Source: Chitinophaga pinensis (GTDB taxonomy: Bacteria; Bacteroidota; Bacteroidia; NS11-12g; UBA9320). From it: 64,000 nt of DNA. The stretch lies in contig CAMDSC010000002.1 of NCBI GenBank assembly GCA_945907065.1, positions 32,803 through 96,802 on the forward strand. Direction: 5' to 3'. How positions within the stretch are numbered: position 1 is the stretch's first letter; each line of letters begins with the position of its first letter. This document shows positions 1 through 64,000 of the stretch, in pieces. Under the pieces are notes generated by a model. The model ran no database searches, had not been told where the DNA came from, and saw nothing but the letters and a program-made list of their open reading frames with translations. The position numbers were made by a program, and so were the translations under genes.

Positions 1-822
1 ATCAGTTACTACCAACTCATCTAATTCCGAGTTATCAATATTTTCATAAGCCTTTCCTGATAATACAGGGTGAGTGCATACAGCCCTGACAGATCTGGCT
101 CCTTTTTCTTTTAACAATTGTGCTGCTTTACAGAGAGTATTAGCCGTATCACACAAATCATCTATTAATACCATATCATAGCCACTGACATCTCCAATTA
201 CTGTCATGGAAGCCACTTCATTTGCAATTTTTCTTTCTTTATCACAAATCACCATTTCTACATTCATTGCTTGGGCAAAAAATCTCACCCTTTTTGTTGC
301 ACCAACATCCGGTGCTGCCAATTTTAGATTTGGTAATTTTAAACTTTGAATATAGGGAATAAAAATAACTGAGGCATCTAAATGATCAACTGGTATGTTA
401 AAAAATCCCTGAATTTGCGGAGCATGAAGATCCATAGTCATTACTCTATCAGCACCTACAGCCGTTAATATATCAGCCACCATTTTAGCAGCTATTGGAA
501 CACGGGGTTTATCTTTTCTATCCTGACGTGCCAATCCATAATAAGGAATAACAGCAACTACCTTATGTGCTGATGCTCGTTTAGCAGCATCAATCATAAG
601 ACACAATTCCATAAGATTATCCTGTGGTGGGTTGGTTGATTGAATAATAAAAATATCAGTTCCTCTTACTGATTCATTAATACTTGTTTGAAATTCGCCA
701 TCGCTGAACATTGCACAAGATGCGTCACCTAATGGTTCACCAAAATCTTCTGCAATTTTTTCTGATAGATACCGAGAGCCTCGGCATGTAAAGAGTTTTA
801 CTTTGTTAGATACATTTTCCAT
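1..822 (-). CDS. prs: Ribose-phosphate pyrophosphokinase, 3'-truncated by window edge
   Basis: Makes PRPP from ribose 5-phosphate and ATP in the cytoplasm, feeding nucleotide, His and Trp synthesis. The ORF track omits it because it is open at the left edge; I translated the reverse strand from the ATG at 820-822 (MENVSNKVKLF...). The 274 visible codons include the catalytic flexible loop (YYGLARQDRKD, near residue 100), the MDLHAPQIQGFF segment and a PRPP-binding loop in the variant form LIDDLCDTANT. The family is about 310 residues long, so roughly 40 C-terminal residues lie outside the window. A tRNA-Gln gene lies 53 bases upstream on the same strand, so co-transcription is possible. The identification is secure from the conserved motifs. 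Confidence 0.95.
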   Translation of the reverse strand, partial: MENVSNKVKLFTCRGSRYLSEKIAEDFGEPLGDASCAMFSDGEFQTSINESVRGTDIFIIQSTNPPQDNLMELCLMIDAAKRASAHKVVAVIPYYGLARQDRKDKPRVPIAAKMVADILTAVGADRVMTMDLHAPQIQGFFNIPVDHLDASVIFIPYIQSLKLPNLKLAAPDVGATKRVRFFAQAMNVEMVICDKERKIANEVASMTVIGDVSGYDMVLIDDLCDTANTLCKAAQLLKEKGARSVRAVCTHPVLSGKAYENIDNSELDELVVTD

Positions 823-875
823 TTTGCTTTACTTTCGTCTCCCTGGTGTTCGACTATCATAAACTTACTTCTAAG

Positions 876-948
876 TTGTCCGACTAGGGCTCGAACCTAG
901 ACTCTCCTGGACCAAAACCAGGCGTGTTGCCAGTTACACCATCGGACA
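876..948 (-). tRNA. tRNA-Gln (anticodon TTG)
   Basis: The reverse strand folds into a complete cloverleaf. The acceptor stem is TGTCCGA/TCGGACA, the anticodon stem CCTGG/CCAGG encloses the loop TTTTGGT with anticodon TTG, and the T arm is CTAGG-TTCGAGC-CCTAG. The discriminator base is A. The CCA end is not encoded (CTT follows). It lies directly upstream of prs on the same strand. Confidence 0.96.
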
Positions 949-1027
949 ATAAGGCTGCGAAATTAATATTTTTAATTTTTATTTGCCATAGTATTTTCTA
1001 AATTTTATTTTAAGTAAAAAAGATAAC

Positions 1028-1062
1028 AAAAAAAAAGCGGAACCTATTGAGTTCCGCTCTTT
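1028..1062 (-). terminator. Rho-independent terminator after the PKD protein gene
   Basis: An 8-bp GC-rich stem, AGCGGAAC/GTTCCGCT, with a 7-base loop is followed on the minus strand by a long T run (the A run at 1028-1036). It sits about 20 bases past the stop codon of the PKD gene and separates it from tRNA-Gln/prs. T residues on the other side could let it work in both directions. Confidence 0.85.
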
Positions 1063-1082
1063 TAAGAAGTATTAATAAAAAT

Positions 1083-3479
1083 CTATTTTACAAATTTTGT
1101 AGACTCAACTTTGCCATCTTGCTCAATACTTACATAGTAAGTACCTTTTGGAAGCGTATTTACAATCATATCGATTGATTTATTTTCATTTGGTGTGGCA
1201 TCATATCTTAAAACTTCAACACCATAAATATCTTTAACTGATATTTTGGCATCTGAAGTAGATAAAGTAACTACCGTCACTTTCGTATCTGCTGGATTTG
1301 GATATACACTTAATGCCTCTTTTACATTATCTCCTTCGTTACCTATCATTTTTTGAGTTGTGCCTCCAATTTCTATAGTTTTACAAATAGTTTTTGTGCA
1401 TTTAGTTTTAGTGTCATAAGCCGTCATACATATATAATATTTTCCTGCAACTTTATAAGTATGATCAACTACTCTGCCTTTATCTCCTAATTTATCTCCC
1501 CAACTCCAACCAAATTCAACTCCAGAAAGATTTGTTCCTTCAACATTGATTTTATTTCCAACAACTTTAAAAGAAAAATCAGGTTTAAAATCGGCACATG
1601 GGTCTGTTGTTTTTCCTTGTACTTCAATTGTAAAGCAAATTGTTTTTTTACATTTACGTTTGGAATCATACACTGTTACACAAATAGTATATTTACCTGC
1701 CTTAGAATAAGTATGGGTAACTGTTCTATCTGTACTTCCCTTCGTATTGTCACCAAAGTTCCACTCCATAGTAGCTCCTTTTCCACCATCCACATCCAAT
1801 TTAATCTTTAAACCATCGGTTTGAAAACTAACCTTTGGGTTAAAATCTTTACAAGGATCTTGAGTTTCTCTTTCTTTAATAACAATTTCTTTGCAAATCT
1901 TTTTGGTGCATTTTGTTTTAGGATCAGTGATGTAAACACATGCAGTATAGGTACCTGGTTTTTTAAAGTCTATTTTAACAATCCTGTCGGTGCTAGTTTG
2001 GCTAGAATTACTAAATATCCATTTATACGTGTAATTAGTGCCACTTTGTGCTTCAAAAACCACAACATTACCATCAATTTTATAATAATAAGTTGGATTA
2101 AAATCTTTGCAAGGATCAGTGTTAGTTCCTGATATTGTTATTTCCCAACATAATGTTTTCTTACAACCTGTTTTAGAATCATAAATTGTTACACATGGTT
2201 TGTAAGTTCCTGGCTTATAAGTATGGTTAGATTGAATACCCGTTCCTGATGTTCCATCTCCATAATTCCAAACATAAGAATATGTGCTGGTAGTTGTACC
2301 AGCTCCCCAGAATGTAACGACTCCATTATCACCAATTTTATATTCGTATCTTGGATTAAAATCAGCACATGGATCTTTCTCTTTAACTGTAATTTCTTTA
2401 CACAATGTTTTGGTACATTTTGTATTTCCACTTGTATATGTAATAGTTACACATGGTTTGTATGTCCCAGGCTTATATTGATGTGTTCCATCTTTAGTAG
2501 TTGATACTGCTGATCCATCACCAAAATTCCAAGAATATGTTAACCCAGTCCCACTCATACCATTATATGTGGCCACACCATTTGCATCAACAGTAAAATC
2601 AAATGTAGGATTGAAGTTTATACATGGATCATTTTCTTTAACAGTTATTGCTTCAAAACAAATAGTTTTTGTGCATTTAGGGTCTGTGCTTGTAATTGTA
2701 ACACATGGCTTGTAGGTGCCAGGACTATACGTATGATAACCAACACGGTCAGTACTAGTTGTTTTATCTCCAAAATCCCAACTATAGGTATAGTTAGTAC
2801 CGGCTGATGCCTCAAAAGTTGCGGTTTTACCATCAGTCCCAAGTTTTATACCACCTGAAAGTGATGCATAAAATTTAGCACATGGATCTTGAACTGTAAC
2901 AGGATCAAAGCATAAAGTTTTTGTACATTTTGGATTTGAACTTGTAATGGTTACACATGGCTTATAGGTACCGGCTGAATATGCATGCGTTCCTGTGCGG
3001 TCGCCACTAGTTGTATTATCGCCAAAACTCCAAGAATAAGTATACGTATTAGACGTGCTATTACTTGCAGCGGCTTCAAAGGTTATTGTTTTTCCGTCCG
3101 TTCCTAATTTAATACCTGCTGATGGGGCAAAACTTGCACAAGGATCCTCAATAGTTATTGTTTTGCAAACCTTAGTGGTACATGGATTGTTGGCATCACG
3201 AGGATTTTTAATAATTAGATAAACACAGGGTGTATAACTACCAGGTTTACTATAATCATGTGTAGGATTTGCATCTTTCGAATTGGCCGTACCATCATTA
3301 AAAACCCATTCTTGAGAAGCTACGGTTCCAGTTGATTTAACACCTAGATAAACTTTTGTTCCAGAAATCTGAACATAAATTTCAGATTTAACACTGTCGC
3401 AATACGTTGGCTTTGTTTGACCGAATAATGTTGAAGATAAGGACAACAAAACAATTAATAAAGTAGTAATTTTTTTCAT
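1083..3479 (-). CDS. Secreted PKD-repeat protein with T9SS sorting domain
   Basis: Secreted or cell-surface protein of 798 residues. A Sec signal peptide (MKKITTLLIVLLSLSSTLFG) is followed by about eight tandem PKD-type beta-sandwich repeats of 80-95 residues. Most repeats carry a W.FGD or WNYGD core and an H.Y..G.Y..CV strand. The repeats share an unusual cysteine pattern: DPC at the start, PCV/ACV/ICV in the middle and KCTKTxC at the end, four cysteines per repeat. The last ~75 residues (LSVYPNPADTKVTV... to ESTKFVK) form a type A T9SS C-terminal sorting domain, so export across the outer membrane by T9SS is expected. It has no enzymatic domain; a structural, adhesive or matrix role is an inference. 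The gene stands alone, with a terminator downstream. Confidence 0.88.
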   Translation of the reverse strand: MKKITTLLIVLLSLSSTLFGQTKPTYCDSVKSEIYVQISGTKVYLGVKSTGTVASQEWVFNDGTANSKDANPTHDYSKPGSYTPCVYLIIKNPRDANNPCTTKVCKTITIEDPCASFAPSAGIKLGTDGKTITFEAAASNSTSNTYTYSWSFGDNTTSGDRTGTHAYSAGTYKPCVTITSSNPKCTKTLCFDPVTVQDPCAKFYASLSGGIKLGTDGKTATFEASAGTNYTYSWDFGDKTTSTDRVGYHTYSPGTYKPCVTITSTDPKCTKTICFEAITVKENDPCINFNPTFDFTVDANGVATYNGMSGTGLTYSWNFGDGSAVSTTKDGTHQYKPGTYKPCVTITYTSGNTKCTKTLCKEITVKEKDPCADFNPRYEYKIGDNGVVTFWGAGTTTSTYSYVWNYGDGTSGTGIQSNHTYKPGTYKPCVTIYDSKTGCKKTLCWEITISGTNTDPCKDFNPTYYYKIDGNVVVFEAQSGTNYTYKWIFSNSSQTSTDRIVKIDFKKPGTYTACVYITDPKTKCTKKICKEIVIKERETQDPCKDFNPKVSFQTDGLKIKLDVDGGKGATMEWNFGDNTKGSTDRTVTHTYSKAGKYTICVTVYDSKRKCKKTICFTIEVQGKTTDPCADFKPDFSFKVVGNKINVEGTNLSGVEFGWSWGDKLGDKGRVVDHTYKVAGKYYICMTAYDTKTKCTKTICKTIEIGGTTQKMIGNEGDNVKEALSVYPNPADTKVTVVTLSTSDAKISVKDIYGVEVLRYDATPNENKSIDMIVNTLPKGTYYVSIEQDGKVESTKFVK

Positions 3480-3599
3480 GTTTTTAATTAATAAAGTTTA
3501 AATTTATGTTTTTTTTCAATTAGATAGACAACATAAGATTTAGAAATGTGACACCTTTAGCTATTTATTTGTCAGATTAAAGTCATTAGGCAATTTTTT

Positions 3600-5633
3600 T
3601 TACCAGATAATACTTCTTAATGAAACCGGCATATACATTTTATTTTCTTCCTGCACTTTAAATGCCTCATAAAACTCTTGCATGTTACTCATTGGACCAA
3701 GTATTCTAAACTTAGCTGGCGAGTGAGGATCAGTGGCTAAACGTGTTTTCAATGCCTCTGGCTTAATATTATTTTTCCAACCCTGTGCCCATGAAATAAA
3801 CAGACGTTGCTCGCCGGTTAATCCATTAATTACTGGAGATGGTTTACCATTCAATGATTTCTTATAGGCATAATAAGCCATCGTTAAACCCCCAAGGTCG
3901 GCAATATTTTCACCTAAAGTAAGTTCACCGTTAACTTTTAAAGTGTCGATAGCAACATAACTGCTGAATTGTTTTACCAATAATCCTGTTCTCGCTTTAA
4001 ATTGTTTTTTATCTTCTTCTGTCCACCAGTCTTTCATATTTCCATCACCATCAAATTGGCTACCTTGATCATCAAATCCGTGGGTTAGTTCATGACCAAT
4101 AATAGCACCAATACCTCCATAATTGGCGGCATCATCCGCGGTAGCATCAAAAAACGGTGGTTGCATAATTCCAGCTGGAAATACGATTTCATTTATTGAA
4201 GGATTGTAATATGCATTAACCGTAGGAGTGCTCATCCCCCATTCTGTTCTATCCACCGGTTTTCCAATTTTATCAAGCATTTCATTGTATCCAAATGTAT
4301 TGCTTCGCAATACATTCATGCAATAAGAGTCATCGGCAATTTCCATTTTGCTATGGTCCTTCCACTTGTCGGGATAACCTAATTTTCGAATAATTTTATC
4401 CAACTTGGTCAGCGCCTGTTTTTTTGTGGGTTCGCTCATCCAAGAAAGTTTTTGAATTCTTTCTCTGTATGCAGCAGTAAGATTATCAACCAAAGTATTC
4501 ACTTTTGCTTTGGCATCGGCACTAAAATATTTCTCTACAAAAAGTTTTCCAAGAGGTTCACCCAAGCTGCCATCCGTTTTATCCAAAGCACGTTTCCATC
4601 TTGGCTTCATTTCCTTTGTCCCACGTAAAACAGTTTCAAAAAAAGCAAAATCCTGTTTGTCAACATTGCTGCTTAAATAAGCTGCAGTTGCATTTATCAA
4701 TTGCCAATGCATGTAGGCTTTCCAATCTTCAATACTTACCGATTTAATCATTGTATTAAGTTCAGCAGCAAAATTCAATTGCTCAACAACTACATCTGTA
4801 AATGCCTTACCACCCAGTTCACTGAAATATAAATCCCAGTTAATATTTGAATATTTCTTTTTAAAATCAACGTAAGTTGTTGGGTTGTACTGAGCCTGAA
4901 TATCTCTTCTTTCGACCGAATTCATGGCTTTAGCTGCCAGTTTACTTTCTATAGTGTAAGCAGTTTGAGGATTTACTTTTACTTCAGGATTGGCGGCTGA
5001 AACCATTTCCATCATTTTTGCAATGTGAGCCATGTATTCATTACGAATACTTTCATGCTTTGGGTCAAAGTAATAATCTTTATCGGGTAAATTAAATCCG
5101 CCCTGACTTATAAATTGGGTATTTTTCTTACTGTCTTTTAAGTCAGAAGTTATATAAAAACCAAAAGCTCCCGGAATTCCCATTTTATGAAATCTAGCCA
5201 TTAGCTTTATTAAATCATCAGTAGTTTTTACCAGATTAATTTCATCCTGCATTGGATTTATAGGCGCCAATCCATCCTTTTCAGCTTTTACACTATCCAT
5301 AGCCACTCTGTAAAATGTTCCAACCAATTGGCGGTCAGTTCCTTTTGCAGCGCCTTTATCAGATGAAACTTCGTTAACTATGGAAAGCAACCGATCGAGG
5401 TTTCGGTCTTCTATTTCATTAAAACTACCCCATCGGTTTTCCGTAGCCGGAACCGGATTCTTTTTTAACCAAACACCATTGGCATATTCGTTAAAATCAT
5501 CTCCGGGCAATACAGTTGTATCCATATACTCCTGTTTTATTCCTGCATTTCCACTGGTGTTGCTTTGTTTGCAACTGTCAATTGTTAAACCCAAAACTAT
5601 TGTTGTTAAAATAATTGTGTAATTTTTTTTCAT
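3600..5633 (-). CDS. M13 family zinc metallopeptidase (PepO/neprilysin-like lipoprotein)
   Basis: Peptidase of 677 residues of the neprilysin/endothelin-converting-enzyme family, which cleaves oligopeptides. The zinc motif HELTH is at residues 514-518, and GENIADLGG supplies the third ligand near residue 574. An NAYYNPSINEIVFPAGIMQPPFF block typical of M13 precedes the zinc motif, and the protein ends in Trp as family members do. The N-terminus is a hydrophobic stretch ending in IDSC, a plausible Bacteroidota lipobox, so the enzyme is likely a periplasmic or surface lipoprotein. The length is normal for the family and all catalytic residues are present. A TATATTTG -7 box lies 20 bases upstream of the ATG. 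Confidence 0.93.
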   Translation of the reverse strand: MKKNYTIILTTIVLGLTIDSCKQSNTSGNAGIKQEYMDTTVLPGDDFNEYANGVWLKKNPVPATENRWGSFNEIEDRNLDRLLSIVNEVSSDKGAAKGTDRQLVGTFYRVAMDSVKAEKDGLAPINPMQDEINLVKTTDDLIKLMARFHKMGIPGAFGFYITSDLKDSKKNTQFISQGGFNLPDKDYYFDPKHESIRNEYMAHIAKMMEMVSAANPEVKVNPQTAYTIESKLAAKAMNSVERRDIQAQYNPTTYVDFKKKYSNINWDLYFSELGGKAFTDVVVEQLNFAAELNTMIKSVSIEDWKAYMHWQLINATAAYLSSNVDKQDFAFFETVLRGTKEMKPRWKRALDKTDGSLGEPLGKLFVEKYFSADAKAKVNTLVDNLTAAYRERIQKLSWMSEPTKKQALTKLDKIIRKLGYPDKWKDHSKMEIADDSYCMNVLRSNTFGYNEMLDKIGKPVDRTEWGMSTPTVNAYYNPSINEIVFPAGIMQPPFFDATADDAANYGGIGAIIGHELTHGFDDQGSQFDGDGNMKDWWTEEDKKQFKARTGLLVKQFSSYVAIDTLKVNGELTLGENIADLGGLTMAYYAYKKSLNGKPSPVINGLTGEQRLFISWAQGWKNNIKPEALKTRLATDPHSPAKFRILGPMSNMQEFYEAFKVQEENKMYMPVSLRSIIW

Positions 5634-5652
5634 AATAACTTTTTACAAGGGG

Positions 5653-5660
5653 CAAATATA
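5653..5660 (-). promoter_or_regulatory. -7 promoter element of the M13 peptidase gene
   Basis: TATATTTG on the minus strand matches the Bacteroidota -7 consensus TAnnTTTG, 20 bases before the start codon. I see no good -33 TTG at the right distance, so confidence is moderate. Confidence 0.45.
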
Positions 5661-5751
5661 TTTTTTTTGCACCCTAAATACTTGAAGTTTTTTGCGATTA
5701 ATGAATAGATATAATTGATTTTGACTTTTTTTGCAGTGGAATTTAAAATAA

Positions 5752-6252
5752 ATGAAAAATATCAAGTCGCATAGCATTTTTTTAGGATTGGCTTTGGTTG
5801 GTATTTTTCTGTTATCCATTCTTGTTTTTTTATCCAAATATCAGTTAAAATCTGAAAACAGCCCAAAAACAAATGTAGAATTATTTTATAATCACAATCA
5901 CAATCTAACCGTAGCTAACAATATTATTTTCATCATTCTTTTGTTTGTAGCCAATCTTATGTTTATTGGTAAAAGGTATTGGGATACTTTCATATGGATA
6001 GGAATAATTTTTTTAACATTTACTTTACTTGATTGGTGGTGGCTGAGTGAGATGGTTTTTCATTATAAAAAATCAAACAATTTATGGGAAGGTGAAAGTA
6101 ATTTAGCGCCCTTTGCTGGTATTTTTATAGCTTTATTAGGTTTGGCCGTAACCACATTTAATTATCTTATCCTTAAAAGAATATTTAAGGAAAAAGAAAT
6201 TAAACCGATTAAATTAATCACAGAAGAAAAACAAGAACTTAAAAAAAAATAA
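5752..6252 (+). CDS. Hypothetical four-helix membrane protein
   Basis: I do not recognise a family for this 166-residue protein. It has four hydrophobic segments, at about residues 8-28, 52-70, 76-100 and 118-142, and a charged C-terminal tail rich in Lys and Glu. This suggests a small integral inner-membrane protein with a cytoplasmic tail. The third segment contains a tryptophan cluster (DWWWLSEM). The stop codon is only 4 bases before the ATG of the Xaa-Pro aminopeptidase gene, so the two are probably co-transcribed. The ATG at 5752 is the first in frame and gives a well-placed first helix. Confidence 0.7.
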   Translation: MKNIKSHSIFLGLALVGIFLLSILVFLSKYQLKSENSPKTNVELFYNHNHNLTVANNIIFIILLFVANLMFIGKRYWDTFIWIGIIFLTFTLLDWWWLSEMVFHYKKSNNLWEGESNLAPFAGIFIALLGLAVTTFNYLILKRIFKEKEIKPIKLITEEKQELKKK

Positions 6253-6256
6253 TACA

Positions 6257-7552
6257 ATGAAATACGAACAAATAAACAGTCAGCTATTTATTGAAAACCG
6301 TGAACGGTTTAAAAAAATATTAAAACCAAATAGCATTGCTATTTTTACAAGCAATTATGAATATGTGCTAAACGGCGATGCCTCCCATACCTTTAAACAA
6401 AACTCTAACTTATTTTGGCTTTGTGGCATCGACCAGGAAGATAGTATTTTAATAATTTACCCCGATTGCGCTATACCCGAATTTCGTGAAGCATTATTTT
6501 TAAAACAAACCAACGATAAAATAGCGGTATGGGAAGGGTATAAATATACCAAGGAACATGCCACAGAAGTATCAGGAATTACGCAAATTAATTGGAATGA
6601 AGGTTTTTGGGATACAATAAGACCAATCATCAATATGGCTAAATCCATTTATCTTCCTTTGAATGAAAATGACCGGTTTGCATACAAATCGCCTTACAAC
6701 GAACTTGATTTTGTGAACGAAGTAAAAGCCCGTTTTCCATTGCACCATTTTGAAAGAAGTTCTACCCATCTCCAGCGTTTGAGAAGTGTAAAATCAAACT
6801 TGGAACTAGATTTAACCAGAAAAGCAATCGCTATTTCTAAAAAAGGATTTGAAAGACTTTTAAAATTTACAAAACCTGGTGTTTGGGAGCATCAAATCGA
6901 AGCAGAACTCATTCATGAATATTTGAGTAATAGGGCAACCGGCCATTCATTTCATCCAATTGTAGCTAGCGGTGCTTCGGCCTGTGTGTTGCATTATGTG
7001 GAGAACAACCGCCAGTGCAAAGACGGTGATTTACTATTGGTAGACTGTGGCGTGGACTATGCCAATTATGCTTCGGATATGACCCGCGTAATACCTGTAA
7101 ACGGCAAATTTACCCAGCGCCAAAAAGATGTTTACAATGCTGTTTTGAGAGTAATGCGGGCAGCTTCAAAATTATTGGTGCCCGGCACGATGTTGATGGA
7201 TTACCACAAAATAGTGGGCAAAGAATTAATGGAAAAGGAATTGGTGGATTTGGGCTTACTTACTATGGACGACGTTAAAAACGAAGACCCTAACTGGCCA
7301 GCTTATAAAAAATACTTTATGCATGGAACCTCTCACTTTTTAGGAATAGATGTACATGATGTAGGAATGCGCTACGAACCAATGCAAGCCGGCAATCTGT
7401 TTACTTGCGAGCCAGGTATTTATATCAAAGAAGAAGGCATTGGCATTCGTATTGAAAACAATCTTTTGATAACCGAAACCGGCCAATTGGATTTGATGGA
7501 TGAAATAGGGATGCTGATAGAGGTTGATGAAATTGAGGCGTTTATGAATTAA
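6257..7552 (+). CDS. pepP: Xaa-Pro aminopeptidase (M24B family)
   Basis: Removes N-terminal residues that precede proline, in peptide turnover in the cytoplasm. The 431-residue protein has the AMP_N-type N-terminal domain (to about residue 165) and the pita-bread catalytic domain. All five metal ligands are visible in order: DCGVD, SDMTR, HGTSHFLG, CEPGIY and IRIENN, and the HYVENN substrate loop is also present. The length is normal. It lies 4 bases downstream of the small membrane-protein gene, suggesting a two-gene operon. Confidence 0.94.
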   Translation: MKYEQINSQLFIENRERFKKILKPNSIAIFTSNYEYVLNGDASHTFKQNSNLFWLCGIDQEDSILIIYPDCAIPEFREALFLKQTNDKIAVWEGYKYTKEHATEVSGITQINWNEGFWDTIRPIINMAKSIYLPLNENDRFAYKSPYNELDFVNEVKARFPLHHFERSSTHLQRLRSVKSNLELDLTRKAIAISKKGFERLLKFTKPGVWEHQIEAELIHEYLSNRATGHSFHPIVASGASACVLHYVENNRQCKDGDLLLVDCGVDYANYASDMTRVIPVNGKFTQRQKDVYNAVLRVMRAASKLLVPGTMLMDYHKIVGKELMEKELVDLGLLTMDDVKNEDPNWPAYKKYFMHGTSHFLGIDVHDVGMRYEPMQAGNLFTCEPGIYIKEEGIGIRIENNLLITETGQLDLMDEIGMLIEVDEIEAFMN

Positions 7553-7682
7553 TAAAGGGAAGTTAAAAGTTTAAAACTAAAAGTTAAAAGTTTTGGTTTA
7601 TTTTTAATTCCAGAGCATGAGAAATCTTTTTATAAATTAGAAGAAAGAATATGACTATTCACAATAACCGCTTTGCAATCTG

Positions 7683-8294
7683 TCAAATTACACCTTCGAC
7701 AACTAAATAAAGGAGGACTGTACCATAAAGAATTAATGACATAGCGGTACATGATACCGTGCTGATAAAATTAAGACCATGGGCACTCTTTAATACCTCT
7801 ATTTTGGTAATATCTTTGGCATAAAACATTTTATTATCTAATAACTCATTTACGTTTCGACTATTTAACAAAAAATGGACTTGCCTAATTGCCTTCTTAT
7901 CTATAGCATGTCTCTTCCTTAATTTAAATTGGCCGGTTTCAATATTCTCGTAATAGTTTGTTTGCTTCCCATCAGGCCATCGTGTATATTCTGAAAAAAC
8001 TATTCTATTAAGTGCAGAATCAATTCTAACATTACTTACTCCATAAATTATACCTTTATAATGCACAAAATAATTGTATTTTTTTGAAAGCTTTCTGGTT
8101 TTGTGATTTATACCCAACGAGTCTTTAGATACCTCGTAATTGGCAGTAATTACATCAGAATTACGCTCCAAATAGTCTTGAATTTGCAAAGATCCAGACA
8201 AGTCTCGTTTTTTATAAAACCGGCAGTTTTCAAACCCAAGAACTATAATTAAAAGTAAAAGTAAGGAAACTAATTTTGAATTCAGAATTTTCAT
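7683..8294 (-). CDS. Hypothetical protein with N- and C-terminal hydrophobic segments
   Basis: No recognised family. The 203-residue protein begins with a strong hydrophobic segment (LVSLLLLLIIVLGF) ending in ENC, which could be an atypical lipobox or a simple anchor. A second hydrophobic helix lies at the very C-terminus (about residues 180-203). The middle is polar, with many short beta-like stretches. It lies alone between pepP (convergent) and rarA (same strand). An AT-rich 130-base gap after pepP contains only short AGTTAAAAGT-like direct repeats. The reading frame is credible, but the function is unknown. Confidence 0.6.
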   Translation of the reverse strand: MKILNSKLVSLLLLLIIVLGFENCRFYKKRDLSGSLQIQDYLERNSDVITANYEVSKDSLGINHKTRKLSKKYNYFVHYKGIIYGVSNVRIDSALNRIVFSEYTRWPDGKQTNYYENIETGQFKLRKRHAIDKKAIRQVHFLLNSRNVNELLDNKMFYAKDITKIEVLKSAHGLNFISTVSCTAMSLILYGTVLLYLVVEGVI

Positions 8295-8380
8295 AATCTA
8301 AGATTTATTTAAATATACTAATTTTTTATAACAATTTTTATGATTTTTTGCAAAATCGGGCTAAAAAAAATGTAATTAGT

Positions 8381-9658
8381 TTAATACCCATACTTCTCTC
8401 CCCACCTCAGCTTCAAGTATTTTCTTAATTCATCTTCCTTAGGGTTTTTTCCGGGGTTATAAATAACAGTACCACTTAACATTTCAGGCAAAAATTCCAA
8501 ATCTACAAAGTTTTGGTCATATTGATGGGCATATTTATAGTCTTTGCCGTAGCCCATGTTTTTCATTAGTTTGGTTGGGGCGTTTCGCAAATGCAAAGGA
8601 ACAGGTTGATCGCCCGTTTTGTTTACCAAATCCATAGCCGTTTCAATAGCGATATACGATGCATTGCTCTTAGCACTCGTCGCTAAATAAATGGCAGTTT
8701 GGCTAAGAATAATTCTGGCCTCAGGCATTCCTATCATTTGAATGGCCTGAAAACATTGGGTAGCCATGAGTAGTGCGTTGGGATTGGCGTTGCCAATATC
8801 TTCGCTCGATAAAATAACCATGCGGCGGGCAATAAATTTTATGTCTTCCCCTCCATCTAGCATTCGGGCAAGCCAATAAACGGCCCCGTTGGGGTCGCTG
8901 CCTCTGAGGCTTTTAATAAATGCCGAAATGATATCGTAATGTTGCTCGCCCGACTTATCATACAAAGCCATTTTTTGCTGCAACACTAATTCTACAGCTT
9001 TGTTTGTAATATTCACTTTCCCATTCTTTAAAGTGGTTTGCACCACCAAATCAAAAAGGTTTAACAATTTTCGTCCATCTCCTCCTGTAAACCGAAACAA
9101 TGCTTCCTTTTCCTTTAAGTCAATGCTTATAGATTTTAAAAAATGATCTTTTTCAATCGCCCGATTCAGAATTTTATCCAAATCCTCTTCATTAAATGCT
9201 TTTAAAACATACATCTGACAACGGCTAAGCAAAGCGCTGATAACTTCAAAACTTGGATTTTCGGTAGTTGCTCCAATAAGTGTAATAATTCCCTTTTCAA
9301 CGGCTCCGAGTAACGCGTCTTGCTGAGATTTATTAAACCGGTGAATCTCATCAATAAACAATAAGGCACCGCCTTGTTCTTTGGCTTTATCAATTACTTC
9401 CCTTAATTCTTTTACCCCTGAACTAATGGCACTCAAACTGTAAAATGGTAATTGCCAAGATTGAGAAAGTAACTGAGCGAGTGTGGTTTTACCAACTCCC
9501 GGAGGACCCCATAAAATCAAGCTTCTGGCGGTATGAGTTTCTGCTAATTTTTGAATGGGCTTCCCTTCGCCCAATAAATGTTCCTGTCCGATAAATTCTT
9601 CAAGAGTCATTGGTCTGACTCTTTCTGCAAGCGGTATATTTGAGGGAGACAATTCCAA
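8381..9658 (-). CDS. rarA: Replication-associated recombination protein A (RarA/MgsA AAA ATPase)
   Basis: A clamp-loader-like AAA+ ATPase that acts at stalled or gapped replication forks and binds SSB and DNA ends. The 425-residue protein has Walker A GPPGVGKTT at 51-59, Walker B LLFIDEIHRF near 100-108, sensor 1 GATTENPSF, and the family's C-terminal tetramerisation region (SLRGSDPNGAVYWLARML, SSEDIGNANP). The length is typical and the motifs are intact. The gap upstream of the start carries an inverted-repeat element rather than a recognisable promoter. Confidence 0.96.
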   Translation of the reverse strand: MELSPSNIPLAERVRPMTLEEFIGQEHLLGEGKPIQKLAETHTARSLILWGPPGVGKTTLAQLLSQSWQLPFYSLSAISSGVKELREVIDKAKEQGGALLFIDEIHRFNKSQQDALLGAVEKGIITLIGATTENPSFEVISALLSRCQMYVLKAFNEEDLDKILNRAIEKDHFLKSISIDLKEKEALFRFTGGDGRKLLNLFDLVVQTTLKNGKVNITNKAVELVLQQKMALYDKSGEQHYDIISAFIKSLRGSDPNGAVYWLARMLDGGEDIKFIARRMVILSSEDIGNANPNALLMATQCFQAIQMIGMPEARIILSQTAIYLATSAKSNASYIAIETAMDLVNKTGDQPVPLHLRNAPTKLMKNMGYGKDYKYAHQYDQNFVDLEFLPEMLSGTVIYNPGKNPKEDELRKYLKLRWGEKYGY

Positions 9659-9686
9659 ATTTTTAATTTTATGTACGTTGTTTTTT

Positions 9687-9763
9687 TGCCACTAAGTCAC
9701 CAAAACACTAAGGGGCAAAAAGTTGTTCTTGGTGAAACTTTCTGTCTTCGTGGCTTGGTGGCA
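9687..9763. repeat. Imperfect inverted-repeat intergenic element
   Basis: Two arms of about 23 bases, one beginning TGCCACTAAGTCACCAAAACA (9687-9709) and the other its near reverse complement (9741-9763), flank about 30 bases. The sequence resembles 'ccactaag...cacaaag...cttcgtggcttggtggc' interspersed repeats that I recall from many Bacteroidota genomes. It fills the gap between rarA and the prenyltransferase gene, whose 3' end begins at 9775. Confidence 0.6.
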
Positions 9764-9774
9764 TCTTTTAAAAT

Positions 9775-10740
9775 TTAAAAACTTCTATTATGCAAATAAA
9801 CCAACAATTCGTTTAAGTCCGATTTTTTTGATTCATCTACTTTTAAATCCTTTAAATTTTGTGAGGCCAAATCAAAGTATCTTTCAGATAGAGATTTTAA
9901 ATAAACATCCGATCCGGTTTTTATAAATAGAGTTTTTACCTCTTCGATTTTATGGGTATCGTCTATTTTTTCATCATTAAATAATCCCTGCATTTTCCCC
10001 TTCTCGGTTTCCATGGCTTTTATAACCATGATAGTTTTCTTATTTGCCAATATATCCCCTCCTGGTAGTTTGCCTACCAATTCGGGTGTTCCAAAAGCAT
10101 CCAGATAATCGTCCATTAACTGAAAACCAATGCCCATGTTTACTCCAAGGTTATATATTTTTTGAGCTTCTTCTATGGATGCGTCGGCTACAATGGCTCC
10201 CATCTGCAAACTACACCCCAATAAAACTGAGGTTTTTAGACGTATCATTTCCAGATATTCCTTTTCTGTAACATTGGTTTGAGTTTCAAAATTCATGTCC
10301 ATTTGCTGACCATCACACACCTCAGCTGCTGTTTTATTAAATACCGAAAATAATTCAGGCAAATGGTTTTGTTCCGACTTTTGTAGCATTTCATAAGCCT
10401 TTACCAGCATTAAATCCCCTGAGAGAATTGCTATGTTGGTATCCCACTTTTCATGCACCGTTGGTTTGCCCCTTCTTACCGGAGCCTTGTCCATAATATC
10501 ATCATGAATGAGAGAAAAGTTATGGAAAACTTCAACAGTTAAAGCTGAAGGAATTGCCTTTTCTAGGTTACCAGAATACAACTCACATCCCATCAATGCT
10601 AGCACCGGCCTTATTCGTTTACCGCCCAATCCTAGAATATAATTTAAAGGGTCATATAAATTTTGAGGAGAACCTTGGTATGGGTTCTTATGGATTTCTT
10701 GTTCTATTTTTTTTAATAATTCGGAGTATGATTTTAGCAT
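9775..10740 (-). CDS. Polyprenyl (trans-isoprenyl) diphosphate synthase
   Basis: Condenses isopentenyl diphosphate with allylic diphosphates to make the prenyl chains needed for quinones or carotenoids. The 321-residue protein shows the first Asp-rich motif DDIMD at 80-84 (followed by RRGKPT), the second Asp-rich motif DDYLD near 212, and GGKRIRP near residue 40 for IPP binding. Chain length cannot be read safely from sequence. The product may be geranylgeranyl, farnesyl or a longer diphosphate. Menaquinone genes in this window (hotdog thioesterase and isochorismate synthase near 29-30 kb) make a quinone side chain one plausible use. Confidence 0.92.
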   Translation of the reverse strand: MLKSYSELLKKIEQEIHKNPYQGSPQNLYDPLNYILGLGGKRIRPVLALMGCELYSGNLEKAIPSALTVEVFHNFSLIHDDIMDKAPVRRGKPTVHEKWDTNIAILSGDLMLVKAYEMLQKSEQNHLPELFSVFNKTAAEVCDGQQMDMNFETQTNVTEKEYLEMIRLKTSVLLGCSLQMGAIVADASIEEAQKIYNLGVNMGIGFQLMDDYLDAFGTPELVGKLPGGDILANKKTIMVIKAMETEKGKMQGLFNDEKIDDTHKIEEVKTLFIKTGSDVYLKSLSERYFDLASQNLKDLKVDESKKSDLNELLVYLHNRSF

Positions 10741-10765
10741 TTGTCAATTATTTTCAGGAAGAAAA

Positions 10766-10914
10766 CATCCCCCAACCCCCTTCGAAGGGGGACTTTGGCT
10801 TCGACATTTCTTTGTTCGTAATTTTATACTTTTTTAATTTTCACTCTTAATAAATTCTTCTTTGTGTCCAATAATCTTGCGTCAGCTCTCCCCCTTTGAA
10901 GGGGGTTGGGGGAT
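10766..10914. repeat. Inverted-repeat pair (CATCCCCCAACCCCCTT type) flanking about 95 bases
   Basis: The 241-base gap between the prenyltransferase and RNase R genes holds a G/C-rich unit (CATCCCCCAACCCCCTTCGA..., 10766-10792) and an inverted copy (10888-10914). The two copies are identical for about 25 bases except one or two positions. Each copy is itself a hairpin (CCCCCTT/AAGGGGG). The C/G runs contrast sharply with the AT-rich surroundings, pointing to an interspersed, possibly miniature mobile element. Short plus-strand ORFs across it are not credible genes. Confidence 0.7.
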
Positions 10915-10981
10915 GCGTTTGAAAGCAAAACAAAATTTCCATGCAAAAACCTTATCCTTAACCACCGGTTTAAACCGTTGG

Positions 10982-13096
10982 CTATATTACAAACTCAAAA
11001 TCCACCAACCGCTTTGGAATATTTGTCCTTTTAACACGAATTTTTGTTACATCACCCATTTGGTGTTTTATTCCTTTTCGCATTCCTAATACATAACGGC
11101 CTTTTTCAAAAAATTCATAGATATCATCCGTCATGTCTTTCAAGCGAATCATTCCTTCGCATTTGTTTTCAATTATCTCAACGTAAACACCCCACTCGGT
11201 AATTCCGGTAATTATGCCTTCAAATGCTTCCCCGATAAATTGAGAAATATATTCAGTTTGCTTGTATTTAATTGAAGCCCGCTCTGCTTCAACAGCCTTT
11301 TGTTCCCGGTCGCTGCTCCATTTACAGGCCGCCTCGAGATTGCTTTGATCAATAGGAGTAACTTTATCCAACATTTTGAATAAATGGCGGTGAGCTAGCA
11401 AATCCGGGTAACGGCGAATGGGAGATGTAAAATGCGCATAATAATCAAAACCCAACCCAAAGTGCCCTGATTTTTTTGTGGTGTAAAATGCCTTTTCCAT
11501 GCTTCGGATGGCGAGAGGTTGTAGAATTGTAGAGGCTTGTGTCCCTTCAATTTCAGCCGTCATGGCATTGATACTTTGGATATATTCATCTTCCGAATCT
11601 GTATTTATTTGAAACCCAAACCTTGATGCAATGGCCGCAAATTCCATCATTTTATTTGGAACCGGTGGCTCGTGTAAACGGTAAGGAATGGAATACGGTT
11701 TATATTTGGTATTTACCAAAGTGGCCACCCGTTTATTCGCCAAAAGCATAAACTCTTCTACTAATTTATGGGCATCCTTCCTAACTTTTTTATAGACTTC
11801 GATGGGCTTACCAAGTTTGTCCAGCTTAAATTTCACTTCTTCCGTTTCAAATGAAATAGCCCCTTGACGGAAGCGTTCTTCTTTTAAATTTTTAGCTATT
11901 TTGTTTAAAGTTGTTAGTTCGGTAGCCAATTCACCTTCCCCTGCTTCCAGTATTTCCTGGGCTTCTTCATAACTGAATCGGCGGTGTGAATGGATAACGG
12001 TTTTACCAAACCACTCCTTTAAAATTTTGCCTTTACCATCCAGTTCAAATACTGCGGCAAAACACAATCTATCCTCATCAGGAACCAAAGAGCACAATTC
12101 ATTGGAAATTTTTTCAGGCAACATCGGAACAACTCTATCCACTAAATACACCGAAGTTGCTCTGGCGTAAGCCTCTTTATCCAATAAGGAACCTTCCGTT
12201 ACAAAATGCGAAACATCGGCAATATGCACCCCGACTTCATATTTATTATCGCCCAAAACCTTAAAAGAAATGGCATCATCAAAATCTTTGGCATCCGCAG
12301 GGTCTATAGTAATAGTAAGAGTTTGTCTGAAATCTTTGCGGGTGGCAATTTCAGCTTCGGGTATTATCACCGGCATTTTATCGGCTTCATCCATAACATC
12401 CTTTGGAAATTCAGGATTCAATCCAAATTCCATCAATATGGCATGAATCTCGGTATTGTGTTCTCCCGCTTTGCCTAAAACTTTCACCACTTCGGCATTG
12501 GGGTTTTTTGCCATTTTAGGCCAATCTGTGATTTTTACAATAGCCTTATAATTATTTTTAACGCCTCGTAATTTGTCTTTTGGTATAAAAAAATCGGTAT
12601 GGCTGCGGGTATCATCGGGTACAAAAAAACCAAAACCATCTGAAACCTGAACTACACCTACATATTCCTGTTTGGCTCGTCTCACTACTTTTATCACACG
12701 TCCTTCGGGTTTATCTTTTCTTCGTGTAGAAATCATCTCTACCTGAACAATATCCCCGTTCAAAGCTGGCCAGGTCATGCCTGGTGTGATATGAATATCA
12801 GCTTCGTCTTCACCGGTCAGTAAATATCCTGCTCCCCGTTTGTTAAATTCTATTTTACCTTCTAAAAATTCAGAAACTTCTTCAATATAAAAACTCCCTT
12901 TGGGTTGTTCAACAATTAATTTTTTGTTTACCAAATCCATTAATGCTTCGCCTGCAAGTTCCCTATCAGGCTTAGAATTGAAGCCCAATCGCGATGAAAT
13001 TTGTTTGTAATTCATGCGTTTGCCGGGTCGTTCGTTCAGCACTTCCAGTATTTGCGCCTCTACCCAGTCATTGTGATTGTTATTGCCATTGGCCAT
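10982..13096 (-). CDS. rnr: Ribonuclease R
   Basis: A 3'-5' processive exoribonuclease that degrades structured RNA in the cytoplasm. The 704-residue protein has, in order, an N-terminal winged-helix region (MNYKQISSRLGFNSK), cold-shock OB folds, the catalytic RNB domain with the Asp cluster ITIDPADAKDFDDAISF, HYAHFTSPIRRYPDLLAHR, and a C-terminal S1 domain (about 625-700). The protein ends soon after S1, with little of the basic tail seen in E. coli RNase R. A perfect -7 box TACCTTTG lies only 6 bases before the ATG, so the transcript may be leaderless or nearly so. Confidence 0.96.
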   Translation of the reverse strand: MANGNNNHNDWVEAQILEVLNERPGKRMNYKQISSRLGFNSKPDRELAGEALMDLVNKKLIVEQPKGSFYIEEVSEFLEGKIEFNKRGAGYLLTGEDEADIHITPGMTWPALNGDIVQVEMISTRRKDKPEGRVIKVVRRAKQEYVGVVQVSDGFGFFVPDDTRSHTDFFIPKDKLRGVKNNYKAIVKITDWPKMAKNPNAEVVKVLGKAGEHNTEIHAILMEFGLNPEFPKDVMDEADKMPVIIPEAEIATRKDFRQTLTITIDPADAKDFDDAISFKVLGDNKYEVGVHIADVSHFVTEGSLLDKEAYARATSVYLVDRVVPMLPEKISNELCSLVPDEDRLCFAAVFELDGKGKILKEWFGKTVIHSHRRFSYEEAQEILEAGEGELATELTTLNKIAKNLKEERFRQGAISFETEEVKFKLDKLGKPIEVYKKVRKDAHKLVEEFMLLANKRVATLVNTKYKPYSIPYRLHEPPVPNKMMEFAAIASRFGFQINTDSEDEYIQSINAMTAEIEGTQASTILQPLAIRSMEKAFYTTKKSGHFGLGFDYYAHFTSPIRRYPDLLAHRHLFKMLDKVTPIDQSNLEAACKWSSDREQKAVEAERASIKYKQTEYISQFIGEAFEGIITGITEWGVYVEIIENKCEGMIRLKDMTDDIYEFFEKGRYVLGMRKGIKHQMGDVTKIRVKRTNIPKRLVDFEFVI

Positions 13097-13101
13097 AGCT
13101 G

Positions 13102-13109
13102 CAAAGGTA
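13102..13109 (-). promoter_or_regulatory. -7 promoter element of rnr
   Basis: TACCTTTG on the minus strand is a perfect TAnnTTTG match, and GCAGCT separates it from the ATG. This places the expected transcription start at or next to the start codon. Confidence 0.5.
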
Positions 13110-13167
13110 GCGGATTAAATTAACTGTTGGGCTTTAAGCAAGTTAACTTTAAATCAACATATATTTT

Positions 13168-14685
13168 CTAAAACTGAAAATAAATAAACGGCTGAACCTC
13201 GCTACTGGCTACCTGATAGGCTGCTATGATGATGAAAGCTACAATTCCAACTTTCAGAACCAAAGGCATTACAGAAAAACGTTCTTCCAAATTTAACTTG
13301 AAGCGTTTTGGAATAAAATGTAAGAAGTATCCTATCAAAATAAAACTAAACACTTTCCAATAGGATTGCGCTTTTAGCATGGCATCAGGCAATGAAAAAT
13401 TATAAAAAATACGGCTCAACATCATTTTTACAGATGGCACATCGTCGGCACGGAAGTAAATCCAACAGAAACATACAAAATGAAAAGTGACCACCCCTGC
13501 TATGATGTTGTAAAGTTTGCTGTTTTGTTTATTAGCCCATGGCACATATTCCAAGTACATTTTATGTAAGGCCAAAGCTCCGCCATGCAGGGCTCCCCAA
13601 ATAATAAACTTATTGGCAGCCCCGTGCCACAAGCCTCCAAGCAACATGGTTATTAGTAAATTTATGTATGTACGAATTTTCCCTTTTCGGTTTCCACCTA
13701 ATGAAATATAAAGGTAATCCTTCAGCCAGGTACTTAATGAAATATGCCATCTGCGCCAAAACTCGGTGATGGAAAGGGACACATACGGTGAATTAAAATT
13801 GAGTGGCAACCTAAATCCGAGCAACAATGAAATCCCTATAGCCATATCGCTATATCCTGAAAAATCACAATAGATTTGGATGGCATATCCATACACTGCC
13901 ATAAGGTTATCAAACCCTGAATATAATTGAGGGTCGTCAAAAACCCTGTCTACAAAATTGATACTGATATAATCCGAAATAACTGTTTTCTTTATAAATC
14001 CGCCCATAATTAAAAAAATAGCATGGCCAAATTCCCGCTCGGTAAGACTGAATTTTTTTGCTATTTGAGGAAGAAAGTCGACTGCCCTTACAATTGGACC
14101 TGCAATAAGCTGTGGAAAATAGGTCACAAAAAAACCGAAGTCTAATATGTTTTTTGCCGGTTCAATATGCTTCCTGTAAACATCGATGGTATAGCTTAAG
14201 GTTTGAAAGGTAAAGAACGATATACCAACAGGAAGAACAATTTTTGAGATGTCAAAACCGGTTCCAAACCAATTATTGGAAGCAATGTAAAAAATATTTT
14301 TTGGATGAAAATTGGTTCCAATAAGGTCATTGATAATATTGGCGAAGTAGTTTGTATATTTAAAGAAAACCAAAAGGCCGAGGTTTATACTTAAGCTAAT
14401 TATTAAAAAAAGTTTCCGTTTAAACTGGCTTTTAGAATAATGAATTGCGTTGGCCAGATAAAAATCATAAATGGTAGAAAGCACCAACAGGGAAAAAAAC
14501 CACCCACCCGTTCGGTAATAGAAAAACACACCGAAACAGATGAGATAAAAACTCCTTAATTGAAGCCTGTCATGGATAAAAGCATACACACCATACATTA
14601 CAGTGAATATGAAAATAAACAAATACTGGCTGAACAACAGTGGCGATGTTTCAGAAAAAACAAATATTTCCCGTAGGGTTAGCAT
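13168..14685 (-). CDS. MBOAT family membrane-bound O-acyltransferase (AlgI/DltB-like)
   Basis: A polytopic inner-membrane enzyme that moves acyl groups, usually acetyl, across the membrane for attachment to extracytoplasmic polysaccharides. The 505-residue protein has about ten to twelve hydrophobic helices, the MBOAT signature ITEFWRRWHISLSTWLKDYL and the catalytic His in GGLWHGAANKFIIWG near residue 355. Length and motifs fit the AlgI group. The SGNH hydrolase gene lies 98 bases upstream on the same strand. This partner pairing is common in polysaccharide O-acetylation loci. The acceptor polymer is unknown. Confidence 0.92.
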   Translation of the reverse strand: MLTLREIFVFSETSPLLFSQYLFIFIFTVMYGVYAFIHDRLQLRSFYLICFGVFFYYRTGGWFFSLLVLSTIYDFYLANAIHYSKSQFKRKLFLIISLSINLGLLVFFKYTNYFANIINDLIGTNFHPKNIFYIASNNWFGTGFDISKIVLPVGISFFTFQTLSYTIDVYRKHIEPAKNILDFGFFVTYFPQLIAGPIVRAVDFLPQIAKKFSLTEREFGHAIFLIMGGFIKKTVISDYISINFVDRVFDDPQLYSGFDNLMAVYGYAIQIYCDFSGYSDMAIGISLLLGFRLPLNFNSPYVSLSITEFWRRWHISLSTWLKDYLYISLGGNRKGKIRTYINLLITMLLGGLWHGAANKFIIWGALHGGALALHKMYLEYVPWANKQNSKLYNIIAGVVTFHFVCFCWIYFRADDVPSVKMMLSRIFYNFSLPDAMLKAQSYWKVFSFILIGYFLHFIPKRFKLNLEERFSVMPLVLKVGIVAFIIIAAYQVASSEVQPFIYFQF

Positions 14686-14745
14686 AAATTTATAAACTTC
14701 TTAAATCTAAAATCGTTAATCTCATTTTTTTTCTTTTACCTGCTT

Positions 14746-14775
14746 TGTAAGGGTTCAAAATTTTGAACCCTTACA
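14746..14775. promoter_or_regulatory. Perfect 30-bp palindrome between SGNH and MBOAT genes
   Basis: TGTAAGGGTTCAAAA is followed immediately by its exact reverse complement, with no loop bases. It starts 9 bases past the SGNH stop codon. On the minus strand it is followed by a purine-rich tract rather than a T run, so it is not a classical intrinsic terminator. It could be an operator, an mRNA 3'-end stabiliser or an attenuator. Confidence 0.6.
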
Positions 14776-14783
14776 TTGAATTA

Positions 14784-16046
14784 TCAATTAAATCGCTTTT
14801 CATAAGCATCCATAATTGCCCTATATAATAACTCTCCTTGCACTTCATAGCCTTTCTTGGAATAATGCACATAATCATTTCTTGCCAATCCATACTTTAC
14901 CCAAGCTTTTATAGAATAATCCCCTCCCATCACTGCATTAAAGTCCCAAACTCCACAATTATATTCTTCTGCTAATTCGTAAAGAATGGCTCGATAACTA
15001 CCGTTATTATTATTGTGTGTTCCATTTTTTAAATAAAAATCACCTGGAGTAACCAATAATATTGATACACCGGGTTTGGAAGCACGAATGTTATCCAACA
15101 TAGTTCTTAAATTATCCTTAATACAAAAACGACAATATCTACTTTCGGGTAAAAAATTATCGTTAGTACCTAAGGAAACAATAACCAAATCGGGTTCTAA
15201 TGCACTAAGTTCTTTGGTAAACAATGTGCTTTTATTATAGGTTTTGGTAAATGCTCCATTAAGCCCAATGGCATGATACAGCAGCCCAGGATTATTATTT
15301 TCTAAACTCATTCCATAAAACTGAAAATGATTTTGCGCTGGAAACGATTTTGCCAAACGCATATTTACAGTATCCTGAGGCTTGTTAAAAAAAAACTGGG
15401 AATATCCATCTTCAACAGGCTGCTCATCAAAAAAGAAATCGCGGTCTTTTTTATTTTCAAAAATTGGAGAATAACTATCCTCATCGGTATGATAAAATAA
15501 TTTAAGACTATTAAAACTGTAGTCCATTCTCCCATTCCTTTCGGGATCAATAATCATATAAGAATTACTATCGCGAGTGTTTATTTCCAGCCCGTTCAAC
15601 CCCAAAGTACACCCTTCACCTGATTGTGTAGCCTTGCAATTGCTCCACTTTCCTCCAAATATTAAACTGTAATTAATAGGATTATTGGTGTTAGCGATGC
15701 GAAAAGGGAAAATAAATCCTCGGCCACCATTTCCAAAGGTTTGTTGAAATAAAGTGCGGGTTTCGTTGGTTAAATAATCGGCTTGTATGTGTGAATCACC
15801 AATATGAACAATATTAATTTTACCCATCCGGGTTTTTATAAAATGATCTAAATGGTTAAAGAAAGAATAAAGAAATTTATCAGTTCCATTACTAATTGAA
15901 TTTTTCTCATAATCAATACATGGATAAACATTTTTAAAAATAACTAAATCATTTTTCTGGTTAGAAAACGACGTAAATAGCAAAACTAGAAGGATATTGA
16001 AAAATATCATTCTAAAACCGCCTGTCATTTTTTTTCCATTGCTCAA
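14784..16046 (-). CDS. SGNH/GDSL-type esterase, probable partner of MBOAT acyltransferase
   Basis: The 420-residue protein has an N-terminal hydrophobic signal segment (MIFFNILLVLLFTSFS; the true start may be Met13). The SGNH hydrolase blocks are visible: GDSH at 83-86 with the nucleophile Ser, SLGTNDNF as the Asn block, and DYVHYSKKGYEVQG with the catalytic Asp/His near the C-terminus. Such exported proteins act on the outer side of the membrane, attaching or removing acyl groups on glycans. The annotated start directly abuts the manC stop codon, so translational coupling is likely. That places it in the kdsD-manC-SGNH-MBOAT operon. Confidence 0.85.
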   Translation of the reverse strand: MSNGKKMTGGFRMIFFNILLVLLFTSFSNQKNDLVIFKNVYPCIDYEKNSISNGTDKFLYSFFNHLDHFIKTRMGKINIVHIGDSHIQADYLTNETRTLFQQTFGNGGRGFIFPFRIANTNNPINYSLIFGGKWSNCKATQSGEGCTLGLNGLEINTRDSNSYMIIDPERNGRMDYSFNSLKLFYHTDEDSYSPIFENKKDRDFFFDEQPVEDGYSQFFFNKPQDTVNMRLAKSFPAQNHFQFYGMSLENNNPGLLYHAIGLNGAFTKTYNKSTLFTKELSALEPDLVIVSLGTNDNFLPESRYCRFCIKDNLRTMLDNIRASKPGVSILLVTPGDFYLKNGTHNNNNGSYRAILYELAEEYNCGVWDFNAVMGGDYSIKAWVKYGLARNDYVHYSKKGYEVQGELLYRAIMDAYEKRFN

Positions 16047-17126
16047 TTAATTATATTTTCCGTCGAATTTATCCTTAATATCAGAAACAATAAGCCTCAC
16101 TTCTTGCTCATGTTCCATGTTACAAATTAATATAGCATCATTGCTTTCGATCACCATTAGATTGTTGACGCCTTGCAACACTATAAGACCTTTTGTAGAA
16201 TTATAAATAAAACAATTTTGAGTATCTCTATTTATTACATTTTTTCCGATTATCACATTGCCATCATCACTTGAAGGGGCTATCTCTTTTACCGAACGCC
16301 AGGTTCCTAAATCACTCCACCCAAATGATGAGGGTATCACAAAAACATTTTTAGCCTTTTCAATTATGCCATAATCAATTGAAATTACAGAACAAAGTGG
16401 ATAGCTTCGGGCTATATATTCTTCCTCTTGCGGGGTATAATAAAATTTCTTTCCTGCTTTAAATAGTTCATGCAGTTCTGGTAAATATCTTTCAAAAGAA
16501 TCAATCCATGTTTTGGCACTGCTAACAAATATTCCGGCATTCCATAAAAAATCACCGCTCTGAATAAATGTTTCTGCAATTTCCAAGGTTGGTTTTTCAG
16601 TAAACGTTTTAACTTTAAAAATATTTTCGGTAGCCAAATCTGTATAATATTGAATATAGCCGTACCCTGTATCGGGCCGGGTTGGATTAATACCTAAAGT
16701 AACTATGGCGTCATTACCTGTTACAAAATCGAGGCCTTTTTTTATTTTTTCTAAAAAAGTTGTTTCGTCAGAAATAAGGTGATCGGAAGGAAGAATGGTA
16801 ATATTGGCGTTTGGGTATTTCGAATAGATTTTGTAAACCGAATAGGCAATACACGGTGCTGTGTTTTTTAAAGCAGGTTCCAATAGAATATTGCATGCTA
16901 ATACTTTTGGCAATTGCTTTTTTACCAAATCAGAATAATCTGCATTGGTAACCACATATATTTTATCATTATCAAACAGATGACTTAATCTATCATAAGT
17001 CATTTGAATTAGAGTTTTGCCGGTACCAAGTATATCAAGAAATTGTTTTGGATTATCAGTCCGGCTAATTGGCCAAAAACGGCTTCCAATGCCGCCGGCC
17101 ATTATTACAGCAAAATTTTCACTCAT
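16047..17126 (-). CDS. manC: Mannose-1-phosphate guanylyltransferase
   Basis: Makes GDP-mannose from mannose 1-phosphate and GTP, the precursor for mannose, fucose or rhamnose residues in surface glycans. The 359-residue protein carries the nucleotidyltransferase signature MAGGIGSRFWPISR (residues 9-22) with the following KQFL, the sugar-binding TFTEKP and the FLWNAGIFV block. It is the short, single-function form with no C-terminal isomerase domain. Nine bases separate it from kdsD upstream and none from the SGNH gene downstream, so an operon is near certain. Confidence 0.93.
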   Translation of the reverse strand: MSENFAVIMAGGIGSRFWPISRTDNPKQFLDILGTGKTLIQMTYDRLSHLFDNDKIYVVTNADYSDLVKKQLPKVLACNILLEPALKNTAPCIAYSVYKIYSKYPNANITILPSDHLISDETTFLEKIKKGLDFVTGNDAIVTLGINPTRPDTGYGYIQYYTDLATENIFKVKTFTEKPTLEIAETFIQSGDFLWNAGIFVSSAKTWIDSFERYLPELHELFKAGKKFYYTPQEEEYIARSYPLCSVISIDYGIIEKAKNVFVIPSSFGWSDLGTWRSVKEIAPSSDDGNVIIGKNVINRDTQNCFIYNSTKGLIVLQGVNNLMVIESNDAILICNMEHEQEVRLIVSDIKDKFDGKYN

Positions 17127-17135
17127 CTATTCTTT

Positions 17136-18104
17136 CTAACTTATTCCTTCTTTGTTTAAATCGTGAAAATGAACTATTCCTGCATAGTTTTCATTTTCAG
17201 TAACCAATATCTGTGTAATTTTAAGATCGGTCATTACTGTGGCGGCTTCGATAGCCATGCAACCTACATCTAAAGTTTTAGGATTAATGCACATTATATC
17301 TTTAGCTTTTAATTGCTGTATTGTTATATGCTTCTCAAGCATTCGCCTAATATCTCCATCAGTTATCATTCCGGCTATTTTACCTTCGTCATCAATTACT
17401 GCAGTAGCACCGAGCCTTCCTTTTGTAATTTCCATGATTACATTTTTAATGAAATCATCCGGTTTCACTTTAGGCTTGGCGTTGGTAAAAATAAAATCTT
17501 TAAGTGTAAGATACAATTGCTTACCCAATGCCCCGCCCGGGTGATAACGGGCAAAATCGGCTGATGAAAATCTTCGCGCCTTAAGCAGACAAACCGCCAA
17601 AGCATCTCCCATTGCTAACTGGGCAGTGGTACTGGAGGTAGGAGCCAAATTATTTGGGCATGCTTCTTTTTCTACAGTGGTGTTGATAACAAAATCACTT
17701 TGCTTTGCCAAATAGGAATTTACATTTCCAACCATTCCAATTAAAATATTTTCAGATTTTTTTAATAATGGAATCAAATTTTTTATTTCCGGGGTTTCAC
17801 CACTTTTAGAAATACAAAGAACAATATCATGGCTCTGAATCATTCCCAAATCACCATGAATAGCATCGGCTGCATGCATAAAAAGTGACGGTGTTCCTGT
17901 ACTGTTAAGCGTTGCCACTATTTTATTAGCAATAATAGCACTCTTGCCAATTCCAGTAATTACAAGCCTCCCTTTAGATACTAAAATACTATTTACAGCT
18001 TCAACAAAATCATCGTTAATAAATTTTACAAGATTTAAGACTGATTCTGCTTCAATCTGCAAGGTATTTATACCATTTTGTTTTATTTCGCGGATATTTT
18101 CCAA
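17136..18104 (-). CDS. kdsD: Arabinose-5-phosphate isomerase, KpsF/GutQ family
   Basis: Converts ribulose 5-phosphate to arabinose 5-phosphate, the first step to Kdo for lipopolysaccharide core or capsule. It has an N-terminal SIS domain (GIGKSAIIANK, SKSGETPE, the ARYHPGGALGK motif) and two C-terminal CBS domains. The ORF track begins at a TTG at 18149. I prefer the TTG at 18104 (MENIREIKQNG...), because a perfect -7 box (TATTTTTG, 18126-18133) lies inside the longer version and the shorter protein of 323 residues fits the family. No ATG is available near the N-terminus. It is divergent from recQ and heads the manC operon. Confidence 0.9.
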   Translation of the reverse strand: MENIREIKQNGINTLQIEAESVLNLVKFINDDFVEAVNSILVSKGRLVITGIGKSAIIANKIVATLNSTGTPSLFMHAADAIHGDLGMIQSHDIVLCISKSGETPEIKNLIPLLKKSENILIGMVGNVNSYLAKQSDFVINTTVEKEACPNNLAPTSSTTAQLAMGDALAVCLLKARRFSSADFARYHPGGALGKQLYLTLKDFIFTNAKPKVKPDDFIKNVIMEITKGRLGATAVIDDEGKIAGMITDGDIRRMLEKHITIQQLKAKDIMCINPKTLDVGCMAIEAATVMTDLKITQILVTENENYAGIVHFHDLNKEGIS

Positions 18105-18125
18105 TAAGCCATTTAATTTGGGCTG

Positions 18126-18133
18126 CAAAAATA
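18126..18133 (-). promoter_or_regulatory. -7 promoter element of the kdsD-manC operon
   Basis: TATTTTTG on the minus strand matches TAnnTTTG and would start transcription near 18119. That decides against the 18149 start of the ORF track. No clear -33 element is seen. Confidence 0.4.
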
Positions 18134-18211
18134 AATATAATGCTTGCAACTTTAGTAATCAATATATTAATTTAGTGGCATAAATAAGAAATAGAAAAGG
18201 AGAAGGAAAAA

Positions 18212-20404
18212 ATGAATGTTGAAGTGTTGGATTTAAAAGATAAATTAAAAGAGTTTTTCGGGTTTGATAGTTATAAAGGCAATCAGGAAAAAGTTATAGA
18301 GTCCATAATGAGGGGCGAAGATTGTTTTGTAATAATGCCTACAGGAGCAGGCAAATCGCTATGTTATCAGTTGCCTGCATTAATAAATGATGGAACAGCA
18401 ATTATAATTTCGCCATTAATAGCCTTGATGAAAAATCAAGTGGATTTAATAAGAGGGTTTGGAGATAATGATGCTGTAGCGCATTTTCTAAATTCATCTT
18501 TAACAAAAACAGATTCAACAAAAGTAAAGGCTGATGTAACCTCAGGAAAAACAAAATTACTTTATGTAGCTCCCGAAACATTGAAAAAAGAAGAAACCGT
18601 AGAATTTCTTCGCTCTATTAAAGTATCATTTGTAGCTGTAGATGAAGCCCATTGTATTTCTGAGTGGGGACATGACTTTAGGCCTGAATATCGTAGGATA
18701 AAACAAATTATTAAATCTATTGATGATGTGCCAATTGTAGCATTAACTGCCACTGCTACCCCAAAAGTACAATCTGATATTCAAAAAAATCTTGGGATGA
18801 ACGATGCCATAGTATATAAATCATCTTTCAATAGAGGCAATTTGTATTATGAGGTTCGTGAAAAAGGAAAAAAGGATAAAACCCTTAAAGATATTCTTGG
18901 AATAATAAATACCCGAAAAGGAAAATCAATAATAATATATTGTTTAAGCCGCAAAAAGGTAGAAGAAATTTCATCCATACTTGTGGCAAACGGTATAAAA
19001 TCATTGCCATATCATGCAGGGTTAGATGCTAAAACACGAGTAATAAACCAAGATGCCTTTTTAAAAGAAGATGTTGATGTAATTGTTGCAACTATTGCTT
19101 TTGGAATGGGTATTGATAAACCAGATATTAGATGTGTTATTCACTATGATGTTCCAAAATCGTTAGAAGGATATTATCAGGAAACTGGACGGGCTGGTAG
19201 AGATGGCATGGATGGAGAATGTTTTTTATTTTATAATCCTGCCGATACTGAAAAATTAGAGAAATTCATGAAAGATAAGCCAGTGGCCGAGCGAGAAATC
19301 GGTTCACAGCTTATTTTTGAAATGTCGTGCTTTGCAGAATCATCACAATGCCGACGAAAAATACTATTACACTATTTTGGGGAAAATTTTGATGAGGAAA
19401 ATTGCAACAAAATGTGTGATAATTGCAGACACCCAAAAACTATGCACGAAGTGACACAAGAACTTAGCGATGTTCTGGAAGCTGTAAAAGAAACAGCTGG
19501 AAAAGTGAACCAGGAACACATTATTGATTTAATTAGAGGGGAAAACTCTGATGAGGTAAAAGCCTATCGACATGATAAGATAGAATCGTTTGGAGTAGGA
19601 AAAGATAAAGACGTCAACTTTTGGAAAAGTGTTGTAAGACTTGCACTTCTTGAAAACTATATTCAAAAAAATATAGAAAATTATGGTTTATTAAGTATTA
19701 CCGATTTAGGTGAAAAATATTTAAAAAATCCTAAATCACACAAATTAGCGGCTGACCAAGAGTTTGAAAAAGTTTCAGATGAAGATTTTGAGCAGTTTCA
19801 AATTGAAAATGTTTACGACGAAGAACTTTTCATGCGCCTTAAAGAATTGCAGAAGCAAGTTGCAAAAGCTGAAAACTTGCCACCATATGTTATTTTTCAG
19901 GAAACCTCACTTGAAGAAATGGCGACAAAATATCCAATTACTATTGAAGAAATTGAAAATATTCAAGGGGTTGGAAAAAATAAAGCCAAAAAATTTGGGG
20001 CACCTTTTGTTGAAGTAATAGCTGCTTATGTTGAGGAAAATGAAATAGAACGACCTCAGGATATGGTGTTAAAAACTGTAGCCAATCGGTCAGGTAAAAA
20101 AATTCAGATTATCCAAAATATTGATAAAAAGGCTGACCTTGAAGACTTATGTATTTCATTAGGTATGAGTTTTGACGAACTTTTAAATGAACTTGAAAAT
20201 ATTGTGTATTCCGGCACCAAAATAAATATCAAATATTTTATTGATGAACTGATGGACGAAAACATTCAAGCTGATATTTACGAACATTTCAGAAAATCAC
20301 AAATAGATGATGTAGATGCCGCTGTAAAAGCCTTCGATGGTGACTTTACCCATGAAGAACTTGGCCTTATGAGGATTCAATTTATTTCGGATGTAGCTAA
20401 TTAG
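18212..20404 (+). CDS. recQ: ATP-dependent DNA helicase RecQ
   Basis: A 3'-5' helicase for recombination repair and fork processing. The 730-residue protein has Walker A MPTGAGKS at 42-49, DEAHCISEWGHDFRPEYR, TATATP, and QETGRAGRDGMDGE in the second RecA domain. The zinc site (CRRKILLHYFGE...C..MCDNC), the winged-helix RQC domain and a C-terminal HRDC domain (about 530-605) follow. A further ~110 residues after HRDC resemble the extended C-terminus of Bacteroidota RecQ. Upstream AAGGAG, 8-10 bases from the ATG, is one of few Shine-Dalgarno-like sequences here. Confidence 0.96.
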   Translation: MNVEVLDLKDKLKEFFGFDSYKGNQEKVIESIMRGEDCFVIMPTGAGKSLCYQLPALINDGTAIIISPLIALMKNQVDLIRGFGDNDAVAHFLNSSLTKTDSTKVKADVTSGKTKLLYVAPETLKKEETVEFLRSIKVSFVAVDEAHCISEWGHDFRPEYRRIKQIIKSIDDVPIVALTATATPKVQSDIQKNLGMNDAIVYKSSFNRGNLYYEVREKGKKDKTLKDILGIINTRKGKSIIIYCLSRKKVEEISSILVANGIKSLPYHAGLDAKTRVINQDAFLKEDVDVIVATIAFGMGIDKPDIRCVIHYDVPKSLEGYYQETGRAGRDGMDGECFLFYNPADTEKLEKFMKDKPVAEREIGSQLIFEMSCFAESSQCRRKILLHYFGENFDEENCNKMCDNCRHPKTMHEVTQELSDVLEAVKETAGKVNQEHIIDLIRGENSDEVKAYRHDKIESFGVGKDKDVNFWKSVVRLALLENYIQKNIENYGLLSITDLGEKYLKNPKSHKLAADQEFEKVSDEDFEQFQIENVYDEELFMRLKELQKQVAKAENLPPYVIFQETSLEEMATKYPITIEEIENIQGVGKNKAKKFGAPFVEVIAAYVEENEIERPQDMVLKTVANRSGKKIQIIQNIDKKADLEDLCISLGMSFDELLNELENIVYSGTKINIKYFIDELMDENIQADIYEHFRKSQIDDVDAAVKAFDGDFTHEELGLMRIQFISDVAN

Positions 20405-20480
20405 TGATTGGCAATTAATTATTGAGTTAATAGAATACACGCAAATAACTTAATAACCCAATAACTTCTAAAATTTAACA

Positions 20481-21767
20481 ATGCCTAAATACAATTTTGT
20501 AGAAGAACTTAAATGGCGGCTGATGCTGCATGATATTATGCCTGGAACCGAAGAATTGCTAAATAGGCAAATGGTTGCAGGATATATTGGTTTTGACCCA
20601 ACAGCAGATTCATTGGGAGTTGGCAATTTGGTGCAAGTAATGTTGCTTTTGCATTTTCAACAGGCAGGGCATAAACCTATAGCTTTAGTTGGCGGAGCTA
20701 CTGGAATGGTAGGCGACCCAAGTGGTAAAAGTCAGGAACGAAATCTACTGGATGAAGAAACTCTTAACCACAATTTAGCTTGCCAAAAAGCACAACTTGA
20801 AAAATTTCTGGATTTTAATTGCGGAATCAATTCGGCCGAAATAATTAATAATTACGATTGGTTTAAAGGATTTAGCTTTCTTGAATTTATTCGTGATGTA
20901 GGTAAACACATATCTGTAAACTATATGTTGGCCAAAGACTCTGTAAAAAATCGTTTGGAAAACGGAATGTCGTTTACCGAGTTCAGTTACCAATTGGTGC
21001 AGGGTTATGATTTTTACTGGCTCAATCAGCACAAAGATGTAAAACTACAAATGGGTGGAAGCGATCAATGGGGCAATATTGTAACCGGTACTGAACTCAT
21101 CCGACGTAAAAGTCAGGGGGAAGCCTTTGCACTTACAACTCCGCTTATTAAAAAGGCTGATGGTACCAAATTTGGAAAAACTGAAGGTGGCAATATTTGG
21201 TTAGATGCTAAACGAACTTCACCTTACAAATTTTACCAATTTTGGTTAAATGCTGCTGATGAAGATGCTAAAAATTACATCCGAATTTTTACACTTTTCA
21301 GTAAACATGAAATTGAAACTTTTGAAGCCGAACATGCTTTGGCTCCGCATTTAAGGCTAATTCAAAAAGCAGTTGCAAAAGACATTACTACTCGAGTTCA
21401 TTCAGAAAAGGAATATATAAATGCAGTAGAAGCTTCTGAAATATTATTTGGAAAAGCCACCTCTGATTCTATTAAGTTTATTAATGAACAAACCTTGTTG
21501 GATGTTTTTGAAGGAGTTCCTCAATCTTCTATTTTTAAATCCGAACTAGAACAAGGCATTAATATTGTTGAACTTTTAGCAGATAAATCAGGTCTTTTTC
21601 CTTCTCGTGGCCAAGCTCGTGAATTGATAAAAGCTGGTGGAGTGAGCATAAATAAAGAAAAAGTAACCGATGCTGAAACTCTCATCTCCACAAAATATTT
21701 AATTGCCGATAAATATATCATTGCCCAAAAAGGCAAAAAAAACTATCATTTATTGATAGTAGGGTAA
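20481..21767 (+). CDS. tyrS: Tyrosyl-tRNA synthetase
   Basis: Charges tRNA-Tyr with tyrosine. The 428-residue class I enzyme has GFDPTADSL, then GVGN at residues 46-49 where the family has HIGH (or HIGN/HIGS in relatives), GDPSGKS, the substrate block [26 protein letters not shown], the KMSKS-equivalent KFGKT near residue 235, and a C-terminal S4 RNA-binding domain (about 360-425). Apart from the altered HIGH motif it looks complete, and it is the only tyrosyl-tRNA synthetase in the window. It lies 76 bases after recQ. Confidence 0.94.
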
Positions 21768-21842
21768 TTGCCAAAATCTCGAATTTTTGCATCATTATTA
21801 ATAAGAATTTTTTCTTGTTAAATTTACACCATATTTTATGGT

Positions 21843-23444
21843 ATGAAACAAAAACTACGTTACATCACAATTCTTGGAGTTTGCTTTTTTTTTGCGAACC
21901 TTTCTAAAGCCAAATTAATAAACGCCACCCCGGCTAACTATACAGGATTCTTAACCACTCTGACAGCAGGCGACACGCTTAAACTAACCTCAGGCAATTA
22001 CACAAGCAACTTAACCCTTAATGGTATCAACGGTACAAACACCAAACCAATAGTTATATTAGGAAGTGGTAACTCCACCAATTTTCAGGGACAATCGTGC
22101 TGCAATACTATTAGTATTACCCAATGCTCTTATATCGTTATCAAGAAACTTCAATTGGATGGATTAAATTTAGCTATTGATGCCGTAAAAGCTGAAGGAA
22201 CCACTGGAAACTGGGCGCATCATATTTCGGTAGAATATCTAAACATTATTAATTATGGTTCATCGCAACAAAATGTGGGCATCAGCACAAAATGTCCGGC
22301 ATGGAACTGGCTAATCCGAAAAAACAGAATTATTGGAGCAGGAACAGGAATGTACCTTGGAAATTCTGACGGAACTAAACCATTTATTAACGGGATTATT
22401 GAATATAATTATATAGCGAACACGATTGGATATAATATTGAGATAAAACATCAGATTAACGGACAACGAGAACTTATGCCTCAAACTTCAGTAAACGGCA
22501 AAACCATTTTGAGGCACAATGTTTTTACAAAAGATGAAAGTTCATCTACCGGAGGCAATGCAAGACCTAATTTGTTAGTTGGAGGGTTTCCTACTTTGGG
22601 TTATGGGGAAGTGGATTATTATGAAATTTATGGAAACTTTTTTTACAATAATCCTGTAGAAGCCTTATTTCAAGGAACCGGAAACATTATGCTTTACAAC
22701 AATATTTTTGTTAATCATTTTGACCCGTCCGGATTTAGGGCGGTATATATCACTCCTCAAAATGGGGTAAGTCCACAGGATATAAAAGTATTTCATAACA
22801 CGGTTTGGGCTGCTAATAGTGGAGGTGGAATTCGTTTATACACTCCCAATACCGCTTACAAACAATATTGTTATGGCAATGCTGTTTTTGCAGCTTCTGC
22901 CATTAGCAATTTTACGGACTCAATGCACAATGTTACAGGAAGCTATTCCAGTGCAACAAATTTTGTGAATTCTGCCACAACCGATATAAGCACGCTTAAT
23001 CTTTATCCTAAAACAGGACAACTGACAGGTGCAACAACCCCCAGCACGTTATTTGTTTTTAATACCAGTTGGGATAAAGATTTTAATAAAAACACTTATA
23101 ATTGGATATATCGCGGATCCTATTCAGAATATGGTATTAATAAAGGTTGGAAATTGCAACTCGACACTATGGCAACTCCTGTTCTAGTTTCTATTCATTC
23201 AGTATTTAATTCAAATGATTTTGAAATTTTCCCCAACCCTGTTATTACAAAACTTACTATTTTACAAAACAATTTTACACCTTCATATATTGAAATTATT
23301 ACCCCTACCGGAGGAAAAATTTATTCATCTTTAGTCAATTCATCCCAATCAGTTATTGATTTTATAGATAAACCCAACGGCGTTTATTTTATAACTATAA
23401 AAAATGAAAGCCAATCCGTGGTAAAAAAAATAATTAAAAACTAA
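21843..23444 (+). CDS. Secreted right-handed beta-helix protein with T9SS sorting domain
   Basis: The 533-residue protein has a signal peptide (through ANLSKAK), then a parallel beta-helix region of pectate-lyase/NosD type with repeated short turns such as IIEYNYIANT, ILRHNVFTKD, YEIYGNFFYNN and MLYNNIFVNH. The last ~80 residues (FEIFPNPVITKLTIL... to VVKKIIKN) are a type A T9SS sorting domain. The fold suggests polysaccharide binding or cleavage. No catalytic residues could be assigned, so an enzyme name is not justified. A second beta-helix T9SS gene follows 23 bases downstream, so the two are probably co-transcribed. Confidence 0.85.
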   Translation: MKQKLRYITILGVCFFFANLSKAKLINATPANYTGFLTTLTAGDTLKLTSGNYTSNLTLNGINGTNTKPIVILGSGNSTNFQGQSCCNTISITQCSYIVIKKLQLDGLNLAIDAVKAEGTTGNWAHHISVEYLNIINYGSSQQNVGISTKCPAWNWLIRKNRIIGAGTGMYLGNSDGTKPFINGIIEYNYIANTIGYNIEIKHQINGQRELMPQTSVNGKTILRHNVFTKDESSSTGGNARPNLLVGGFPTLGYGEVDYYEIYGNFFYNNPVEALFQGTGNIMLYNNIFVNHFDPSGFRAVYITPQNGVSPQDIKVFHNTVWAANSGGGIRLYTPNTAYKQYCYGNAVFAASAISNFTDSMHNVTGSYSSATNFVNSATTDISTLNLYPKTGQLTGATTPSTLFVFNTSWDKDFNKNTYNWIYRGSYSEYGINKGWKLQLDTMATPVLVSIHSVFNSNDFEIFPNPVITKLTILQNNFTPSYIEIITPTGGKIYSSLVNSSQSVIDFIDKPNGVYFITIKNESQSVVKKIIKN

Positions 23445-23467
23445 TCACCGATCAAATTTTAAGTAAC

Positions 23468-24877
23468 ATGAAAAATAAATACCTTTTATTACTATTGGTA
23501 ATTGGCCAACTTGGTTTTGCTAAAACATGGAAAGTAGGCTCATCACGAACTTACACAAAGCCAAGTCAGGTATCTACATTGGTGGCCACTGGCGACACCG
23601 TAGAAATAGATGCCGGAACCTACAACTCGGATGTAGCCAAATGGACTGCCAATAATCTTTTTCTAAAAGGGGTTGGGGGCATGGCTCACCTTCAGGCAAA
23701 TGGAAATGCTTATGGCGGAAAAGCAATTTGGGTAATTGGTGGAAACAATAATAGAGTTGAGTCAATCGAATTTTCACTGTGCAATGTGGTTGATAAAAAC
23801 GGAGCCGGTATAAGGCTGGAGGGACAAAATCTGGCCGTGAGCCATTGCTATTTTCATAATAATGAAAATGGAATATTGGCTGGAAAAATAAATCCATGTA
23901 CTATTTTAGTTGAATACACTGAATTTGGATTTAATGGTGCCGGAGATGGCTATTCTCATAACCTTTATATCGGCAATATTGATACTTTAAAGTTTCAATA
24001 TAATTATTCGCATCATGCCTCCGTTGGTCATGAGCTAAAAAGCAGGGCTAATGTTAACTTTATTTTATATAACAAATTAAGTGATGAAACCACAGGAAAT
24101 GCCAGTCGCAATATTGATTTGCCAAATGGCGGAACAGCTTACATTATTGGTAATGTAATTGAACAAGGACCACAATCTCAAAATTCGAACATCATCGGTT
24201 ACGGTTTGGAAGGGCTTACTAATACTGCACCCAATGAAGTTTATGCCATCAATAATACCCTGATTAATAATAAAACGAATGGTAGTTTTTTTGCGTTTCA
24301 AACCGGAACGACTTTGTTTAAATGTTATAATAATATTCTTGCTGGAGCCGGAAGTTTTGTAACAGGAAGTTTCCCTTCAGGTATAGATACCTCTAACAAT
24401 CGGGTTTCTGCAACAATCAGTTCGTTTGCTTTTACTAATGTAGCCAATTATGATTTTCATATTACTGCGGCAAGCACTGCTGTTATTAATAAAGGAAAAA
24501 ATCCGGGCACTGCCAATTCGTTTTCATTAAGTCCGGTAAAAGAATATATCCATTCCAATAATACCGCGGCACGATGCAGTTCAGGAACTCTGGATATTGG
24601 AGCTTATGAATATTGCAAATCTGCGGGTATTGCCAATTCTGAAATTCCTGAAATGATTCTTTTTCCAAATCCAAGTCATGGAAAAATAATCCTACAAAAT
24701 ACGAACAGTCAGCTTCAGGAAATCACTATTTATAACCTTTTAGGTTTATTGATTTATGATTCTGAACTGATAGATAATAAAACGGAGTTGAATCTTAATT
24801 TAAATTCAGGCGTTTATATCTATCACATAAAAACAAAGGATGGTTTAGTTGTTAAAGGCAAATTGATGATGGACTAA
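23468..24877 (+). CDS. Secreted beta-helix (NosD/pectate-lyase-like) protein with T9SS sorting domain
   Basis: The 469-residue paralogue-like partner of the preceding gene. It has a short signal peptide (MKNKYLLLLLVIGQLGFA), then KVGSSRTYTKPSQVSTLVATGDTVEI, an entry motif typical of DUF1565/NosD-like beta-helix proteins, followed by helix turns (NNRVESIEFS, LAVSHCYFHNNENGI, NLYIGNIDTLKFQYNYSHH). The last ~75 residues (MILFPNPSHGKIIL... to VVKGKLMMD) form a T9SS sorting domain. It resembles the first beta-helix gene in plan rather than in close sequence. The likely role is surface glycan recognition or degradation; this is inference from fold and context. Confidence 0.85.
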   Translation: MKNKYLLLLLVIGQLGFAKTWKVGSSRTYTKPSQVSTLVATGDTVEIDAGTYNSDVAKWTANNLFLKGVGGMAHLQANGNAYGGKAIWVIGGNNNRVESIEFSLCNVVDKNGAGIRLEGQNLAVSHCYFHNNENGILAGKINPCTILVEYTEFGFNGAGDGYSHNLYIGNIDTLKFQYNYSHHASVGHELKSRANVNFILYNKLSDETTGNASRNIDLPNGGTAYIIGNVIEQGPQSQNSNIIGYGLEGLTNTAPNEVYAINNTLINNKTNGSFFAFQTGTTLFKCYNNILAGAGSFVTGSFPSGIDTSNNRVSATISSFAFTNVANYDFHITAASTAVINKGKNPGTANSFSLSPVKEYIHSNNTAARCSSGTLDIGAYEYCKSAGIANSEIPEMILFPNPSHGKIILQNTNSQLQEITIYNLLGLLIYDSELIDNKTELNLNLNSGVYIYHIKTKDGLVVKGKLMMD

Positions 24878-24958
24878 TATAGTTATGAAAAATTAAAATA
24901 ACCCTAAAACCTAAAATTACACATTTGTCTTTAAATATTTTTGTCCTTAAAATTATAA

Positions 24959-25516
24959 TTAAAAAGATCTAATGGCTCTTATATAGGCAGGGGAAGTTTT
25001 TACATAACTACCGGAGTTTCCAGTGTTAAAATCTTGATAACCTGCATATACACCATCTGCACCGATCGAATGCCAGTATAAATCTTTTAAAAAATTACCA
25101 AATTTTTGTCTATTTTGATATAGAATTAACATTTCATTTCTACTACCTAAATACCAATCATCATATCCATTTAATTCAAGATTATAACATATTCTAGCAG
25201 CATACTGTCCTTCACCTTCGCTATTAATTATAGCCTCTGTATTTTGCTTGCCTGACCCAAAATCAGAGCTTGTGGCTCCAGTAAAAGTATAATAAAATGA
25301 CCATGGATAATGTCCTTGATCTTCTTCTGCAGCAATTAAACCGTTTGTTTGGGTACCATCAAGATAAAAAATAATACCACCTTGATATTTTTGTCCAATG
25401 CTTAGAGTTACTGGCTGAGCTGCATCGACATTCGATTCTGCAATAGGGTTTTCAGTTGGTTGTGCTTCTGCAATTGACGCAAAACTCAGAGCAGTATCAT
25501 TTGCTGCTTTTTTCAT
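24959..25516 (-). CDS. DUF1566 (Lcl C-terminal-like) domain protein, possibly the 3' part of the TIR pseudogene
   Basis: The 185-residue frame consists almost entirely of a DUF1566-like module: GQKYQGGIIFYLDGT, LIAAEEDQGHYPW, a YDDWYLGSRNEM motif near residue 140 and a C-terminal YIRAIRSF. It has no signal peptide. The Met at 25516 is 13 bases past the stop of the TIR-TM reading frame. A one-base change in the intervening A-rich run would join the two frames through LNKNSPQ-MKK, so this may be the extracytoplasmic sensor or ligand-binding end of a former TIR-TM-DUF1566 protein. As an independent gene it would lack an export signal. The domain identity is fairly sure; its status as a functional gene is not. 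Confidence 0.55.
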   Translation of the reverse strand: MKKAANDTALSFASIAEAQPTENPIAESNVDAAQPVTLSIGQKYQGGIIFYLDGTQTNGLIAAEEDQGHYPWSFYYTFTGATSSDFGSGKQNTEAIINSEGEGQYAARICYNLELNGYDDWYLGSRNEMLILYQNRQKFGNFLKDLYWHSIGADGVYAGYQDFNTGNSGSYVKTSPAYIRAIRSF

Positions 25517-25529
25517 TTGGGGACTGTTT

Positions 25530-26070
25530 TTAATTTAAATATTGAAAAATAAATACTATAAATATTAAAATAGCCAGTCCTCCTATTATAAACCACTTTC
25601 TAGTTTTTAAAGATTTAAAAGCTGAAGTATTATTTTTTGCTACGCTTGACTTTTCATTATAAATCGGTCCAGTGTCTTTTTCAACAGCAGTTTCAATGAC
25701 TAAGTGTTGGTTTAATACTTCTAACAATTCACTTAACCCATCCTTGTAGGCATCTTTAAAATCTATATGTTGCAAACGCTTTAACCTAAATGGCGTATTA
25801 AAATCATTCAGCAATATTGGAATTACTGATTTTGTCTTTTCGAGAGCAAATGAAACCTCATCCATTACATTATTAGAATTTACCGACTCATTAGATAACA
25901 CTACAATTAGGGTTGAGGCAGATTCAAGTGCTGTTTCAATAGATGCATCCTAGCGACTAGCTGGCTTAATATCTAATTGGTCAAGCCAAACATTTGCACC
26001 TCTTTTGCTAATTTAAAACAAAGTTTGAGTCTGTTCTAGCATAACTGAAAAAAATAGTGTTTTTATCCAT
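25530..26070 (-). pseudogene. Decayed TIR-domain membrane protein
   Basis: Reading the reverse strand from the ATG at 26068-26070 gives a TIR-domain start (NTIFFSYARTDSNFVL), then a frameshift or short deletion around 26005-26015. The frame resumes as RGANVWLDQLDIKPASR, meets TAG at 25950-25952 where the family has Trp (SRWD), and continues as DASIETALESASTLIVVLSNES into the tracked ORF (25901-25530). That ORF supplies the rest of the TIR domain and one transmembrane helix (WFIIGGLAILIFIVFIF). TIR domains in bacteria act as NAD-consuming effectors or in signalling. Two independent lesions within 70 bases, one a substitution, argue for real gene decay rather than one sequencing error. Confidence 0.8.
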
Positions 26071-26159
26071 ACTTGGTTGCTAAAAATACTAATTATTTTA
26101 TAAGTATCTTAAACTATTAGTAATGCAATACACAAACAATTAATTGCCTTATACAATCA

Positions 26160-27173
26160 TTAATTCTTGATATAACTTGCCACGGTTTCCTCTATAGCAA
26201 TTTTAATTGGTGTAAACTCAAACGCCAATGCATCTTTAATTTTTTGATTAGAATACTGAACTGTTTTAAAACTGCTAACAGCAGATTCTTTAGTAATAAG
26301 TCCCTTTGTTCCTGAAACAAACCTTACCAAACAAAAACAACGCCATGCTATTTCAGCCATCATTGGATTAACTTTTATAAAGGGACGTTTTTTTCCGAAG
26401 GCATCTGCGATAGTATTCATAAAATCGCGAAGCATTATATTTTCACTTACCAAAAGAAAACGCTCCTGTGATACAGAGCTTTCAGCCAGCAATATCATAG
26501 CTTTCGCCACGTCCTTTACATATACAAAGGCATTACTTCCATTAGTATAAAAAGGAAAATTTTTATACCCATTACTAAAAAAACGTCCAGTTGCTTTGCG
26601 CCAATCACATGGCCCTATTATCATCGAGGGATTAACAATTACAGCATCTAATCCTTCTTCTATTCCTCGCCATACTTCCAACTCGGCATAATATTTACTT
26701 ATCGAATAATTGGAAGGATATTCTTTTTCATCCCATTGGTTGGTTTCATTAGTTATTAAATTGTCCTCAGCCTGACCAATGGCGGCTGTGCTGCTTGCAT
26801 ACACCAGTTTTTTACAATCTTTAGCAAGGCAGGCATTTACAATATTTTCAGTTCCCTTTATATTTATTAAAAATAATTTTTCACGTTCGGCTTGATGAAA
26901 AGAAACCAAAGCAGCACAATGGTAAACCGTTTGGTCTTTTTGTAACATCTCCTCGATGCTGTCGTATTCAGTGATATCACCATCTACCCATTTTAAATTT
27001 TTTACCACCAAACTTTGGTCCTGTCCAAAATAAAGGCCTGATATAAAAGTAAACTCATTCAAAGAAGATTGAGGCCGCTTAAGAGCCTCCACGAGGTAAC
27101 CCTTTTGCAGTAATGCACATACTAAATGGGCTCCTAAAAAGCCTGTGGCGCCGGTAACAAAAATGGGTTGCAA
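26160..27173 (-). CDS. NAD(P)-dependent epimerase/dehydratase family protein (extended SDR)
   Basis: An extended short-chain dehydrogenase/reductase of 337 residues. The Rossmann motif VTGATGFLGAHLV is at residues 5-17, and the catalytic Tyr-Lys pair is in YSISKYYAELE, with the upstream SSTAA serine. Overall it resembles dihydroflavonol-4-reductase-like or sugar-epimerase-like SDRs common in Bacteroidota; the substrate cannot be assigned. It is divergent from the arginase-family gene, with 44 bases between the starts. It is unrelated in sequence to the decayed TIR gene downstream. Confidence 0.88.
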   Translation of the reverse strand: MQPIFVTGATGFLGAHLVCALLQKGYLVEALKRPQSSLNEFTFISGLYFGQDQSLVVKNLKWVDGDITEYDSIEEMLQKDQTVYHCAALVSFHQAEREKLFLINIKGTENIVNACLAKDCKKLVYASSTAAIGQAEDNLITNETNQWDEKEYPSNYSISKYYAELEVWRGIEEGLDAVIVNPSMIIGPCDWRKATGRFFSNGYKNFPFYTNGSNAFVYVKDVAKAMILLAESSVSQERFLLVSENIMLRDFMNTIADAFGKKRPFIKVNPMMAEIAWRCFCLVRFVSGTKGLITKESAVSSFKTVQYSNQKIKDALAFEFTPIKIAIEETVASYIKN

Positions 27174-27184
27174 TACTTATAATT

Positions 27185-27192
27185 TAACTTTG
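27185..27192 (+). promoter_or_regulatory. -7 promoter element of the arginase-family gene
   Basis: TAACTTTG is a perfect TAnnTTTG match 25 bases before the ATG at 27218. A TTG lies 14 bases upstream, closer than the usual -33 spacing. Confidence 0.45.
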
Positions 27193-27217
27193 CTAAATTA
27201 GTTCATGAAATCCACTC

Positions 27218-28342
27218 ATGCTTAAAGAATTTTTAACCCCATATTTACCAAAAACAGCAAGCTGGAAAGAAACTTCCATTGGCCATCTTACGTGTTTTTA
27301 TGAAACTGAAATACCAGATTTTGCTGAAACGGATATTGCCATTATTGGAATAAATGATGGCCGAAATTCAACAGGAAACGAAAGTTGCAAGCTGGCACCC
27401 GATACTATTCGAGATGAATTTTATAAACTCATTCGTCAAAATACCAGACTTCGACTAAGTGACCTTGGAAATATAAATGCTGGCGACACCTTCGAAGATA
27501 GTTTAACAGCTCTTAGAATAGTTATCGAAACTCTACTAAAAGAAAATATTATTCCTATAATATTAGGAGGAAGTATAGAACTGGCATTTGGCCAATATAC
27601 AGCTAATGAAAAAATTTGCAAAAACCTGGAATATGTATGTGTAAGCGCTGACTTTGATTTAAAAAATGAAACTTACCTGCGAAAAATTTGCACTTATCAG
27701 CCCAATTTTCTTTTTAATATTAACGTACTAGGATTTCAAACTTATTTGGTAGAAGATGATAGCCTAAGTGTTATTCAAAAACTTTTTTTTGAAGCCAACC
27801 GCTTAGGGCCATTAAAAAAAGATATGACGGATGCTGAACCTATGATTCGCAATGCAGATATGATTACATTTAATATGTCGGCTATAAAACAAGCCGACGC
27901 CCCGGGCCATGCCAATGGAAACCCAAATGGATTTTCGGGAGAAGAAGCATGTCAAATTGCATGGTATTCAGGCGTGGCCGATAAGGTGAAAACCTTTGGA
28001 ATTTATGAACTGAATCCTGATTATGACGAATACCGCCAATCTGCAAAGTTAGCTTCGCAAATGGCTTGGTATTTTGTAGATGGCTATTACAATCGTAAAA
28101 ATGATAACCCTGTAATGCATCAAGATTTTTTAAAATACCGCTGCACATTGGGTGAAGGGCAACCAGAAGCAGTATTTTTCAAAAGCAAATTAAGCGACCG
28201 TTGGTGGATGGAAATTCCATATCCAAATAATTATGGAGACCACAGTGTATTGGTTCCATGTTCGTATAATGATTATCTTATTGCGTCAAAAGGAGAAATG
28301 CCTGACCGATTTTGGCGAGGTTTTCAAAAAATAAATATGTAA
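27218..28342 (+). CDS. Arginase/formimidoylglutamase-family protein with degenerate metal site
   Basis: The 374-residue protein has the ureohydrolase fold and matches the Bacteroidota branch usually labelled formimidoylglutamase (ITFNMSAIKQADAPGHAN, GFSGEEACQIAWYSG, DRWWMEIPYPN). The manganese ligands of true arginases are missing: GGDHS is replaced by GGSIE, DAHxD by SADFD, and the SxDxDxxDP block by NMSAIKQADAP. It is therefore probably not a classical Mn-dependent ureohydrolase; a binding or structural role, or different chemistry, is possible. No other histidine-degradation genes are nearby. The family call is firm, the enzymatic name doubtful. Confidence 0.8.
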   Translation: MLKEFLTPYLPKTASWKETSIGHLTCFYETEIPDFAETDIAIIGINDGRNSTGNESCKLAPDTIRDEFYKLIRQNTRLRLSDLGNINAGDTFEDSLTALRIVIETLLKENIIPIILGGSIELAFGQYTANEKICKNLEYVCVSADFDLKNETYLRKICTYQPNFLFNINVLGFQTYLVEDDSLSVIQKLFFEANRLGPLKKDMTDAEPMIRNADMITFNMSAIKQADAPGHANGNPNGFSGEEACQIAWYSGVADKVKTFGIYELNPDYDEYRQSAKLASQMAWYFVDGYYNRKNDNPVMHQDFLKYRCTLGEGQPEAVFFKSKLSDRWWMEIPYPNNYGDHSVLVPCSYNDYLIASKGEMPDRFWRGFQKINM

Positions 28343-28347
28343 CTTTG
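28340..28347 (+). promoter_or_regulatory. -7 promoter element upstream of the small lipoprotein gene
   Basis: TAACTTTG overlaps the stop codon of the arginase-family gene and lies 45 bases before the ATG of the 45-aa lipoprotein. It matches TAnnTTTG exactly; the -33 element is unclear. Confidence 0.4.
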
Positions 28348-28392
28348 AATAATAAATATACCAAAACCATTAAATAACAGTTAACTAATATT

Positions 28393-28530
28393 ATGCAAGG
28401 TCTAAAATTTATAAAAATAATCGTTTTAGCGTTAGGAATTCTATTATTCCTCGACTCCTGCTCTGCTACAAAAAGCAAACGAGGATGTGATGGTAATAAA
28501 AAATCAAAAGTACCTTTTGGGTATATGTAG
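28393..28530 (+). CDS. Small (45-aa) lipoprotein, absent from the ORF track
   Basis: ATG at 28393 opens a 45-codon frame ending in TAG at 28530. The product is a signal peptide (MQGLKFIKIIVLALGILLFL), a lipobox ending in LDSC, and a 22-residue basic tail (SATKSKRGCDGNKKSK..PFGYM) rich in Lys, Gly and Cys. Very short lipoproteins with a Cys/Gly/Lys tail are common in Bacteroidota and are usually missed by gene callers. It has its own -7 box and converges with the histidine phosphatase gene, whose stop lies 3 bases away. Function unknown; the mature form would be an acylated peptide of about 23 residues. Confidence 0.7.
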   Translation: MQGLKFIKIIVLALGILLFLDSCSATKSKRGCDGNKKSKVPFGYM

Positions 28531-28532
28531 AA

Positions 28533-29165
28533 TTACCAAAGATGTTCCGTCGAATTTTCAGTAGTTATTTCAAACCTTCCATTACCTAGGTGTTCCAAAA
28601 CGTAAAGGCATAAATTGGTATGATAAAATTCTTCCATTTTACTTAATGGTTGATTCAATAAAAGGCATAAAAAACTTCGGATAGCACGGCCGTGCATGCA
28701 TACCAATATTATATTTTCATTGTCGGCAGCCATTATTTTTTCGAGTGCCAATTTTTGACGATTATACATTTGCATGGGCGTTTCACCCTTCTCAATGGCT
28801 TTGTCCAAATATCCGGCTTTCCAATCCTCAATCATTTGATGATAGTGCAATTGGTTAAGGTTATTGGGAATAGCACCTTCCATTATTCCCCAATTTATTT
28901 CGTTAAGTCCCCCTAATTTTTCATAAACAAATTTATCTTCAATAAAAGGAGCAACACTTTGATAAGTTCTATTTAACTCTGAAATATAAATTTTATCAAA
29001 AGGAATATGCTTGTAAGCCATATAAAATAGCTGTGCTTGATGCTTTCCTTTATCATTTAAATCTGAATTTATCCCACTGCCCTGAATAATTCCTCGTTTA
29101 TTATATTCAGTTTCTCCATGTCGTATCAAGTAAATTGTTTTTTTTGTAGTTAAATTAGATGGCAT
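28533..29165 (-). CDS. Histidine phosphatase family protein (phosphoglycerate mutase-like)
   Basis: The 210-residue protein carries the phosphohistidine signature IYLIRHGETEYN (RHGE at residues 15-18) and a second catalytic His in LVCMHGRAIRS near residue 155. It resembles cofactor-dependent phosphatases of the GpmB/CobC type rather than true phosphoglycerate mutase. The substrate is unknown. The start ATG shares the CATG at 29163-29166 with the start of the divergent hotdog gene. A perfect TATTTTTG -7 box at 29178-29185 supports this start. Confidence 0.88.
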   Translation of the reverse strand: MPSNLTTKKTIYLIRHGETEYNKRGIIQGSGINSDLNDKGKHQAQLFYMAYKHIPFDKIYISELNRTYQSVAPFIEDKFVYEKLGGLNEINWGIMEGAIPNNLNQLHYHQMIEDWKAGYLDKAIEKGETPMQMYNRQKLALEKIMAADNENIILVCMHGRAIRSFLCLLLNQPLSKMEEFYHTNLCLYVLEHLGNGRFEITTENSTEHLW

Positions 29166-29589
29166 GTTTTACAATCACAAAAATATAACACTTGAGGCAT
29201 TAAATATGCAGCTTCAAAATACTCTTGCATCACATTTAGGCATGGAAGTTACCGAAATTGGAAATCATTATTTAATAATGAAAATGCCGGTAGATTATAG
29301 AACAATTCAGCCTTCGGGGCAATTGGATGGTGGGGCTAGTATGGCTCTGGCTGAGGCTGCGGGAAGCTTGGCCGCTAATATTTCAGTAAGTGAGGACAAA
29401 TTATGTGTAGGATTAGATATTAACGGAAATCATATTAAATCTAGCAATTCTGGATTTGTATATGGCAAAGCCATTCCTTTACATCTTGGAAACCGAACCC
29501 ATGTTTGGGAAATAAAAATAACGGATGAAAATGAAAAGCTAATTTGCATTTCCCGATTAACAATGGCTGTAATTGATAAAACAAAGTAA
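29164..29589 (+). CDS. Hotdog-fold thioesterase, probable DHNA-CoA thioesterase (MenI/PaaI-like)
   Basis: A 141-residue hotdog protein with the pattern VDYRTIQPSGQLDGGASMALAEAAGS. The presumed catalytic Glu (MALAE) is present, but the usual LHGG is LDGG here. It is followed 3 bases later by isochorismate synthase, so it is probably 1,4-dihydroxy-2-naphthoyl-CoA thioesterase of menaquinone synthesis. The annotated start overlaps the divergent phosphatase start codon. Met15 (29206, MQLQNTLASHLGME) is a reasonable alternative that would leave room for the phosphatase promoter. Confidence 0.85.
   Translation: MFYNHKNITLEALNMQLQNTLASHLGMEVTEIGNHYLIMKMPVDYRTIQPSGQLDGGASMALAEAAGSLAANISVSEDKLCVGLDINGNHIKSSNSGFVYGKAIPLHLGNRTHVWEIKITDENEKLICISRLTMAVIDKTK
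29178..29185 (-). promoter_or_regulatory. -7 promoter element of the histidine phosphatase gene
   Basis: TATTTTTG on the minus strand, 13 bases before the phosphatase ATG, lies inside the first codons of the annotated hotdog gene. It is an exact TAnnTTTG match. Confidence 0.4.
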
Positions 29590-29592
29590 GTA

Positions 29593-30579
29593 ATGACAAA
29601 TACTTTTTTTATCTATTGGAAACTTCCCGGCAAAAAAGAAATTTTTACCATTGAAAATCCTCAAATTAGTAAGATTTCAGAAACGGATTTATCAGAAGAA
29701 GGATTTATTTTTCTTCCTTATAATAAAAATCAATTTGGCTATTTAATAAAAGGTGAGATAAATAAAACCACTGACTTCAAATTTCCTCCATTATTAAAAA
29801 ATGAAACCCAGCTAAATTTTCATGATAATCATAAAAATTATCTTGCAATAGTTACTAAAGCGATTGATCAAATAAAGAACGGGGATTTCAAAAAAGCAGT
29901 TTTGGCTCATTCCTTTATTCAAAAATTACCTCCTAATTTCAATCTCAATCTATTTTTTGAAAAGCTTTGCAATCAATATCCCAATGCCTTTGTTTACTGC
30001 TTATCTATTGAAAATGAAATCTGGATTGGAGCTACACCTGAAGTATTTCTAAAAAAAGAAAACAATTTATTTTTGACGTATGCCCTTGCCGGAACCAAAC
30101 AATTAAATGAAGGGATAAAGTTTAGCAACAAGGAACTAGATGAGCAACTGCTAGTAAAAAATTATATAGTTGACAAGCTAATTAATTTTGAAACTGAGAA
30201 TATCGAAGTTTCCGAGGTTAGAGAACTCAATACCGGAAATCTTAAACATTTGATAAATGAAATACGATTTAATACCACAAAACCAATTGATATAATTAAT
30301 GAGATTCATCCAACACCTGCAGTTTGTGGCACACCATTAATGCAGGCATCTAATTTTATTAAACAAAATGAAAATCTAGACAGGGAATTTTACTCAGGAT
30401 TTTTAGGACCTATTTATAAAAATAGAGATTTTTCATTTTGGGTAAATCTGCGTTGCGCCAAAATTAGTAATGATTTAATAAAATTTTATGCAGGAGCAGG
30501 AATTACGGCAAATAGCGTGGCTGAAGCCGAATGGCAGGAAACCGAAAAAAAAATAGATACTCTTAGAACTTTACTATAG
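29593..30579 (+). CDS. menF: Isochorismate synthase (chorismate-binding family)
   Basis: Converts chorismate to isochorismate, the entry to menaquinone synthesis. The 328-residue protein has the chorismate-binding core: WIGATPEVFLK, FSNKELDEQLLVKNYIV, the HPTPAVCGTP motif, REFYSGFLGP and the C-terminal AGAGITANSVAEAEWQETEKK. It is shorter than many MenF/EntC proteins because the N-terminal region is reduced. The first ORF of the pair encodes the likely MenI thioesterase, 3 bases upstream. menD and the other men genes are not in the window. Its 3' end overlaps the convergent HIT gene by 6 bases. Confidence 0.9.
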   Translation: MTNTFFIYWKLPGKKEIFTIENPQISKISETDLSEEGFIFLPYNKNQFGYLIKGEINKTTDFKFPPLLKNETQLNFHDNHKNYLAIVTKAIDQIKNGDFKKAVLAHSFIQKLPPNFNLNLFFEKLCNQYPNAFVYCLSIENEIWIGATPEVFLKKENNLFLTYALAGTKQLNEGIKFSNKELDEQLLVKNYIVDKLINFETENIEVSEVRELNTGNLKHLINEIRFNTTKPIDIINEIHPTPAVCGTPLMQASNFIKQNENLDREFYSGFLGPIYKNRDFSFWVNLRCAKISNDLIKFYAGAGITANSVAEAEWQETEKKIDTLRTLL

Positions 30580-30966
30580 ATACTTTTTAATCATATCAGC
30601 GGTTGCCATAAGTTCTTCATTGGTTGGTTTCATTTTTTCTTTCGAAAAATCAATATCAGAAACCGAACTTATTGGAATTAAATGAATATGAGCATGAGGC
30701 ACCTCAAGACCTATGACCACAACCCCAATTTTTTTACAATCGATGGCAGATTTTATTCCTTTGGCTACTTTTTGTGCAAATAAATTTAGTGAAGTGTAGT
30801 CATCAGGCGCCATATCAAAAATATAGTCTATAGGTATCTTTGGTATTACCAATACATGTCCTTGCTTTAATGGGCTGATATCTAAGAAGGCCAAATGATT
30901 CGAATCTTCGGCTACTTTATGACAAGGAATTTCACCGCTTATTATTTTACTAAAGATACTGGCCAT
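30574..30966 (-). CDS. HIT family protein (histidine triad nucleotide-binding hydrolase)
   Basis: The 130-residue HINT-type protein hydrolyses adenosine phosphoramidates or related nucleotides. The start SIFSKIISGEIPCHKVAED and the histidine triad PHAHIHLIP near residue 95 are both intact. It follows greA on the same strand after about 30 bases, a pairing I recall as frequent in Bacteroidota. Its 3' end overlaps the isochorismate synthase gene by 6 bases. Confidence 0.94.
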   Translation of the reverse strand: MASIFSKIISGEIPCHKVAEDSNHLAFLDISPLKQGHVLVIPKIPIDYIFDMAPDDYTSLNLFAQKVAKGIKSAIDCKKIGVVVIGLEVPHAHIHLIPISSVSDIDFSKEKMKPTNEELMATADMIKKYL

Positions 30967-30997
30967 TATTAAAAGTTAGAGTTATAGAAAACAAAAT

Positions 30998-31471
30998 TTA
31001 AACTACAGAAATATCAAGTATTTCAAAATTTATGGTTCCAGCAGGCACCATTACTTCAACATGGTCTCCAATTTTTTTACCCATAAGCCCCATAGCTATT
31101 GGTGATTTAACTGAAATTTTTCCCAATTTAAGATCGGCTTCTTTTTCAGAAACAATTGTATAATTAACGCTCGAATTTGTTTTTTTATTTAGTACAGTAA
31201 CCTTGGTTAATATTCCTACTTTACTTAAATCTACTTTAGTTTCATCCAATATTCTACTATCTCCTAATATATTTTTAAGTTTGGCTATTTTCATTTCAAG
31301 CATTCCCTGAGCTTCTTTGGCAGCATCGTATTCTGCATTTTCCGAAAGGTCACCTTTTTCCTTTGCTTCTGCTATCTGCCCACTAATACGACGTCTTTCC
31401 ACTTTTTCCAATTGTTCTATTTCTTTCACTAAGGCATCGTATCCTTCCTTGGTCATGTAATTTATAGCCAT
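30998..31471 (-). CDS. greA: Transcription elongation factor GreA
   Basis: Rescues backtracked RNA polymerase by stimulating transcript cleavage. It has an N-terminal coiled-coil with the acidic tip (GDLSENAEYDAAKEAQ) and a C-terminal FKBP-like domain (SPIAMGLMGKKIGDHVEVMVPAG). The ORF track starts at 31519, but the extra 16 residues fall inside a strong terminator hairpin. I place the start at the internal ATG (31471, MAINYMTKEGYDAL), which gives the usual 157 residues. It lies downstream of the PorV-like operon, separated by that terminator, and is followed by the HIT gene. Confidence 0.95.
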   Translation of the reverse strand: MAINYMTKEGYDALVKEIEQLEKVERRRISGQIAEAKEKGDLSENAEYDAAKEAQGMLEMKIAKLKNILGDSRILDETKVDLSKVGILTKVTVLNKKTNSSVNYTIVSEKEADLKLGKISVKSPIAMGLMGKKIGDHVEVMVPAGTINFEILDISVV

Positions 31472-31496
31472 AATATTTAAAATTCTATTTAATGTG

Positions 31497-31539
31497 ATAT
31501 AAAAATAAAGTTGCACCAACCGTATTCGGTTGATGCAAC
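31497..31539 (-). terminator. Rho-independent terminator after the PorV-like gene
   Basis: A 13-bp stem (GTTGCATCAACCG/CGGTTGGTGCAAC on the minus strand, one mismatch) with a 4-base loop is followed by TTTATTTTTAT. It ends the TonB receptor/T9SS/PorV-like operon and separates it from greA. Confidence 0.8.
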
Positions 31540-31594
31540 GCTACAAATATAATTTCTTTGTTTTTAAGTCCTAACTTTAGTACTACTAAAATTA

Positions 31595-32716
31595 TTATTC
31601 ACTTTGATTTCCTAGTGACATTTTTAAACCAATAGAATGAGTACCTGAAAAAGGACGAGTATCGCGATATGAATAATCTAAGGCAAAGCGATTGCCATCT
31701 TTTCCATATGGCAATTCAAAAGTTACCCCTCCCATTAATCCTGTACTGGCCGTGCGACGAGTATCGTAACTCATAATACCTTTTTCGTAAGCATAACCGG
31801 CACGAACCATAAACATACTTTTGTATATATATTCAGCACCAAATGTGGTTTGATTTAATGAAAAGGCATTGTAAGTAAAATTAGCTGCAAGTGATAGAGT
31901 ATGAAAATTAGTTTCTTCATTCTTATCAAGTTTAATATCATGGGCACCCCCAATATTAATTAATGCAGGAATATTATACTTAGCTATCCGTTGATTAACT
32001 GTAGCTTCCTGATTATCTTTCGGATTAAGTCTTTTAATAGAAATACCATCTCCTGAATACTTAACATCCGGTCCAATATTTTTTATTGATACGCCAAAAT
32101 GAGTATCGTCTGCTGTTTTCCAACTTGTTTTATATTGAATACCAGCATCAATGGCAACACCCTGAGCTTTTAAATTGGAAGCATTTTCAGAATATACTCT
32201 TAACAAAACACCCCCTGTAATTCGTTCTGTAAATTTCCGGCCATATCCTAAACCAATATTAGTTAAACGTGGCGAAAAATTCCCCAGTCCTCCATTTGGT
32301 TGTTGCACGGTAGTGATAGGTATATCGCCAAGATCAATAGAACTTATGGATAATCCTAGAGCATTATCATTCCCTAGATTTTGAGCAAAACCAAAACTGC
32401 TTATGTTAACACCTGAACCTGATAACCAACTTGTTCTGGCAAAAGCAATATCAGTTTTGGGAGTATTCACCAATCCTCCAATATTCATATACATGGATTC
32501 AATTCCTTTTATACTGCTTTGTGAAGCCCAACCTAAACCTGATGAACGAGCCCAACCGTTTATTACAAGTTGATTTGCACTGGCCTGCCCACCTCTGTCA
32601 GGGTTTCCGGCAAAGGAAGTAACACTTATCAATCCAAGGGCTATTATATTTACAATTCTTAATTTACTCATTATTCTATTTTTAAAACTTTTGAATTCGC
32701 TAATTTTTGGTTCCAT
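31595..32716 (-). CDS. PorV/PorQ-family outer-membrane beta-barrel protein
   Basis: The 373-residue protein has a signal peptide, then a conserved opening (ARSSGLGWASQSSIKGIESMYMNIGGL) equivalent to the PorV/PorQ 'AR..G.G.A......S..WNPA.L' signature, followed by alternating amphipathic strands that end in a C-terminal Ser/Gly/Leu-rich strand. PorV family members act as shuttle or anchor proteins for T9SS cargo at the outer membrane. It is the last gene of a three-gene unit behind a TonB receptor and a 1349-aa T9SS protein, which suggests it serves that protein. The predicted N-terminus (MEPKISEFKSFKNRIMSK) extends 15 residues before the usual signal peptide; Met16 is the alternative start. 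Confidence 0.78.
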   Translation of the reverse strand: MEPKISEFKSFKNRIMSKLRIVNIIALGLISVTSFAGNPDRGGQASANQLVINGWARSSGLGWASQSSIKGIESMYMNIGGLVNTPKTDIAFARTSWLSGSGVNISSFGFAQNLGNDNALGLSISSIDLGDIPITTVQQPNGGLGNFSPRLTNIGLGYGRKFTERITGGVLLRVYSENASNLKAQGVAIDAGIQYKTSWKTADDTHFGVSIKNIGPDVKYSGDGISIKRLNPKDNQEATVNQRIAKYNIPALINIGGAHDIKLDKNEETNFHTLSLAANFTYNAFSLNQTTFGAEYIYKSMFMVRAGYAYEKGIMSYDTRRTASTGLMGGVTFELPYGKDGNRFALDYSYRDTRPFSGTHSIGLKMSLGNQSE

Positions 32717-32739
32717 ATTTTATGAATATTTTAATCTTT

Positions 32740-35700
32740 TTAAAAGGAATCCAAATCTAATTCGCGCATCACACCCATCCATTTAATTACCTTTTCACCA
32801 AGCCCAGGAGCATTCACATGAATAAGATACACACCACTGGCTATTGGCACTTTGGCATCATTTTTCATATCCCACAATACATCCGTTGATTGATCATCTT
32901 TTTTAATCCTTCTAACTAGAGTGCCATCAATAGTATAAATTGAAATATCACATCTCATAGGTAAATTGGTAAACTTCACTGTGTTTTCAATAGAGGTATT
33001 TTCATAATCAGAATATGCATAATATGGATTAGGAACTACGTTTATCATATCTAATGCTTTTATTCCATGTTTCGGTGCAACTTCGGTAAATACTTCATTG
33101 GTATTAAACTCGTACCGTGGATTATCAAAATTTAAAGTATTAGCTATGGTATTATAAAATCTATACGGTTTTTTAACCCTAATTTTAAATCGCACTTCAG
33201 TTTCAGGCACTGGCATTCCATTTACTTCCTTCATTTTATAACCAGTAGCCATATATGTCGGTATAACATACATACACTGATACATCACTTTATTTATAAT
33301 AGTGGTTCTGGCAGTTTCAGTCATCAAATTATCTGCTGCTTTAAGTATATCATAATAGGCTTGTCCTTGATCATAAATTGGCAATAATGGCTGCTGAGAA
33401 GGAACAATTCCTTGATATGAGCCCATTAAATAAATATAATGACGACCACCATTGGCAATTATTCCTGTTCCACCATTTGCATAAAAACCTGCATCTGAAG
33501 TTGGATTCCATTTCATATCACGACCATTGTTTGAGTATTGACGAGAATCTTCACCAAAGACAATATTCAATCGTTCTCCGGTTTCTACATTTATAGCATA
33601 TCCAGGAAACCAACTGCGACCAGTTTCTCCAGGTATTTCTGTTCCATCTATATTTAACGAAGCATGAGCTCTTAAATTAAATTTCTTATTTGCCCCTTCA
33701 CTTAATATATTGTCATCACTCATTTCAAGCACACAAGAACGGGTCCATTTCTTTTGATCTGGTGTAATAACAAATTCAATACTCGATAATTGGTTTAATC
33801 CCCATTGGCTATTAGTAGGGGTGCCATCAAAAGCGACACCTTGTATTTGAGTGGCACCAAATTTGGCACCTGCATTACTTGTAAAACGAGAGGCTAAACG
33901 ATATGGCCCAACGCGACCTTCCCATAATTTTTCATAACTTTCAAATGGGTCTATTGCATTTCCATTTATAGCATAATCATTTTCTGTAGGATCTTTAAAT
34001 TGATCTGCTTTGCCATTGGTACCAGAGTGTAACCAATTCCAAAAAGGTACACCATCAATATCTCTCATACCTGAAAGCCACTCTTTTCCTTTATCGGCAA
34101 AAATAACTTCACAACCTAATGAACCATTTGTTTCATCAATATCTGGATTTCCAGGGTCTAATACTTGATCAATGGATACTGCCATTCCCCAATCGGCAAG
34201 TTTTGCAGGTTCTTTATACCAAGCGGTATCTGTTCTTTTTGATGCAAATTGCCATTTATTACCTTTTGTAATTATTTGCTCGTTATGTATATTTATCTTT
34301 TCATCAGAAAAAATTGTATCAGGAATTCCTCCTTCATTTTTCTTAATAAGAATCCATCTGGTAACATGCCCTTTAACTCCTGCTTCACGTTTGCGAATTG
34401 CAGAAGCGGTTCCGCTCAAATTTATTGAATCTTTCAATTCAATAAGTACAAGTTCAAAATCTCCTTTTGGAACTTTTAATGGATCAACTATGGAAATCTT
34501 TACTGGTCCTTTACCTACTTCATAAACAGGATTAAGAACTTTATAGGGCGGGGCACTAACAATTTCAAATTCCGTTTCAGGAGTTAAATCAATAATATTA
34601 CCTCCATTTCCACTTCCTTCAATTCTTTTTATGCGTGGGCCACCACCATAGCTTGTATTTAATTTAGCTCCACCTAAGCGAGGTTCAGTATTTCGAGGTG
34701 ATGCAACTAATATTGCACCCTTTTCTGGCAATTGCCCAAGGAGGTATTGATCCTCCGTACTTAAAGGAGCCGCAGAATAAGGGAAAATCATATAATAATA
34801 TGTTTTAAAATTCACTAAAGATTTATTAGAACCGGTTGCAAAGGCATCTTCTTTAATCGATAATGAATGTACTAATCCTTTATTTGGTGCATCTATCATT
34901 AATTTTGGTAATGCTTGCCCTAAGGTTACATCACAAGGTTTATTTACCAAGCGAATAACGTTGTTCTTTAAATCGCAAATAAAAATTTCACGAACCTTTT
35001 CTGCATCTTCTAAATCTCCAGGACCAGCACTTCCATCTTTACATTGGAATATACGATATCCTTCAAATTTATAAACTTGTGGTTTTTGGTTTGCATCAAG
35101 TACTGTTTTACTAAATCCTTCAACATTCTTAGTATTACCCAACATTAATATTAATTCATTGTCTAATTCCTGAACTGTTGTAATAACAGCTTCGGGGCCT
35201 AGTAATGGAACAAAACAATTATTAAATAATGTTTGTGCTTTATCACTGGCTAATTTTAATAATGCCAAAGAACCTTCGGCACCACCGGTACTTGCCCTTG
35301 CCCATACAATACCTACGGTAAGTTTATTAAATGCTCCAGACTTTAGGGTAAATGGTCCGCTGGTTTGCATAAAACGTCTGTCGGCTGCTGGATTTCCAGC
35401 GGAACGTTCATTCCAGTTTCCCGTAACTTTAGGGTCTGTATCAAATGGAAATAAGTAATTGGTACAGTTTGTTCCTGTACGACCGCTTTTTCCATCATTG
35501 GTCATACATTTACCATTTTTCCATCTACCGGTTAAATAATAATAATAATGAATGGGGCGCTGAGGGTTTCCAAAATCAGTAAAATCATTATCATAGTAAA
35601 CAAATTTACTCATTCCTAATTCGAAAGTAGTATCTCGTCCATTAATGGTTGTATCCTTTTTAGGTCCTTCAAAAAAATCAACACCAACTGAAGGTGGATT

Positions 35701-36789
35701 TAAACCATAACCTAATATACCTTCATCGTTATCATCACCGTTATAGGCAAATCCTAAACTTCTTCCAACATCGCATCCTACATAGTCATCTTTATAATTT
35801 CCTAAGTCAGCATCTACCCACTCTCCAAAATAAGTATCATAAAGTGTACTTGCTCCACGATTTACAATTCGAGTGGTATAAAATGTCATATTATTTATTT
35901 CATCATTTGATGCATATGCAAATGCAGTAGTATGTAATTCCAATCCAATAGGCAATGCTCCTGATTCAGCATGATTATTTCCCTTATCGTTATAAACAAA
36001 ATAGAGCATTTCTGTAGGTTGCCCATCTATTAAATTTTTCACTTCATCTTCCTTCGTTGATGGAAAATCTGTAACTTTTTTACCTCTGCACTCATTTTGT
36101 AATACAGGAAAATCTCCACTAATAGGATCATACGTTCCATTTTTATTAGCATCATAGTAAGGTGCCATTGGTGGCATTGTAATACTAGAATTACCTGGCC
36201 AACCTGCAATATTCTCAGATAAGGTTGGGACCCCGCTTAAAATATTACTACGATGTTCTAAAATTTCAGATTTTAATACTTTATAAATATTATCCCATTT
36301 CTTACAAGTCACTTCATCGGTGTTGGATTGATTGTCAAGTGGTCCTGGCCAAAAGTCGGAACCTCCTTGTCTGTAGGTCATAGCAGCAAGTTTTAACGCA
36401 CCAGATCCTCCTTTACCATCATAACCTCCCACCCATATAGCTCCTGAAAACAAAGAATGTTTTCTCACGGTGTTTACATTGGTAGCAATTTTGGGTATCT
36501 CATATTTTGGATTGGAGAGATCCCACCACATATCACCACCGTTCAAAATCTTTGTTCGCACATTGTTCACATCCAAGTCGGCACTAGCAGTAGAAGGATC
36601 GCAGGATGCTGCAAATTTCATTAGCTTATGGGGCGGAACTACAGGCTTTACAAGTTTTTCTCCGATGTTTTCTTTTGCAATAAGGTTAGTTGCCATTCCT
36701 AAAGCAAATAATGAAAACAGTATAAATTTAATTGTTTTATTCATTCTATTATTTTTAAAATTATGGTATTCGAAATATTTAGGTTTCAT
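32740..36789 (-). CDS. Large secreted protein with T9SS-type C-terminal domain, TonB receptor operon
   Basis: A 1349-residue exported protein; no enzyme family recognised. A 15-residue N-terminal extension precedes a typical signal peptide (MNKTIKFILFSLFALGMATNLIA). The body has no obvious repeats but includes Asp/Gly-rich stretches (DANKNGTYDPISGDFP) like calcium-binding or thrombospondin-type loops. The C-terminus (VVPNPYYAYSDYENT... IYTIDGTLVRRI... VYLIHVNAPGLGEKVIKWMGV) matches a T9SS sorting domain by its PNP start, strand pattern and Gly-Lys-rich end. It lies 21 bases after the TonB receptor gene and 23 bases before the PorV-like gene. It is probably a surface protein working with the receptor. 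Confidence 0.8.
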   Translation of the reverse strand: MKPKYFEYHNFKNNRMNKTIKFILFSLFALGMATNLIAKENIGEKLVKPVVPPHKLMKFAASCDPSTASADLDVNNVRTKILNGGDMWWDLSNPKYEIPKIATNVNTVRKHSLFSGAIWVGGYDGKGGSGALKLAAMTYRQGGSDFWPGPLDNQSNTDEVTCKKWDNIYKVLKSEILEHRSNILSGVPTLSENIAGWPGNSSITMPPMAPYYDANKNGTYDPISGDFPVLQNECRGKKVTDFPSTKEDEVKNLIDGQPTEMLYFVYNDKGNNHAESGALPIGLELHTTAFAYASNDEINNMTFYTTRIVNRGASTLYDTYFGEWVDADLGNYKDDYVGCDVGRSLGFAYNGDDNDEGILGYGLNPPSVGVDFFEGPKKDTTINGRDTTFELGMSKFVYYDNDFTDFGNPQRPIHYYYYLTGRWKNGKCMTNDGKSGRTGTNCTNYLFPFDTDPKVTGNWNERSAGNPAADRRFMQTSGPFTLKSGAFNKLTVGIVWARASTGGAEGSLALLKLASDKAQTLFNNCFVPLLGPEAVITTVQELDNELILMLGNTKNVEGFSKTVLDANQKPQVYKFEGYRIFQCKDGSAGPGDLEDAEKVREIFICDLKNNVIRLVNKPCDVTLGQALPKLMIDAPNKGLVHSLSIKEDAFATGSNKSLVNFKTYYYMIFPYSAAPLSTEDQYLLGQLPEKGAILVASPRNTEPRLGGAKLNTSYGGGPRIKRIEGSGNGGNIIDLTPETEFEIVSAPPYKVLNPVYEVGKGPVKISIVDPLKVPKGDFELVLIELKDSINLSGTASAIRKREAGVKGHVTRWILIKKNEGGIPDTIFSDEKINIHNEQIITKGNKWQFASKRTDTAWYKEPAKLADWGMAVSIDQVLDPGNPDIDETNGSLGCEVIFADKGKEWLSGMRDIDGVPFWNWLHSGTNGKADQFKDPTENDYAINGNAIDPFESYEKLWEGRVGPYRLASRFTSNAGAKFGATQIQGVAFDGTPTNSQWGLNQLSSIEFVITPDQKKWTRSCVLEMSDDNILSEGANKKFNLRAHASLNIDGTEIPGETGRSWFPGYAINVETGERLNIVFGEDSRQYSNNGRDMKWNPTSDAGFYANGGTGIIANGGRHYIYLMGSYQGIVPSQQPLLPIYDQGQAYYDILKAADNLMTETARTTIINKVMYQCMYVIPTYMATGYKMKEVNGMPVPETEVRFKIRVKKPYRFYNTIANTLNFDNPRYEFNTNEVFTEVAPKHGIKALDMINVVPNPYYAYSDYENTSIENTVKFTNLPMRCDISIYTIDGTLVRRIKKDDQSTDVLWDMKNDAKVPIASGVYLIHVNAPGLGEKVIKWMGVMRELDLDSF

Positions 36790-36810
36790 ATGTTTCTAAT
36801 CAGTTTGTTA

Positions 36811-39800
36811 TTAAAGCGTGAATCTTACTCCTAAACGCATCAATCTTGGTGCAGCATAGTTAAATGGATTATTTACACTGATATTATATAAATCAATAAA
36901 TGATTGCTGACTTACTTCTTGTGAAATTTTTTGCTGACCTTCAGGTGAGCTTAAATATCCATCATCGTTAGGCAAACCAGAGAAAGCATAAACACCATTA
37001 ATAATTTTACTATTGAAAAGATTTTGAACGGTAAAAAACACAGTCATTCCTGTTACATTAATTCTATCTTCCTTAATTTGTTTCTTCTTAAATTCATGAT
37101 AGTGTTGGAAATTCACATCAGCCTTTAACTGCCAAGGCATTCTTGAACCATAAGGATTTCCCTTTATTTGACTACGAGTTACCGTTCCTAAGGCTGATAG
37201 GGCGGTGGCGGTAGGGCTTAAATTGGCTGTATATGGTGCACCTGAACGAGCTACAACAATAAAGCTTGCATCTGAATTTGCAAATATCCTTTTGCCAAAC
37301 CATACTGGCCCATTATATTCTTTACCGCCTTGATATCCATAACTAAATGTGGTATTAAAATTATGACGGAAATCAACATCTAAAGGGTAAAGTGAACGAA
37401 GATTGGGTTGATTGGCTTGCAATAATGCGCCTTGTGAATTTATATTAGAACCTGTTCCATCAGCAAATAATAAAGTGTAGTTTGCTGACATTTGGAAATT
37501 TTTTAAACCTCTATACTGATATTCAGCTCTGAATGCTTTGTTGGTTGAAAAATCAATGTTGGCATAGCTTGTATAAGATACAGGATATGCTTGACTATAG
37601 CGATATTGTCCAAAATCATTTCGTATTTCTGAATAAGACATTATTAAACTAATAGAGGAAACGTCATTCAATTTCTGTTTGTAACCCAACTCATACATAG
37701 TTTTAATACGTGGCTTTAAAGCTGCATTTGGCAAAAATCTGCTTTGGTCAGATTCAAGGAAATAATAAGAACTAATTGGTGTAAATGTAGCACCATCAGT
37801 AGGCCGCTGGGTTAATACATCATAATTAGCAAAGAAAAGTGCTTCCTTATTAATTGGAAACGAAAACCAAACACGTGGCAAGATATTGACTTGTGGTTGA
37901 TAATCTTTAAAAGCTTCTTTTACAATATTCTTATTATTTGCATCAACAAGGTAAGGTTGTATAATATTTTTTGAAGTTTGTTGTGCAAGTATTTCAGGAT
38001 TTGCAACTTCTACACCTTGGGCATCATACCAAGTATTATCTTTTCTATAACCTAATATAATTGGATTATTCTGATTAGTTACATATACTGAGTAATCATC
38101 TTTAATATTATCTGGAATAGGGTTGTTTTTATTTATTTGCTCAATATTATCTAGTTCTCCAACTGTTTTAATTGGATAAAGTGAATATGGATCTTTTAAA
38201 GTTGATTGATTTGCATCATATCTTTCTACCCTTACCCCAACTCTAAAAATCATATCTTTTATTGCAAATTTATCTTGCAACCAAGCTGCACTGTATATTG
38301 GCGCAAATGAACCAATACTGCGATTTTGTTTATCATTAAGGAAGTCATTTATACTGAATTTTTTGCGGGTTCTATTTCCTAAATAATCGTATCCTGAATA
38401 ACTCACATATTGATTATTTTTATTATTTAAATCATCAGCACTAAACATATTAAGATTTAAATCTTGTGGTGATAAAGAATTTACATCTATAAATGATGTC
38501 TCTGTAATTTTATTTCCATATGCATCTACTGCTCCTTTTGCTATTAATTTAGCTCTTAAATTTTTATCAAATGTTGATTGTTGGTCGGCATCTACTCTTA
38601 CCTTATATTTTACTGTATCCAAAAATCTTCCATCCTTATCATACGATTGAATACTATTTAAAATGTAATCCCCTTGTTTCAGTTGATCTAAACTGACAAT
38701 ATGCCTATTGGCTATTTGTGGCATTAATATCCAAAGACTATTGGCGCTTAAACCATAAGAACTTAATATATTTTGTTCATAGGTCATACCGAACTGGATA
38801 TCGTGCTTATTTTCTTTATTCTTACCTGTATTAATTGAAGCCTCACCAACAGCATATGCTGAAATTCTTTCTTGTTGGCTTTTACTATAACCAGCCAATA
38901 AACTACCCGGATTAGCCCATAATGAATAAGTGGTTGGTAAAGAATATCCATTTAGCAAACCATTAAATGTAGCAATTGCTCCATCGCTTGGTGCACCATT
39001 TAATCCATATGTATTCTTAAAATAATCAAAGGCATTTTCTGTATATCTGCTTCTCAATACATTTTTATCACTGGCCTGATAAGTAATCATTGTATCTCTA
39101 AATCCCGTAAGTTCTAAATACCCCTGACGAACTACCGTATCCATTTTACCATTATTATCAACAATAAATTTCTGTGCTCCTTCTTTATATTCGTATACAG
39201 GAGCTCTAAAATGTGTGAATTTACCAATATATCCATAATCAAAAACATTATCTTGATGCATACTATGCTGGCTTTTACCAATACTAGTTTGATAATCGGC
39301 ACGAATGGAATAAAATGCATCTGAAACTAAAGGCTTCTTAGCATCTTTTTCTTTCTTATCACCACTTTGATACCCTATTTTTTGAGTATATCTTAAATAT
39401 CCACGGTAAGTTTGATTGCTGTTTGTAGAGTATTCATCATAATTTAATAATGATGAAGTATAGCTATAGCCTTTTGATTGCTGAACAGCCCCGGTAGCAA
39501 AAAGTGTTAAAACAGATGTTTTAGAAGGGGTATATTCAAATTTTGCGTTTAAAACTCCTGCATACAATGGAACATTTTGACGGGCTTTATTAAGTACCAA
39601 ATCGTTTTGAGTTAAAAAAGATGAAGTGGTAATAAAACCTCCTCCATTTGGATTAGCAGTTAAAGGATTTTCTTTAATATTATTAAGAACATCCTCTTTC
39701 ACAGTCCATGAACCAAGAACAGTTGGACTTGCATCTTTTTGGTATTCTAAATGGCCTGAAATATTATAACCAAAAAGCACTCTTTCTTTATCTCCACCGC

Positions 39801-40596
39801 CTTTATTAATAATTTTTAAAGGACCTGAATAAGCTAATTCTAAAGTATTGTAATGCCACTTGTCAAAAAGACTGGAAGTAACATATTCATAATATTGAGA
39901 CCTTCTTCTGCTAGGGCCTTTAGTTGTAATATTTATTGCTCCTCCTGTAAGGTCACCAAACATGGCAGGTACACCACTTTGTATAAGGTCAATTTGTTCC
40001 TGACCAATTGTTGGCATTGCTGAACTACCTATAACCGCTACACCGTCTACAAATAAACGGGTTCCATCTGTTCTGTTACCCAAAAATGAAATCCCACCAC
40101 CCGAAGAGTTTACACCCGAAGAAGTATTAGCAATAGCACCTAAACCTCTTTGTGGTAATTTTAAAAGATCTTTTGATGTAAGGGTATTCTTATTGGCATC
40201 TTCTTCCACCAATTTTTTTCTATATCGGATAACATCTACTGTGCCTAAATCTTTACCATCTTCACTAGCTACCGATAATTCAATATTCCAAAAGGTTATT
40301 TTGCTACTATTTACAGTTATTCCCTCAGCCATATATTTGGTATAGCCAACATAACTTACCTCAATATCATATTCACCCGGATCAATTCCTTTAATAAAAT
40401 AATTTCCATTATCATCGCTTGAGGTTGAAGCTTTTACTATTCCTTCTTTTTTTACCACCACAGTGGCATAGTCAAGAGCTGAACGGGTTTTTTTGTCTGT
40501 AACTTTTCCTCTTATCTCACCGTAATTAGATTGAGAGTAGCCCAAACCTGACAAGAGAATTAGTACTAGAATGCTTAAGTAGTGTTTTAAACTCAT
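36811..40596 (-). CDS. TonB-dependent receptor with carboxypeptidase-like regulatory domain
   Basis: An outer-membrane active transporter of 1261 residues. A signal peptide (LSILVLILLSGLGYS) is followed by a CarboxypepD_reg-like domain (GEIRGKVTDKKTRSALDYATVVV...GNYFIKGIDPGEYDIEVSYVGY), a plug domain (LPQRGLGAIANTSSGV... LFVDGVAVIGSSAMPTIGQEQIDLIQSGVPAMFGDLTGGAINITTKG) and a large barrel with a C-terminal aromatic strand (RLMRLGVRFTL). No SusD partner is adjacent, unlike glycan-utilisation loci. Instead it heads an operon with the 1349-aa T9SS protein and a PorV-like barrel. The substrate is unknown. Confidence 0.93.
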   Translation of the reverse strand: MSLKHYLSILVLILLSGLGYSQSNYGEIRGKVTDKKTRSALDYATVVVKKEGIVKASTSSDDNGNYFIKGIDPGEYDIEVSYVGYTKYMAEGITVNSSKITFWNIELSVASEDGKDLGTVDVIRYRKKLVEEDANKNTLTSKDLLKLPQRGLGAIANTSSGVNSSGGGISFLGNRTDGTRLFVDGVAVIGSSAMPTIGQEQIDLIQSGVPAMFGDLTGGAINITTKGPSRRRSQYYEYVTSSLFDKWHYNTLELAYSGPLKIINKGGGDKERVLFGYNISGHLEYQKDASPTVLGSWTVKEDVLNNIKENPLTANPNGGGFITTSSFLTQNDLVLNKARQNVPLYAGVLNAKFEYTPSKTSVLTLFATGAVQQSKGYSYTSSLLNYDEYSTNSNQTYRGYLRYTQKIGYQSGDKKEKDAKKPLVSDAFYSIRADYQTSIGKSQHSMHQDNVFDYGYIGKFTHFRAPVYEYKEGAQKFIVDNNGKMDTVVRQGYLELTGFRDTMITYQASDKNVLRSRYTENAFDYFKNTYGLNGAPSDGAIATFNGLLNGYSLPTTYSLWANPGSLLAGYSKSQQERISAYAVGEASINTGKNKENKHDIQFGMTYEQNILSSYGLSANSLWILMPQIANRHIVSLDQLKQGDYILNSIQSYDKDGRFLDTVKYKVRVDADQQSTFDKNLRAKLIAKGAVDAYGNKITETSFIDVNSLSPQDLNLNMFSADDLNNKNNQYVSYSGYDYLGNRTRKKFSINDFLNDKQNRSIGSFAPIYSAAWLQDKFAIKDMIFRVGVRVERYDANQSTLKDPYSLYPIKTVGELDNIEQINKNNPIPDNIKDDYSVYVTNQNNPIILGYRKDNTWYDAQGVEVANPEILAQQTSKNIIQPYLVDANNKNIVKEAFKDYQPQVNILPRVWFSFPINKEALFFANYDVLTQRPTDGATFTPISSYYFLESDQSRFLPNAALKPRIKTMYELGYKQKLNDVSSISLIMSYSEIRNDFGQYRYSQAYPVSYTSYANIDFSTNKAFRAEYQYRGLKNFQMSANYTLLFADGTGSNINSQGALLQANQPNLRSLYPLDVDFRHNFNTTFSYGYQGGKEYNGPVWFGKRIFANSDASFIVVARSGAPYTANLSPTATALSALGTVTRSQIKGNPYGSRMPWQLKADVNFQHYHEFKKKQIKEDRINVTGMTVFFTVQNLFNSKIINGVYAFSGLPNDDGYLSSPEGQQKISQEVSQQSFIDLYNISVNNPFNYAAPRLMRLGVRFTL

Positions 40597-40682
40597 AATT
40601 TTTTTATCTTTTATCTATTATTTAACAAGGGTTTAACGATTTTTTTACCAAACTTCAATAATTGCTTTTTTAAACTAAATAA

Positions 40683-41675
40683 TCAAGGGAATTTTTGCTC
40701 TTCTTTAAATCCTTTTTCAAGGTGGGACGAAAGGTTGTAAAATTCTTTAATTTTAGTGGCCAAACTTTCCGAAATCTTTTGATAAGATTGGCGTGTCCAG
40801 CCACCGATGTGTGGTGTTAATACTACATTTGATAATGACCTTAATTTTTCAAATTCGGCCGTTTCTAAATTATTAAGTTGGTTAATTCGTTCGTTTTCGA
40901 GCACATCGGCTGCAAAGCCAATGATTTTTTTTGTTTCCAAAGCTTCCAGCACATCTGCTGTTTTTACTATCATTCCACGTGAGTGATTTAATAAACGGAA
41001 CGGCTTTGAAAAATTATTAATAAAATTTTTATCTACTAAATATTTTGTTTCCGATGTTAAAGGTATATGAAGTGAAACTATATCTGCATTCTGAAAAATT
41101 TCATTCATATCGGTTTCTTTTATCTGTGCATTTCCAAAACCTGATTTATATTTATCATAAGCCAAAATTTGAACTCCAAAACCGCCTAATACTTTTGCAA
41201 ACCGGCTTCCGGTATTTCCATATCCAATTATCCCAACGGTTTTCCCTTCCAATTGATCGCCACAGTTTCCTTCTCTATCCCATTTTTGGCTCCTTACTTC
41301 TTTGTCAGATTTTGTAATATTAGCCAGCAGGCTTAATAACATTCCCAAGGTATGCTCGGCCACAGCCTGACTGTTAGCTTCGGCTGTATTTATATAAGCT
41401 ATTTCTTTTTTATCCAACCATTCGGTATCTAAATTATCAACTCCTGAACCTGCTCGGGCCACAAGTTGTAAGTCATTAGCAAATTGGCAAAGTTCACTAT
41501 TTACAAAAACTTTACTTCTTACAATAAGGATTTGTTTATTGGTTAAAGCCAAAGGAACATCGGCCGGATTAATAGCTGGCAAATAAGTAATATCAAATTT
41601 TTGCAACCCGCTCTGCTCAAAAAAGCAAGGATGCAAATCATCAATTACTAAAATATTTATTTTATCACTTGCCAT
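40683..41675 (-). CDS. serA: D-3-phosphoglycerate dehydrogenase-like 2-hydroxyacid dehydrogenase
   Basis: Most likely oxidises 3-phosphoglycerate to 3-phosphohydroxypyruvate for serine synthesis; another 2-hydroxyacid is possible. The 330-residue protein has the catalytic Arg in VARAGSGVDN, the NAD-binding motif GKTVGIIGYGNTGSRFAKVL, FAADVLENE with the catalytic Glu, and HIGGWTRQS with the catalytic His. It is the short form without an ACT domain. It follows murI on the same strand after about 134 bases of no obvious content; a weak TATTTTCG box about 30 bases upstream may be its promoter. The gene symbol is given on family grounds. Confidence 0.82.
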   Translation of the reverse strand: MASDKINILVIDDLHPCFFEQSGLQKFDITYLPAINPADVPLALTNKQILIVRSKVFVNSELCQFANDLQLVARAGSGVDNLDTEWLDKKEIAYINTAEANSQAVAEHTLGMLLSLLANITKSDKEVRSQKWDREGNCGDQLEGKTVGIIGYGNTGSRFAKVLGGFGVQILAYDKYKSGFGNAQIKETDMNEIFQNADIVSLHIPLTSETKYLVDKNFINNFSKPFRLLNHSRGMIVKTADVLEALETKKIIGFAADVLENERINQLNNLETAEFEKLRSLSNVVLTPHIGGWTRQSYQKISESLATKIKEFYNLSSHLEKGFKEEQKFP

Positions 41676-41809
41676 AACTTCGTTCTAAAATCCAATTCGA
41701 AAATAATACTCCTTCGATAAACTTCGTTATTTAATTGACTAAAGGTATTGATGCGGTTTATTAACGGGATTAGTGCAAGCATCAAAAACCACCTTTACCT
41801 TACCAATAC

Positions 41810-42655
41810 TCACTTTATCTCAATATGGTTTGATTCTACTTTATTTCCAAAAAACAATCCTGCCATTGTATTAAAAGTTTGTGTATCATCTGTGGTATAA
41901 AAAGTTCTTGTTGAATTGGTTTCACAGGCTTCCTTTATTTCAGGATGCCTTGATAAATAATCTTTTAAGCTATCTGCAACAATTGCATCTTGCGATATAA
42001 TTTTAATATTGGATGGTAAAAACTGTTTTATCTTTTTTAACAGCATTGGATAATGAGTGCAACCCAAAACTAAGGTATCTATTTCTGATGATTGCTTAAA
42101 TAACTCATCCAAATATTTTTTAATAAAATAATCAGCTCCTTCATTATTAAATTGATTGTTTTCTACCAATGGTACCCACATTGGGCAAGCTTGTTGAAAC
42201 ACCTTAATCTGTGGAAAAAACTTTAAAATTTCAATTGGATAGGAATCCGAAGCTACTGTGCCTGAAGTTCCAAGAACTCCCACATGCCCTGTTGTTGTAT
42301 AATTTCCTACAATTTCTGTGGTTGGCCGTATTACGCCTAACACCCTTTTATCAGGTGCTACTATAGGCAAATGATTTTGCTGGATAGAACGCAACGCCTT
42401 TGCAGATGCAGTATTACAGGCTAATACAACAAGGTTGCATCCCATATCAAACAATTCCTGAACGCATTGTTGTGTATAATGTGTTACCGTTTCAAAGGAA
42501 CGATTGCCATAAGGCGAACGAGCATTATCTCCTAAATATATGTAATCATATTGGGGCAGTTTATTTACCAATTCCTTTAGAATAGTAAGGCCGCCATAGC
42601 CCGAATCAAAAACTCCGATTGGGCCAGGCGTTAATATTTTAGATTTTTGATTAAT
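41810..42655 (-). CDS. murI: Glutamate racemase with atypical start codon
   Basis: Makes D-glutamate for peptidoglycan. The ORF track starts at an internal TTG (42571), but the conserved first catalytic block GPIGVFDSGYGGLTIL is encoded upstream in the same frame. Back to the terminator at 42736 the frame contains no ATG, GTG or TTG. The ATT at 42655 gives MNQKSKILTPGPIGVFDSG and a 281-residue protein of normal length. Other motifs are intact: LGDNARSPYGNRS, LACNTASAKALR, GTSGTVASDSYP, LGCTHYPML. ATT starts are rare but known in bacteria. An undetected base change is the alternative. The gene follows the ompH pair and precedes serA. Confidence 0.85.
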   Translation of the reverse strand: MNQKSKILTPGPIGVFDSGYGGLTILKELVNKLPQYDYIYLGDNARSPYGNRSFETVTHYTQQCVQELFDMGCNLVVLACNTASAKALRSIQQNHLPIVAPDKRVLGVIRPTTEIVGNYTTTGHVGVLGTSGTVASDSYPIEILKFFPQIKVFQQACPMWVPLVENNQFNNEGADYFIKKYLDELFKQSSEIDTLVLGCTHYPMLLKKIKQFLPSNIKIISQDAIVADSLKDYLSRHPEIKEACETNSTRTFYTTDDTQTFNTMAGLFFGNKVESNHIEIK

Positions 42656-42721
42656 AATTTCAGCTTTAATTTGTGGCTTACGAAAATAGGTAAGGGATTT
42701 ATTTTTCGAATATTCTTTTAT

Positions 42722-42758
42722 AAAAAAAACTCCGGTATTTAATTACACCGGAGTTTTT
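42722..42758 (-). terminator. Rho-independent terminator after the second ompH gene
   Basis: A 12-bp stem, AAAAACTCCGGT/ACCGGAGTTTTT, with a 10-base loop is followed on the minus strand by a T run (TTTTTTTATA). It lies 24 bases after the ompH stop. It sets an upper limit for the murI start, since murI transcription must begin at or after it. Confidence 0.88.
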
Positions 42759-42781
42759 CAAAAATAAAATTTTATATAAAA

Positions 42782-43285
42782 TTAGTTTATCAATAATTTC
42801 TTTTTCACATCATTCATAAGATCATTTGCACTATTGGTTACCAATACGCCTAATCCTTCCGAACTATCTAAAACATAATCAAAGCCCTTGGCTTTAGCTA
42901 CATCATTAATTGCAGTTTTAGCCTTTTTATAAATAGGCATATAAAGTTCTTCTTTCTTCTTTTGCATATCCTGCTCAGCGGTTTGGCTAAACTGCTGGAT
43001 ATCGGCCTGCAAAGCTTCTAATTTACTTTTCTTAACCTCCATTACTACAGGTGGAGAAATGGTATCAGCCACATACTCTTGATACTTAGTTTGAAGTTCG
43101 GTTTGCATGGTTTCCAATTGATTACGAAGTACTCCTTCATAATCTTTTAGCTTTTTTTCAAAATCTTTCATCTCAGGCATTGCATTCATAAGTTCCGAAG
43201 AATTGATATGAGCAATTTTGCTTTGTGCACTAGCTCCAAAACATAAGGCAATGGCTGTAAATACTGTTAAAATTAATCGTTTCAT
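42782..43285 (-). CDS. OmpH/Skp family periplasmic chaperone (second copy)
   Basis: A 167-residue Skp-like chaperone that holds unfolded outer-membrane proteins in the periplasm. A signal peptide (LILTVFTAIALCFGASA) is followed by KIAHINSSELMNAMPEM, a long charged coiled-coil arm (about 40-120), and the C-terminal DYVLDSSEGLGVLVTN block. It lies 29 bases downstream of the larger ompH paralogue, so both come from the promoter at about 44045. The pair followed by murI matches an arrangement I recall from many Bacteroidota, except that bamA, often upstream, is absent here. Confidence 0.92.
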   Translation of the reverse strand: MKRLILTVFTAIALCFGASAQSKIAHINSSELMNAMPEMKDFEKKLKDYEGVLRNQLETMQTELQTKYQEYVADTISPPVVMEVKKSKLEALQADIQQFSQTAEQDMQKKKEELYMPIYKKAKTAINDVAKAKGFDYVLDSSEGLGVLVTNSANDLMNDVKKKLLIN

Positions 43286-43314
43286 TTATTTGTTATTTAT
43301 ATTTATTTGTTATT

Positions 43315-43971
43315 TTATCGTCTTGGTGGTAATCCGTCGGAAGATGGAGGTAAATCGGTTTTTTGCTTCTCTTTAACTTTTTCCTTTTCTTCCTTTGATG
43401 GCGCTACACCAAGTAAAGTAAGAATGTTGTCGCTTTTATCATATTTGGCATTGCTAAAAAGCATAGTCATATCACTTGATTTGTCAAAAATAAAATCCAA
43501 AGCATCCTCCTTCGCTATTTTTTGTATGGTTTCAAAAACCTTGTCTTGAATAGGCTTTACTAATTCCTGACGTTTTTTAAATAATTCACCTTCATATCCA
43601 AATTTATCTTGTTGAAATTTTTTGGCTTCTTTTTCCTTATTGATTATTTCATCCTCACGCTGTTTTTGCTGATCTGGCGTCAAAAGAATCTTTTCAGCTT
43701 GATATTCTTTATACATTTTATCAATCCCTTCATATTTTTCATCTACCTCCTTTTGCCATGTTTCAGCTATTTCATTCAGTTTCTTTTGAGCCGATTTATA
43801 ATCGGGCAATAAGGATAAAATGTACTCTGTATCAACATATGCAAACTTTTGCGCATAATTAGCAAAGGGTATCATTACCATAAAGACTAATGTTAATACT
43901 AGCTTTTGAAATCCTGCTTTACCCATACTACTTTTCAATTTTGATTGGAATTCGTGAATTTTTAGTTTCAT
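43315..43971 (-). CDS. OmpH/Skp family periplasmic chaperone (first copy)
   Basis: The Skp-like paralogue. The track begins at 43998 (MFNYKLEIK...); the ATG at 43971 (MKLKIHEFQSK...) is equally plausible and is adopted here. A 17- to 25-residue polar extension precedes the signal peptide (LVLTLVFMVMIPFANYAQ), then KFAYVDTEYILSLLPDY, a long coiled-coil, the conserved FDKSSDMTMLFSN block and a C-terminal Lys/Pro-rich tail (DLPPSSDGLPPRR) beyond the usual family end. A textbook promoter lies upstream. Confidence 0.9.
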   Translation of the reverse strand: MKLKIHEFQSKLKSSMGKAGFQKLVLTLVFMVMIPFANYAQKFAYVDTEYILSLLPDYKSAQKKLNEIAETWQKEVDEKYEGIDKMYKEYQAEKILLTPDQQKQREDEIINKEKEAKKFQQDKFGYEGELFKKRQELVKPIQDKVFETIQKIAKEDALDFIFDKSSDMTMLFSNAKYDKSDNILTLLGVAPSKEEKEKVKEKQKTDLPPSSDGLPPRR

Positions 43972-44044
43972 TTTTATTTCTAATTTATAGTTAAACATGC
44001 TTACAATTTGTCAGCCTAAAAAACATATAACGTAAAATAAGCGG

Positions 44045-44074
44045 CAAACATACATATTTTTCAGGGGCTTCAAA
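44045..44074 (-). promoter_or_regulatory. Bacteroidota promoter of the ompH-ompH operon
   Basis: On the minus strand TTTG (44071-44074) is followed by an 18-base spacer and TATGTTTG (44045-44052), matching both the -33 and -7 consensus. Transcription should begin near 44038, about 65 bases before the start codon. This is the best promoter in the window. Confidence 0.65.
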
Positions 44075-44125
44075 AAAAATATTACCTAAATTAAACAACT
44101 GCACTTTGACTTTAATTATGGACAG

Positions 44126-44671
44126 TTAGTGTTTCAATTTAATTTCGTTGCTTTCTACCACATTGCTTCTATGCAGTTTTCTGTCTATCATTTGACTTAT
44201 AAATTTTATAGTATCCGGAAATACTCCTGGGTATGGTGATGCAGGTATTCTTAGATCTAAATTACCGGAAACCATTTTTTTCTTATCACTTAAGTTCAAT
44301 CTTTGAAATCGTTGATTAAATTGTAAAGTATCTGAACTACCTGGAACGAGAATACTTTGCCAAACATTATTTTTCTTAATTTTATAGCCAACTAAAAGAT
44401 TATAAAAGCCATCGCTACCAAAATTAAAAGGAGGAAATGTATCTCCAACTGATAAACCCAAATCTCCATCACCATCTTTATAATTTATTGATAAAACTAA
44501 CATACTATCCTTTCCCTGTATATTTTTGTAAACTGTTACCGATTCAAAACCTATTTCAGGCATTTCTGATTCAACTGGATCGGTATTGCACCCAAAAGAA
44601 AGCAACATTAATAGTACTGATATATTGAATAATAGTTTCAAACAGAGAGTTTTTTTAGCAACCAATACCAA
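44126..44671 (-). CDS. Hypothetical lipoprotein
   Basis: The 181-residue protein has a hydrophobic signal ending in LLSFGC, a clear lipobox, followed by a polar domain with a DGDGDLG motif that may bind calcium. No family recognised. The tracked start is a TTG at 44671; a later TTG (44629, giving MKLLFNISVLLMLLSFGC) is at least as good. No ATG precedes the signal peptide. Its 5' end overlaps that of the divergent LuxE-like gene. A TATATTTG box at 44711-44718 could drive it. Confidence 0.7.
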   Translation of the reverse strand: MVLVAKKTLCLKLLFNISVLLMLLSFGCNTDPVESEMPEIGFESVTVYKNIQGKDSMLVLSINYKDGDGDLGLSVGDTFPPFNFGSDGFYNLLVGYKIKKNNVWQSILVPGSSDTLQFNQRFQRLNLSDKKKMVSGNLDLRIPASPYPGVFPDTIKFISQMIDRKLHRSNVVESNEIKLKH

Positions 44672-45608
44672 TTTTAACGAACTGGCTTTGGAAATATTTT
44701 ATTACCAGGCCAAATATAATCCCGTTTATTCTAAATTTTTAAAGTTAATTAATAAACGGCTTGAATACATTTTAGATATTGAAGATATTCCTTATTTACC
44801 AATTGATTTTTTTAAAAATCATGCTGTAAGTTGCAATCCTATTAACGACAAGACTCCTTTTTTTTCAAGCAGCTCAACCACCGGCCAAGGAGCAAGTCGC
44901 CATTATTTACCAGATATTAATCTTTATCATACTGCTTTTACCAAAAGTTTTGAATTTCAATTTGGCAATATCAAAGACTATACATTTCGTTTTTTATTAC
45001 CTTCATACATGGAAAGAAGCGGTTCTTCATTGGTTTATATGGCTGAGAAACTATTAAAAATATCAGGTTCGGGTGGTTTTTATTTAAATAATTTTGCAAA
45101 ATTGACGGATGATTTAAATGAGGACAAAAAACTGGGACGAAAAATAATTTTGCTCGGAGTTAGTTTTGCCCTTCTTGATTTTGCAGAACAGTTTTCTTTG
45201 GATTTATCAGGTGTTACTATTATGGAAACCGGCGGAATGAAAGGTCGGCGAAAAGAAATAACACGGCCAGAACTTCACAATTTTTTAAAGCAAAAACTAA
45301 ATGTAAACCAAATTGCTTCCGAATATGGGATGACGGAGCTTTTATCACAAGCGTATTCAATTAAGGATGGGATATTTAACTGTCCACCTTGGATGAAGAT
45401 AAGTATTGGCCAAACCACGGACCCATTGGGGTTAGAAAAAACTGGCAAGACTGGCACTTTAAAAATTATTGACTTAGCCAATATTGAGAGTTGTTGTTTT
45501 ATTAGCACCTCCGATTTGGGGAGAGTTTCCCAAGATGGTTCGTTTGAAGTTTTGGGAAGATATGATAACAGCGATGTGAGGGGATGCAATCTCCTCACCC
45601 CCGAATAA
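44586..45608 (+). CDS. LuxE-like acyl-protein synthetase / acyltransferase
   Basis: The 340-residue protein resembles the LuxE acyl-protein synthetase family, an adenylate-forming enzyme group. The nucleotide-binding SSSTTGQGAS motif is near residue 90, METGGMKGRRKEI near 205, EYGMTELLSQAY near 240 and a C-terminal DLGRVSQDGSFEVLGRYDNSDVRGCN near 310. It probably activates a carboxylic acid; no reductase (LuxC) or acyl-carrier partner is nearby. The first 85 bases overlap the divergent lipoprotein gene; the ATG at 44586 is the only ATG, and the TTG at 44625 is an alternative start. Confidence 0.8.
   Translation: MHPKESNINSTDILNNSFKQRVFLATNTNFNELALEIFYYQAKYNPVYSKFLKLINKRLEYILDIEDIPYLPIDFFKNHAVSCNPINDKTPFFSSSSTTGQGASRHYLPDINLYHTAFTKSFEFQFGNIKDYTFRFLLPSYMERSGSSLVYMAEKLLKISGSGGFYLNNFAKLTDDLNEDKKLGRKIILLGVSFALLDFAEQFSLDLSGVTIMETGGMKGRRKEITRPELHNFLKQKLNVNQIASEYGMTELLSQAYSIKDGIFNCPPWMKISIGQTTDPLGLEKTGKTGTLKIIDLANIESCCFISTSDLGRVSQDGSFEVLGRYDNSDVRGCNLLTPE
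44711..44718 (-). promoter_or_regulatory. -7 promoter element of the hypothetical lipoprotein gene
   Basis: TATATTTG on the minus strand is an exact TAnnTTTG match 40 bases before the tracked TTG start. It lies within the LuxE-like coding sequence on the other strand, so chance is possible. Confidence 0.35.
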
Positions 45609-45643
45609 CTTCAAGATTTTTCATTTTCAAATTTCCAAATTAT

Positions 45644-45651
45644 TATCTTTG
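45644..45651 (+). promoter_or_regulatory. -7 promoter element of trhO
   Basis: TATCTTTG followed by CACCC is a typical Bacteroidota -7 sequence, 23 bases before the trhO ATG. The -33 region is T-rich without a clear TTG. Confidence 0.5.
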
Positions 45652-45674
45652 CACCCTAATCCCCTTAGTGTAAC

Positions 45675-46688
45675 ATGAAATTGCATAACAAGGTAAACAA
45701 AGACATTTTAAAACAACAAATTCTGCAATCGGCTGAGCCGCGAACTACTATTTCTTTTTACAAATATTGGCCTATTGGCAATCCACAAATATTTCGTGAT
45801 CATATGTATTTATCCCTTGACCCTATTGGGGTACTTGGAAGAATATATGTAGCCAAAGAAGGTATAAATGCACAGATAAGTGTACCTACATCTAACCTTC
45901 AACTTTTTAAGGAAACTCTTTTTCAGATAACTTTTTTAGAAGGTGTGAGGCTAAATATAGCTGTGGAGGACAATGGAAAATCGTTTATAAAATTGGGAAT
46001 AAAAGTAAGGCCAAAAATTGTAGCTGACGGCCTGAACGACCCCGATTTTAATTCGTGGGATTATGGGCAGCATTTGTCAGCGGAGGATTTCAATAAAAAA
46101 ATATCAGAACCCGAAACTATTTTGGTAGACATGCGCAACCATTACGAAAGTGAGGTTGGGCATTTTGAAAATGCAATAATTCCGGATGTAGATACATTTA
46201 AGGAAGAATTGGATTATGTAGTGGATTTATTGGCCGATAAAAAAGACCAACCGGTGGTGATGTATTGTACCGGAGGAATTCGCTGTGAAAAAGCCAGTGC
46301 ATGGCTTAAACACAATGGGTTTAAAGATGTGTATCAATTGGAAGGCGGCATTATAAAATATGCCAAGGATGCTAAAGAACAATCACTTCCAAATAAATTT
46401 ATAGGCAAAAATTTTGTGTTTGACGAGCGGCTTGGTGAACGAATTACCGAGGATATTATCGCCCATTGTCACCAATGCGGAACTTCGTGGGACACTCATG
46501 TAAACTGCAAAAATGTTGGCTGTAACTTGCTTTTTTTACAATGCCCTATATGTGCTGAAAAATATGATGGATGCTGTTCGGATGAATGTAATACGATTTA
46601 TCATTTACCTGAAGAAGAACAAAAGGAATATCGCCGAAACAAAGACAGCGGAATACGAATTTTTTCTAAAGGGAGATTTGGGGGTTAA
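45675..46688 (+). CDS. trhO: Rhodanese-like tRNA uridine(34) hydroxylase TrhO (YceA family)
   Basis: Oxygen-dependent formation of 5-hydroxyuridine at the wobble position of certain tRNAs. The 337-residue protein has the acylphosphatase-like N-terminal domain (YKYWPIGNPQIFRDHMY...GRIYVAKEGINAQISVP), a rhodanese domain with the active-site loop MYCTGGIRCEKASAWL near residue 200, and a C-terminal cysteine-rich zinc segment (CHQCG...C..VGCNLLFLQCPICAEKYDGCCSDEC). All elements are intact. Confidence 0.94.
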   Translation: MKLHNKVNKDILKQQILQSAEPRTTISFYKYWPIGNPQIFRDHMYLSLDPIGVLGRIYVAKEGINAQISVPTSNLQLFKETLFQITFLEGVRLNIAVEDNGKSFIKLGIKVRPKIVADGLNDPDFNSWDYGQHLSAEDFNKKISEPETILVDMRNHYESEVGHFENAIIPDVDTFKEELDYVVDLLADKKDQPVVMYCTGGIRCEKASAWLKHNGFKDVYQLEGGIIKYAKDAKEQSLPNKFIGKNFVFDERLGERITEDIIAHCHQCGTSWDTHVNCKNVGCNLLFLQCPICAEKYDGCCSDECNTIYHLPEEEQKEYRRNKDSGIRIFSKGRFGG

Positions 46689-46701
46689 TTTTTGGAAATT
46701 C

Positions 46702-47373
46702 CTAATTCCTAATCAACCTCCTAATTACTACCAAATGTGACAGGAAAACTAAAGGAACCACGCAGCCAGGCAACCACACAAACGGGAAATATAAAACAGC
46801 AATATTAGGCTGGTCAAAAGCAAATTGCTGAATTGGAAAAGGGGCTGAAAGAATAGCATTAATAACAATATTCAATAAAAGCCCAAGACAAATAAAATTC
46901 CAAATCAGAATTATTTTGGGTGAAAGTTTGTTTTTTACAAACCCGAAATACCAAACAAATGGAGCTGTAATACCTGCTATTATATCAAAATTTCGGCCTT
47001 CAAAAGTCATCAACTCCGGAATTTTACCTTCCAAAAAAAGTCCAAACAAAACTAATTCAACAGGAATTCGAATCACATGAAGAAATGTCAATGTTTTAGC
47101 ATCCAGCTTATCAATAAAAACTTTTCCGTTAGCAGTGATAAATAAAAGTGCAATACCAATAAACATTGGGGTAACAGCTAACGCTAACCTTGGCGGCATA
47201 TTATTAGTAACCGTATAAAATCCTGATACACTTATTACACCATGCAACAACAGCCATCCCAAAAGAAGAAGTAAAACAATCCGTGAAGAATTGGCTGCTT
47301 TATAAAAAAATAAAACAGTGAGTAGAGTTGTTAGTCCAAAAACAATGCTGAGGAATAAAGGTAGATTTTCCAT
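46702..47373 (-). CDS. Hypothetical seven-helix membrane protein
   Basis: The 223-residue protein is almost wholly hydrophobic, with about seven predicted transmembrane helices and the last Arg-rich residues (VVIRRLIRN) likely cytoplasmic. No catalytic motif or known family is recognised. It converges with trhO, with 13 bases between them, and is preceded by gldE on the same strand after 62 bases. The reading frame is convincing because of its uniform membrane character; the function is unknown. Confidence 0.7.
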   Translation of the reverse strand: MENLPLFLSIVFGLTTLLTVLFFYKAANSSRIVLLLLLGWLLLHGVISVSGFYTVTNNMPPRLALAVTPMFIGIALLFITANGKVFIDKLDAKTLTFLHVIRIPVELVLFGLFLEGKIPELMTFEGRNFDIIAGITAPFVWYFGFVKNKLSPKIILIWNFICLGLLLNIVINAILSAPFPIQQFAFDQPNIAVLYFPFVWLPGCVVPLVFLSHLVVIRRLIRN

Positions 47374-47435
47374 AATTCTGTTTTTTAAAGGTTAAACTAT
47401 TTAACAAATGGATTAGCTAACCCTGATTAATTTAA

Positions 47436-48710
47436 TTACTCCTCATTCACCACCAGCCTTACCAAATCAATTCGGGCTTCATCAAATTTCAATATTTTAA
47501 CTTTAAAGCGTTGAATATTTAAGGTTTCTCCTTCCGAAGGAATACTGCCATGCTCAGCAATTATATAGCCTGCAAGGGTTTCATAATCGCCATCAGGAAT
47601 ATTAAAAGCGTATTTCTCATTTAAATAATCCACTTCCAATGAAGCCGATAACTCAAATTCATTTTCAGCAATTTGTTTTTCGGTAATATGGTTATCATCA
47701 TCGTGCTCATCGTCAATCTCACCCAATATTTCTTCCATAATATCTTCTACAGTAATGATACCTGCCGTTCCGCCAAATTCATCCACAACTAGAGCTATAC
47801 TTTTACGCTTTTTTACAAACTCATTTAGCATTTGTTGAGCCGAGCGGCTTTCATTGGTAATAAGAATTGGCATTAAAATAGATTTGATAGATTTCGGTTT
47901 TTTAAACATATCAATCTGATGGGCATACCCAATAATATTATCAATAGAATCGCGATAAACCAATATTTTGGAATGGTGCGATTCTAGAAATAAATGTTGA
48001 AGACTTTCCATGCTTTCACCTACTTCTAATGCTACAAGGTCGGTTCTTGGCACAATACAATCTCTCACTTTTACTGTACTAAAATCCAAAGCATTTTTTA
48101 AAATCTCAGCATCTACCTCGCTTTTTCTATTGTCTTGCAATGTTTCTGAAATAAAATGGCCTAAATCAACTTTGGTAAATGCTGGGGCTGTTTCTACAAA
48201 CACTTGAGATGTAAGCATTCTCAATATTTTTTTTGACATCCATATAGTAAACTGAACAATTGGCCAAAGCAAATAATAGAATAATTGAAAAGGGTAAATA
48301 AAAATTGAAAGAATAAAATTTGGGTTTATTCTAAACAATGCCTTTGGCAAAAAATCAGCTGTAAACAAAACTATTATCGTACTAATAATAGTACTTATAA
48401 GCAAATTTGCTACTCTAGAATAATGAAAAGGAGTTAAAAAATCGTTTAATTGTTTTCCAATAAAAATACCATAAATAACCAATACCACATTATAAGCCAC
48501 CAATATGGTGCTTATAAACCTAGAAGGGGATTTATAATAATCAGAAACCAATGCAGCCCATGAACTTCCTTGTTTGCTTTTAAGCTCAATTCTTAATTTA
48601 TTAGCCGATACAAAAGCAATTTCAAGCCCTGAAAAAAAGGCCGCCATGGCTAATGAAACGATTATTATTACAATTGGTGTAACCATTATCTTCGCTGCAA
48701 ATATACTCAT
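47436..48710 (-). CDS. gldE: Gliding motility-associated protein GldE (CNNM/CorC-type transporter family)
   Basis: The 424-residue protein has an N-terminal DUF21/CNNM membrane domain with four helices (to about residue 190), two CBS domains (RDCIVPRTDLVALEV..., DEFGGTAGIITVEDIMEEILGEIDDEHD) and a C-terminal CorC/HlyC domain. In Bacteroidota this architecture is labelled GldE, required with GldD for gliding and T9SS function in Flavobacterium. By architecture alone a general CorC-type magnesium/cobalt efflux protein cannot be excluded, since gldD is not adjacent. It is divergent from the DUF853 pseudogene. Confidence 0.86.
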   Translation of the reverse strand: MSIFAAKIMVTPIVIIIVSLAMAAFFSGLEIAFVSANKLRIELKSKQGSSWAALVSDYYKSPSRFISTILVAYNVVLVIYGIFIGKQLNDFLTPFHYSRVANLLISTIISTIIVLFTADFLPKALFRINPNFILSIFIYPFQLFYYLLWPIVQFTIWMSKKILRMLTSQVFVETAPAFTKVDLGHFISETLQDNRKSEVDAEILKNALDFSTVKVRDCIVPRTDLVALEVGESMESLQHLFLESHHSKILVYRDSIDNIIGYAHQIDMFKKPKSIKSILMPILITNESRSAQQMLNEFVKKRKSIALVVDEFGGTAGIITVEDIMEEILGEIDDEHDDDNHITEKQIAENEFELSASLEVDYLNEKYAFNIPDGDYETLAGYIIAEHGSIPSEGETLNIQRFKVKILKFDEARIDLVRLVVNEE

Positions 48711-48771
48711 TCGTTATATTGCCTTGACAATTTCGTTGTAAACACCTTGGTTTGTTGTTAAATTATTTACA

Positions 48772-50329
48772 ATGTCAAATAAAGAAAATTTTCTTACCGA
48801 AATAAATACCTCATAAAGTTTCAAGGGTAATTCCATAGTTTTAGGTGCATCCGTTTTAGATGGTATACCTAATGAAAACAGCTTGGTAAAAGCACCTTTG
48901 CAAACCTTTAATTGGCATGGATTAATTGCCGGAGCCACAGGAACCGGAAAAACTAAAACACTGCAAATGATAACTGAAAAATTATCATTGAACGGTGTGC
49001 CAGCTTTGGTAATGGACATTAAAGGAGATTTGAGCGGAATTTCGCAGCCAGGAACCTTAAATCCAAAAATAGAAGATCGTATAAAATTATTGGTGAAGAT
49101 TGGAAACCACGCCAATGCCCTGAGGAATTGTTATCAATTTCAGATGAGCCGGGTGTAAAATTAAAAGCTACAATTAGTGAATTTGGACCGGTATTACTAA
49201 GTAAAATGCTGGAACTTAACGATACCTAAGGCGGGGTAGTTTCATTAGTTTTTAAATATGCAGATGATAATAAACTTCCGCTTTTAGATATTAAAGACTT
49301 TAGAAAAACCCTTCAATTTTTGAGCAATGAGGGAAAAGAAGAAACCGAAAAAGAATACGGATTGATTAGTACCTCCTCAGTTGGAGCTATTCTTAGAAAT
49401 TTAATAGCTTTGGAGGAACAAGGTGCTGATGCTTTTTTTGTTGAACCTACATTTGATGTGGATGACTTACTAAGACTTGACGATAATGGATATGGTTACA
49501 TAAACGTTTTAAGACTCACAGATATTCAAGGAAAACCAAGATTATTTAGCACTTTTATGCTGAGTCTTTTAGATGAAATTTATGAAAGCTTACCTAAAAA
49601 AGGGGATATTGAACAACCTGAATTGGTTATTTTTATCGATGAAGCCCATCTTATTTTTAATGAAGCCTCCAATGCATTACTTGATTAAATTGAAACTATT
49701 ATTAAGCTTATACGAATCAAAGGGGTTGGCATTTTTTTATAACCCAAAATCCGGATGATATTCCTGAATCGGTTTTGGCCCAATTGGGCATGAAAATTCA
49801 ACATGCTTTAAGAGCTTTTACTGCCAAAGACAGAAAAGCTATAAAAATTGCAGCTGAAAATTATCCTCTTTCTGAGTATTATAAAACAGAAGATATCATT
49901 ACTCAATTAGGAATTGGTGAAGCGTTGATAACGGTTTTAAATGAAAATGGGATTCCTACTAGTTTGGTTCATTGCCTGATGAGTCCGCCAAGCACCCGAA
50001 TGGATGTGATTGCAGAAAAAGAGCAACAATATTTGATTTCGAAATCAAAAATAATAGACAAGTATAATAAATCCATCGACCGTGAAAGTGCTTATGAATT
50101 ATTGAACGCCAAGCTTAATGAATTGGATGAAGCTAAAAAAAGACAAGAGGATGTAACACAAGAAGAAAAACAAAGCTCGAATGGGAGGAACGAAAAATCT
50201 GTATTTGAAACTGTGGCCAATAGTTCTGTTACAAAAACAATAGTGAGAGAAGTAGCGAGAGGATTATTGGGCATGCTTGGTATTGGAGGAACGCAAAGAA
50301 GAACATCCAGAAAAACAGGTTGGTTCTAA
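48772..50329 (+). pseudogene. HerA-like ATPase (DUF853/YjgR family) pseudogene
   Basis: Frames joined end to end give a nearly complete helicase-HerA-like C-terminal protein: MSNKENFLTEINTS, Walker A AGATGTGKTKT, MDIKGDLSGIS, LQFLSNEGKEETEKEYG, Walker B LVIFIDEAHLIF, and a C-terminal TSRKTGWF. Five lesions interrupt it: TAA at 48814, a one-base loss near 49090, TAA at 49227, TAA at 49686 and a one-base loss near 49735. Three are substitutions to TAA (two where Gln is expected), so sequencing indels alone cannot explain it. The intact family encodes a P-loop ATPase of poorly known role. The tracked ORFs 48883, 49320 and 49775 are fragments of this one gene. Confidence 0.9.
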
Positions 50330-50368
50330 AATTAATAATAAAAATTTTACTAATTATTGTATAAAAAA

Positions 50369-50395
50369 AATCCCGGAAGAATATCTCCCGGGATT
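50369..50395 (-). terminator. Rho-independent terminator after the giant surface-protein gene
   Basis: The 8-bp stem AATCCCGG/CCGGGATT with an 11-base loop is followed on the minus strand by a run of T residues (A run at 50363-50370). It lies 24 bases past the giant gene's stop and also sits at the convergent end of the DUF853 pseudogene. Confidence 0.82.
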
Positions 50396-50419
50396 TAACA
50401 TTAGGTATAAGATTACAAT

Positions 50420-50660
50420 TTATTTCTTTACTTCAAATCTTAAAATAGTGGTTTTACCTGTATCTGTGGAAAGTTTAACAAGATAAATACCAGCTGCAAG
50501 GTTATGATTATCAATACTAATTGTAGAGCTAAAACGTTTACCTTCCATTACTTGACGACCTAACTGATCATAAATAACCATATTAACCATATCTCCCGTG
50601 CTCACATCCAAAGTAAAATTATCTGTGCTTGGATTTGGATATAAGTTGGCCGCAAAAGCA
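50420..50660 (-). other. T9SS C-terminal sorting domain of the giant protein
   Basis: The last ~78 codons read NLYPNPSTDNFTLDV, a VIYDQLGRQVMEGK strand pair and IYLVKLSTDTGKTTILRFEVKK, the type A sorting domain pattern. It directs outer-membrane translocation and cleavage or anchoring. Confidence 0.85.
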
Positions 50661-53600
50661 TTTTTTGTAAATGGATTTATTCCTGCAGTTGGAGTAAGGG
50701 TAACATTATAATTAGCAGGATTTCCATTACAACCATTTACACCTTTTTCTGTTACAGTAACTGTGCCAGTGGCTCCGGTTAAATTCCATTTTACTTGAAT
50801 CAAACTTGTACCATTATTTTGAACCACACCATTAACCGCCTGCCAGTTATAAGTAGAACCAGGAGTTGAAGCAACGCTGTAAACTTGGGTACTTCCATTA
50901 TTAGCTGTAGTTGGTCCGGATATAGTAATAGCCGAAGGATTTGGCAATACCCTAACAAAATAATAGGCTGAATCCTTGCAAGAGAATGGCGTTGTAACAT
51001 TTAGTGTTACTTTATAATTGCCAGCCGCAGCATAAGACCTTGAAGCATTTGGGGTAGATATGGTTGACCCATCTCCCAAATTCCAAAAACTGCTATAGGT
51101 TCCTGCTAAAATTGTAGTGTTGGTATAAACATAACTATTACCATTTAAGCATTGTGTTTCATTGTTATGAGTAAATTCGGCTATAGGACTTGGATGAACG
51201 GTAACTTGTTTTGATATACTATCAATACACCCATCAGCAGATATTACACTTAATCTAAATGTATACGTTCCCGGAGCTGTAAAGTTTTTCACAACATTTA
51301 TGCCTCCAATACTTGACCCGTCTCCTAAATTCCACACACGTGTGATTGAACCTTGGCTAATTGATGAAGCATCACTTAACGAAAATAGATGTCCGTTGTA
51401 ACATTGTGAGTTATTATTAATATTAAAGTTTGCAATAGGTTTTGGACTTACCATTATAGTGCTCATTGCTGAATCTTTGCAACCGTTATTACCTGTCACA
51501 ATTAATTTCACATTATAGGCTCCTGAGCTAGCATAATTCTTAGTTGGATTTGCTGCTGTTGATGTACTTCCATCACCCAAAGCCCAAGCTCTTGTGAATG
51601 TTCCGGATGATATTGTTGAATTATCGGTAAAGACAAAATTATTACCATTTATACATTGACCAATATCATTAACACTAAATGAAGCTTTAGGTGCAGAAAA
51701 CACATTCACTGCCTTGGTTACTGAGCTTACACAACCATTAATAGATTTTACATTTAATATTACATTGTAAGTTCCAGATGCACTGTAGTTATAAGTTGGA
51801 TTAAAGCTATTTGAACTACTTCCATCACCAAATTGCCATTGCGCATCATTTACCCCCGTAGAAGTATTAACAAATACTATGGATTGACCGATACAACGAT
51901 CCGATGCTGTAAAATTAGCAACAGGATTAGCAAAAATTGTAATTGTTCTTGTAATTACTTCTGAGCAGCTATTTGCATTAGTTGCAGTTAATTTTACAGT
52001 GTAAGTTCCTGCTGCTGCATATACTTTGGTAGGTGATGCTATTGTTGATGTACTTGCATCTCCAAAATCCCATAAATATGTGCTACCTCCAATTGATGTA
52101 TTGTTAAATGTAACTAACCCCCCTGCACAAACGTTGGTGGCATTGAAATTTGGAATTGGTTTAGAATAAACCAACACTGAACTTGTTGCTGAATTTACAC
52201 AACCTTTATCAGTGGTTACTGTAAGATTTACTGTATAATTTCCTCCTGAAGCATAGGTGTTGGTTGGATTGGTATTGCTACTAGTATTACCATCACCAAA
52301 TTTCCATTGATTAGTCATGTTTCCAGCTGAAAGTGATGAGGTATTAGTAAACGTTGCCGTTAATCCTACACAGAAACTGGATGGATTAGTAAAGGAAACC
52401 GCTGCTCTTGGATGCACTGTAACCGAATTAGTAGTGGTATCTTTACAACCATTAGGAGAAGTTACTATCAATTTTACACTATAAGTTGATGGACTCGTAT
52501 ATCCTTTTGAAGGATTAGTAGAAGTTGAAGAATTTCCATCTCCAAAAGTCCATTCATGTCCAACAGCACCTGTTGAGTTACTAGTAAATGAAAGATTATC
52601 ATTTGTACAGCCATTATTTACAATAAATGAAGCAACCGGTCTTGGCCAAATAGTAACCGACTTAGTCAATGAATCTTTACAACCATTGCTGCTAACTGAT
52701 ACCAATTTTACGGAATAATTACCAGACACATTGTAAATATTTGTAGGATTCATAAGTGTGCTTGTATTTGAATTACCAAATGTCCAATTATAGGTTGCCC
52801 CATTTGTGGTTGTATTAGTAAAACTCATTAATCCACCGCGACAAATTGGATCAGGAGCGGCAGTAAACGAAACTGAAGGACGAGGATAAACTGTAATTGT
52901 TTTGGTTACAGAATCTTTGCAACTGTTCACAGAAGTTACTACAAGTTTGACGCTATAAGTATTTGCGCTTGCATAAGTATACGTTGGTGAAGTAGCAGCA
53001 CTTGATTTGCCATCACCAAATTGCCAAACATAAGCATTAGCGCCGGTTGATTGGTTTGTAAAGCTTACTGCGGTGCCTAAACATTGGTTTGCTGCAGTAA
53101 ATGCAGGCACAGGCTTAGCATAAATAACAATTGTATTTGTAACAGAATCTTTACAGCCAAAAGTATTAGTAACTACAAGTTTTACATTATAATTTCCTGC
53201 AGCCGTGTAAGTTTTTGATGGACTACCAACCGTTGAAGTTGTTGCATCACCAAAATTCCAAGTATTTAAAGAAGCTCCTGTACTTGTATTATTAAAGGTT
53301 ATACTATTTCCTAAACAAGCATTACTACCCGTAAATAAGGCTTTTGGCGAACTATTAACTGTATATGATTTTGCAACTGAATTAACGCAACCGTTGGAAG
53401 AAGTTGAAGTTAGTGAAACAGTATAAGTTCCCGCTGTAGGATAGGTATAGGTAGGATTGGTTGCAGTAGAACTATTTCCATTTCCAAAATTCCAAGAATA
53501 GGTACTTGCACCTGTTGAAGTATTTGTAAAAGTACTTAAAAATCCATTACAAACATTGGCAGTAGTAAAGTTGGCCACAGGATTCGGATAAATGGTTACA

Positions 53601-56600
53601 GTATTTGCTACTGAATCTAAACATCCATTACTAGAGGTAACTTTCAATTTAACACTATAAGTATTTGCACTGGCATAGCTATTACTTGGATTAACATTTG
53701 AAGAAGTATTACCATCACCAAAATTCCAAGAGTAACTAACGGCTCCGCTCGATGAGTTATTAAAGTTAGTGGTTGTTCCTATACAATTATTGGATACAGA
53801 AAAAACTGCTTTTGGTTTACTAAATACATTAATTGATTTAACTAATGAGTCTTTACAACCAAAACTAGATGTGGCTACTAACTTAGCGTTATAAGTAGCG
53901 GCAACTGAATAGGTTTTAGTAAATGTTGAACTTGTTGTTGCACTCGTTGTACCATCGCCAAACGACCATGCCAATGAAGCATAATTGGTAGAATTATTTG
54001 TGAATGATGTAGCTTCAGGAAAACAATTATTTGTTGCTGTAAAGCTTGGTGTTGATTTAATATTAAATGCAACCGTTTTAGTTATTGAATCTTTAAATCC
54101 TCCTGGTAATGAAATTTTAAATTTAACATTATACGTTCCTGGGGAGTTATAGCGTTTACGAGCATTTTGGACATTAGACTTGGTTCCATCACCAAAATCC
54201 CAACTATATACAAGACCTGAACCAGCACCGCATGCATATACTGTATTATCAGTAAATATTGCAGAATCTCCTTGGCATTTTAATACAAAAGTGAACGAAG
54301 GTAAAGGTGTAGTTGCTACTATAACTGATTTTGTTAAAGAATCCTTACATCCCAAGTTACTAGTACCAACTAAGGTAACGTTATAGGTACCACTTGATGA
54401 ATATGTTTTATTAGGAACACTTGAGGTACTTGTTCCACCATCGCCAAATTTCCACAAATACGATAAAGTACCCGAAGATATATTTGAAGTATTGGATAAA
54501 GGCATTGGATCATTAAAACAATGGTTTGAAGCCGTAAACACAATATTTGGTTTTGCAAGAGTCCTTATTTTTAATGCATTACTTGTTCCATTTGGGCAAC
54601 CTGTATTGCCAGCTAATCTTTGGAAATAAGTTAATCCTGAAACTGCAGGTGATGAATAATTCGATGATGTAGCTCCACTTATGTTATTCCAATTTATACT
54701 ATCGGTAGAGGACTGCCATTGGAATGTATAACTTCCTGGACCTCCTGATGGAGCGGAAATTTGTGTAAATCCAGCTGGGGTGTATCCTGCACAAACAGTT
54801 TGTCCACTTCCTATTGTTCCTCCTGTAATTGGTGAAAATAATTTTATTTTAATACCATTTGTTCCAGCGGTAGGACATGAGCCTGAAGTAACAAGTGAAC
54901 GGTAATAAGTTACACTTGTAACATTGGTTGGAGTAAAGGTAGCTCCTGTTTGTCCCGTGATATTACTCCATGTAGATGAATCAGTTGATTGCTGCCATTG
55001 ATACGTATAGGTTCCAAAAGCTCCTGTTGGTGTTGTAATAAAACTTAATGCAGAGCCTGTTCCATTAAAACAAATGGTTTGGGGGGAACCAATAGTGCCT
55101 GCAGATAATACAGCACCACACTTAATTCTAACGATATTACTAAATGATGGCCCACAACCAACAGTTGTTTTTACAGATCTACGATACCATCTATTTGATG
55201 TAAGTGTGCCTGGTTGATAATCTATACCAGTTGCTCCACTAATATCAGTATATGTTGTACTATCGGTAGAAGATTGCCACTGATAATTATATGAGCCAAT
55301 ACTTCCTGATGCAGCTGAAGAGTTGGTAATTAATGATGGGGCTGTATTAAAACAAATGGTTTGGTTACTTCCTATTACACCAGCATTGAGATTGGTTAAT
55401 ATTGATACCGCTCGTGATCCGCTATCTATACAACCATTATTGGATGTTGAAATAATTTTGACAGTATAAGTGCTACCTGCAGTAGCATAAGTACGATTTA
55501 CAGAGTTACCTGTTCCTGTTCCTCCATCACCAAAACGCCATAAGTTAGCTGTTATTGTTCCTCCTGATACCGTAGATGTTGAAACAAACTTTACGGCGTT
55601 TCCAGCACATGTATCGCTATATGTAAATGTAGGTTTAGGTAAAGGATTCATATTCATCGTAATTGTTGATGAATCATTCATTCTTACATCCTCATTCGAT
55701 AAATTGGAAAATGATTTTACGGTATATGTTCCACCTAATGACGAGTTAAATGTTCCAGTAAAAGTATATGAAGCTGTTGCATTAGAAGCAAGAGGACCAG
55801 TAAATACTTCTGAAATATTTAATGTAGCTCCACCACTAACTACTAATCTCACAGGAATATTGCTTTGACTTTGTAAGCCAAAATTCTTTAAGGTTACAGT
55901 TATAGCAGTTGCCGGTTTTCCACATGTATTATTTACTGAGGTAATGGCACTAACCCCAACATCATTTTGGAAAGCTTCGCTTGAGCCAATTGTAGGAGTG
56001 GTGGCATTTCTCAACAAATTTGTAAAGTCAGTTGTAATTCCTGATATTGGAATAGCTTTACCATAAATCATTCCAGCTTCAGTATTAGCTCCTTTCAAGT
56101 TAAGATTACCAATAGCAGTATTTTGGAATAAATTAGCTGGATTAATTTCGCCAGTTGAAGTACCAGAAGAAATATTTAAGGAGTTTATATCACAATTTGA
56201 ATTAAGTTTCCAATCGCTAAAATTATAATCAGAAATATTCCATAGCCCTATTGGATTGCCTGAAGTGTTGCTTAACAAATTAAAATTACTTGCATTTGGC
56301 TGCCATCCTGTTTGAAAGGTTGTAATAACATTTTGGTTTCCAAAAGCATAATGCTTTCCTGTTCCACCCTTTCTATCATTCATAAAAATGTTGTTTTTAG
56401 AGTTGACAACCGATACGTATGAAGAGGTTACATAATTATTTCCTCTTAAATATCCAAAAGATGAATGAACTCCAGAGGTGGCAGTACCGCCAATATAAAT
56501 TGAATTAAAATATGAATTAACTTGGAAGTTACCGGATACAGCTTGCCAAATTCCTATATACATCGGACTATTTGTTTGTCCCATTCCTAGTGATATTTGG

Positions 56601-59600
56601 TTATTTCGCATTGTAACCACATTTTGTGGTGTTGAAACCAAAATACCTGTAGCAAGGGCTGGCGCATTTATATTGGTATTGGCTGATAAATTAATAATAT
56701 CATAAATTCTGTTATTAGAGATAGTAACATTATTAGCCAAATTTAAAAAAACACCTGTAGCACAAGTAGCTCCATTACCGGTATTATTTGCTCTTAAATT
56801 ATATACTGTATTATTGGCTATAGTTCCACCCAAAGTAGTTCCATAAATTCCTATTCCGCCTATTGCGGTTGGAGGCACTAATGCTGTGTTTGATGAATTA
56901 ACAGAACAATTAAATACAGTATTGTTTGTGATAGTAGGAATAGATGTTCCATTGTTTCCATAAACAATTCCTCTCAAGGTAATTCCTGATTCAACACCAT
57001 AAGAAGTCATATTTGCAACCGTATTACTATCAAACAATACTGTCGGTGCATTTAATGAAGTCATTTGTCCTTGAATTCCTATAATACTGCCGGTTCCCGA
57101 ATTTTGTAGGCTGTTAGCTACTGTTGTTGAACCAACTAAGTTCTTTCTTACTGTGCATTGGCCATTTACAAGGAATATGCATACAAGGTTTTCAGCAACT
57201 CCTAGTACTGGACAATTAATTCCCTGCACTGTATTTCCAATAATATTGCAATTACCACTTGACTGATGGGATAGAATAGAATGTTGAGCTCCCCCTGAAA
57301 GTACAATTGAATTGATATCAGTCGGGTGCCCAATAAGGTTATTTAAAATATTTACACTAACCTGATTTTGGGATATTATTCCCAAAAATGTGTTACCGGT
57401 ACCAATATTAGGTTTTCTGATATTTTGAATAACATTGTTGCTGATTGTAGAAGGATTAACAAATGATCCTGATGTAAATGAAATAGCTCTAAAATCAACA
57501 TTAGCATTGTTTACCCATGGCGCACCACCACAATTTTTAGCCGAACCGCCGATAAAATTCCCAGAGAGAATATGGCCTCCTGAAAAGATTTGAGTTTCAA
57601 TATAAATTGCATACTGAAAAGCAAAGGCCGGAAATGATAAGTTTCGGTAAAAACTATTACCTATAACATTCCAATTATTTCCATTTCCAACATTAGATAA
57701 CCAAACACCATATTGAGAAAAGTTTGTAATTTCATTTCCCGTAATAACATTAGCTGTATTTTCTTTTCCTACATCACCTAAACTATAAATACCGATAGCA
57801 GGTACTCCAATTAAAGGTAAAGTGCCTGTTTGATCATGCCCTAAAACACAATTGGATACTGTATCCCTGCTGTTTCCATTTGTTTTTGTTGATGTACTAA
57901 ATTGAATCATACCTGCAGTGGTAGAAGAATTTGCACTCTCAATTATTAAATTATTTAATCTATTGTCAACAGCCTCATTTATGAATAAAAATACCTGACC
58001 TGCTTTACTTGAATTTCTGAACCTGAGTTTTTTGTCAGTTGATGATCCGTTAAAATCTGGAACTCCAGTAAATTTGATCTGGTCAGACCCATCCAATCGT
58101 ATCATACCTGAACCTACGTTTCCTGAAATAAGTCTTTCAGTGGTTGTTAAAGAATCTGGTCTAATTGTTACACCATAGGTGCCAGAACCATTCTCACCCA
58201 ATTGTGATAATGCAACAGTACCTGGCTCAACAGTGTTGGATGAAATAACTGCAGTGATATTTCCGGCTAATGAAACTGTATTTAGATATTCAAATAATCC
58301 ACCTGTGCCGGTAAGAGTTGGATAAGTTTTGCCAGTTCCAACTCTCAACTTAGTTCCTGCAGCTAAAGATGCTGTTATTCTATAATTAAGTGGAGCAATT
58401 GGATAACTAGATATTGTATTTACATCAGATGCAACAGCATACAGATTATTCGAAATCAGATTACCTGCATTATCTTGAGCAATTATGAAATAATTGATGG
58501 TATCTCCTATAGATACCCCTCCCATTGTTGAATAATTAATTCCAAACGTTCCTGTTGCATTTGTTGATGTTCCACTCAAAGATGTAGCAGCTGATGAATA
58601 CCATGTACCTAATTTACCTTTAGAAAAATAAATTCTTGGCATAGTTGAACCGGTTAAAGGTATCCCAACATTGTCAGTAATTTTAACATTAGTTAATATA
58701 CGTGTTCCACTTAAATTACCGTCATTATGAAATGGATTTAATGTTATTACAGGGGCAATAATATCAGAAGAAAGGGTAAAATTACCAGAATGGGCACCTA
58801 TATCCGATGGGGTTCTACTTGATCGTATGTTTCCATCAAAATCTTCAGTTGTGGTAACATCAGCATCCATGCTTCCATTACCTTCTGCAGGATTTGAACT
58901 GTTAAGATGTAAATCTACTGCAAATGCATTACCTGTAGCATTTATAAATTTAGGATCACTGCTCCCGCTCTTCAAATCAAGGCCTGATGCTAATTGCCAA
59001 CTAGATGCTCCGCTTAAGTTCGTATAATTAATGGATGTGCTTGCTGTTCTTCCACCAGTGCCATTTGCAAACAAGATATTATTATTAGAATATATTAAAT
59101 TACTACTTCCAATCTGCAGTGCATTATTAATACCCGTTGCACTTCCAGTATTGCTCACAGCATTATAAAATATATTATTTTTTATATAAGCCCTAGTTGT
59201 AGTTGTTGAATATGTTTGGGGCATAGTAAATGCTCCTGTTTGTGAACTACCTGACGAAGGGGAGCCACCAACATAAACACTATTATGGTAGTACATACAC
59301 GGCTGATTAGCAAAATTTTGAAAGATACCATGCACAGTATAGGGTCCTGTGAATACTGCTCCAGATGAATCAATTCCCACTCTTACCATATTGTTTTCGT
59401 AGGTTGCATAACCCTGATTATTGTATATACCGTATATACCTGATGCACCTGTTCCACTCACTTTTAAACTATGCACAAAGTTGCGGGAAATAACTGTAGG
59501 GGTTGCCACAGTAGTTCCTGAAAAGAAAAGACCGATAACATTCACCGCATTTGCTGTAGTTGTATTATTATGATTTAAAGAATGAATAATATTTCTGGAT

Positions 59601-62600
59601 ACATTCATAAATGTAGAACTTGCTGAATAACTCAATCCAATGATGGCAGCACTTGAAGTAGTACCTGTTGATATACTCATTGAATTTATACTTGAAATAG
59701 TATTATTTGAAAGAATTGAACCACCTGTACCTGAATTAACTAACAAACCAATAATTTGAACACTCGTTGGTGTAGCGCTAACATATTTTAAATCAGAAAT
59801 TTTATTGTTTGAACATTCTGAATTACCGGTGCTCGATTGCATTATAATTCCCATAATTCCTGTAGCCGCTTGATTAGAGTTAACGTTAGCAGTACTTGAC
59901 AGCAACCCTGAAACAACATTACCCCTAATTTTGTCAACTCCACCGCCAATTTTTGCTAGCCCCACCATACAATGTGCCCCAACGTTATCAAGGTTTTTTA
60001 AATTTTGAATAGTATTGTTCAAAATATTTTGAAGAGTACCAGCTGAACCTACTCCTATTCCTACAACTGCAGAAGATGTGCTAGAACCAGTCGCTCGTGA
60101 GGTAGCCGTCAAATTTCTAACAGTATTACCTATAACATTAAGAGCCATTGAGCCGTTTGATATAGTAATACCTCTTACCGAAGTACTTGTATAAACAGTT
60201 CCTCCCAATGCAGTAAGATTGGCTACTGTGTTATTACTAACCTCCAATTCCTGAGCTATTGTAGCGTTGATTCCTATTAATCCACAATTACCATTGGTTT
60301 GAATACTATTGGCGGTAGTTAAATCCCCAATCGTATTTCCTCGCACGTAAGTATTTCCTCCTTGAGGATTTATTCCAGTAAATAAGGCAGCAAGTGTACC
60401 TGTGCTGGTAAATAAAATATTTCTAATTGTATTGTTTTGAATTACCGTTCCTGCCTCAGTTCCTGCTGAAATTATCATTCCATTGAATGCAGACAAAGCA
60501 GAAAATTGATAAGCCGAACCACCTGCATTAGGAGTGCTTCCTCCTATAAAGTTTCCGCTAATAGTATCATTATTAGATATTGTTCCTGGTGTAAAATTGA
60601 TTACAGTTTGAGCGGCTGCGGCTGCTGTTGAGGCACTTCTATAAAAATGATTCTTAAGTATTCTCCAATTATTTCCAGCACCATTTGCTACTGCCGAAAT
60701 AGCATTTGTTGTAAAATTATAAATCCTACAATCACGTATTGTTATATTATCATTTACTATTAATGGCAATGCAAATGTTGGTGATTGACCTACCGATTCA
60801 ATTCCATTAGTCATTCCCGTACCATTAATAGCTCGGATATAACATCCTGCGATGGTATTATTATCATTACCAGTTACCACTCCAGTAGCGCTTAATAAAA
60901 TTGCTGATGGATTGCCCGAACTAATAGGAGATGCTTCAACTATGCAGTTTTCTATGGTATTATTAATTGCGTCTTTTAAGAGAGTTATTGCAGGATCAGT
61001 AGTACTTGTGGTTTTTATAAATAAGAAAGTATCTGAGGCACTTCCACCAGATGGTATTCCCGTTATTCTTACACGATCTGCACCATTTAGTCTAATCATA
61101 CCAACTAAACCACTTCCAGTTCCTGAAACTGTTCTTCGCGAGGCTGCTGATGGACGAATAGTTAAGGTATAATTAGAACCTCCTATTTCATTCCATTGAT
61201 TTAATGCAATTGCCCCAGTTTCGGTTAAGTCACTTGTTATTTCTACCACTGTATTTCCTTGCAATCCAGATGTATTTATAGCGTTAAATAAGCCAGCTGC
61301 GCCTGAAGTTGTAAGTGCTGTGTATGTTTGACCGGCACCTACTTGAATGGTTGTTGGTAATCCACCAACAATAGTGTAGGTATTGGGTGTTGTTGGGTCG
61401 GTAGTTATAGTATTAACATTGGTTGAGATAGCATACATAGGATTTGATATAATATTAGCTGCACTATCTTGTGCTATTATATAATAACTTATAACATCAT
61501 TAACCGTTAAACCACCTAAAGTAGTTGCATTAATTGTAAAACTCCAATTTCCGTTTTGGCGAGTGCCTGACGATAAAGTACCTGAACCTGAATAATAAGT
61601 GCCTGCACCTTTTTTATAATATACACGTGGTGCATTGGCTGACGAGGAAATAGGTAATCCTACATTATCATAAATATTTACTGTAAATGTCCTGTCACTT
61701 GTAGATACAGTATTTACTAAAGGAACATAATTAATTAATGGTTCTATCAAATCAGCCGATAATGTAAAATTTCCAGCATCAGCTCCTACATCATTTGGTG
61801 ATAATCCGGAGCGAATTTGCCCATCAAAATCATCATTTACTACTGTAACCGTTGGGTCGCCTTGTCCTTCAGCTGGATTTGATGAGGTGAGATGTAAATC
61901 AACTGTCGCACTTGTTCCATTTGGAGCAACAAAACTAGGATTTATTTGAGCACTTTGACCATCAATTAAAGACAAAGCATTCCAACTACCAGAACCAGTT
62001 AAGTTAGCATAACCAGTTGTATTGATGATACCTGTAACACCTCCTGTTAATGGGGTAAAGAATATATTGTAATTTGAAAAAATTCTTGAGTTACTAATAA
62101 TTCTGATACCTGCATTTAAACCTGAACTAGTGTTAGATATGTTATTAAAAAAAATATTATTCCTAACATTTACAAATTCAGGTGCAGTGATTGAAGAAGT
62201 TATCTCGAAGCAAGCAGTATTAGTAGTTCCTGCTGAAGCCCCACTTAAATAAATATTATTGTTATAGTAATTGCTGGATGAAGAAGACGCGTGAACAATA
62301 CCTTTAACATTATATGGTCCATTAAAAGCACTTCCTGTAGAGTCAATACCCAAACGAATCATGTTATTTTGGTAGGTAACATTACCTGTTCCTGCATAAA
62401 TCCCTGTCATAACGCCTATTCCTGAAGTAATCATTTTGAAGCTATGAATATTATTATTATTTACTATTGAGCTATTGCCAAACGTTGTAGTATTCGTCAT
62501 ATAAATACCGTTTATGGTAGATGCAGTTGAGGTATTATAATTATACAACCCATAAATTTTATTACCTGTAATATTTTTGTTTGCTGTAGATGGGGTAATT

Positions 62601-64000
62601 GCAATACCTACAATGGAAGCTAGAGTAGCATTGGTACTTGTACTTTTAGAGGCTAAATTACGAATAATGTTATTTTGAATATAAGTTAAGGTTGATGCAG
62701 TAGTAATACCAATAATTTCAGTAGTTGCTGTTTTTGTAGCATTAAAATTTTCAATCGTATTATTTTTAATGGTAGTTGGTAATGCCGTTTGAAAACTTAT
62801 ACCGGTTATTACCGAACTTGAACCCGTTCCGGTATTATTACCCGCGCAAAAAATACCACTAACTATATTGTTGGTTATATCAGTGGCGGCGGTGCAATAT
62901 ATTCCGTTAACTTGTGTTGCCACTGTTGAATCAGGTGCACTTAAATTTCTTATTTCATTGTTATCAATTACGCCACCTACTACACCTGTATGATAAAGGC
63001 CAATAATGGCGGCAAGGGTGCCAGTACCATTAGCTGGTGCATTATTTATAATGCCATTTATTTTGTTTCCCTTGATACGGGTTATACCGCTGGTATTTCC
63101 AATACCAATCATATCTGGATAGCTAGCAGTGGTATAATTTGTTAATGCTTCAGATAAACCGTTTCCTATAATATTATCTAAGATAAATTGATTATTGGAT
63201 GATGATGATGTTATTATTCCAATAACGGAACACGATGTTGTTGTTCCACCATTTCGAGAATTTGTACTTAAACTTTTTACAATATTGTTGGTAATATACA
63301 AATATCCTGTAGTGGCTGATTGACCTGAATTAACAATCCCCCTTACAGCACCTGTGGTACCTATATTATTCTGAAAAATATTGGCAACAGTATTATAACT
63401 AATTATCATATCATTGGGCGATGTGGTAGCAATTCCAATCATAGGATTATTACTAAGTGATGAAATACTATTTGCAGTAGTGGCATGCCCAATAGTATTT
63501 CCCTTACCTGCTGCTCCACCAACTATCGCTGATCCTCCTGTAATATTTATACCTTGAAAGGTTGCGGTTTGAGTTGTATTTGTAAAACTAATATTTTGTA
63601 TCACATTACCCTGAACCAGAGTAGGAGTACCAAGGCTACAGGTAATTCTTATACCAGCCATAGTAGCTGATGTAGAGCTATTAACGAATGAAGACCCTCC
63701 ACAATTTACGTCAGTACCTCCTATATAATTATTGCTAATAATATTGGCAGTAGAATTAGAGGTAGTTCCCGGCAAAAAATTAATGGCGACCCAGTTAGTA
63801 CTTGTCATACCAGCGGCCGTTGCACTATCATAAAAACTATTGTTAGTTATGGTCCATTTTTCACCATTACCCAAAGAATTTACAACGTTTATTCCAAAAT
63901 TAAATATTGAACGAAATTCATTATCTGTTATCGAAATATTATCATTTTGTATAAGGAGGTTAGATGTAGGAGAAGAGGTAATCGCAGAATATAAAAATGT
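50420..64000 (-). CDS. Giant modular surface protein (beta-helix, CARDB, Ig-like and PKD domains, T9SS), 5'-truncated
   Basis: The track starts at a TTG (63874), but the frame stays open to the window edge, so at least 4526 residues are encoded and the true N-terminus is missing. From the N-terminal side: three ~1000-residue modules of right-handed beta-helix repeats (IGNTI, ITNNIV, NNTI turns) with DxG-type linkers; a CARDB-like domain (NDVGVSAITSVNNTCG...); a PKD domain; three Ig-like repeats (IGSNQTICF...YQWQSSTDS); about fifteen further PKD domains (W.FGDG..S); a final beta-sandwich; and a type A T9SS sorting domain (AANLYPNPSTDNFTL... ILRFEVKK). A surface adhesin or matrix scaffold is likely. 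The region has no internal lesion. Confidence 0.93.
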   Translation of the reverse strand, partial: TFLYSAITSSPTSNLLIQNDNISITDNEFRSIFNFGINVVNSLGNGEKWTITNNSFYDSATAAGMTSTNWVAINFLPGTTSNSTANIISNNYIGGTDVNCGGSSFVNSSTSATMAGIRITCSLGTPTLVQGNVIQNISFTNTTQTATFQGINITGGSAIVGGAAGKGNTIGHATTANSISSLSNNPMIGIATTSPNDMIISYNTVANIFQNNIGTTGAVRGIVNSGQSATTGYLYITNNIVKSLSTNSRNGGTTTSCSVIGIITSSSSNNQFILDNIIGNGLSEALTNYTTASYPDMIGIGNTSGITRIKGNKINGIINNAPANGTGTLAAIIGLYHTGVVGGVIDNNEIRNLSAPDSTVATQVNGIYCTAATDITNNIVSGIFCAGNNTGTGSSSVITGISFQTALPTTIKNNTIENFNATKTATTEIIGITTASTLTYIQNNIIRNLASKSTSTNATLASIVGIAITPSTANKNITGNKIYGLYNYNTSTASTINGIYMTNTTTFGNSSIVNNNNIHSFKMITSGIGVMTGIYAGTGNVTYQNNMIRLGIDSTGSAFNGPYNVKGIVHASSSSSNYYNNNIYLSGASAGTTNTACFEITSSITAPEFVNVRNNIFFNNISNTSSGLNAGIRIISNSRIFSNYNIFFTPLTGGVTGIINTTGYANLTGSGSWNALSLIDGQSAQINPSFVAPNGTSATVDLHLTSSNPAEGQGDPTVTVVNDDFDGQIRSGLSPNDVGADAGNFTLSADLIEPLINYVPLVNTVSTSDRTFTVNIYDNVGLPISSSANAPRVYYKKGAGTYYSGSGTLSSGTRQNGNWSFTINATTLGGLTVNDVISYYIIAQDSAANIISNPMYAISTNVNTITTDPTTPNTYTIVGGLPTTIQVGAGQTYTALTTSGAAGLFNAINTSGLQGNTVVEITSDLTETGAIALNQWNEIGGSNYTLTIRPSAASRRTVSGTGSGLVGMIRLNGADRVRITGIPSGGSASDTFLFIKTTSTTDPAITLLKDAINNTIENCIVEASPISSGNPSAILLSATGVVTGNDNNTIAGCYIRAINGTGMTNGIESVGQSPTFALPLIVNDNITIRDCRIYNFTTNAISAVANGAGNNWRILKNHFYRSASTAAAAAQTVINFTPGTISNNDTISGNFIGGSTPNAGGSAYQFSALSAFNGMIISAGTEAGTVIQNNTIRNILFTSTGTLAALFTGINPQGGNTYVRGNTIGDLTTANSIQTNGNCGLIGINATIAQELEVSNNTVANLTALGGTVYTSTSVRGITISNGSMALNVIGNTVRNLTATSRATGSSTSSAVVGIGVGSAGTLQNILNNTIQNLKNLDNVGAHCMVGLAKIGGGVDKIRGNVVSGLLSSTANVNSNQAATGIMGIIMQSSTGNSECSNNKISDLKYVSATPTSVQIIGLLVNSGTGGSILSNNTISSINSMSISTGTTSSAAIIGLSYSASSTFMNVSRNIIHSLNHNNTTTANAVNVIGLFFSGTTVATPTVISRNFVHSLKVSGTGASGIYGIYNNQGYATYENNMVRVGIDSSGAVFTGPYTVHGIFQNFANQPCMYYHNSVYVGGSPSSGSSQTGAFTMPQTYSTTTTRAYIKNNIFYNAVSNTGSATGINNALQIGSSNLIYSNNNILFANGTGGRTASTSINYTNLSGASSWQLASGLDLKSGSSDPKFINATGNAFAVDLHLNSSNPAEGNGSMDADVTTTEDFDGNIRSSRTPSDIGAHSGNFTLSSDIIAPVITLNPFHNDGNLSGTRILTNVKITDNVGIPLTGSTMPRIYFSKGKLGTWYSSAATSLSGTSTNATGTFGINYSTMGGVSIGDTINYFIIAQDNAGNLISNNLYAVASDVNTISSYPIAPLNYRITASLAAGTKLRVGTGKTYPTLTGTGGLFEYLNTVSLAGNITAVISSNTVEPGTVALSQLGENGSGTYGVTIRPDSLTTTERLISGNVGSGMIRLDGSDQIKFTGVPDFNGSSTDKKLRFRNSSKAGQVFLFINEAVDNRLNNLIIESANSSTTAGMIQFSTSTKTNGNSRDTVSNCVLGHDQTGTLPLIGVPAIGIYSLGDVGKENTANVITGNEITNFSQYGVWLSNVGNGNNWNVIGNSFYRNLSFPAFAFQYAIYIETQIFSGGHILSGNFIGGSAKNCGGAPWVNNANVDFRAISFTSGSFVNPSTISNNVIQNIRKPNIGTGNTFLGIISQNQVSVNILNNLIGHPTDINSIVLSGGAQHSILSHQSSGNCNIIGNTVQGINCPVLGVAENLVCIFLVNGQCTVRKNLVGSTTVANSLQNSGTGSIIGIQGQMTSLNAPTVLFDSNTVANMTSYGVESGITLRGIVYGNNGTSIPTITNNTVFNCSVNSSNTALVPPTAIGGIGIYGTTLGGTIANNTVYNLRANNTGNGATCATGVFLNLANNVTISNNRIYDIINLSANTNINAPALATGILVSTPQNVVTMRNNQISLGMGQTNSPMYIGIWQAVSGNFQVNSYFNSIYIGGTATSGVHSSFGYLRGNNYVTSSYVSVVNSKNNIFMNDRKGGTGKHYAFGNQNVITTFQTGWQPNASNFNLLSNTSGNPIGLWNISDYNFSDWKLNSNCDINSLNISSGTSTGEINPANLFQNTAIGNLNLKGANTEAGMIYGKAIPISGITTDFTNLLRNATTPTIGSSEAFQNDVGVSAITSVNNTCGKPATAITVTLKNFGLQSQSNIPVRLVVSGGATLNISEVFTGPLASNATASYTFTGTFNSSLGGTYTVKSFSNLSNEDVRMNDSSTITMNMNPLPKPTFTYSDTCAGNAVKFVSTSTVSGGTITANLWRFGDGGTGTGNSVNRTYATAGSTYTVKIISTSNNGCIDSGSRAVSILTNLNAGVIGSNQTICFNTAPSLITNSSAASGSIGSYNYQWQSSTDSTTYTDISGATGIDYQPGTLTSNRWYRRSVKTTVGCGPSFSNIVRIKCGAVLSAGTIGSPQTICFNGTGSALSFITTPTGAFGTYTYQWQQSTDSSTWSNITGQTGATFTPTNVTSVTYYRSLVTSGSCPTAGTNGIKIKLFSPITGGTIGSGQTVCAGYTPAGFTQISAPSGGPGSYTFQWQSSTDSINWNNISGATSSNYSSPAVSGLTYFQRLAGNTGCPNGTSNALKIRTLAKPNIVFTASNHCFNDPMPLSNTSNISSGTLSYLWKFGDGGTSTSSVPNKTYSSSGTYNVTLVGTSNLGCKDSLTKSVIVATTPLPSFTFVLKCQGDSAIFTDNTVYACGAGSGLVYSWDFGDGTKSNVQNARKRYNSPGTYNVKFKISLPGGFKDSITKTVAFNIKSTPSFTATNNCFPEATSFTNNSTNYASLAWSFGDGTTSATTSSTFTKTYSVAATYNAKLVATSSFGCKDSLVKSINVFSKPKAVFSVSNNCIGTTTNFNNSSSGAVSYSWNFGDGNTSSNVNPSNSYASANTYSVKLKVTSSNGCLDSVANTVTIYPNPVANFTTANVCNGFLSTFTNTSTGASTYSWNFGNGNSSTATNPTYTYPTAGTYTVSLTSTSSNGCVNSVAKSYTVNSSPKALFTGSNACLGNSITFNNTSTGASLNTWNFGDATTSTVGSPSKTYTAAGNYNVKLVVTNTFGCKDSVTNTIVIYAKPVPAFTAANQCLGTAVSFTNQSTGANAYVWQFGDGKSSAATSPTYTYASANTYSVKLVVTSVNSCKDSVTKTITVYPRPSVSFTAAPDPICRGGLMSFTNTTTNGATYNWTFGNSNTSTLMNPTNIYNVSGNYSVKLVSVSSNGCKDSLTKSVTIWPRPVASFIVNNGCTNDNLSFTSNSTGAVGHEWTFGDGNSSTSTNPSKGYTSPSTYSVKLIVTSPNGCKDTTTNSVTVHPRAAVSFTNPSSFCVGLTATFTNTSSLSAGNMTNQWKFGDGNTSSNTNPTNTYASGGNYTVNLTVTTDKGCVNSATSSVLVYSKPIPNFNATNVCAGGLVTFNNTSIGGSTYLWDFGDASTSTIASPTKVYAAAGTYTVKLTATNANSCSEVITRTITIFANPVANFTASDRCIGQSIVFVNTSTGVNDAQWQFGDGSSSNSFNPTYNYSASGTYNVILNVKSINGCVSSVTKAVNVFSAPKASFSVNDIGQCINGNNFVFTDNSTISSGTFTRAWALGDGSTSTAANPTKNYASSGAYNVKLIVTGNNGCKDSAMSTIMVSPKPIANFNINNNSQCYNGHLFSLSDASSISQGSITRVWNLGDGSSIGGINVVKNFTAPGTYTFRLSVISADGCIDSISKQVTVHPSPIAEFTHNNETQCLNGNSYVYTNTTILAGTYSSFWNLGDGSTISTPNASRSYAAAGNYKVTLNVTTPFSCKDSAYYFVRVLPNPSAITISGPTTANNGSTQVYSVASTPGSTYNWQAVNGVVQNNGTSLIQVKWNLTGATGTVTVTEKGVNGCNGNPANYNVTLTPTAGINPFTKNAFAANLYPNPSTDNFTLDVSTGDMVNMVIYDQLGRQVMEGKRFSSTISIDNHNLAAGIYLVKLSTDTGKTTILRFEVKK
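50960..54550 (-). repeat. Array of about fifteen tandem PKD domains
   Basis: Repeats of about 80 residues, each opening with a proline-anchored strand and NxC (KPVPAFTAANQCLG, NPVANFTTANVCNG, RPVASFIVNNGCTN) and carrying W.FGDG..S, TY..AG.Y.V.L and a cysteine in NGCKDS. They diverge in sequence, so recent duplication is not obvious at DNA level. One more PKD copy lies at about 55410-55650, ahead of three Ig-like repeats. Confidence 0.8.
54550..55410 (-). repeat. Three tandem Ig-like repeats in the giant protein
   Basis: Each ~90-residue unit opens with GxIGSxQTxC, contains YQWQxSTDSxxWxxIxGAT and ends YxRxxxxxxGC/SC. This Ig-like repeat is common in large Bacteroidota surface proteins. Confidence 0.75.
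56000..64000 (-). repeat. Three long beta-helix modules of about 1000 residues
   Basis: Modules open with a VGxGxTYxxLT...GLFxxxN segment at about 61350 and 58335 and consist of dozens of short NNTI/GNxI/ISNNxI turns. The first two close with DFDGxIRSxxxPxDxGAxxGNFTLSxDxIxP at about 61800 and 58800. The period is about 3000 bases. The most N-terminal module is cut by the window edge. The unit is a protein-level repeat and has diverged. Confidence 0.75.

Follow-up and report, generated by a model that had tools for sequence, protein, structure and literature searches.

Three consecutive genes on the reverse strand of the window, by which we mean the whole 64,000-nucleotide stretch of DNA analysed, encode a TonB-dependent receptor/transporter (TBDT), a large T9SS-exported surface protein (BIG) and an outer-membrane barrel of the PorV/PorQ family (PorVL). 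The first-pass annotation had described an operon ending in a terminator, and an ORF check of the 64-kb window located all three ORFs on the (-) strand at the same positions, followed by a terminator-like hairpin. From upstream to downstream, the locus and its neighbours comprise:

40683..41675 (-): D-2-hydroxyacid dehydrogenase, upstream neighbour, present in 12/12 complete trios examined in the order
36811..40596 (-): TBDT, 1261 aa, with signal peptide and beta-barrel
32740..36789 (-): BIG, 1349 aa, likely start M16 (36744); a supersandwich-like domain at the N-terminus is followed by an extensive beta-rich middle part and a specialised CTD
35218..36618 (-): BIG residues ~58-524, with approximate limits set from predicted strands and conservation
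32743..33060 (-): CTD of BIG, a type A-related sorting domain that covers residues 1244-1349 and bears an extra conserved tail
31595..32716 (-): PorVL, PorV/PorQ (FadL-type) outer-membrane barrel, 373 aa, likely start at the internal Met 32671
31510..31539 (-): hairpin of 13 pairs resembling an intrinsic terminator, with the T-rich tail TTTATTTTTA behind it
30998..31519 (-): GreA, conserved downstream neighbour, a marker of the ancestral site outside the system
30574..30966 (-): HIT-family protein, conserved downstream neighbour

Layout, synteny and distribution of the operon

Measured on the longest ORFs, the genes are 21 and 23 bases apart as first reported, but the likely true starts give other distances. 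M16 of BIG, 15 codons into its longest ORF, is the start in orthologues and is >90% conserved, and the PorVL start likely also lies 15 codons inside the longest ORF. As orthologues point to internal Met starts for BIG, and likely for PorVL too, the true intergenic gaps are probably ~66 and ~68 bases. The 15-codon stretches ahead of these starts are alike (32671-32716 for PorVL, KPKYFEYHNFKNNR; 36744-36789 for BIG, EPKISEFKSFKNRI) and perhaps represent a shared leader or translation signal. Overall, terminator-like sites are not in excess (5 found versus 6.1 expected from shuffles); among them, only the hairpin at 31539-31510 has a long stem. Two adjacent Skp/OmpH-family genes, then a MurI-like racemase gene, closely precede the operon at 42782-43998. 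SkpA, a Skp homologue, belongs to the extended T9SS translocon of Flavobacterium (PMC10994853).

We fetched 80 regions and assigned their genes by means of profiles for which the window proteins served as seeds. The order TBDT, BIG, PorVL recurred in 71 of 81 classified loci from several classes of the phylum, and several of the exceptions are loci severed by contig ends. On one strand and with short gaps, the trio was intact in 12 of the order's 13 loci, the window being one of them, in 41 of 48 loci of the class, in 18 of 20 loci of other classes and in 62 of the best 80 named-genome loci, a set that overlaps in part with the classified loci. The first-pass annotation had asked whether the three families co-occur in order across Bacteroidota and had taken scattered homologues to speak against a system; the loci proved strikingly syntenic, with the same order in most of them. 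As this order recurs across the phylum, the trio is not a chance neighbourhood.

Downstream of the trio, greA was found in 97 and the HIT-family gene in 95 of 124 non-redundant complete trios, and the arrangement hydroxyacid dehydrogenase-trio-greA-hit was complete in 12 of 12 cases in the source's order. Across the class (loci L088-L147), greA-hit is the pair that ancestrally adjoins the trio, and it serves as a useful marker of empty sites. Most trio-less genomes inspected have kept it, and in 4 of 16 trio-less genomes (L295, L296, L303 and L304) the dehydrogenase directly or nearly adjoins greA-hit with no trio between. Since the flanking genes thus remain together, gain or loss of the trio as a unit, and specifically unit loss, is the simplest reading of the empty sites. 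In other classes, none of 18 intact trios lay beside greA. As these classes keep the trio away from greA, its cohesion is not mere inertia of one site. Neither the three genes nor their conserved neighbours include one for a SusD-family lipoprotein, so that the difference from Sus-type loci claimed at first sight stands as far as tested, and no glycan-utilisation genes are conserved beside the trio. Lineage-specific expansions occur in L090, L100, L124, L160 and L161, with tandem upstream TBDTs, or with an additional BIG or TBDT-BIG pair beside the trio.

A BIG relative was present in all 58 genomes of the source's family and order, mostly as one full-length orthologue of 47-90% identity, in 240 of 296 genomes of the class and in 157 of 393 genomes sampled across the phylum, the last figure including more distant homologues of other classes. 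Restriction of BIG to the source's order was ruled out by these class-wide and phylum-wide matches. The trio is an ancient, usually single-copy Bacteroidota operon. Among the class genomes, 239 of the 240 BIG-positive ones encode the T9SS translocon protein SprA, the sole exception being a 130-contig assembly, and 49 SprA-positive genomes have no BIG. The association, taken from a hand cross-tabulation of two genome lists of the class and uncorrected for kinship, gave a Fisher p of 4e-5. The 56 BIG-negative class genomes fall in about a dozen families. All 10 sampled class members of the Flavobacteriaceae, a family recognised via F. johnsoniae PorV (PDB 6h3i), were BIG-negative, and no BIG body emerged when 121 Flavobacterium genomes were searched with a profile. 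Almost all named carriers among the best 80 loci are MAGs from uncultured Chitinophagales, Flavobacteriales and Bacteroidales, those of the Flavobacteriales belonging to Cryomorphaceae, Crocinitomicaceae and Schleiferiaceae. The initial suspicion of an undescribed system was upheld in that we found no description of the trio in openly accessible papers other than preprints; it is, however, not peculiar to the window but a phylum-wide operon. It apparently lacks a name because the main model genus does not carry it and its named carriers are nearly all uncultured.

The transporter and the body of BIG

The first gene was correctly recognised as a TonB receptor. The window copy carries a CarboxypepD_reg domain (53.7 bits, residues 28-107), and among 34 orthologues Plug was matched in 29 and the TonB_dep_Rec beta-barrel in 13; the window copy alone gave only a weak plug match (plug ~134-225). 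A TonB-box-like motif, LGTVDVIRY..., is partly conserved in the orthologues. Judged by these plug and barrel matches, the protein is a TonB-dependent transporter. Three of the 34 orthologues matched the OMP_b-brl_4 barrel, which we take to be Oar-like.

Except for its T9SS type A CTD, BIG contains no known domain. In agreement with the first-pass annotation, no Pfam enzyme domain was detected in 38 orthologues, and PDB sequence searches with BIG or its profile left the body unmatched and returned a weak match to the PorZ CTD. The structure of residues 55-1249, predicted from 72 homologues, reached a pLDDT of 88.1. Its best Foldseek matches in the PDB were dextran dextrinase, GH94 phosphorylases, GH63 and GH116 (E 1e-5 to 1e-2), with TM-scores of at most 0.22 over whole chains and the match confined to one domain. 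These enzymes share an N-terminal beta-supersandwich, and the most conserved region of BIG, residues ~58-524, is predicted to adopt a beta-supersandwich-like fold. GH94, GH63 and GH116 enzymes combine the supersandwich with an (alpha/alpha)6 catalytic barrel, for which the BIG model has too few helices; its sandwich domain is alike by fold. An ordinary glycoside hydrolase, as raised by the Foldseek matches, was rejected on the lack of the helical catalytic barrel, and nothing in this confident model reveals the ordinary known enzyme that would have spoken against the original proposal. From the paucity of helices we infer that BIG may be a non-enzymatic, glycan-related binder. Residues 325-340 form an invariant acidic loop, WVDxDLGxxxDDYVGCD, and a possible metal-binding site.

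The sorting domain of BIG and its pairing with PorVL

The description of BIG as T9SS cargo is borne out by TIGR04183 CTD matches in 32 of 38 orthologues, together with a signal-like N-terminus. In the window protein, the type A CTD scored 21.2 bits, below the cut-off of 23, and 26.7 bits, above it, in the genome scan. With a Sec signal peptide and a TIGR04183 CTD, BIG is a type A substrate as far as its sequence tells. Its last 106 residues share ~40-48% identity across classes, though the general type A model scores low, and end in an extra conserved tail, GVMRxxDLDxF. When the window's genus was left out of its construction, a BIG-CTD profile gave 163 bits on BIG versus at most 18 on the other CTDs examined, namely PorU, PorZ and the 30 top-scoring cargo CTDs of the own genome. 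The best non-BIG CTD was that of PorU; PorZ and PorU are weakly linked to BIG (13-18 bits), and some cargo CTDs score nearly as high. In the 121 Flavobacterium genomes, the BIG profile matched only the CTD of mostly ~760-800-aa proteins, one of which, when checked, was PorZ (576.7 bits), and in the own genome the best CTD match of the PorZ model after PorZ itself was BIG (28.9 bits). BIG is not PorZ: the whole-length model NF052228 matches it only at the CTD, and the true PorZ is encoded elsewhere in the source genome (550.8 bits). PorU and PorZ CTDs are uncleaved and stay on PorV and PorQ, respectively, and a review proposal holds that CTDs are protected by cognate PorV-like barrels (PMC10202324, PMC5562754). 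The profile comparisons mark the BIG CTD as a conserved type A subclass closest to these uncleaved signals, a class that suggests retention rather than the cleavage by PorU expected of type A substrates.

Additional lone BIG genes occur in five genomes, all of which have a complete trio elsewhere. Long lone paralogues retain the special CTD (118-174 bits); short ones (499-665 aa) have generic CTDs. For instance, a 499-aa relative (L146:8284-9783, G000:C3) joins the BIG N-terminal domain to a generic type A CTD, and similar short paralogues occur in L141 and L218. We rejected the 499-aa protein as a second BIG copy, as it has neither the special CTD nor the operon. The own genome (G000, 2.7 Mb) encodes ~137 type A CTDs over the cut-off, which amounts to a very large T9SS secretome for a genome of this size. 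In the window, a single ORF of 4484 aa (50420-63874, (-)) with a strong type A CTD at its end (55 bits) represents a giant T9SS cargo.

PorVL belongs to the PorV/PorQ family (NF033709; 141 bits versus a cut-off of 90), as annotated at first, and remains below the equivalog cut-offs of PorV (68.5/250 bits), PorQ (69.9/220) and PorV2 (30.1/325). All three are separately present in the source genome, PorVL being its fourth PorV-family barrel. Its PDB sequence match was PorV (6h3i, 75 bits), and its barrel, of the FadL-type fold, had PorV 8gl6_F as best Foldseek match (E 1.4e-14). Every type A CTD examined to date is reported to rely on one shared PorV (PMC12618676), and PorVL need therefore not be required. 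By analogy with PorQ for PorZ, however, PorVL is better read as a dedicated BIG anchor or shuttle than as a generic shuttle.

Two lines of evidence bear on this pairing. The CTD and PorVL of a same-genus locus (L168), fused in frame through the stop, were modelled with AlphaFold as one chain. The model reached a pLDDT of 84.8 and a pTM of 0.84 with disorder only in the linker and at one end, and it placed the CTD on PorVL; it represents the cognate pair only and yields no interface. We estimate that an unplaced CTD would permit a pTM of ~0.70-0.75, while 0.84 needs a CTD placed to ~5 A. In partial Mantel tests on distance matrices from 88 loci, the CTD tracked PorVL after removal of greA, hit, TBDT and the BIG body (r 0.17, p 0.007), a modest effect in a type of test sensitive to shared history. 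The BIG body was correlated with TBDT (r 0.37, p 0.003) and not with PorVL (r -0.01); the CTD was also correlated with TBDT (r 0.35), and thus its tree signal with PorVL is not exclusive. This pattern agrees with a putative division of labour between a CTD that goes with PorVL and a body that goes with TBDT. Docking of the CTD on PorVL and coupling of the body to TBDT are both supported by prediction; retention in vivo is inferred. We consider a retention step involving the CTD and PorVL probable.

A proposed surface receptor complex and its alternatives

We propose that the operon products form a surface receptor complex. BIG would use Sec to cross the inner membrane and the T9SS to cross the outer one. 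PorVL would take up its CTD and keep it uncleaved, and would so anchor BIG on the cell surface, in parallel to PorQ-PorZ and PorV-PorU. The exposed body would bind a ligand from outside the cell, with a saccharide or glycoconjugate as the likeliest kind, and hand it to the TonB-driven TBDT in a SusCD-like manner, with T9SS parts replacing the lipoprotein. We regard the full receptor model as evenly balanced between right and wrong; a role in uptake is presumed, and any particular ligand would be a less secure choice. The broader proposal, put forward tentatively and at slightly less than an even chance, is a phylum-wide class of TonB-powered receptors whose T9SS-exported ligand-binding subunit is held permanently by its own PorV-family barrel, at once a third uncleaved CTD/barrel pair and a counterpart of SusCD.

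Lacking the features that define SusCD, PorZ and PorQ, the trio is none of these. Like PorZ-PorQ and PorU-PorV (PMC5562754, PMC10202324), it combines a CTD-bearing surface protein with a PorV-family partner barrel. Unlike them, it has its own paralogues in one operon with a TBDT, a body that differs from both the propeller of PorZ and the protease of PorU, an extra conserved C-terminal tail, and a barrel below the cut-offs of PorV, PorQ and PorV2. For type B CTDs, tight CTD-shuttle pairing has been proposed, with the cognate PorP/SprF encoded downstream (PMC12618676); here too the cargo gene directly precedes its own shuttle barrel, but the trio has a type A-like CTD, a PorV-family barrel instead of PorP/SprF, and a TBDT upstream. 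With SusCD/RagAB it shares a CarboxypepD_reg TBDT coupled to a surface partner protein, whereas SusD, a lipoprotein partner and adjacent degradative genes are missing and the partner would be exported by the T9SS and retained on a barrel. In BamG-BamH of the Bacteroidota BAM complex (PMC12611786, PMC12578637), a FadL-family barrel likewise holds a surface protein by extracellular loops. BamH is a lipoprotein, however, and an assignment of PorVL-BIG to this pair, suggested by the FadL-like BamG, was rejected on the T9SS CTD of BIG and its lack of a lipobox.

Among the alternatives, the best survivor, although unlikely, is that BIG and PorVL are an accessory T9SS surface module similar to PorZ-PorQ and not an uptake system. 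BIG would then bind a surface glycolipid or polysaccharide and pass it to the sortase, or organise the cell coat, and TBDT would move or signal something related. The resemblance of its CTD to those of PorZ and PorU, its presence almost only together with SprA, a genome with so many type A CTD proteins and the link of supersandwich folds with glycans are all in line with such a module. It would, however, be a second one next to the separate PorZ, PorQ and PorV, 49 SprA-positive genomes do without its BIG, and the TBDT in the operon is left unexplained. Slightly more improbable is that shared ancestry or co-regulation keeps the genes together, that they form no complex, and that BIG is ordinary PorV-handled cargo. 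A single inherited site beside greA-hit in the class could reflect inertia, and lone BIG genes in five genomes fit this reading, yet the order is kept at other sites in 18 of 20 loci of other classes with greA never adjacent, the trio is absent as a unit where its flanks remain, and the CTD is set apart as a distinct subclass by its profile scores. Very unlikely is an aid of TBDT in the export or energising of BIG without ligand import, comparable to the TBDT Oar, which acts in Myxococcus for the exported protease PopC, not a T9SS substrate (PMC6434023): the CarboxypepD_reg domain, the correlation of both BIG body and CTD with TBDT and the three OMP_b-brl_4 matches favour it, but BIG already has an export route (T9SS CTD, co-occurrence with SprA), and lone BIG genes exist without an adjacent TBDT.

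The receptor complex remains our preferred reading. A nameless three-gene operon has persisted throughout most of a major class, as reflected by BIG in 240 of 296 genomes, and it makes a direct prediction on the open question of how some T9SS CTDs escape cleavage. If the proposal is true, BIG and PorVL would be a private type A-like shuttle pair, in contrast to the current view that all type A signals use PorV, and the trio would link the T9SS to TonB-driven uptake.

Follow-up and report, generated by a model that had tools for sequence, protein, structure and literature searches.

A beta-helix head apparently exchanged onto a conserved PKD and Ig-like stalk in a giant, probably T9SS-exported protein of Bacteroidota

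Fibrillar adhesins follow a plan in which a stalk projects a distal adhesive region, and a known adhesive domain is likewise missing from most predicted members whose stalk domains are known (PMC9210967). Among T9SS substrates, type A sorting domains give static anchoring or release, and SprB, a large T9SS adhesin of Flavobacterium johnsoniae that we compare by description, carries a type B sorting domain and uses the SprF shuttle (PMC12618676). RemA, a gliding adhesin of the same organism (PDB 8gl6), has 1,436 residues and combines a type A T9SS domain with Ig-like domains and a lectin domain. GhpA of Aureispira sp. CCB-QB1 (PDB 9flp and others) is a giant of 5,898 residues whose Ig/PKD-like domains form a long string; it makes up T9SS-secreted, heptameric grappling hooks (PMC11205867; PMC13319060). 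In lactic acid bacteria, Giant1-4 of Apilactobacillus kunkeei are extracellular giants that combine a beta-solenoid at the N-terminus with a long rod, and the solenoid sequence of Giant1-3 has been exchanged between genera (PMC12863079).

The protein described here resembles each of these systems in part, and the literature searched held no published description of its architecture. Like the fibrillar adhesins it is large, with a repeated beta-sandwich stalk between an anchor and an unannotated distal part; its 16 PKD and three Ig-like domains are the tandem stalk domains, lying between those two parts, by which a fibrillar adhesin is recognized. It differs from them in its predicted T9SS export and its three beta-helix modules of 0.8–1 thousand residues, and Pfam and NCBIfam profiles recognized no binding or adhesive domain in the head. 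It shares with RemA a type A sorting domain and homologous Ig-like domains, the match being confined to this part. The A. kunkeei giants are likened to it by architecture; they differ in the alpha-helical rod of Giant1-3 and in their C-terminal domains. A gliding adhesin of the SprB type was rejected, as the sorting domain is type A rather than B and the flanking genes, anmK and a broken HerA-like gene, include no linked SprF.

The window analyzed is a stretch of 64,000 nucleotides (G000:C2:32803-96802) from a 2.70-Mb assembly, G000, that comprises 63 contigs and is 99.9% complete; the giant gene has been seen in this single assembly. It lies on the minus strand, as do all features of the protein given below, and window positions 50420-64000 encode residues 504-5029 of 5029. 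An earlier note on this DNA had described a frame unbroken to the window edge and a product of at least 4526 residues. Both statements hold: in the source assembly beyond position 64000 the frame continues intact to an ATG 1,509 nt past the edge, at C2:98311, and the whole gene (C2:83222-98311) encodes 5,029 aa. Given the base composition, the probability of an equally long frame by chance is about 10^-169. The HerA-like helicase gene that adjoins it (window 48770-50330, plus strand) has HerA_C pieces in three frames and extra in-frame stops, and is either a pseudogene or an assembly error. We found no shared operon partner of the giant gene, and its flanking genes vary from genome to genome. 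A gene block kept near it in G000 and in the congener G002 (L003:9881-14265 and L019:5914-9699) lies on the opposite side, inverted relative to the gene.

The N-terminal part outside the window comprises a signal-peptide-like start (by eye, a basic start, a hydrophobic stretch and KAQ), a GEVED domain (PF20009, E 7e-14) and a first CARDB-like domain (CARDB-1, residues 211-315). Three beta-helix modules, M1, M2 and M3, follow and are succeeded by a second CARDB-like domain (CARDB-2, 55643-55966, residues 3182-3289), which was assigned from a sub-threshold profile match and from its likeness to CARDB-1 (32% identity, E 1.5e-10). The stalk opens with PKD 1 (55394-55642, residues 3290-3372) and continues with three Ig-like domains related to those of RemA (54554-55393, residues 3373-3652) and PKD 2-16 (50942-54553, residues 3653-4856). 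A linker that is Ig-like by eye and is kept in congeners (50645-50941, residues 4857-4955) leads to the type A T9SS C-terminal sorting domain (50423-50644, residues 4956-5029). This last domain scored above cut-off with both PF18962 and TIGR04183, and the 16 PKD stretches were found twice, with Pfam PKD_4 and with a custom HMM (residues 3290-3372 and 3653-4856). The sorting domain and the arrangement of about 16 PKD domains as 1 + 15 had both been read correctly from the sequence alone in the earlier note. The CARDB-like domain that it named scores below threshold in this protein (17.1 bits against a PF07705 cut-off of 22.7) and above threshold in one family member. AlphaFold2 modeled residues 3182-3985 as an all-beta string with a mean pLDDT of 81.7 and a pTM of 0.31, the value expected of a flexible string. 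NCBIfam matches to polycystin and Rib/alpha scored below cut-off, and these identities were rejected.

The head modules open at residues 324, 1384 and approximately 2390. M1 (61358-64000) covers residues 324-1384 (1,061 aa, the first ~180 beyond the window edge), M2 with its closing Ig-like domain (58340-61360) covers residues 1384-2390 (1,007 aa), and M3 (55967-58342) covers residues 2390-3181 (792 aa). Self-BLAST of the entire protein returned the self match only, and the modules were therefore compared as pieces, M1 and M2 reaching 47% identity across 300 aa. These two modules share the matching opening and closing motifs attributed earlier to all three; M3, the shortest, has no closing Ig-like domain. 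Pfam profiles gave no beta-helix match in M1, M2 or M3. I/V autocorrelation in the head sequence was not higher than in shuffles, so the coil periodicity rests on the AlphaFold model of M2 (m5a9e9903bb44), which displays stacked coils of three strands with a repeat of ~35 residues at moderate confidence (pTM 0.71, mean pLDDT 66.9). Foldseek searches with this model returned parallel beta-helix lyases, glycosidases and tailspikes with weak E values of 1e-3 to 0.1, and the head regions of relatives match PF13229 Beta_helix above cut-off. Together the model and these matches support the beta-helix fold that had been proposed, and we conclude with moderate confidence that M2 is predicted to form a right-handed parallel beta-helix with three-strand coils.

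A search for relatives with the same architecture, as had been suggested, found the stalk in two congeners, one g2 genome and five g3 genomes. The congeners G001 and G002 encode proteins of 4,957 and 4,960 aa, respectively. Across G000, G001 and G002 the last ~1,740 aa, from PKD 1 to the C-terminus, align one to one with the same 16 PKDs, and identity between the G000 stalk and the other two is 55-76% per 150-residue piece. For all 16 PKD units in the G000 stalk the best match is the G001 unit at the same position (52-83%); the array therefore appears to be old, and this position-by-position correspondence rules out its recent expansion. The g2 and g3 stalks are 36-44% identical to that of G000 across the Ig-like part and have 18 PKDs each, so that the stalk spans three genera with a fixed PKD number of 16 or 18. 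Four further congener genomes gave no strong stalk match. The same family contains other giant frames with Ig-like domains, at least 3,559, 4,842 and 4,838 aa long (L046, G011:C6; L047, G022:C242; L048, G015:C13), which apparently represent a second giant type.

Toward the N-terminus this correspondence ends abruptly. At residue 3290/3291 (window 55637-55642), the border of the first PKD, identity to G001 and G002 jumps from ~23% to ~60%; 40-residue windows against both congeners give about 12-38% as far as residue 3290 and 42-88% beyond. No such step is seen between G001 and G002. The N-terminal ~3,200 aa of G000 cannot be aligned one to one with either congener, whose heads consist of one long first module of other sequence and four modules at a spacing of about 560-580 aa; the g3 heads are of the short module kind. 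Searching the G000 genome for a head of the G001 type gave only weak matches, to another protein.

Of 396 genomes sampled across the phylum, 26 besides G000 carry modules of the G000 type, at 30-47% identity, and 23 of these 26 lie outside the class. We read seven of the proteins that carry them: they have 1,235-3,878 aa (two are cut by the end of the examined DNA stretch) and one to three modules each, with no PKD match in any. A tree built from the module openings places those of G000 among arrays of other Bacteroidota classes (SH-aLRT 97), two rows on that side, ZH15 and Jr7, being metagenome-assembled Bacteroidota that may or may not be of another class than the window. A single clade for all own-family modules was rejected (AU p 0.009). 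Since the modules group with those of other classes and the own-family clade is rejected, a head type widespread elsewhere in the phylum sits on the family stalk. Head and stalk have equal base and codon composition (GC3 0.21 vs 0.19), which leaves a recent transfer unsupported by composition and indicates that any exchange was old or came from a similar donor. The exchange may have taken place in the G000 lineage rather than in the ancestor of G001 and G002; its direction is unpolarized within the genus, where the remaining four genomes lack a strong match to the stalk.

This phylogenetic conflict bears on the proposal in the earlier note that the protein was assembled by duplication of large modules, which is not well supported in that form: the PKD array appears old, and in the trees M1 tends toward the first, and M2 and M3 toward the second, modules of arrays in other parts of the phylum. 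Against that trend, a single clade of M1, M2 and M3 was not rejected (AU p 0.147), and M1 and M2 have closing domains that pair as sisters (SH-aLRT 89). Three separate acquisitions are by the same AU value undemonstrated. On these comparisons, the joining of a foreign-type head to a family stalk is the more striking event. The remainder of the earlier interpretation, namely a T9SS substrate of beta-helix and PKD architecture with a fibre-like adhesin role, is supported or plausible.

We consider the protein to be, with fair probability, a T9SS-exported fibre of the fibrillar-adhesin kind with a conserved stalk and an exchangeable head. The G000 genome encodes SprA (PF14349, E 5e-159, at C22) and, in only 2.7 Mb, about 137 T9SS sorting domains of type A that score above cut-off. 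The type A domain would export the protein through SprA, after which it would either stay on the outer surface or be released from it; its location is probably the cell surface. If the C-terminus sits at the cell, the PKD, Ig-like and PKD domains in their 1-3-15 order would form a stalk of conserved length that carries the beta-helix head outward. With about 20 stalk domains at a general estimate of 3.5-4 nm each, a fibre of about 70-80 nm would be expected. The GEVED domain, CARDB-like domain and three beta-helix modules would constitute the distal head that meets a target, for which a polysaccharide or a cell surface is the likeliest candidate. Swapping of the head as a block at the border of the first PKD would provide new binding and keep anchor and reach. 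Counting against an adhesin are the enzymatic roles that beta-helices can have, the moderate confidence of the M2 model and its best Foldseek E value of 1e-3.

Those enzymatic roles raise the possibility of a cell-bound enzyme that degrades or modifies polysaccharide, in which the beta-helix modules would be catalytic, as lyase or glycosidase, and the stalk would merely display them. The best Foldseek matches of M2 are indeed PL6 alginate lyases, GH87, GH110 and tailspike glycosidases, but at E 1e-3 or worse and with rmsd mostly above 10 Å they identify the fold class only, and neither Pfam nor NCBIfam detects an enzyme family in the giant protein; we regard a catalytic head as improbable. Release is equally a property of type A sorting domains (PMC12618676), and the protein is repetitive and rich in Asn, Ser and Thr, as might suit a shed scaffold that builds extracellular or biofilm material instead of a cell-bound fibre. 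A stalk length fixed per genus would be expected of a cell-bound spacer more than of a free polymer, and we give the scaffold little credence. That two genes were misjoined in the contig might be suspected from the single assembly and its 63 contigs. The frame is open across the junction, however, the junction coincides with a domain border, its two sides do not differ in composition, a CARDB-like domain precedes PKD 1 in relatives as in G000, and total protein length agrees with the congeners; a chimera is very improbable.

A further alternative is a grappling-hook-like fibre, in which several copies would bundle into a filament like the GhpA heptamer and catch other cells. GhpA is the best match of the stalk in fold, among solved structures, and in sequence: its neck and base were the top two Foldseek hits of the stalk model (E 7e-26 and 3e-22), with identities of 17-22% compared to about 8-14% for other Ig strings, and its sequence scores 310 bits against the stalk of G000 and 305 against one from g3. 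The match is somewhat specific, as a second T9SS protein with 7 PKD domains in the window (1083-3479, minus strand, 798 aa) finds no GhpA. GhpA and the giant described here are, moreover, both longer than 5,000 aa and come from T9SS bacteria. However, 25-84 bits of the GhpA alignments reflect composition bias, their register shifts, GhpA is absent among the matches of a profile of the CARDB-PKD-Ig part, and the G000 head has no match to GhpA at E 1. We regard the two proteins as alike only in their strings of domains, and a hook of this kind as unlikely. Killing by a T6SS in the manner of ixotrophy was rejected: VipB was not found in G000, nor was a Bacteroidota-type TssC in a search run without a positive control, and a sheath match was below cut-off. 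This phage-sheath-like match (G000:C16:12284-12532, 29 vs 31.4 bits) could belong to a contractile system.

The fibre with a conserved stalk and an exchangeable head thus remains our preferred reading. A broader one, that the protein belongs to a family of giant T9SS fibres with a fixed-number stalk, a head cassette exchanged whole among distant Bacteroidota and a side-by-side, hook-like assembly, is a long shot. If the preferred reading is right, orthologous 16-PKD stalks with two different heads within one genus would constitute a natural experiment, in which one could ask what each head targets and whether whole-head exchange retargets giant adhesins at constant stalk length. It would also make more domain strings available for comparison with the grappling hook protein GhpA.
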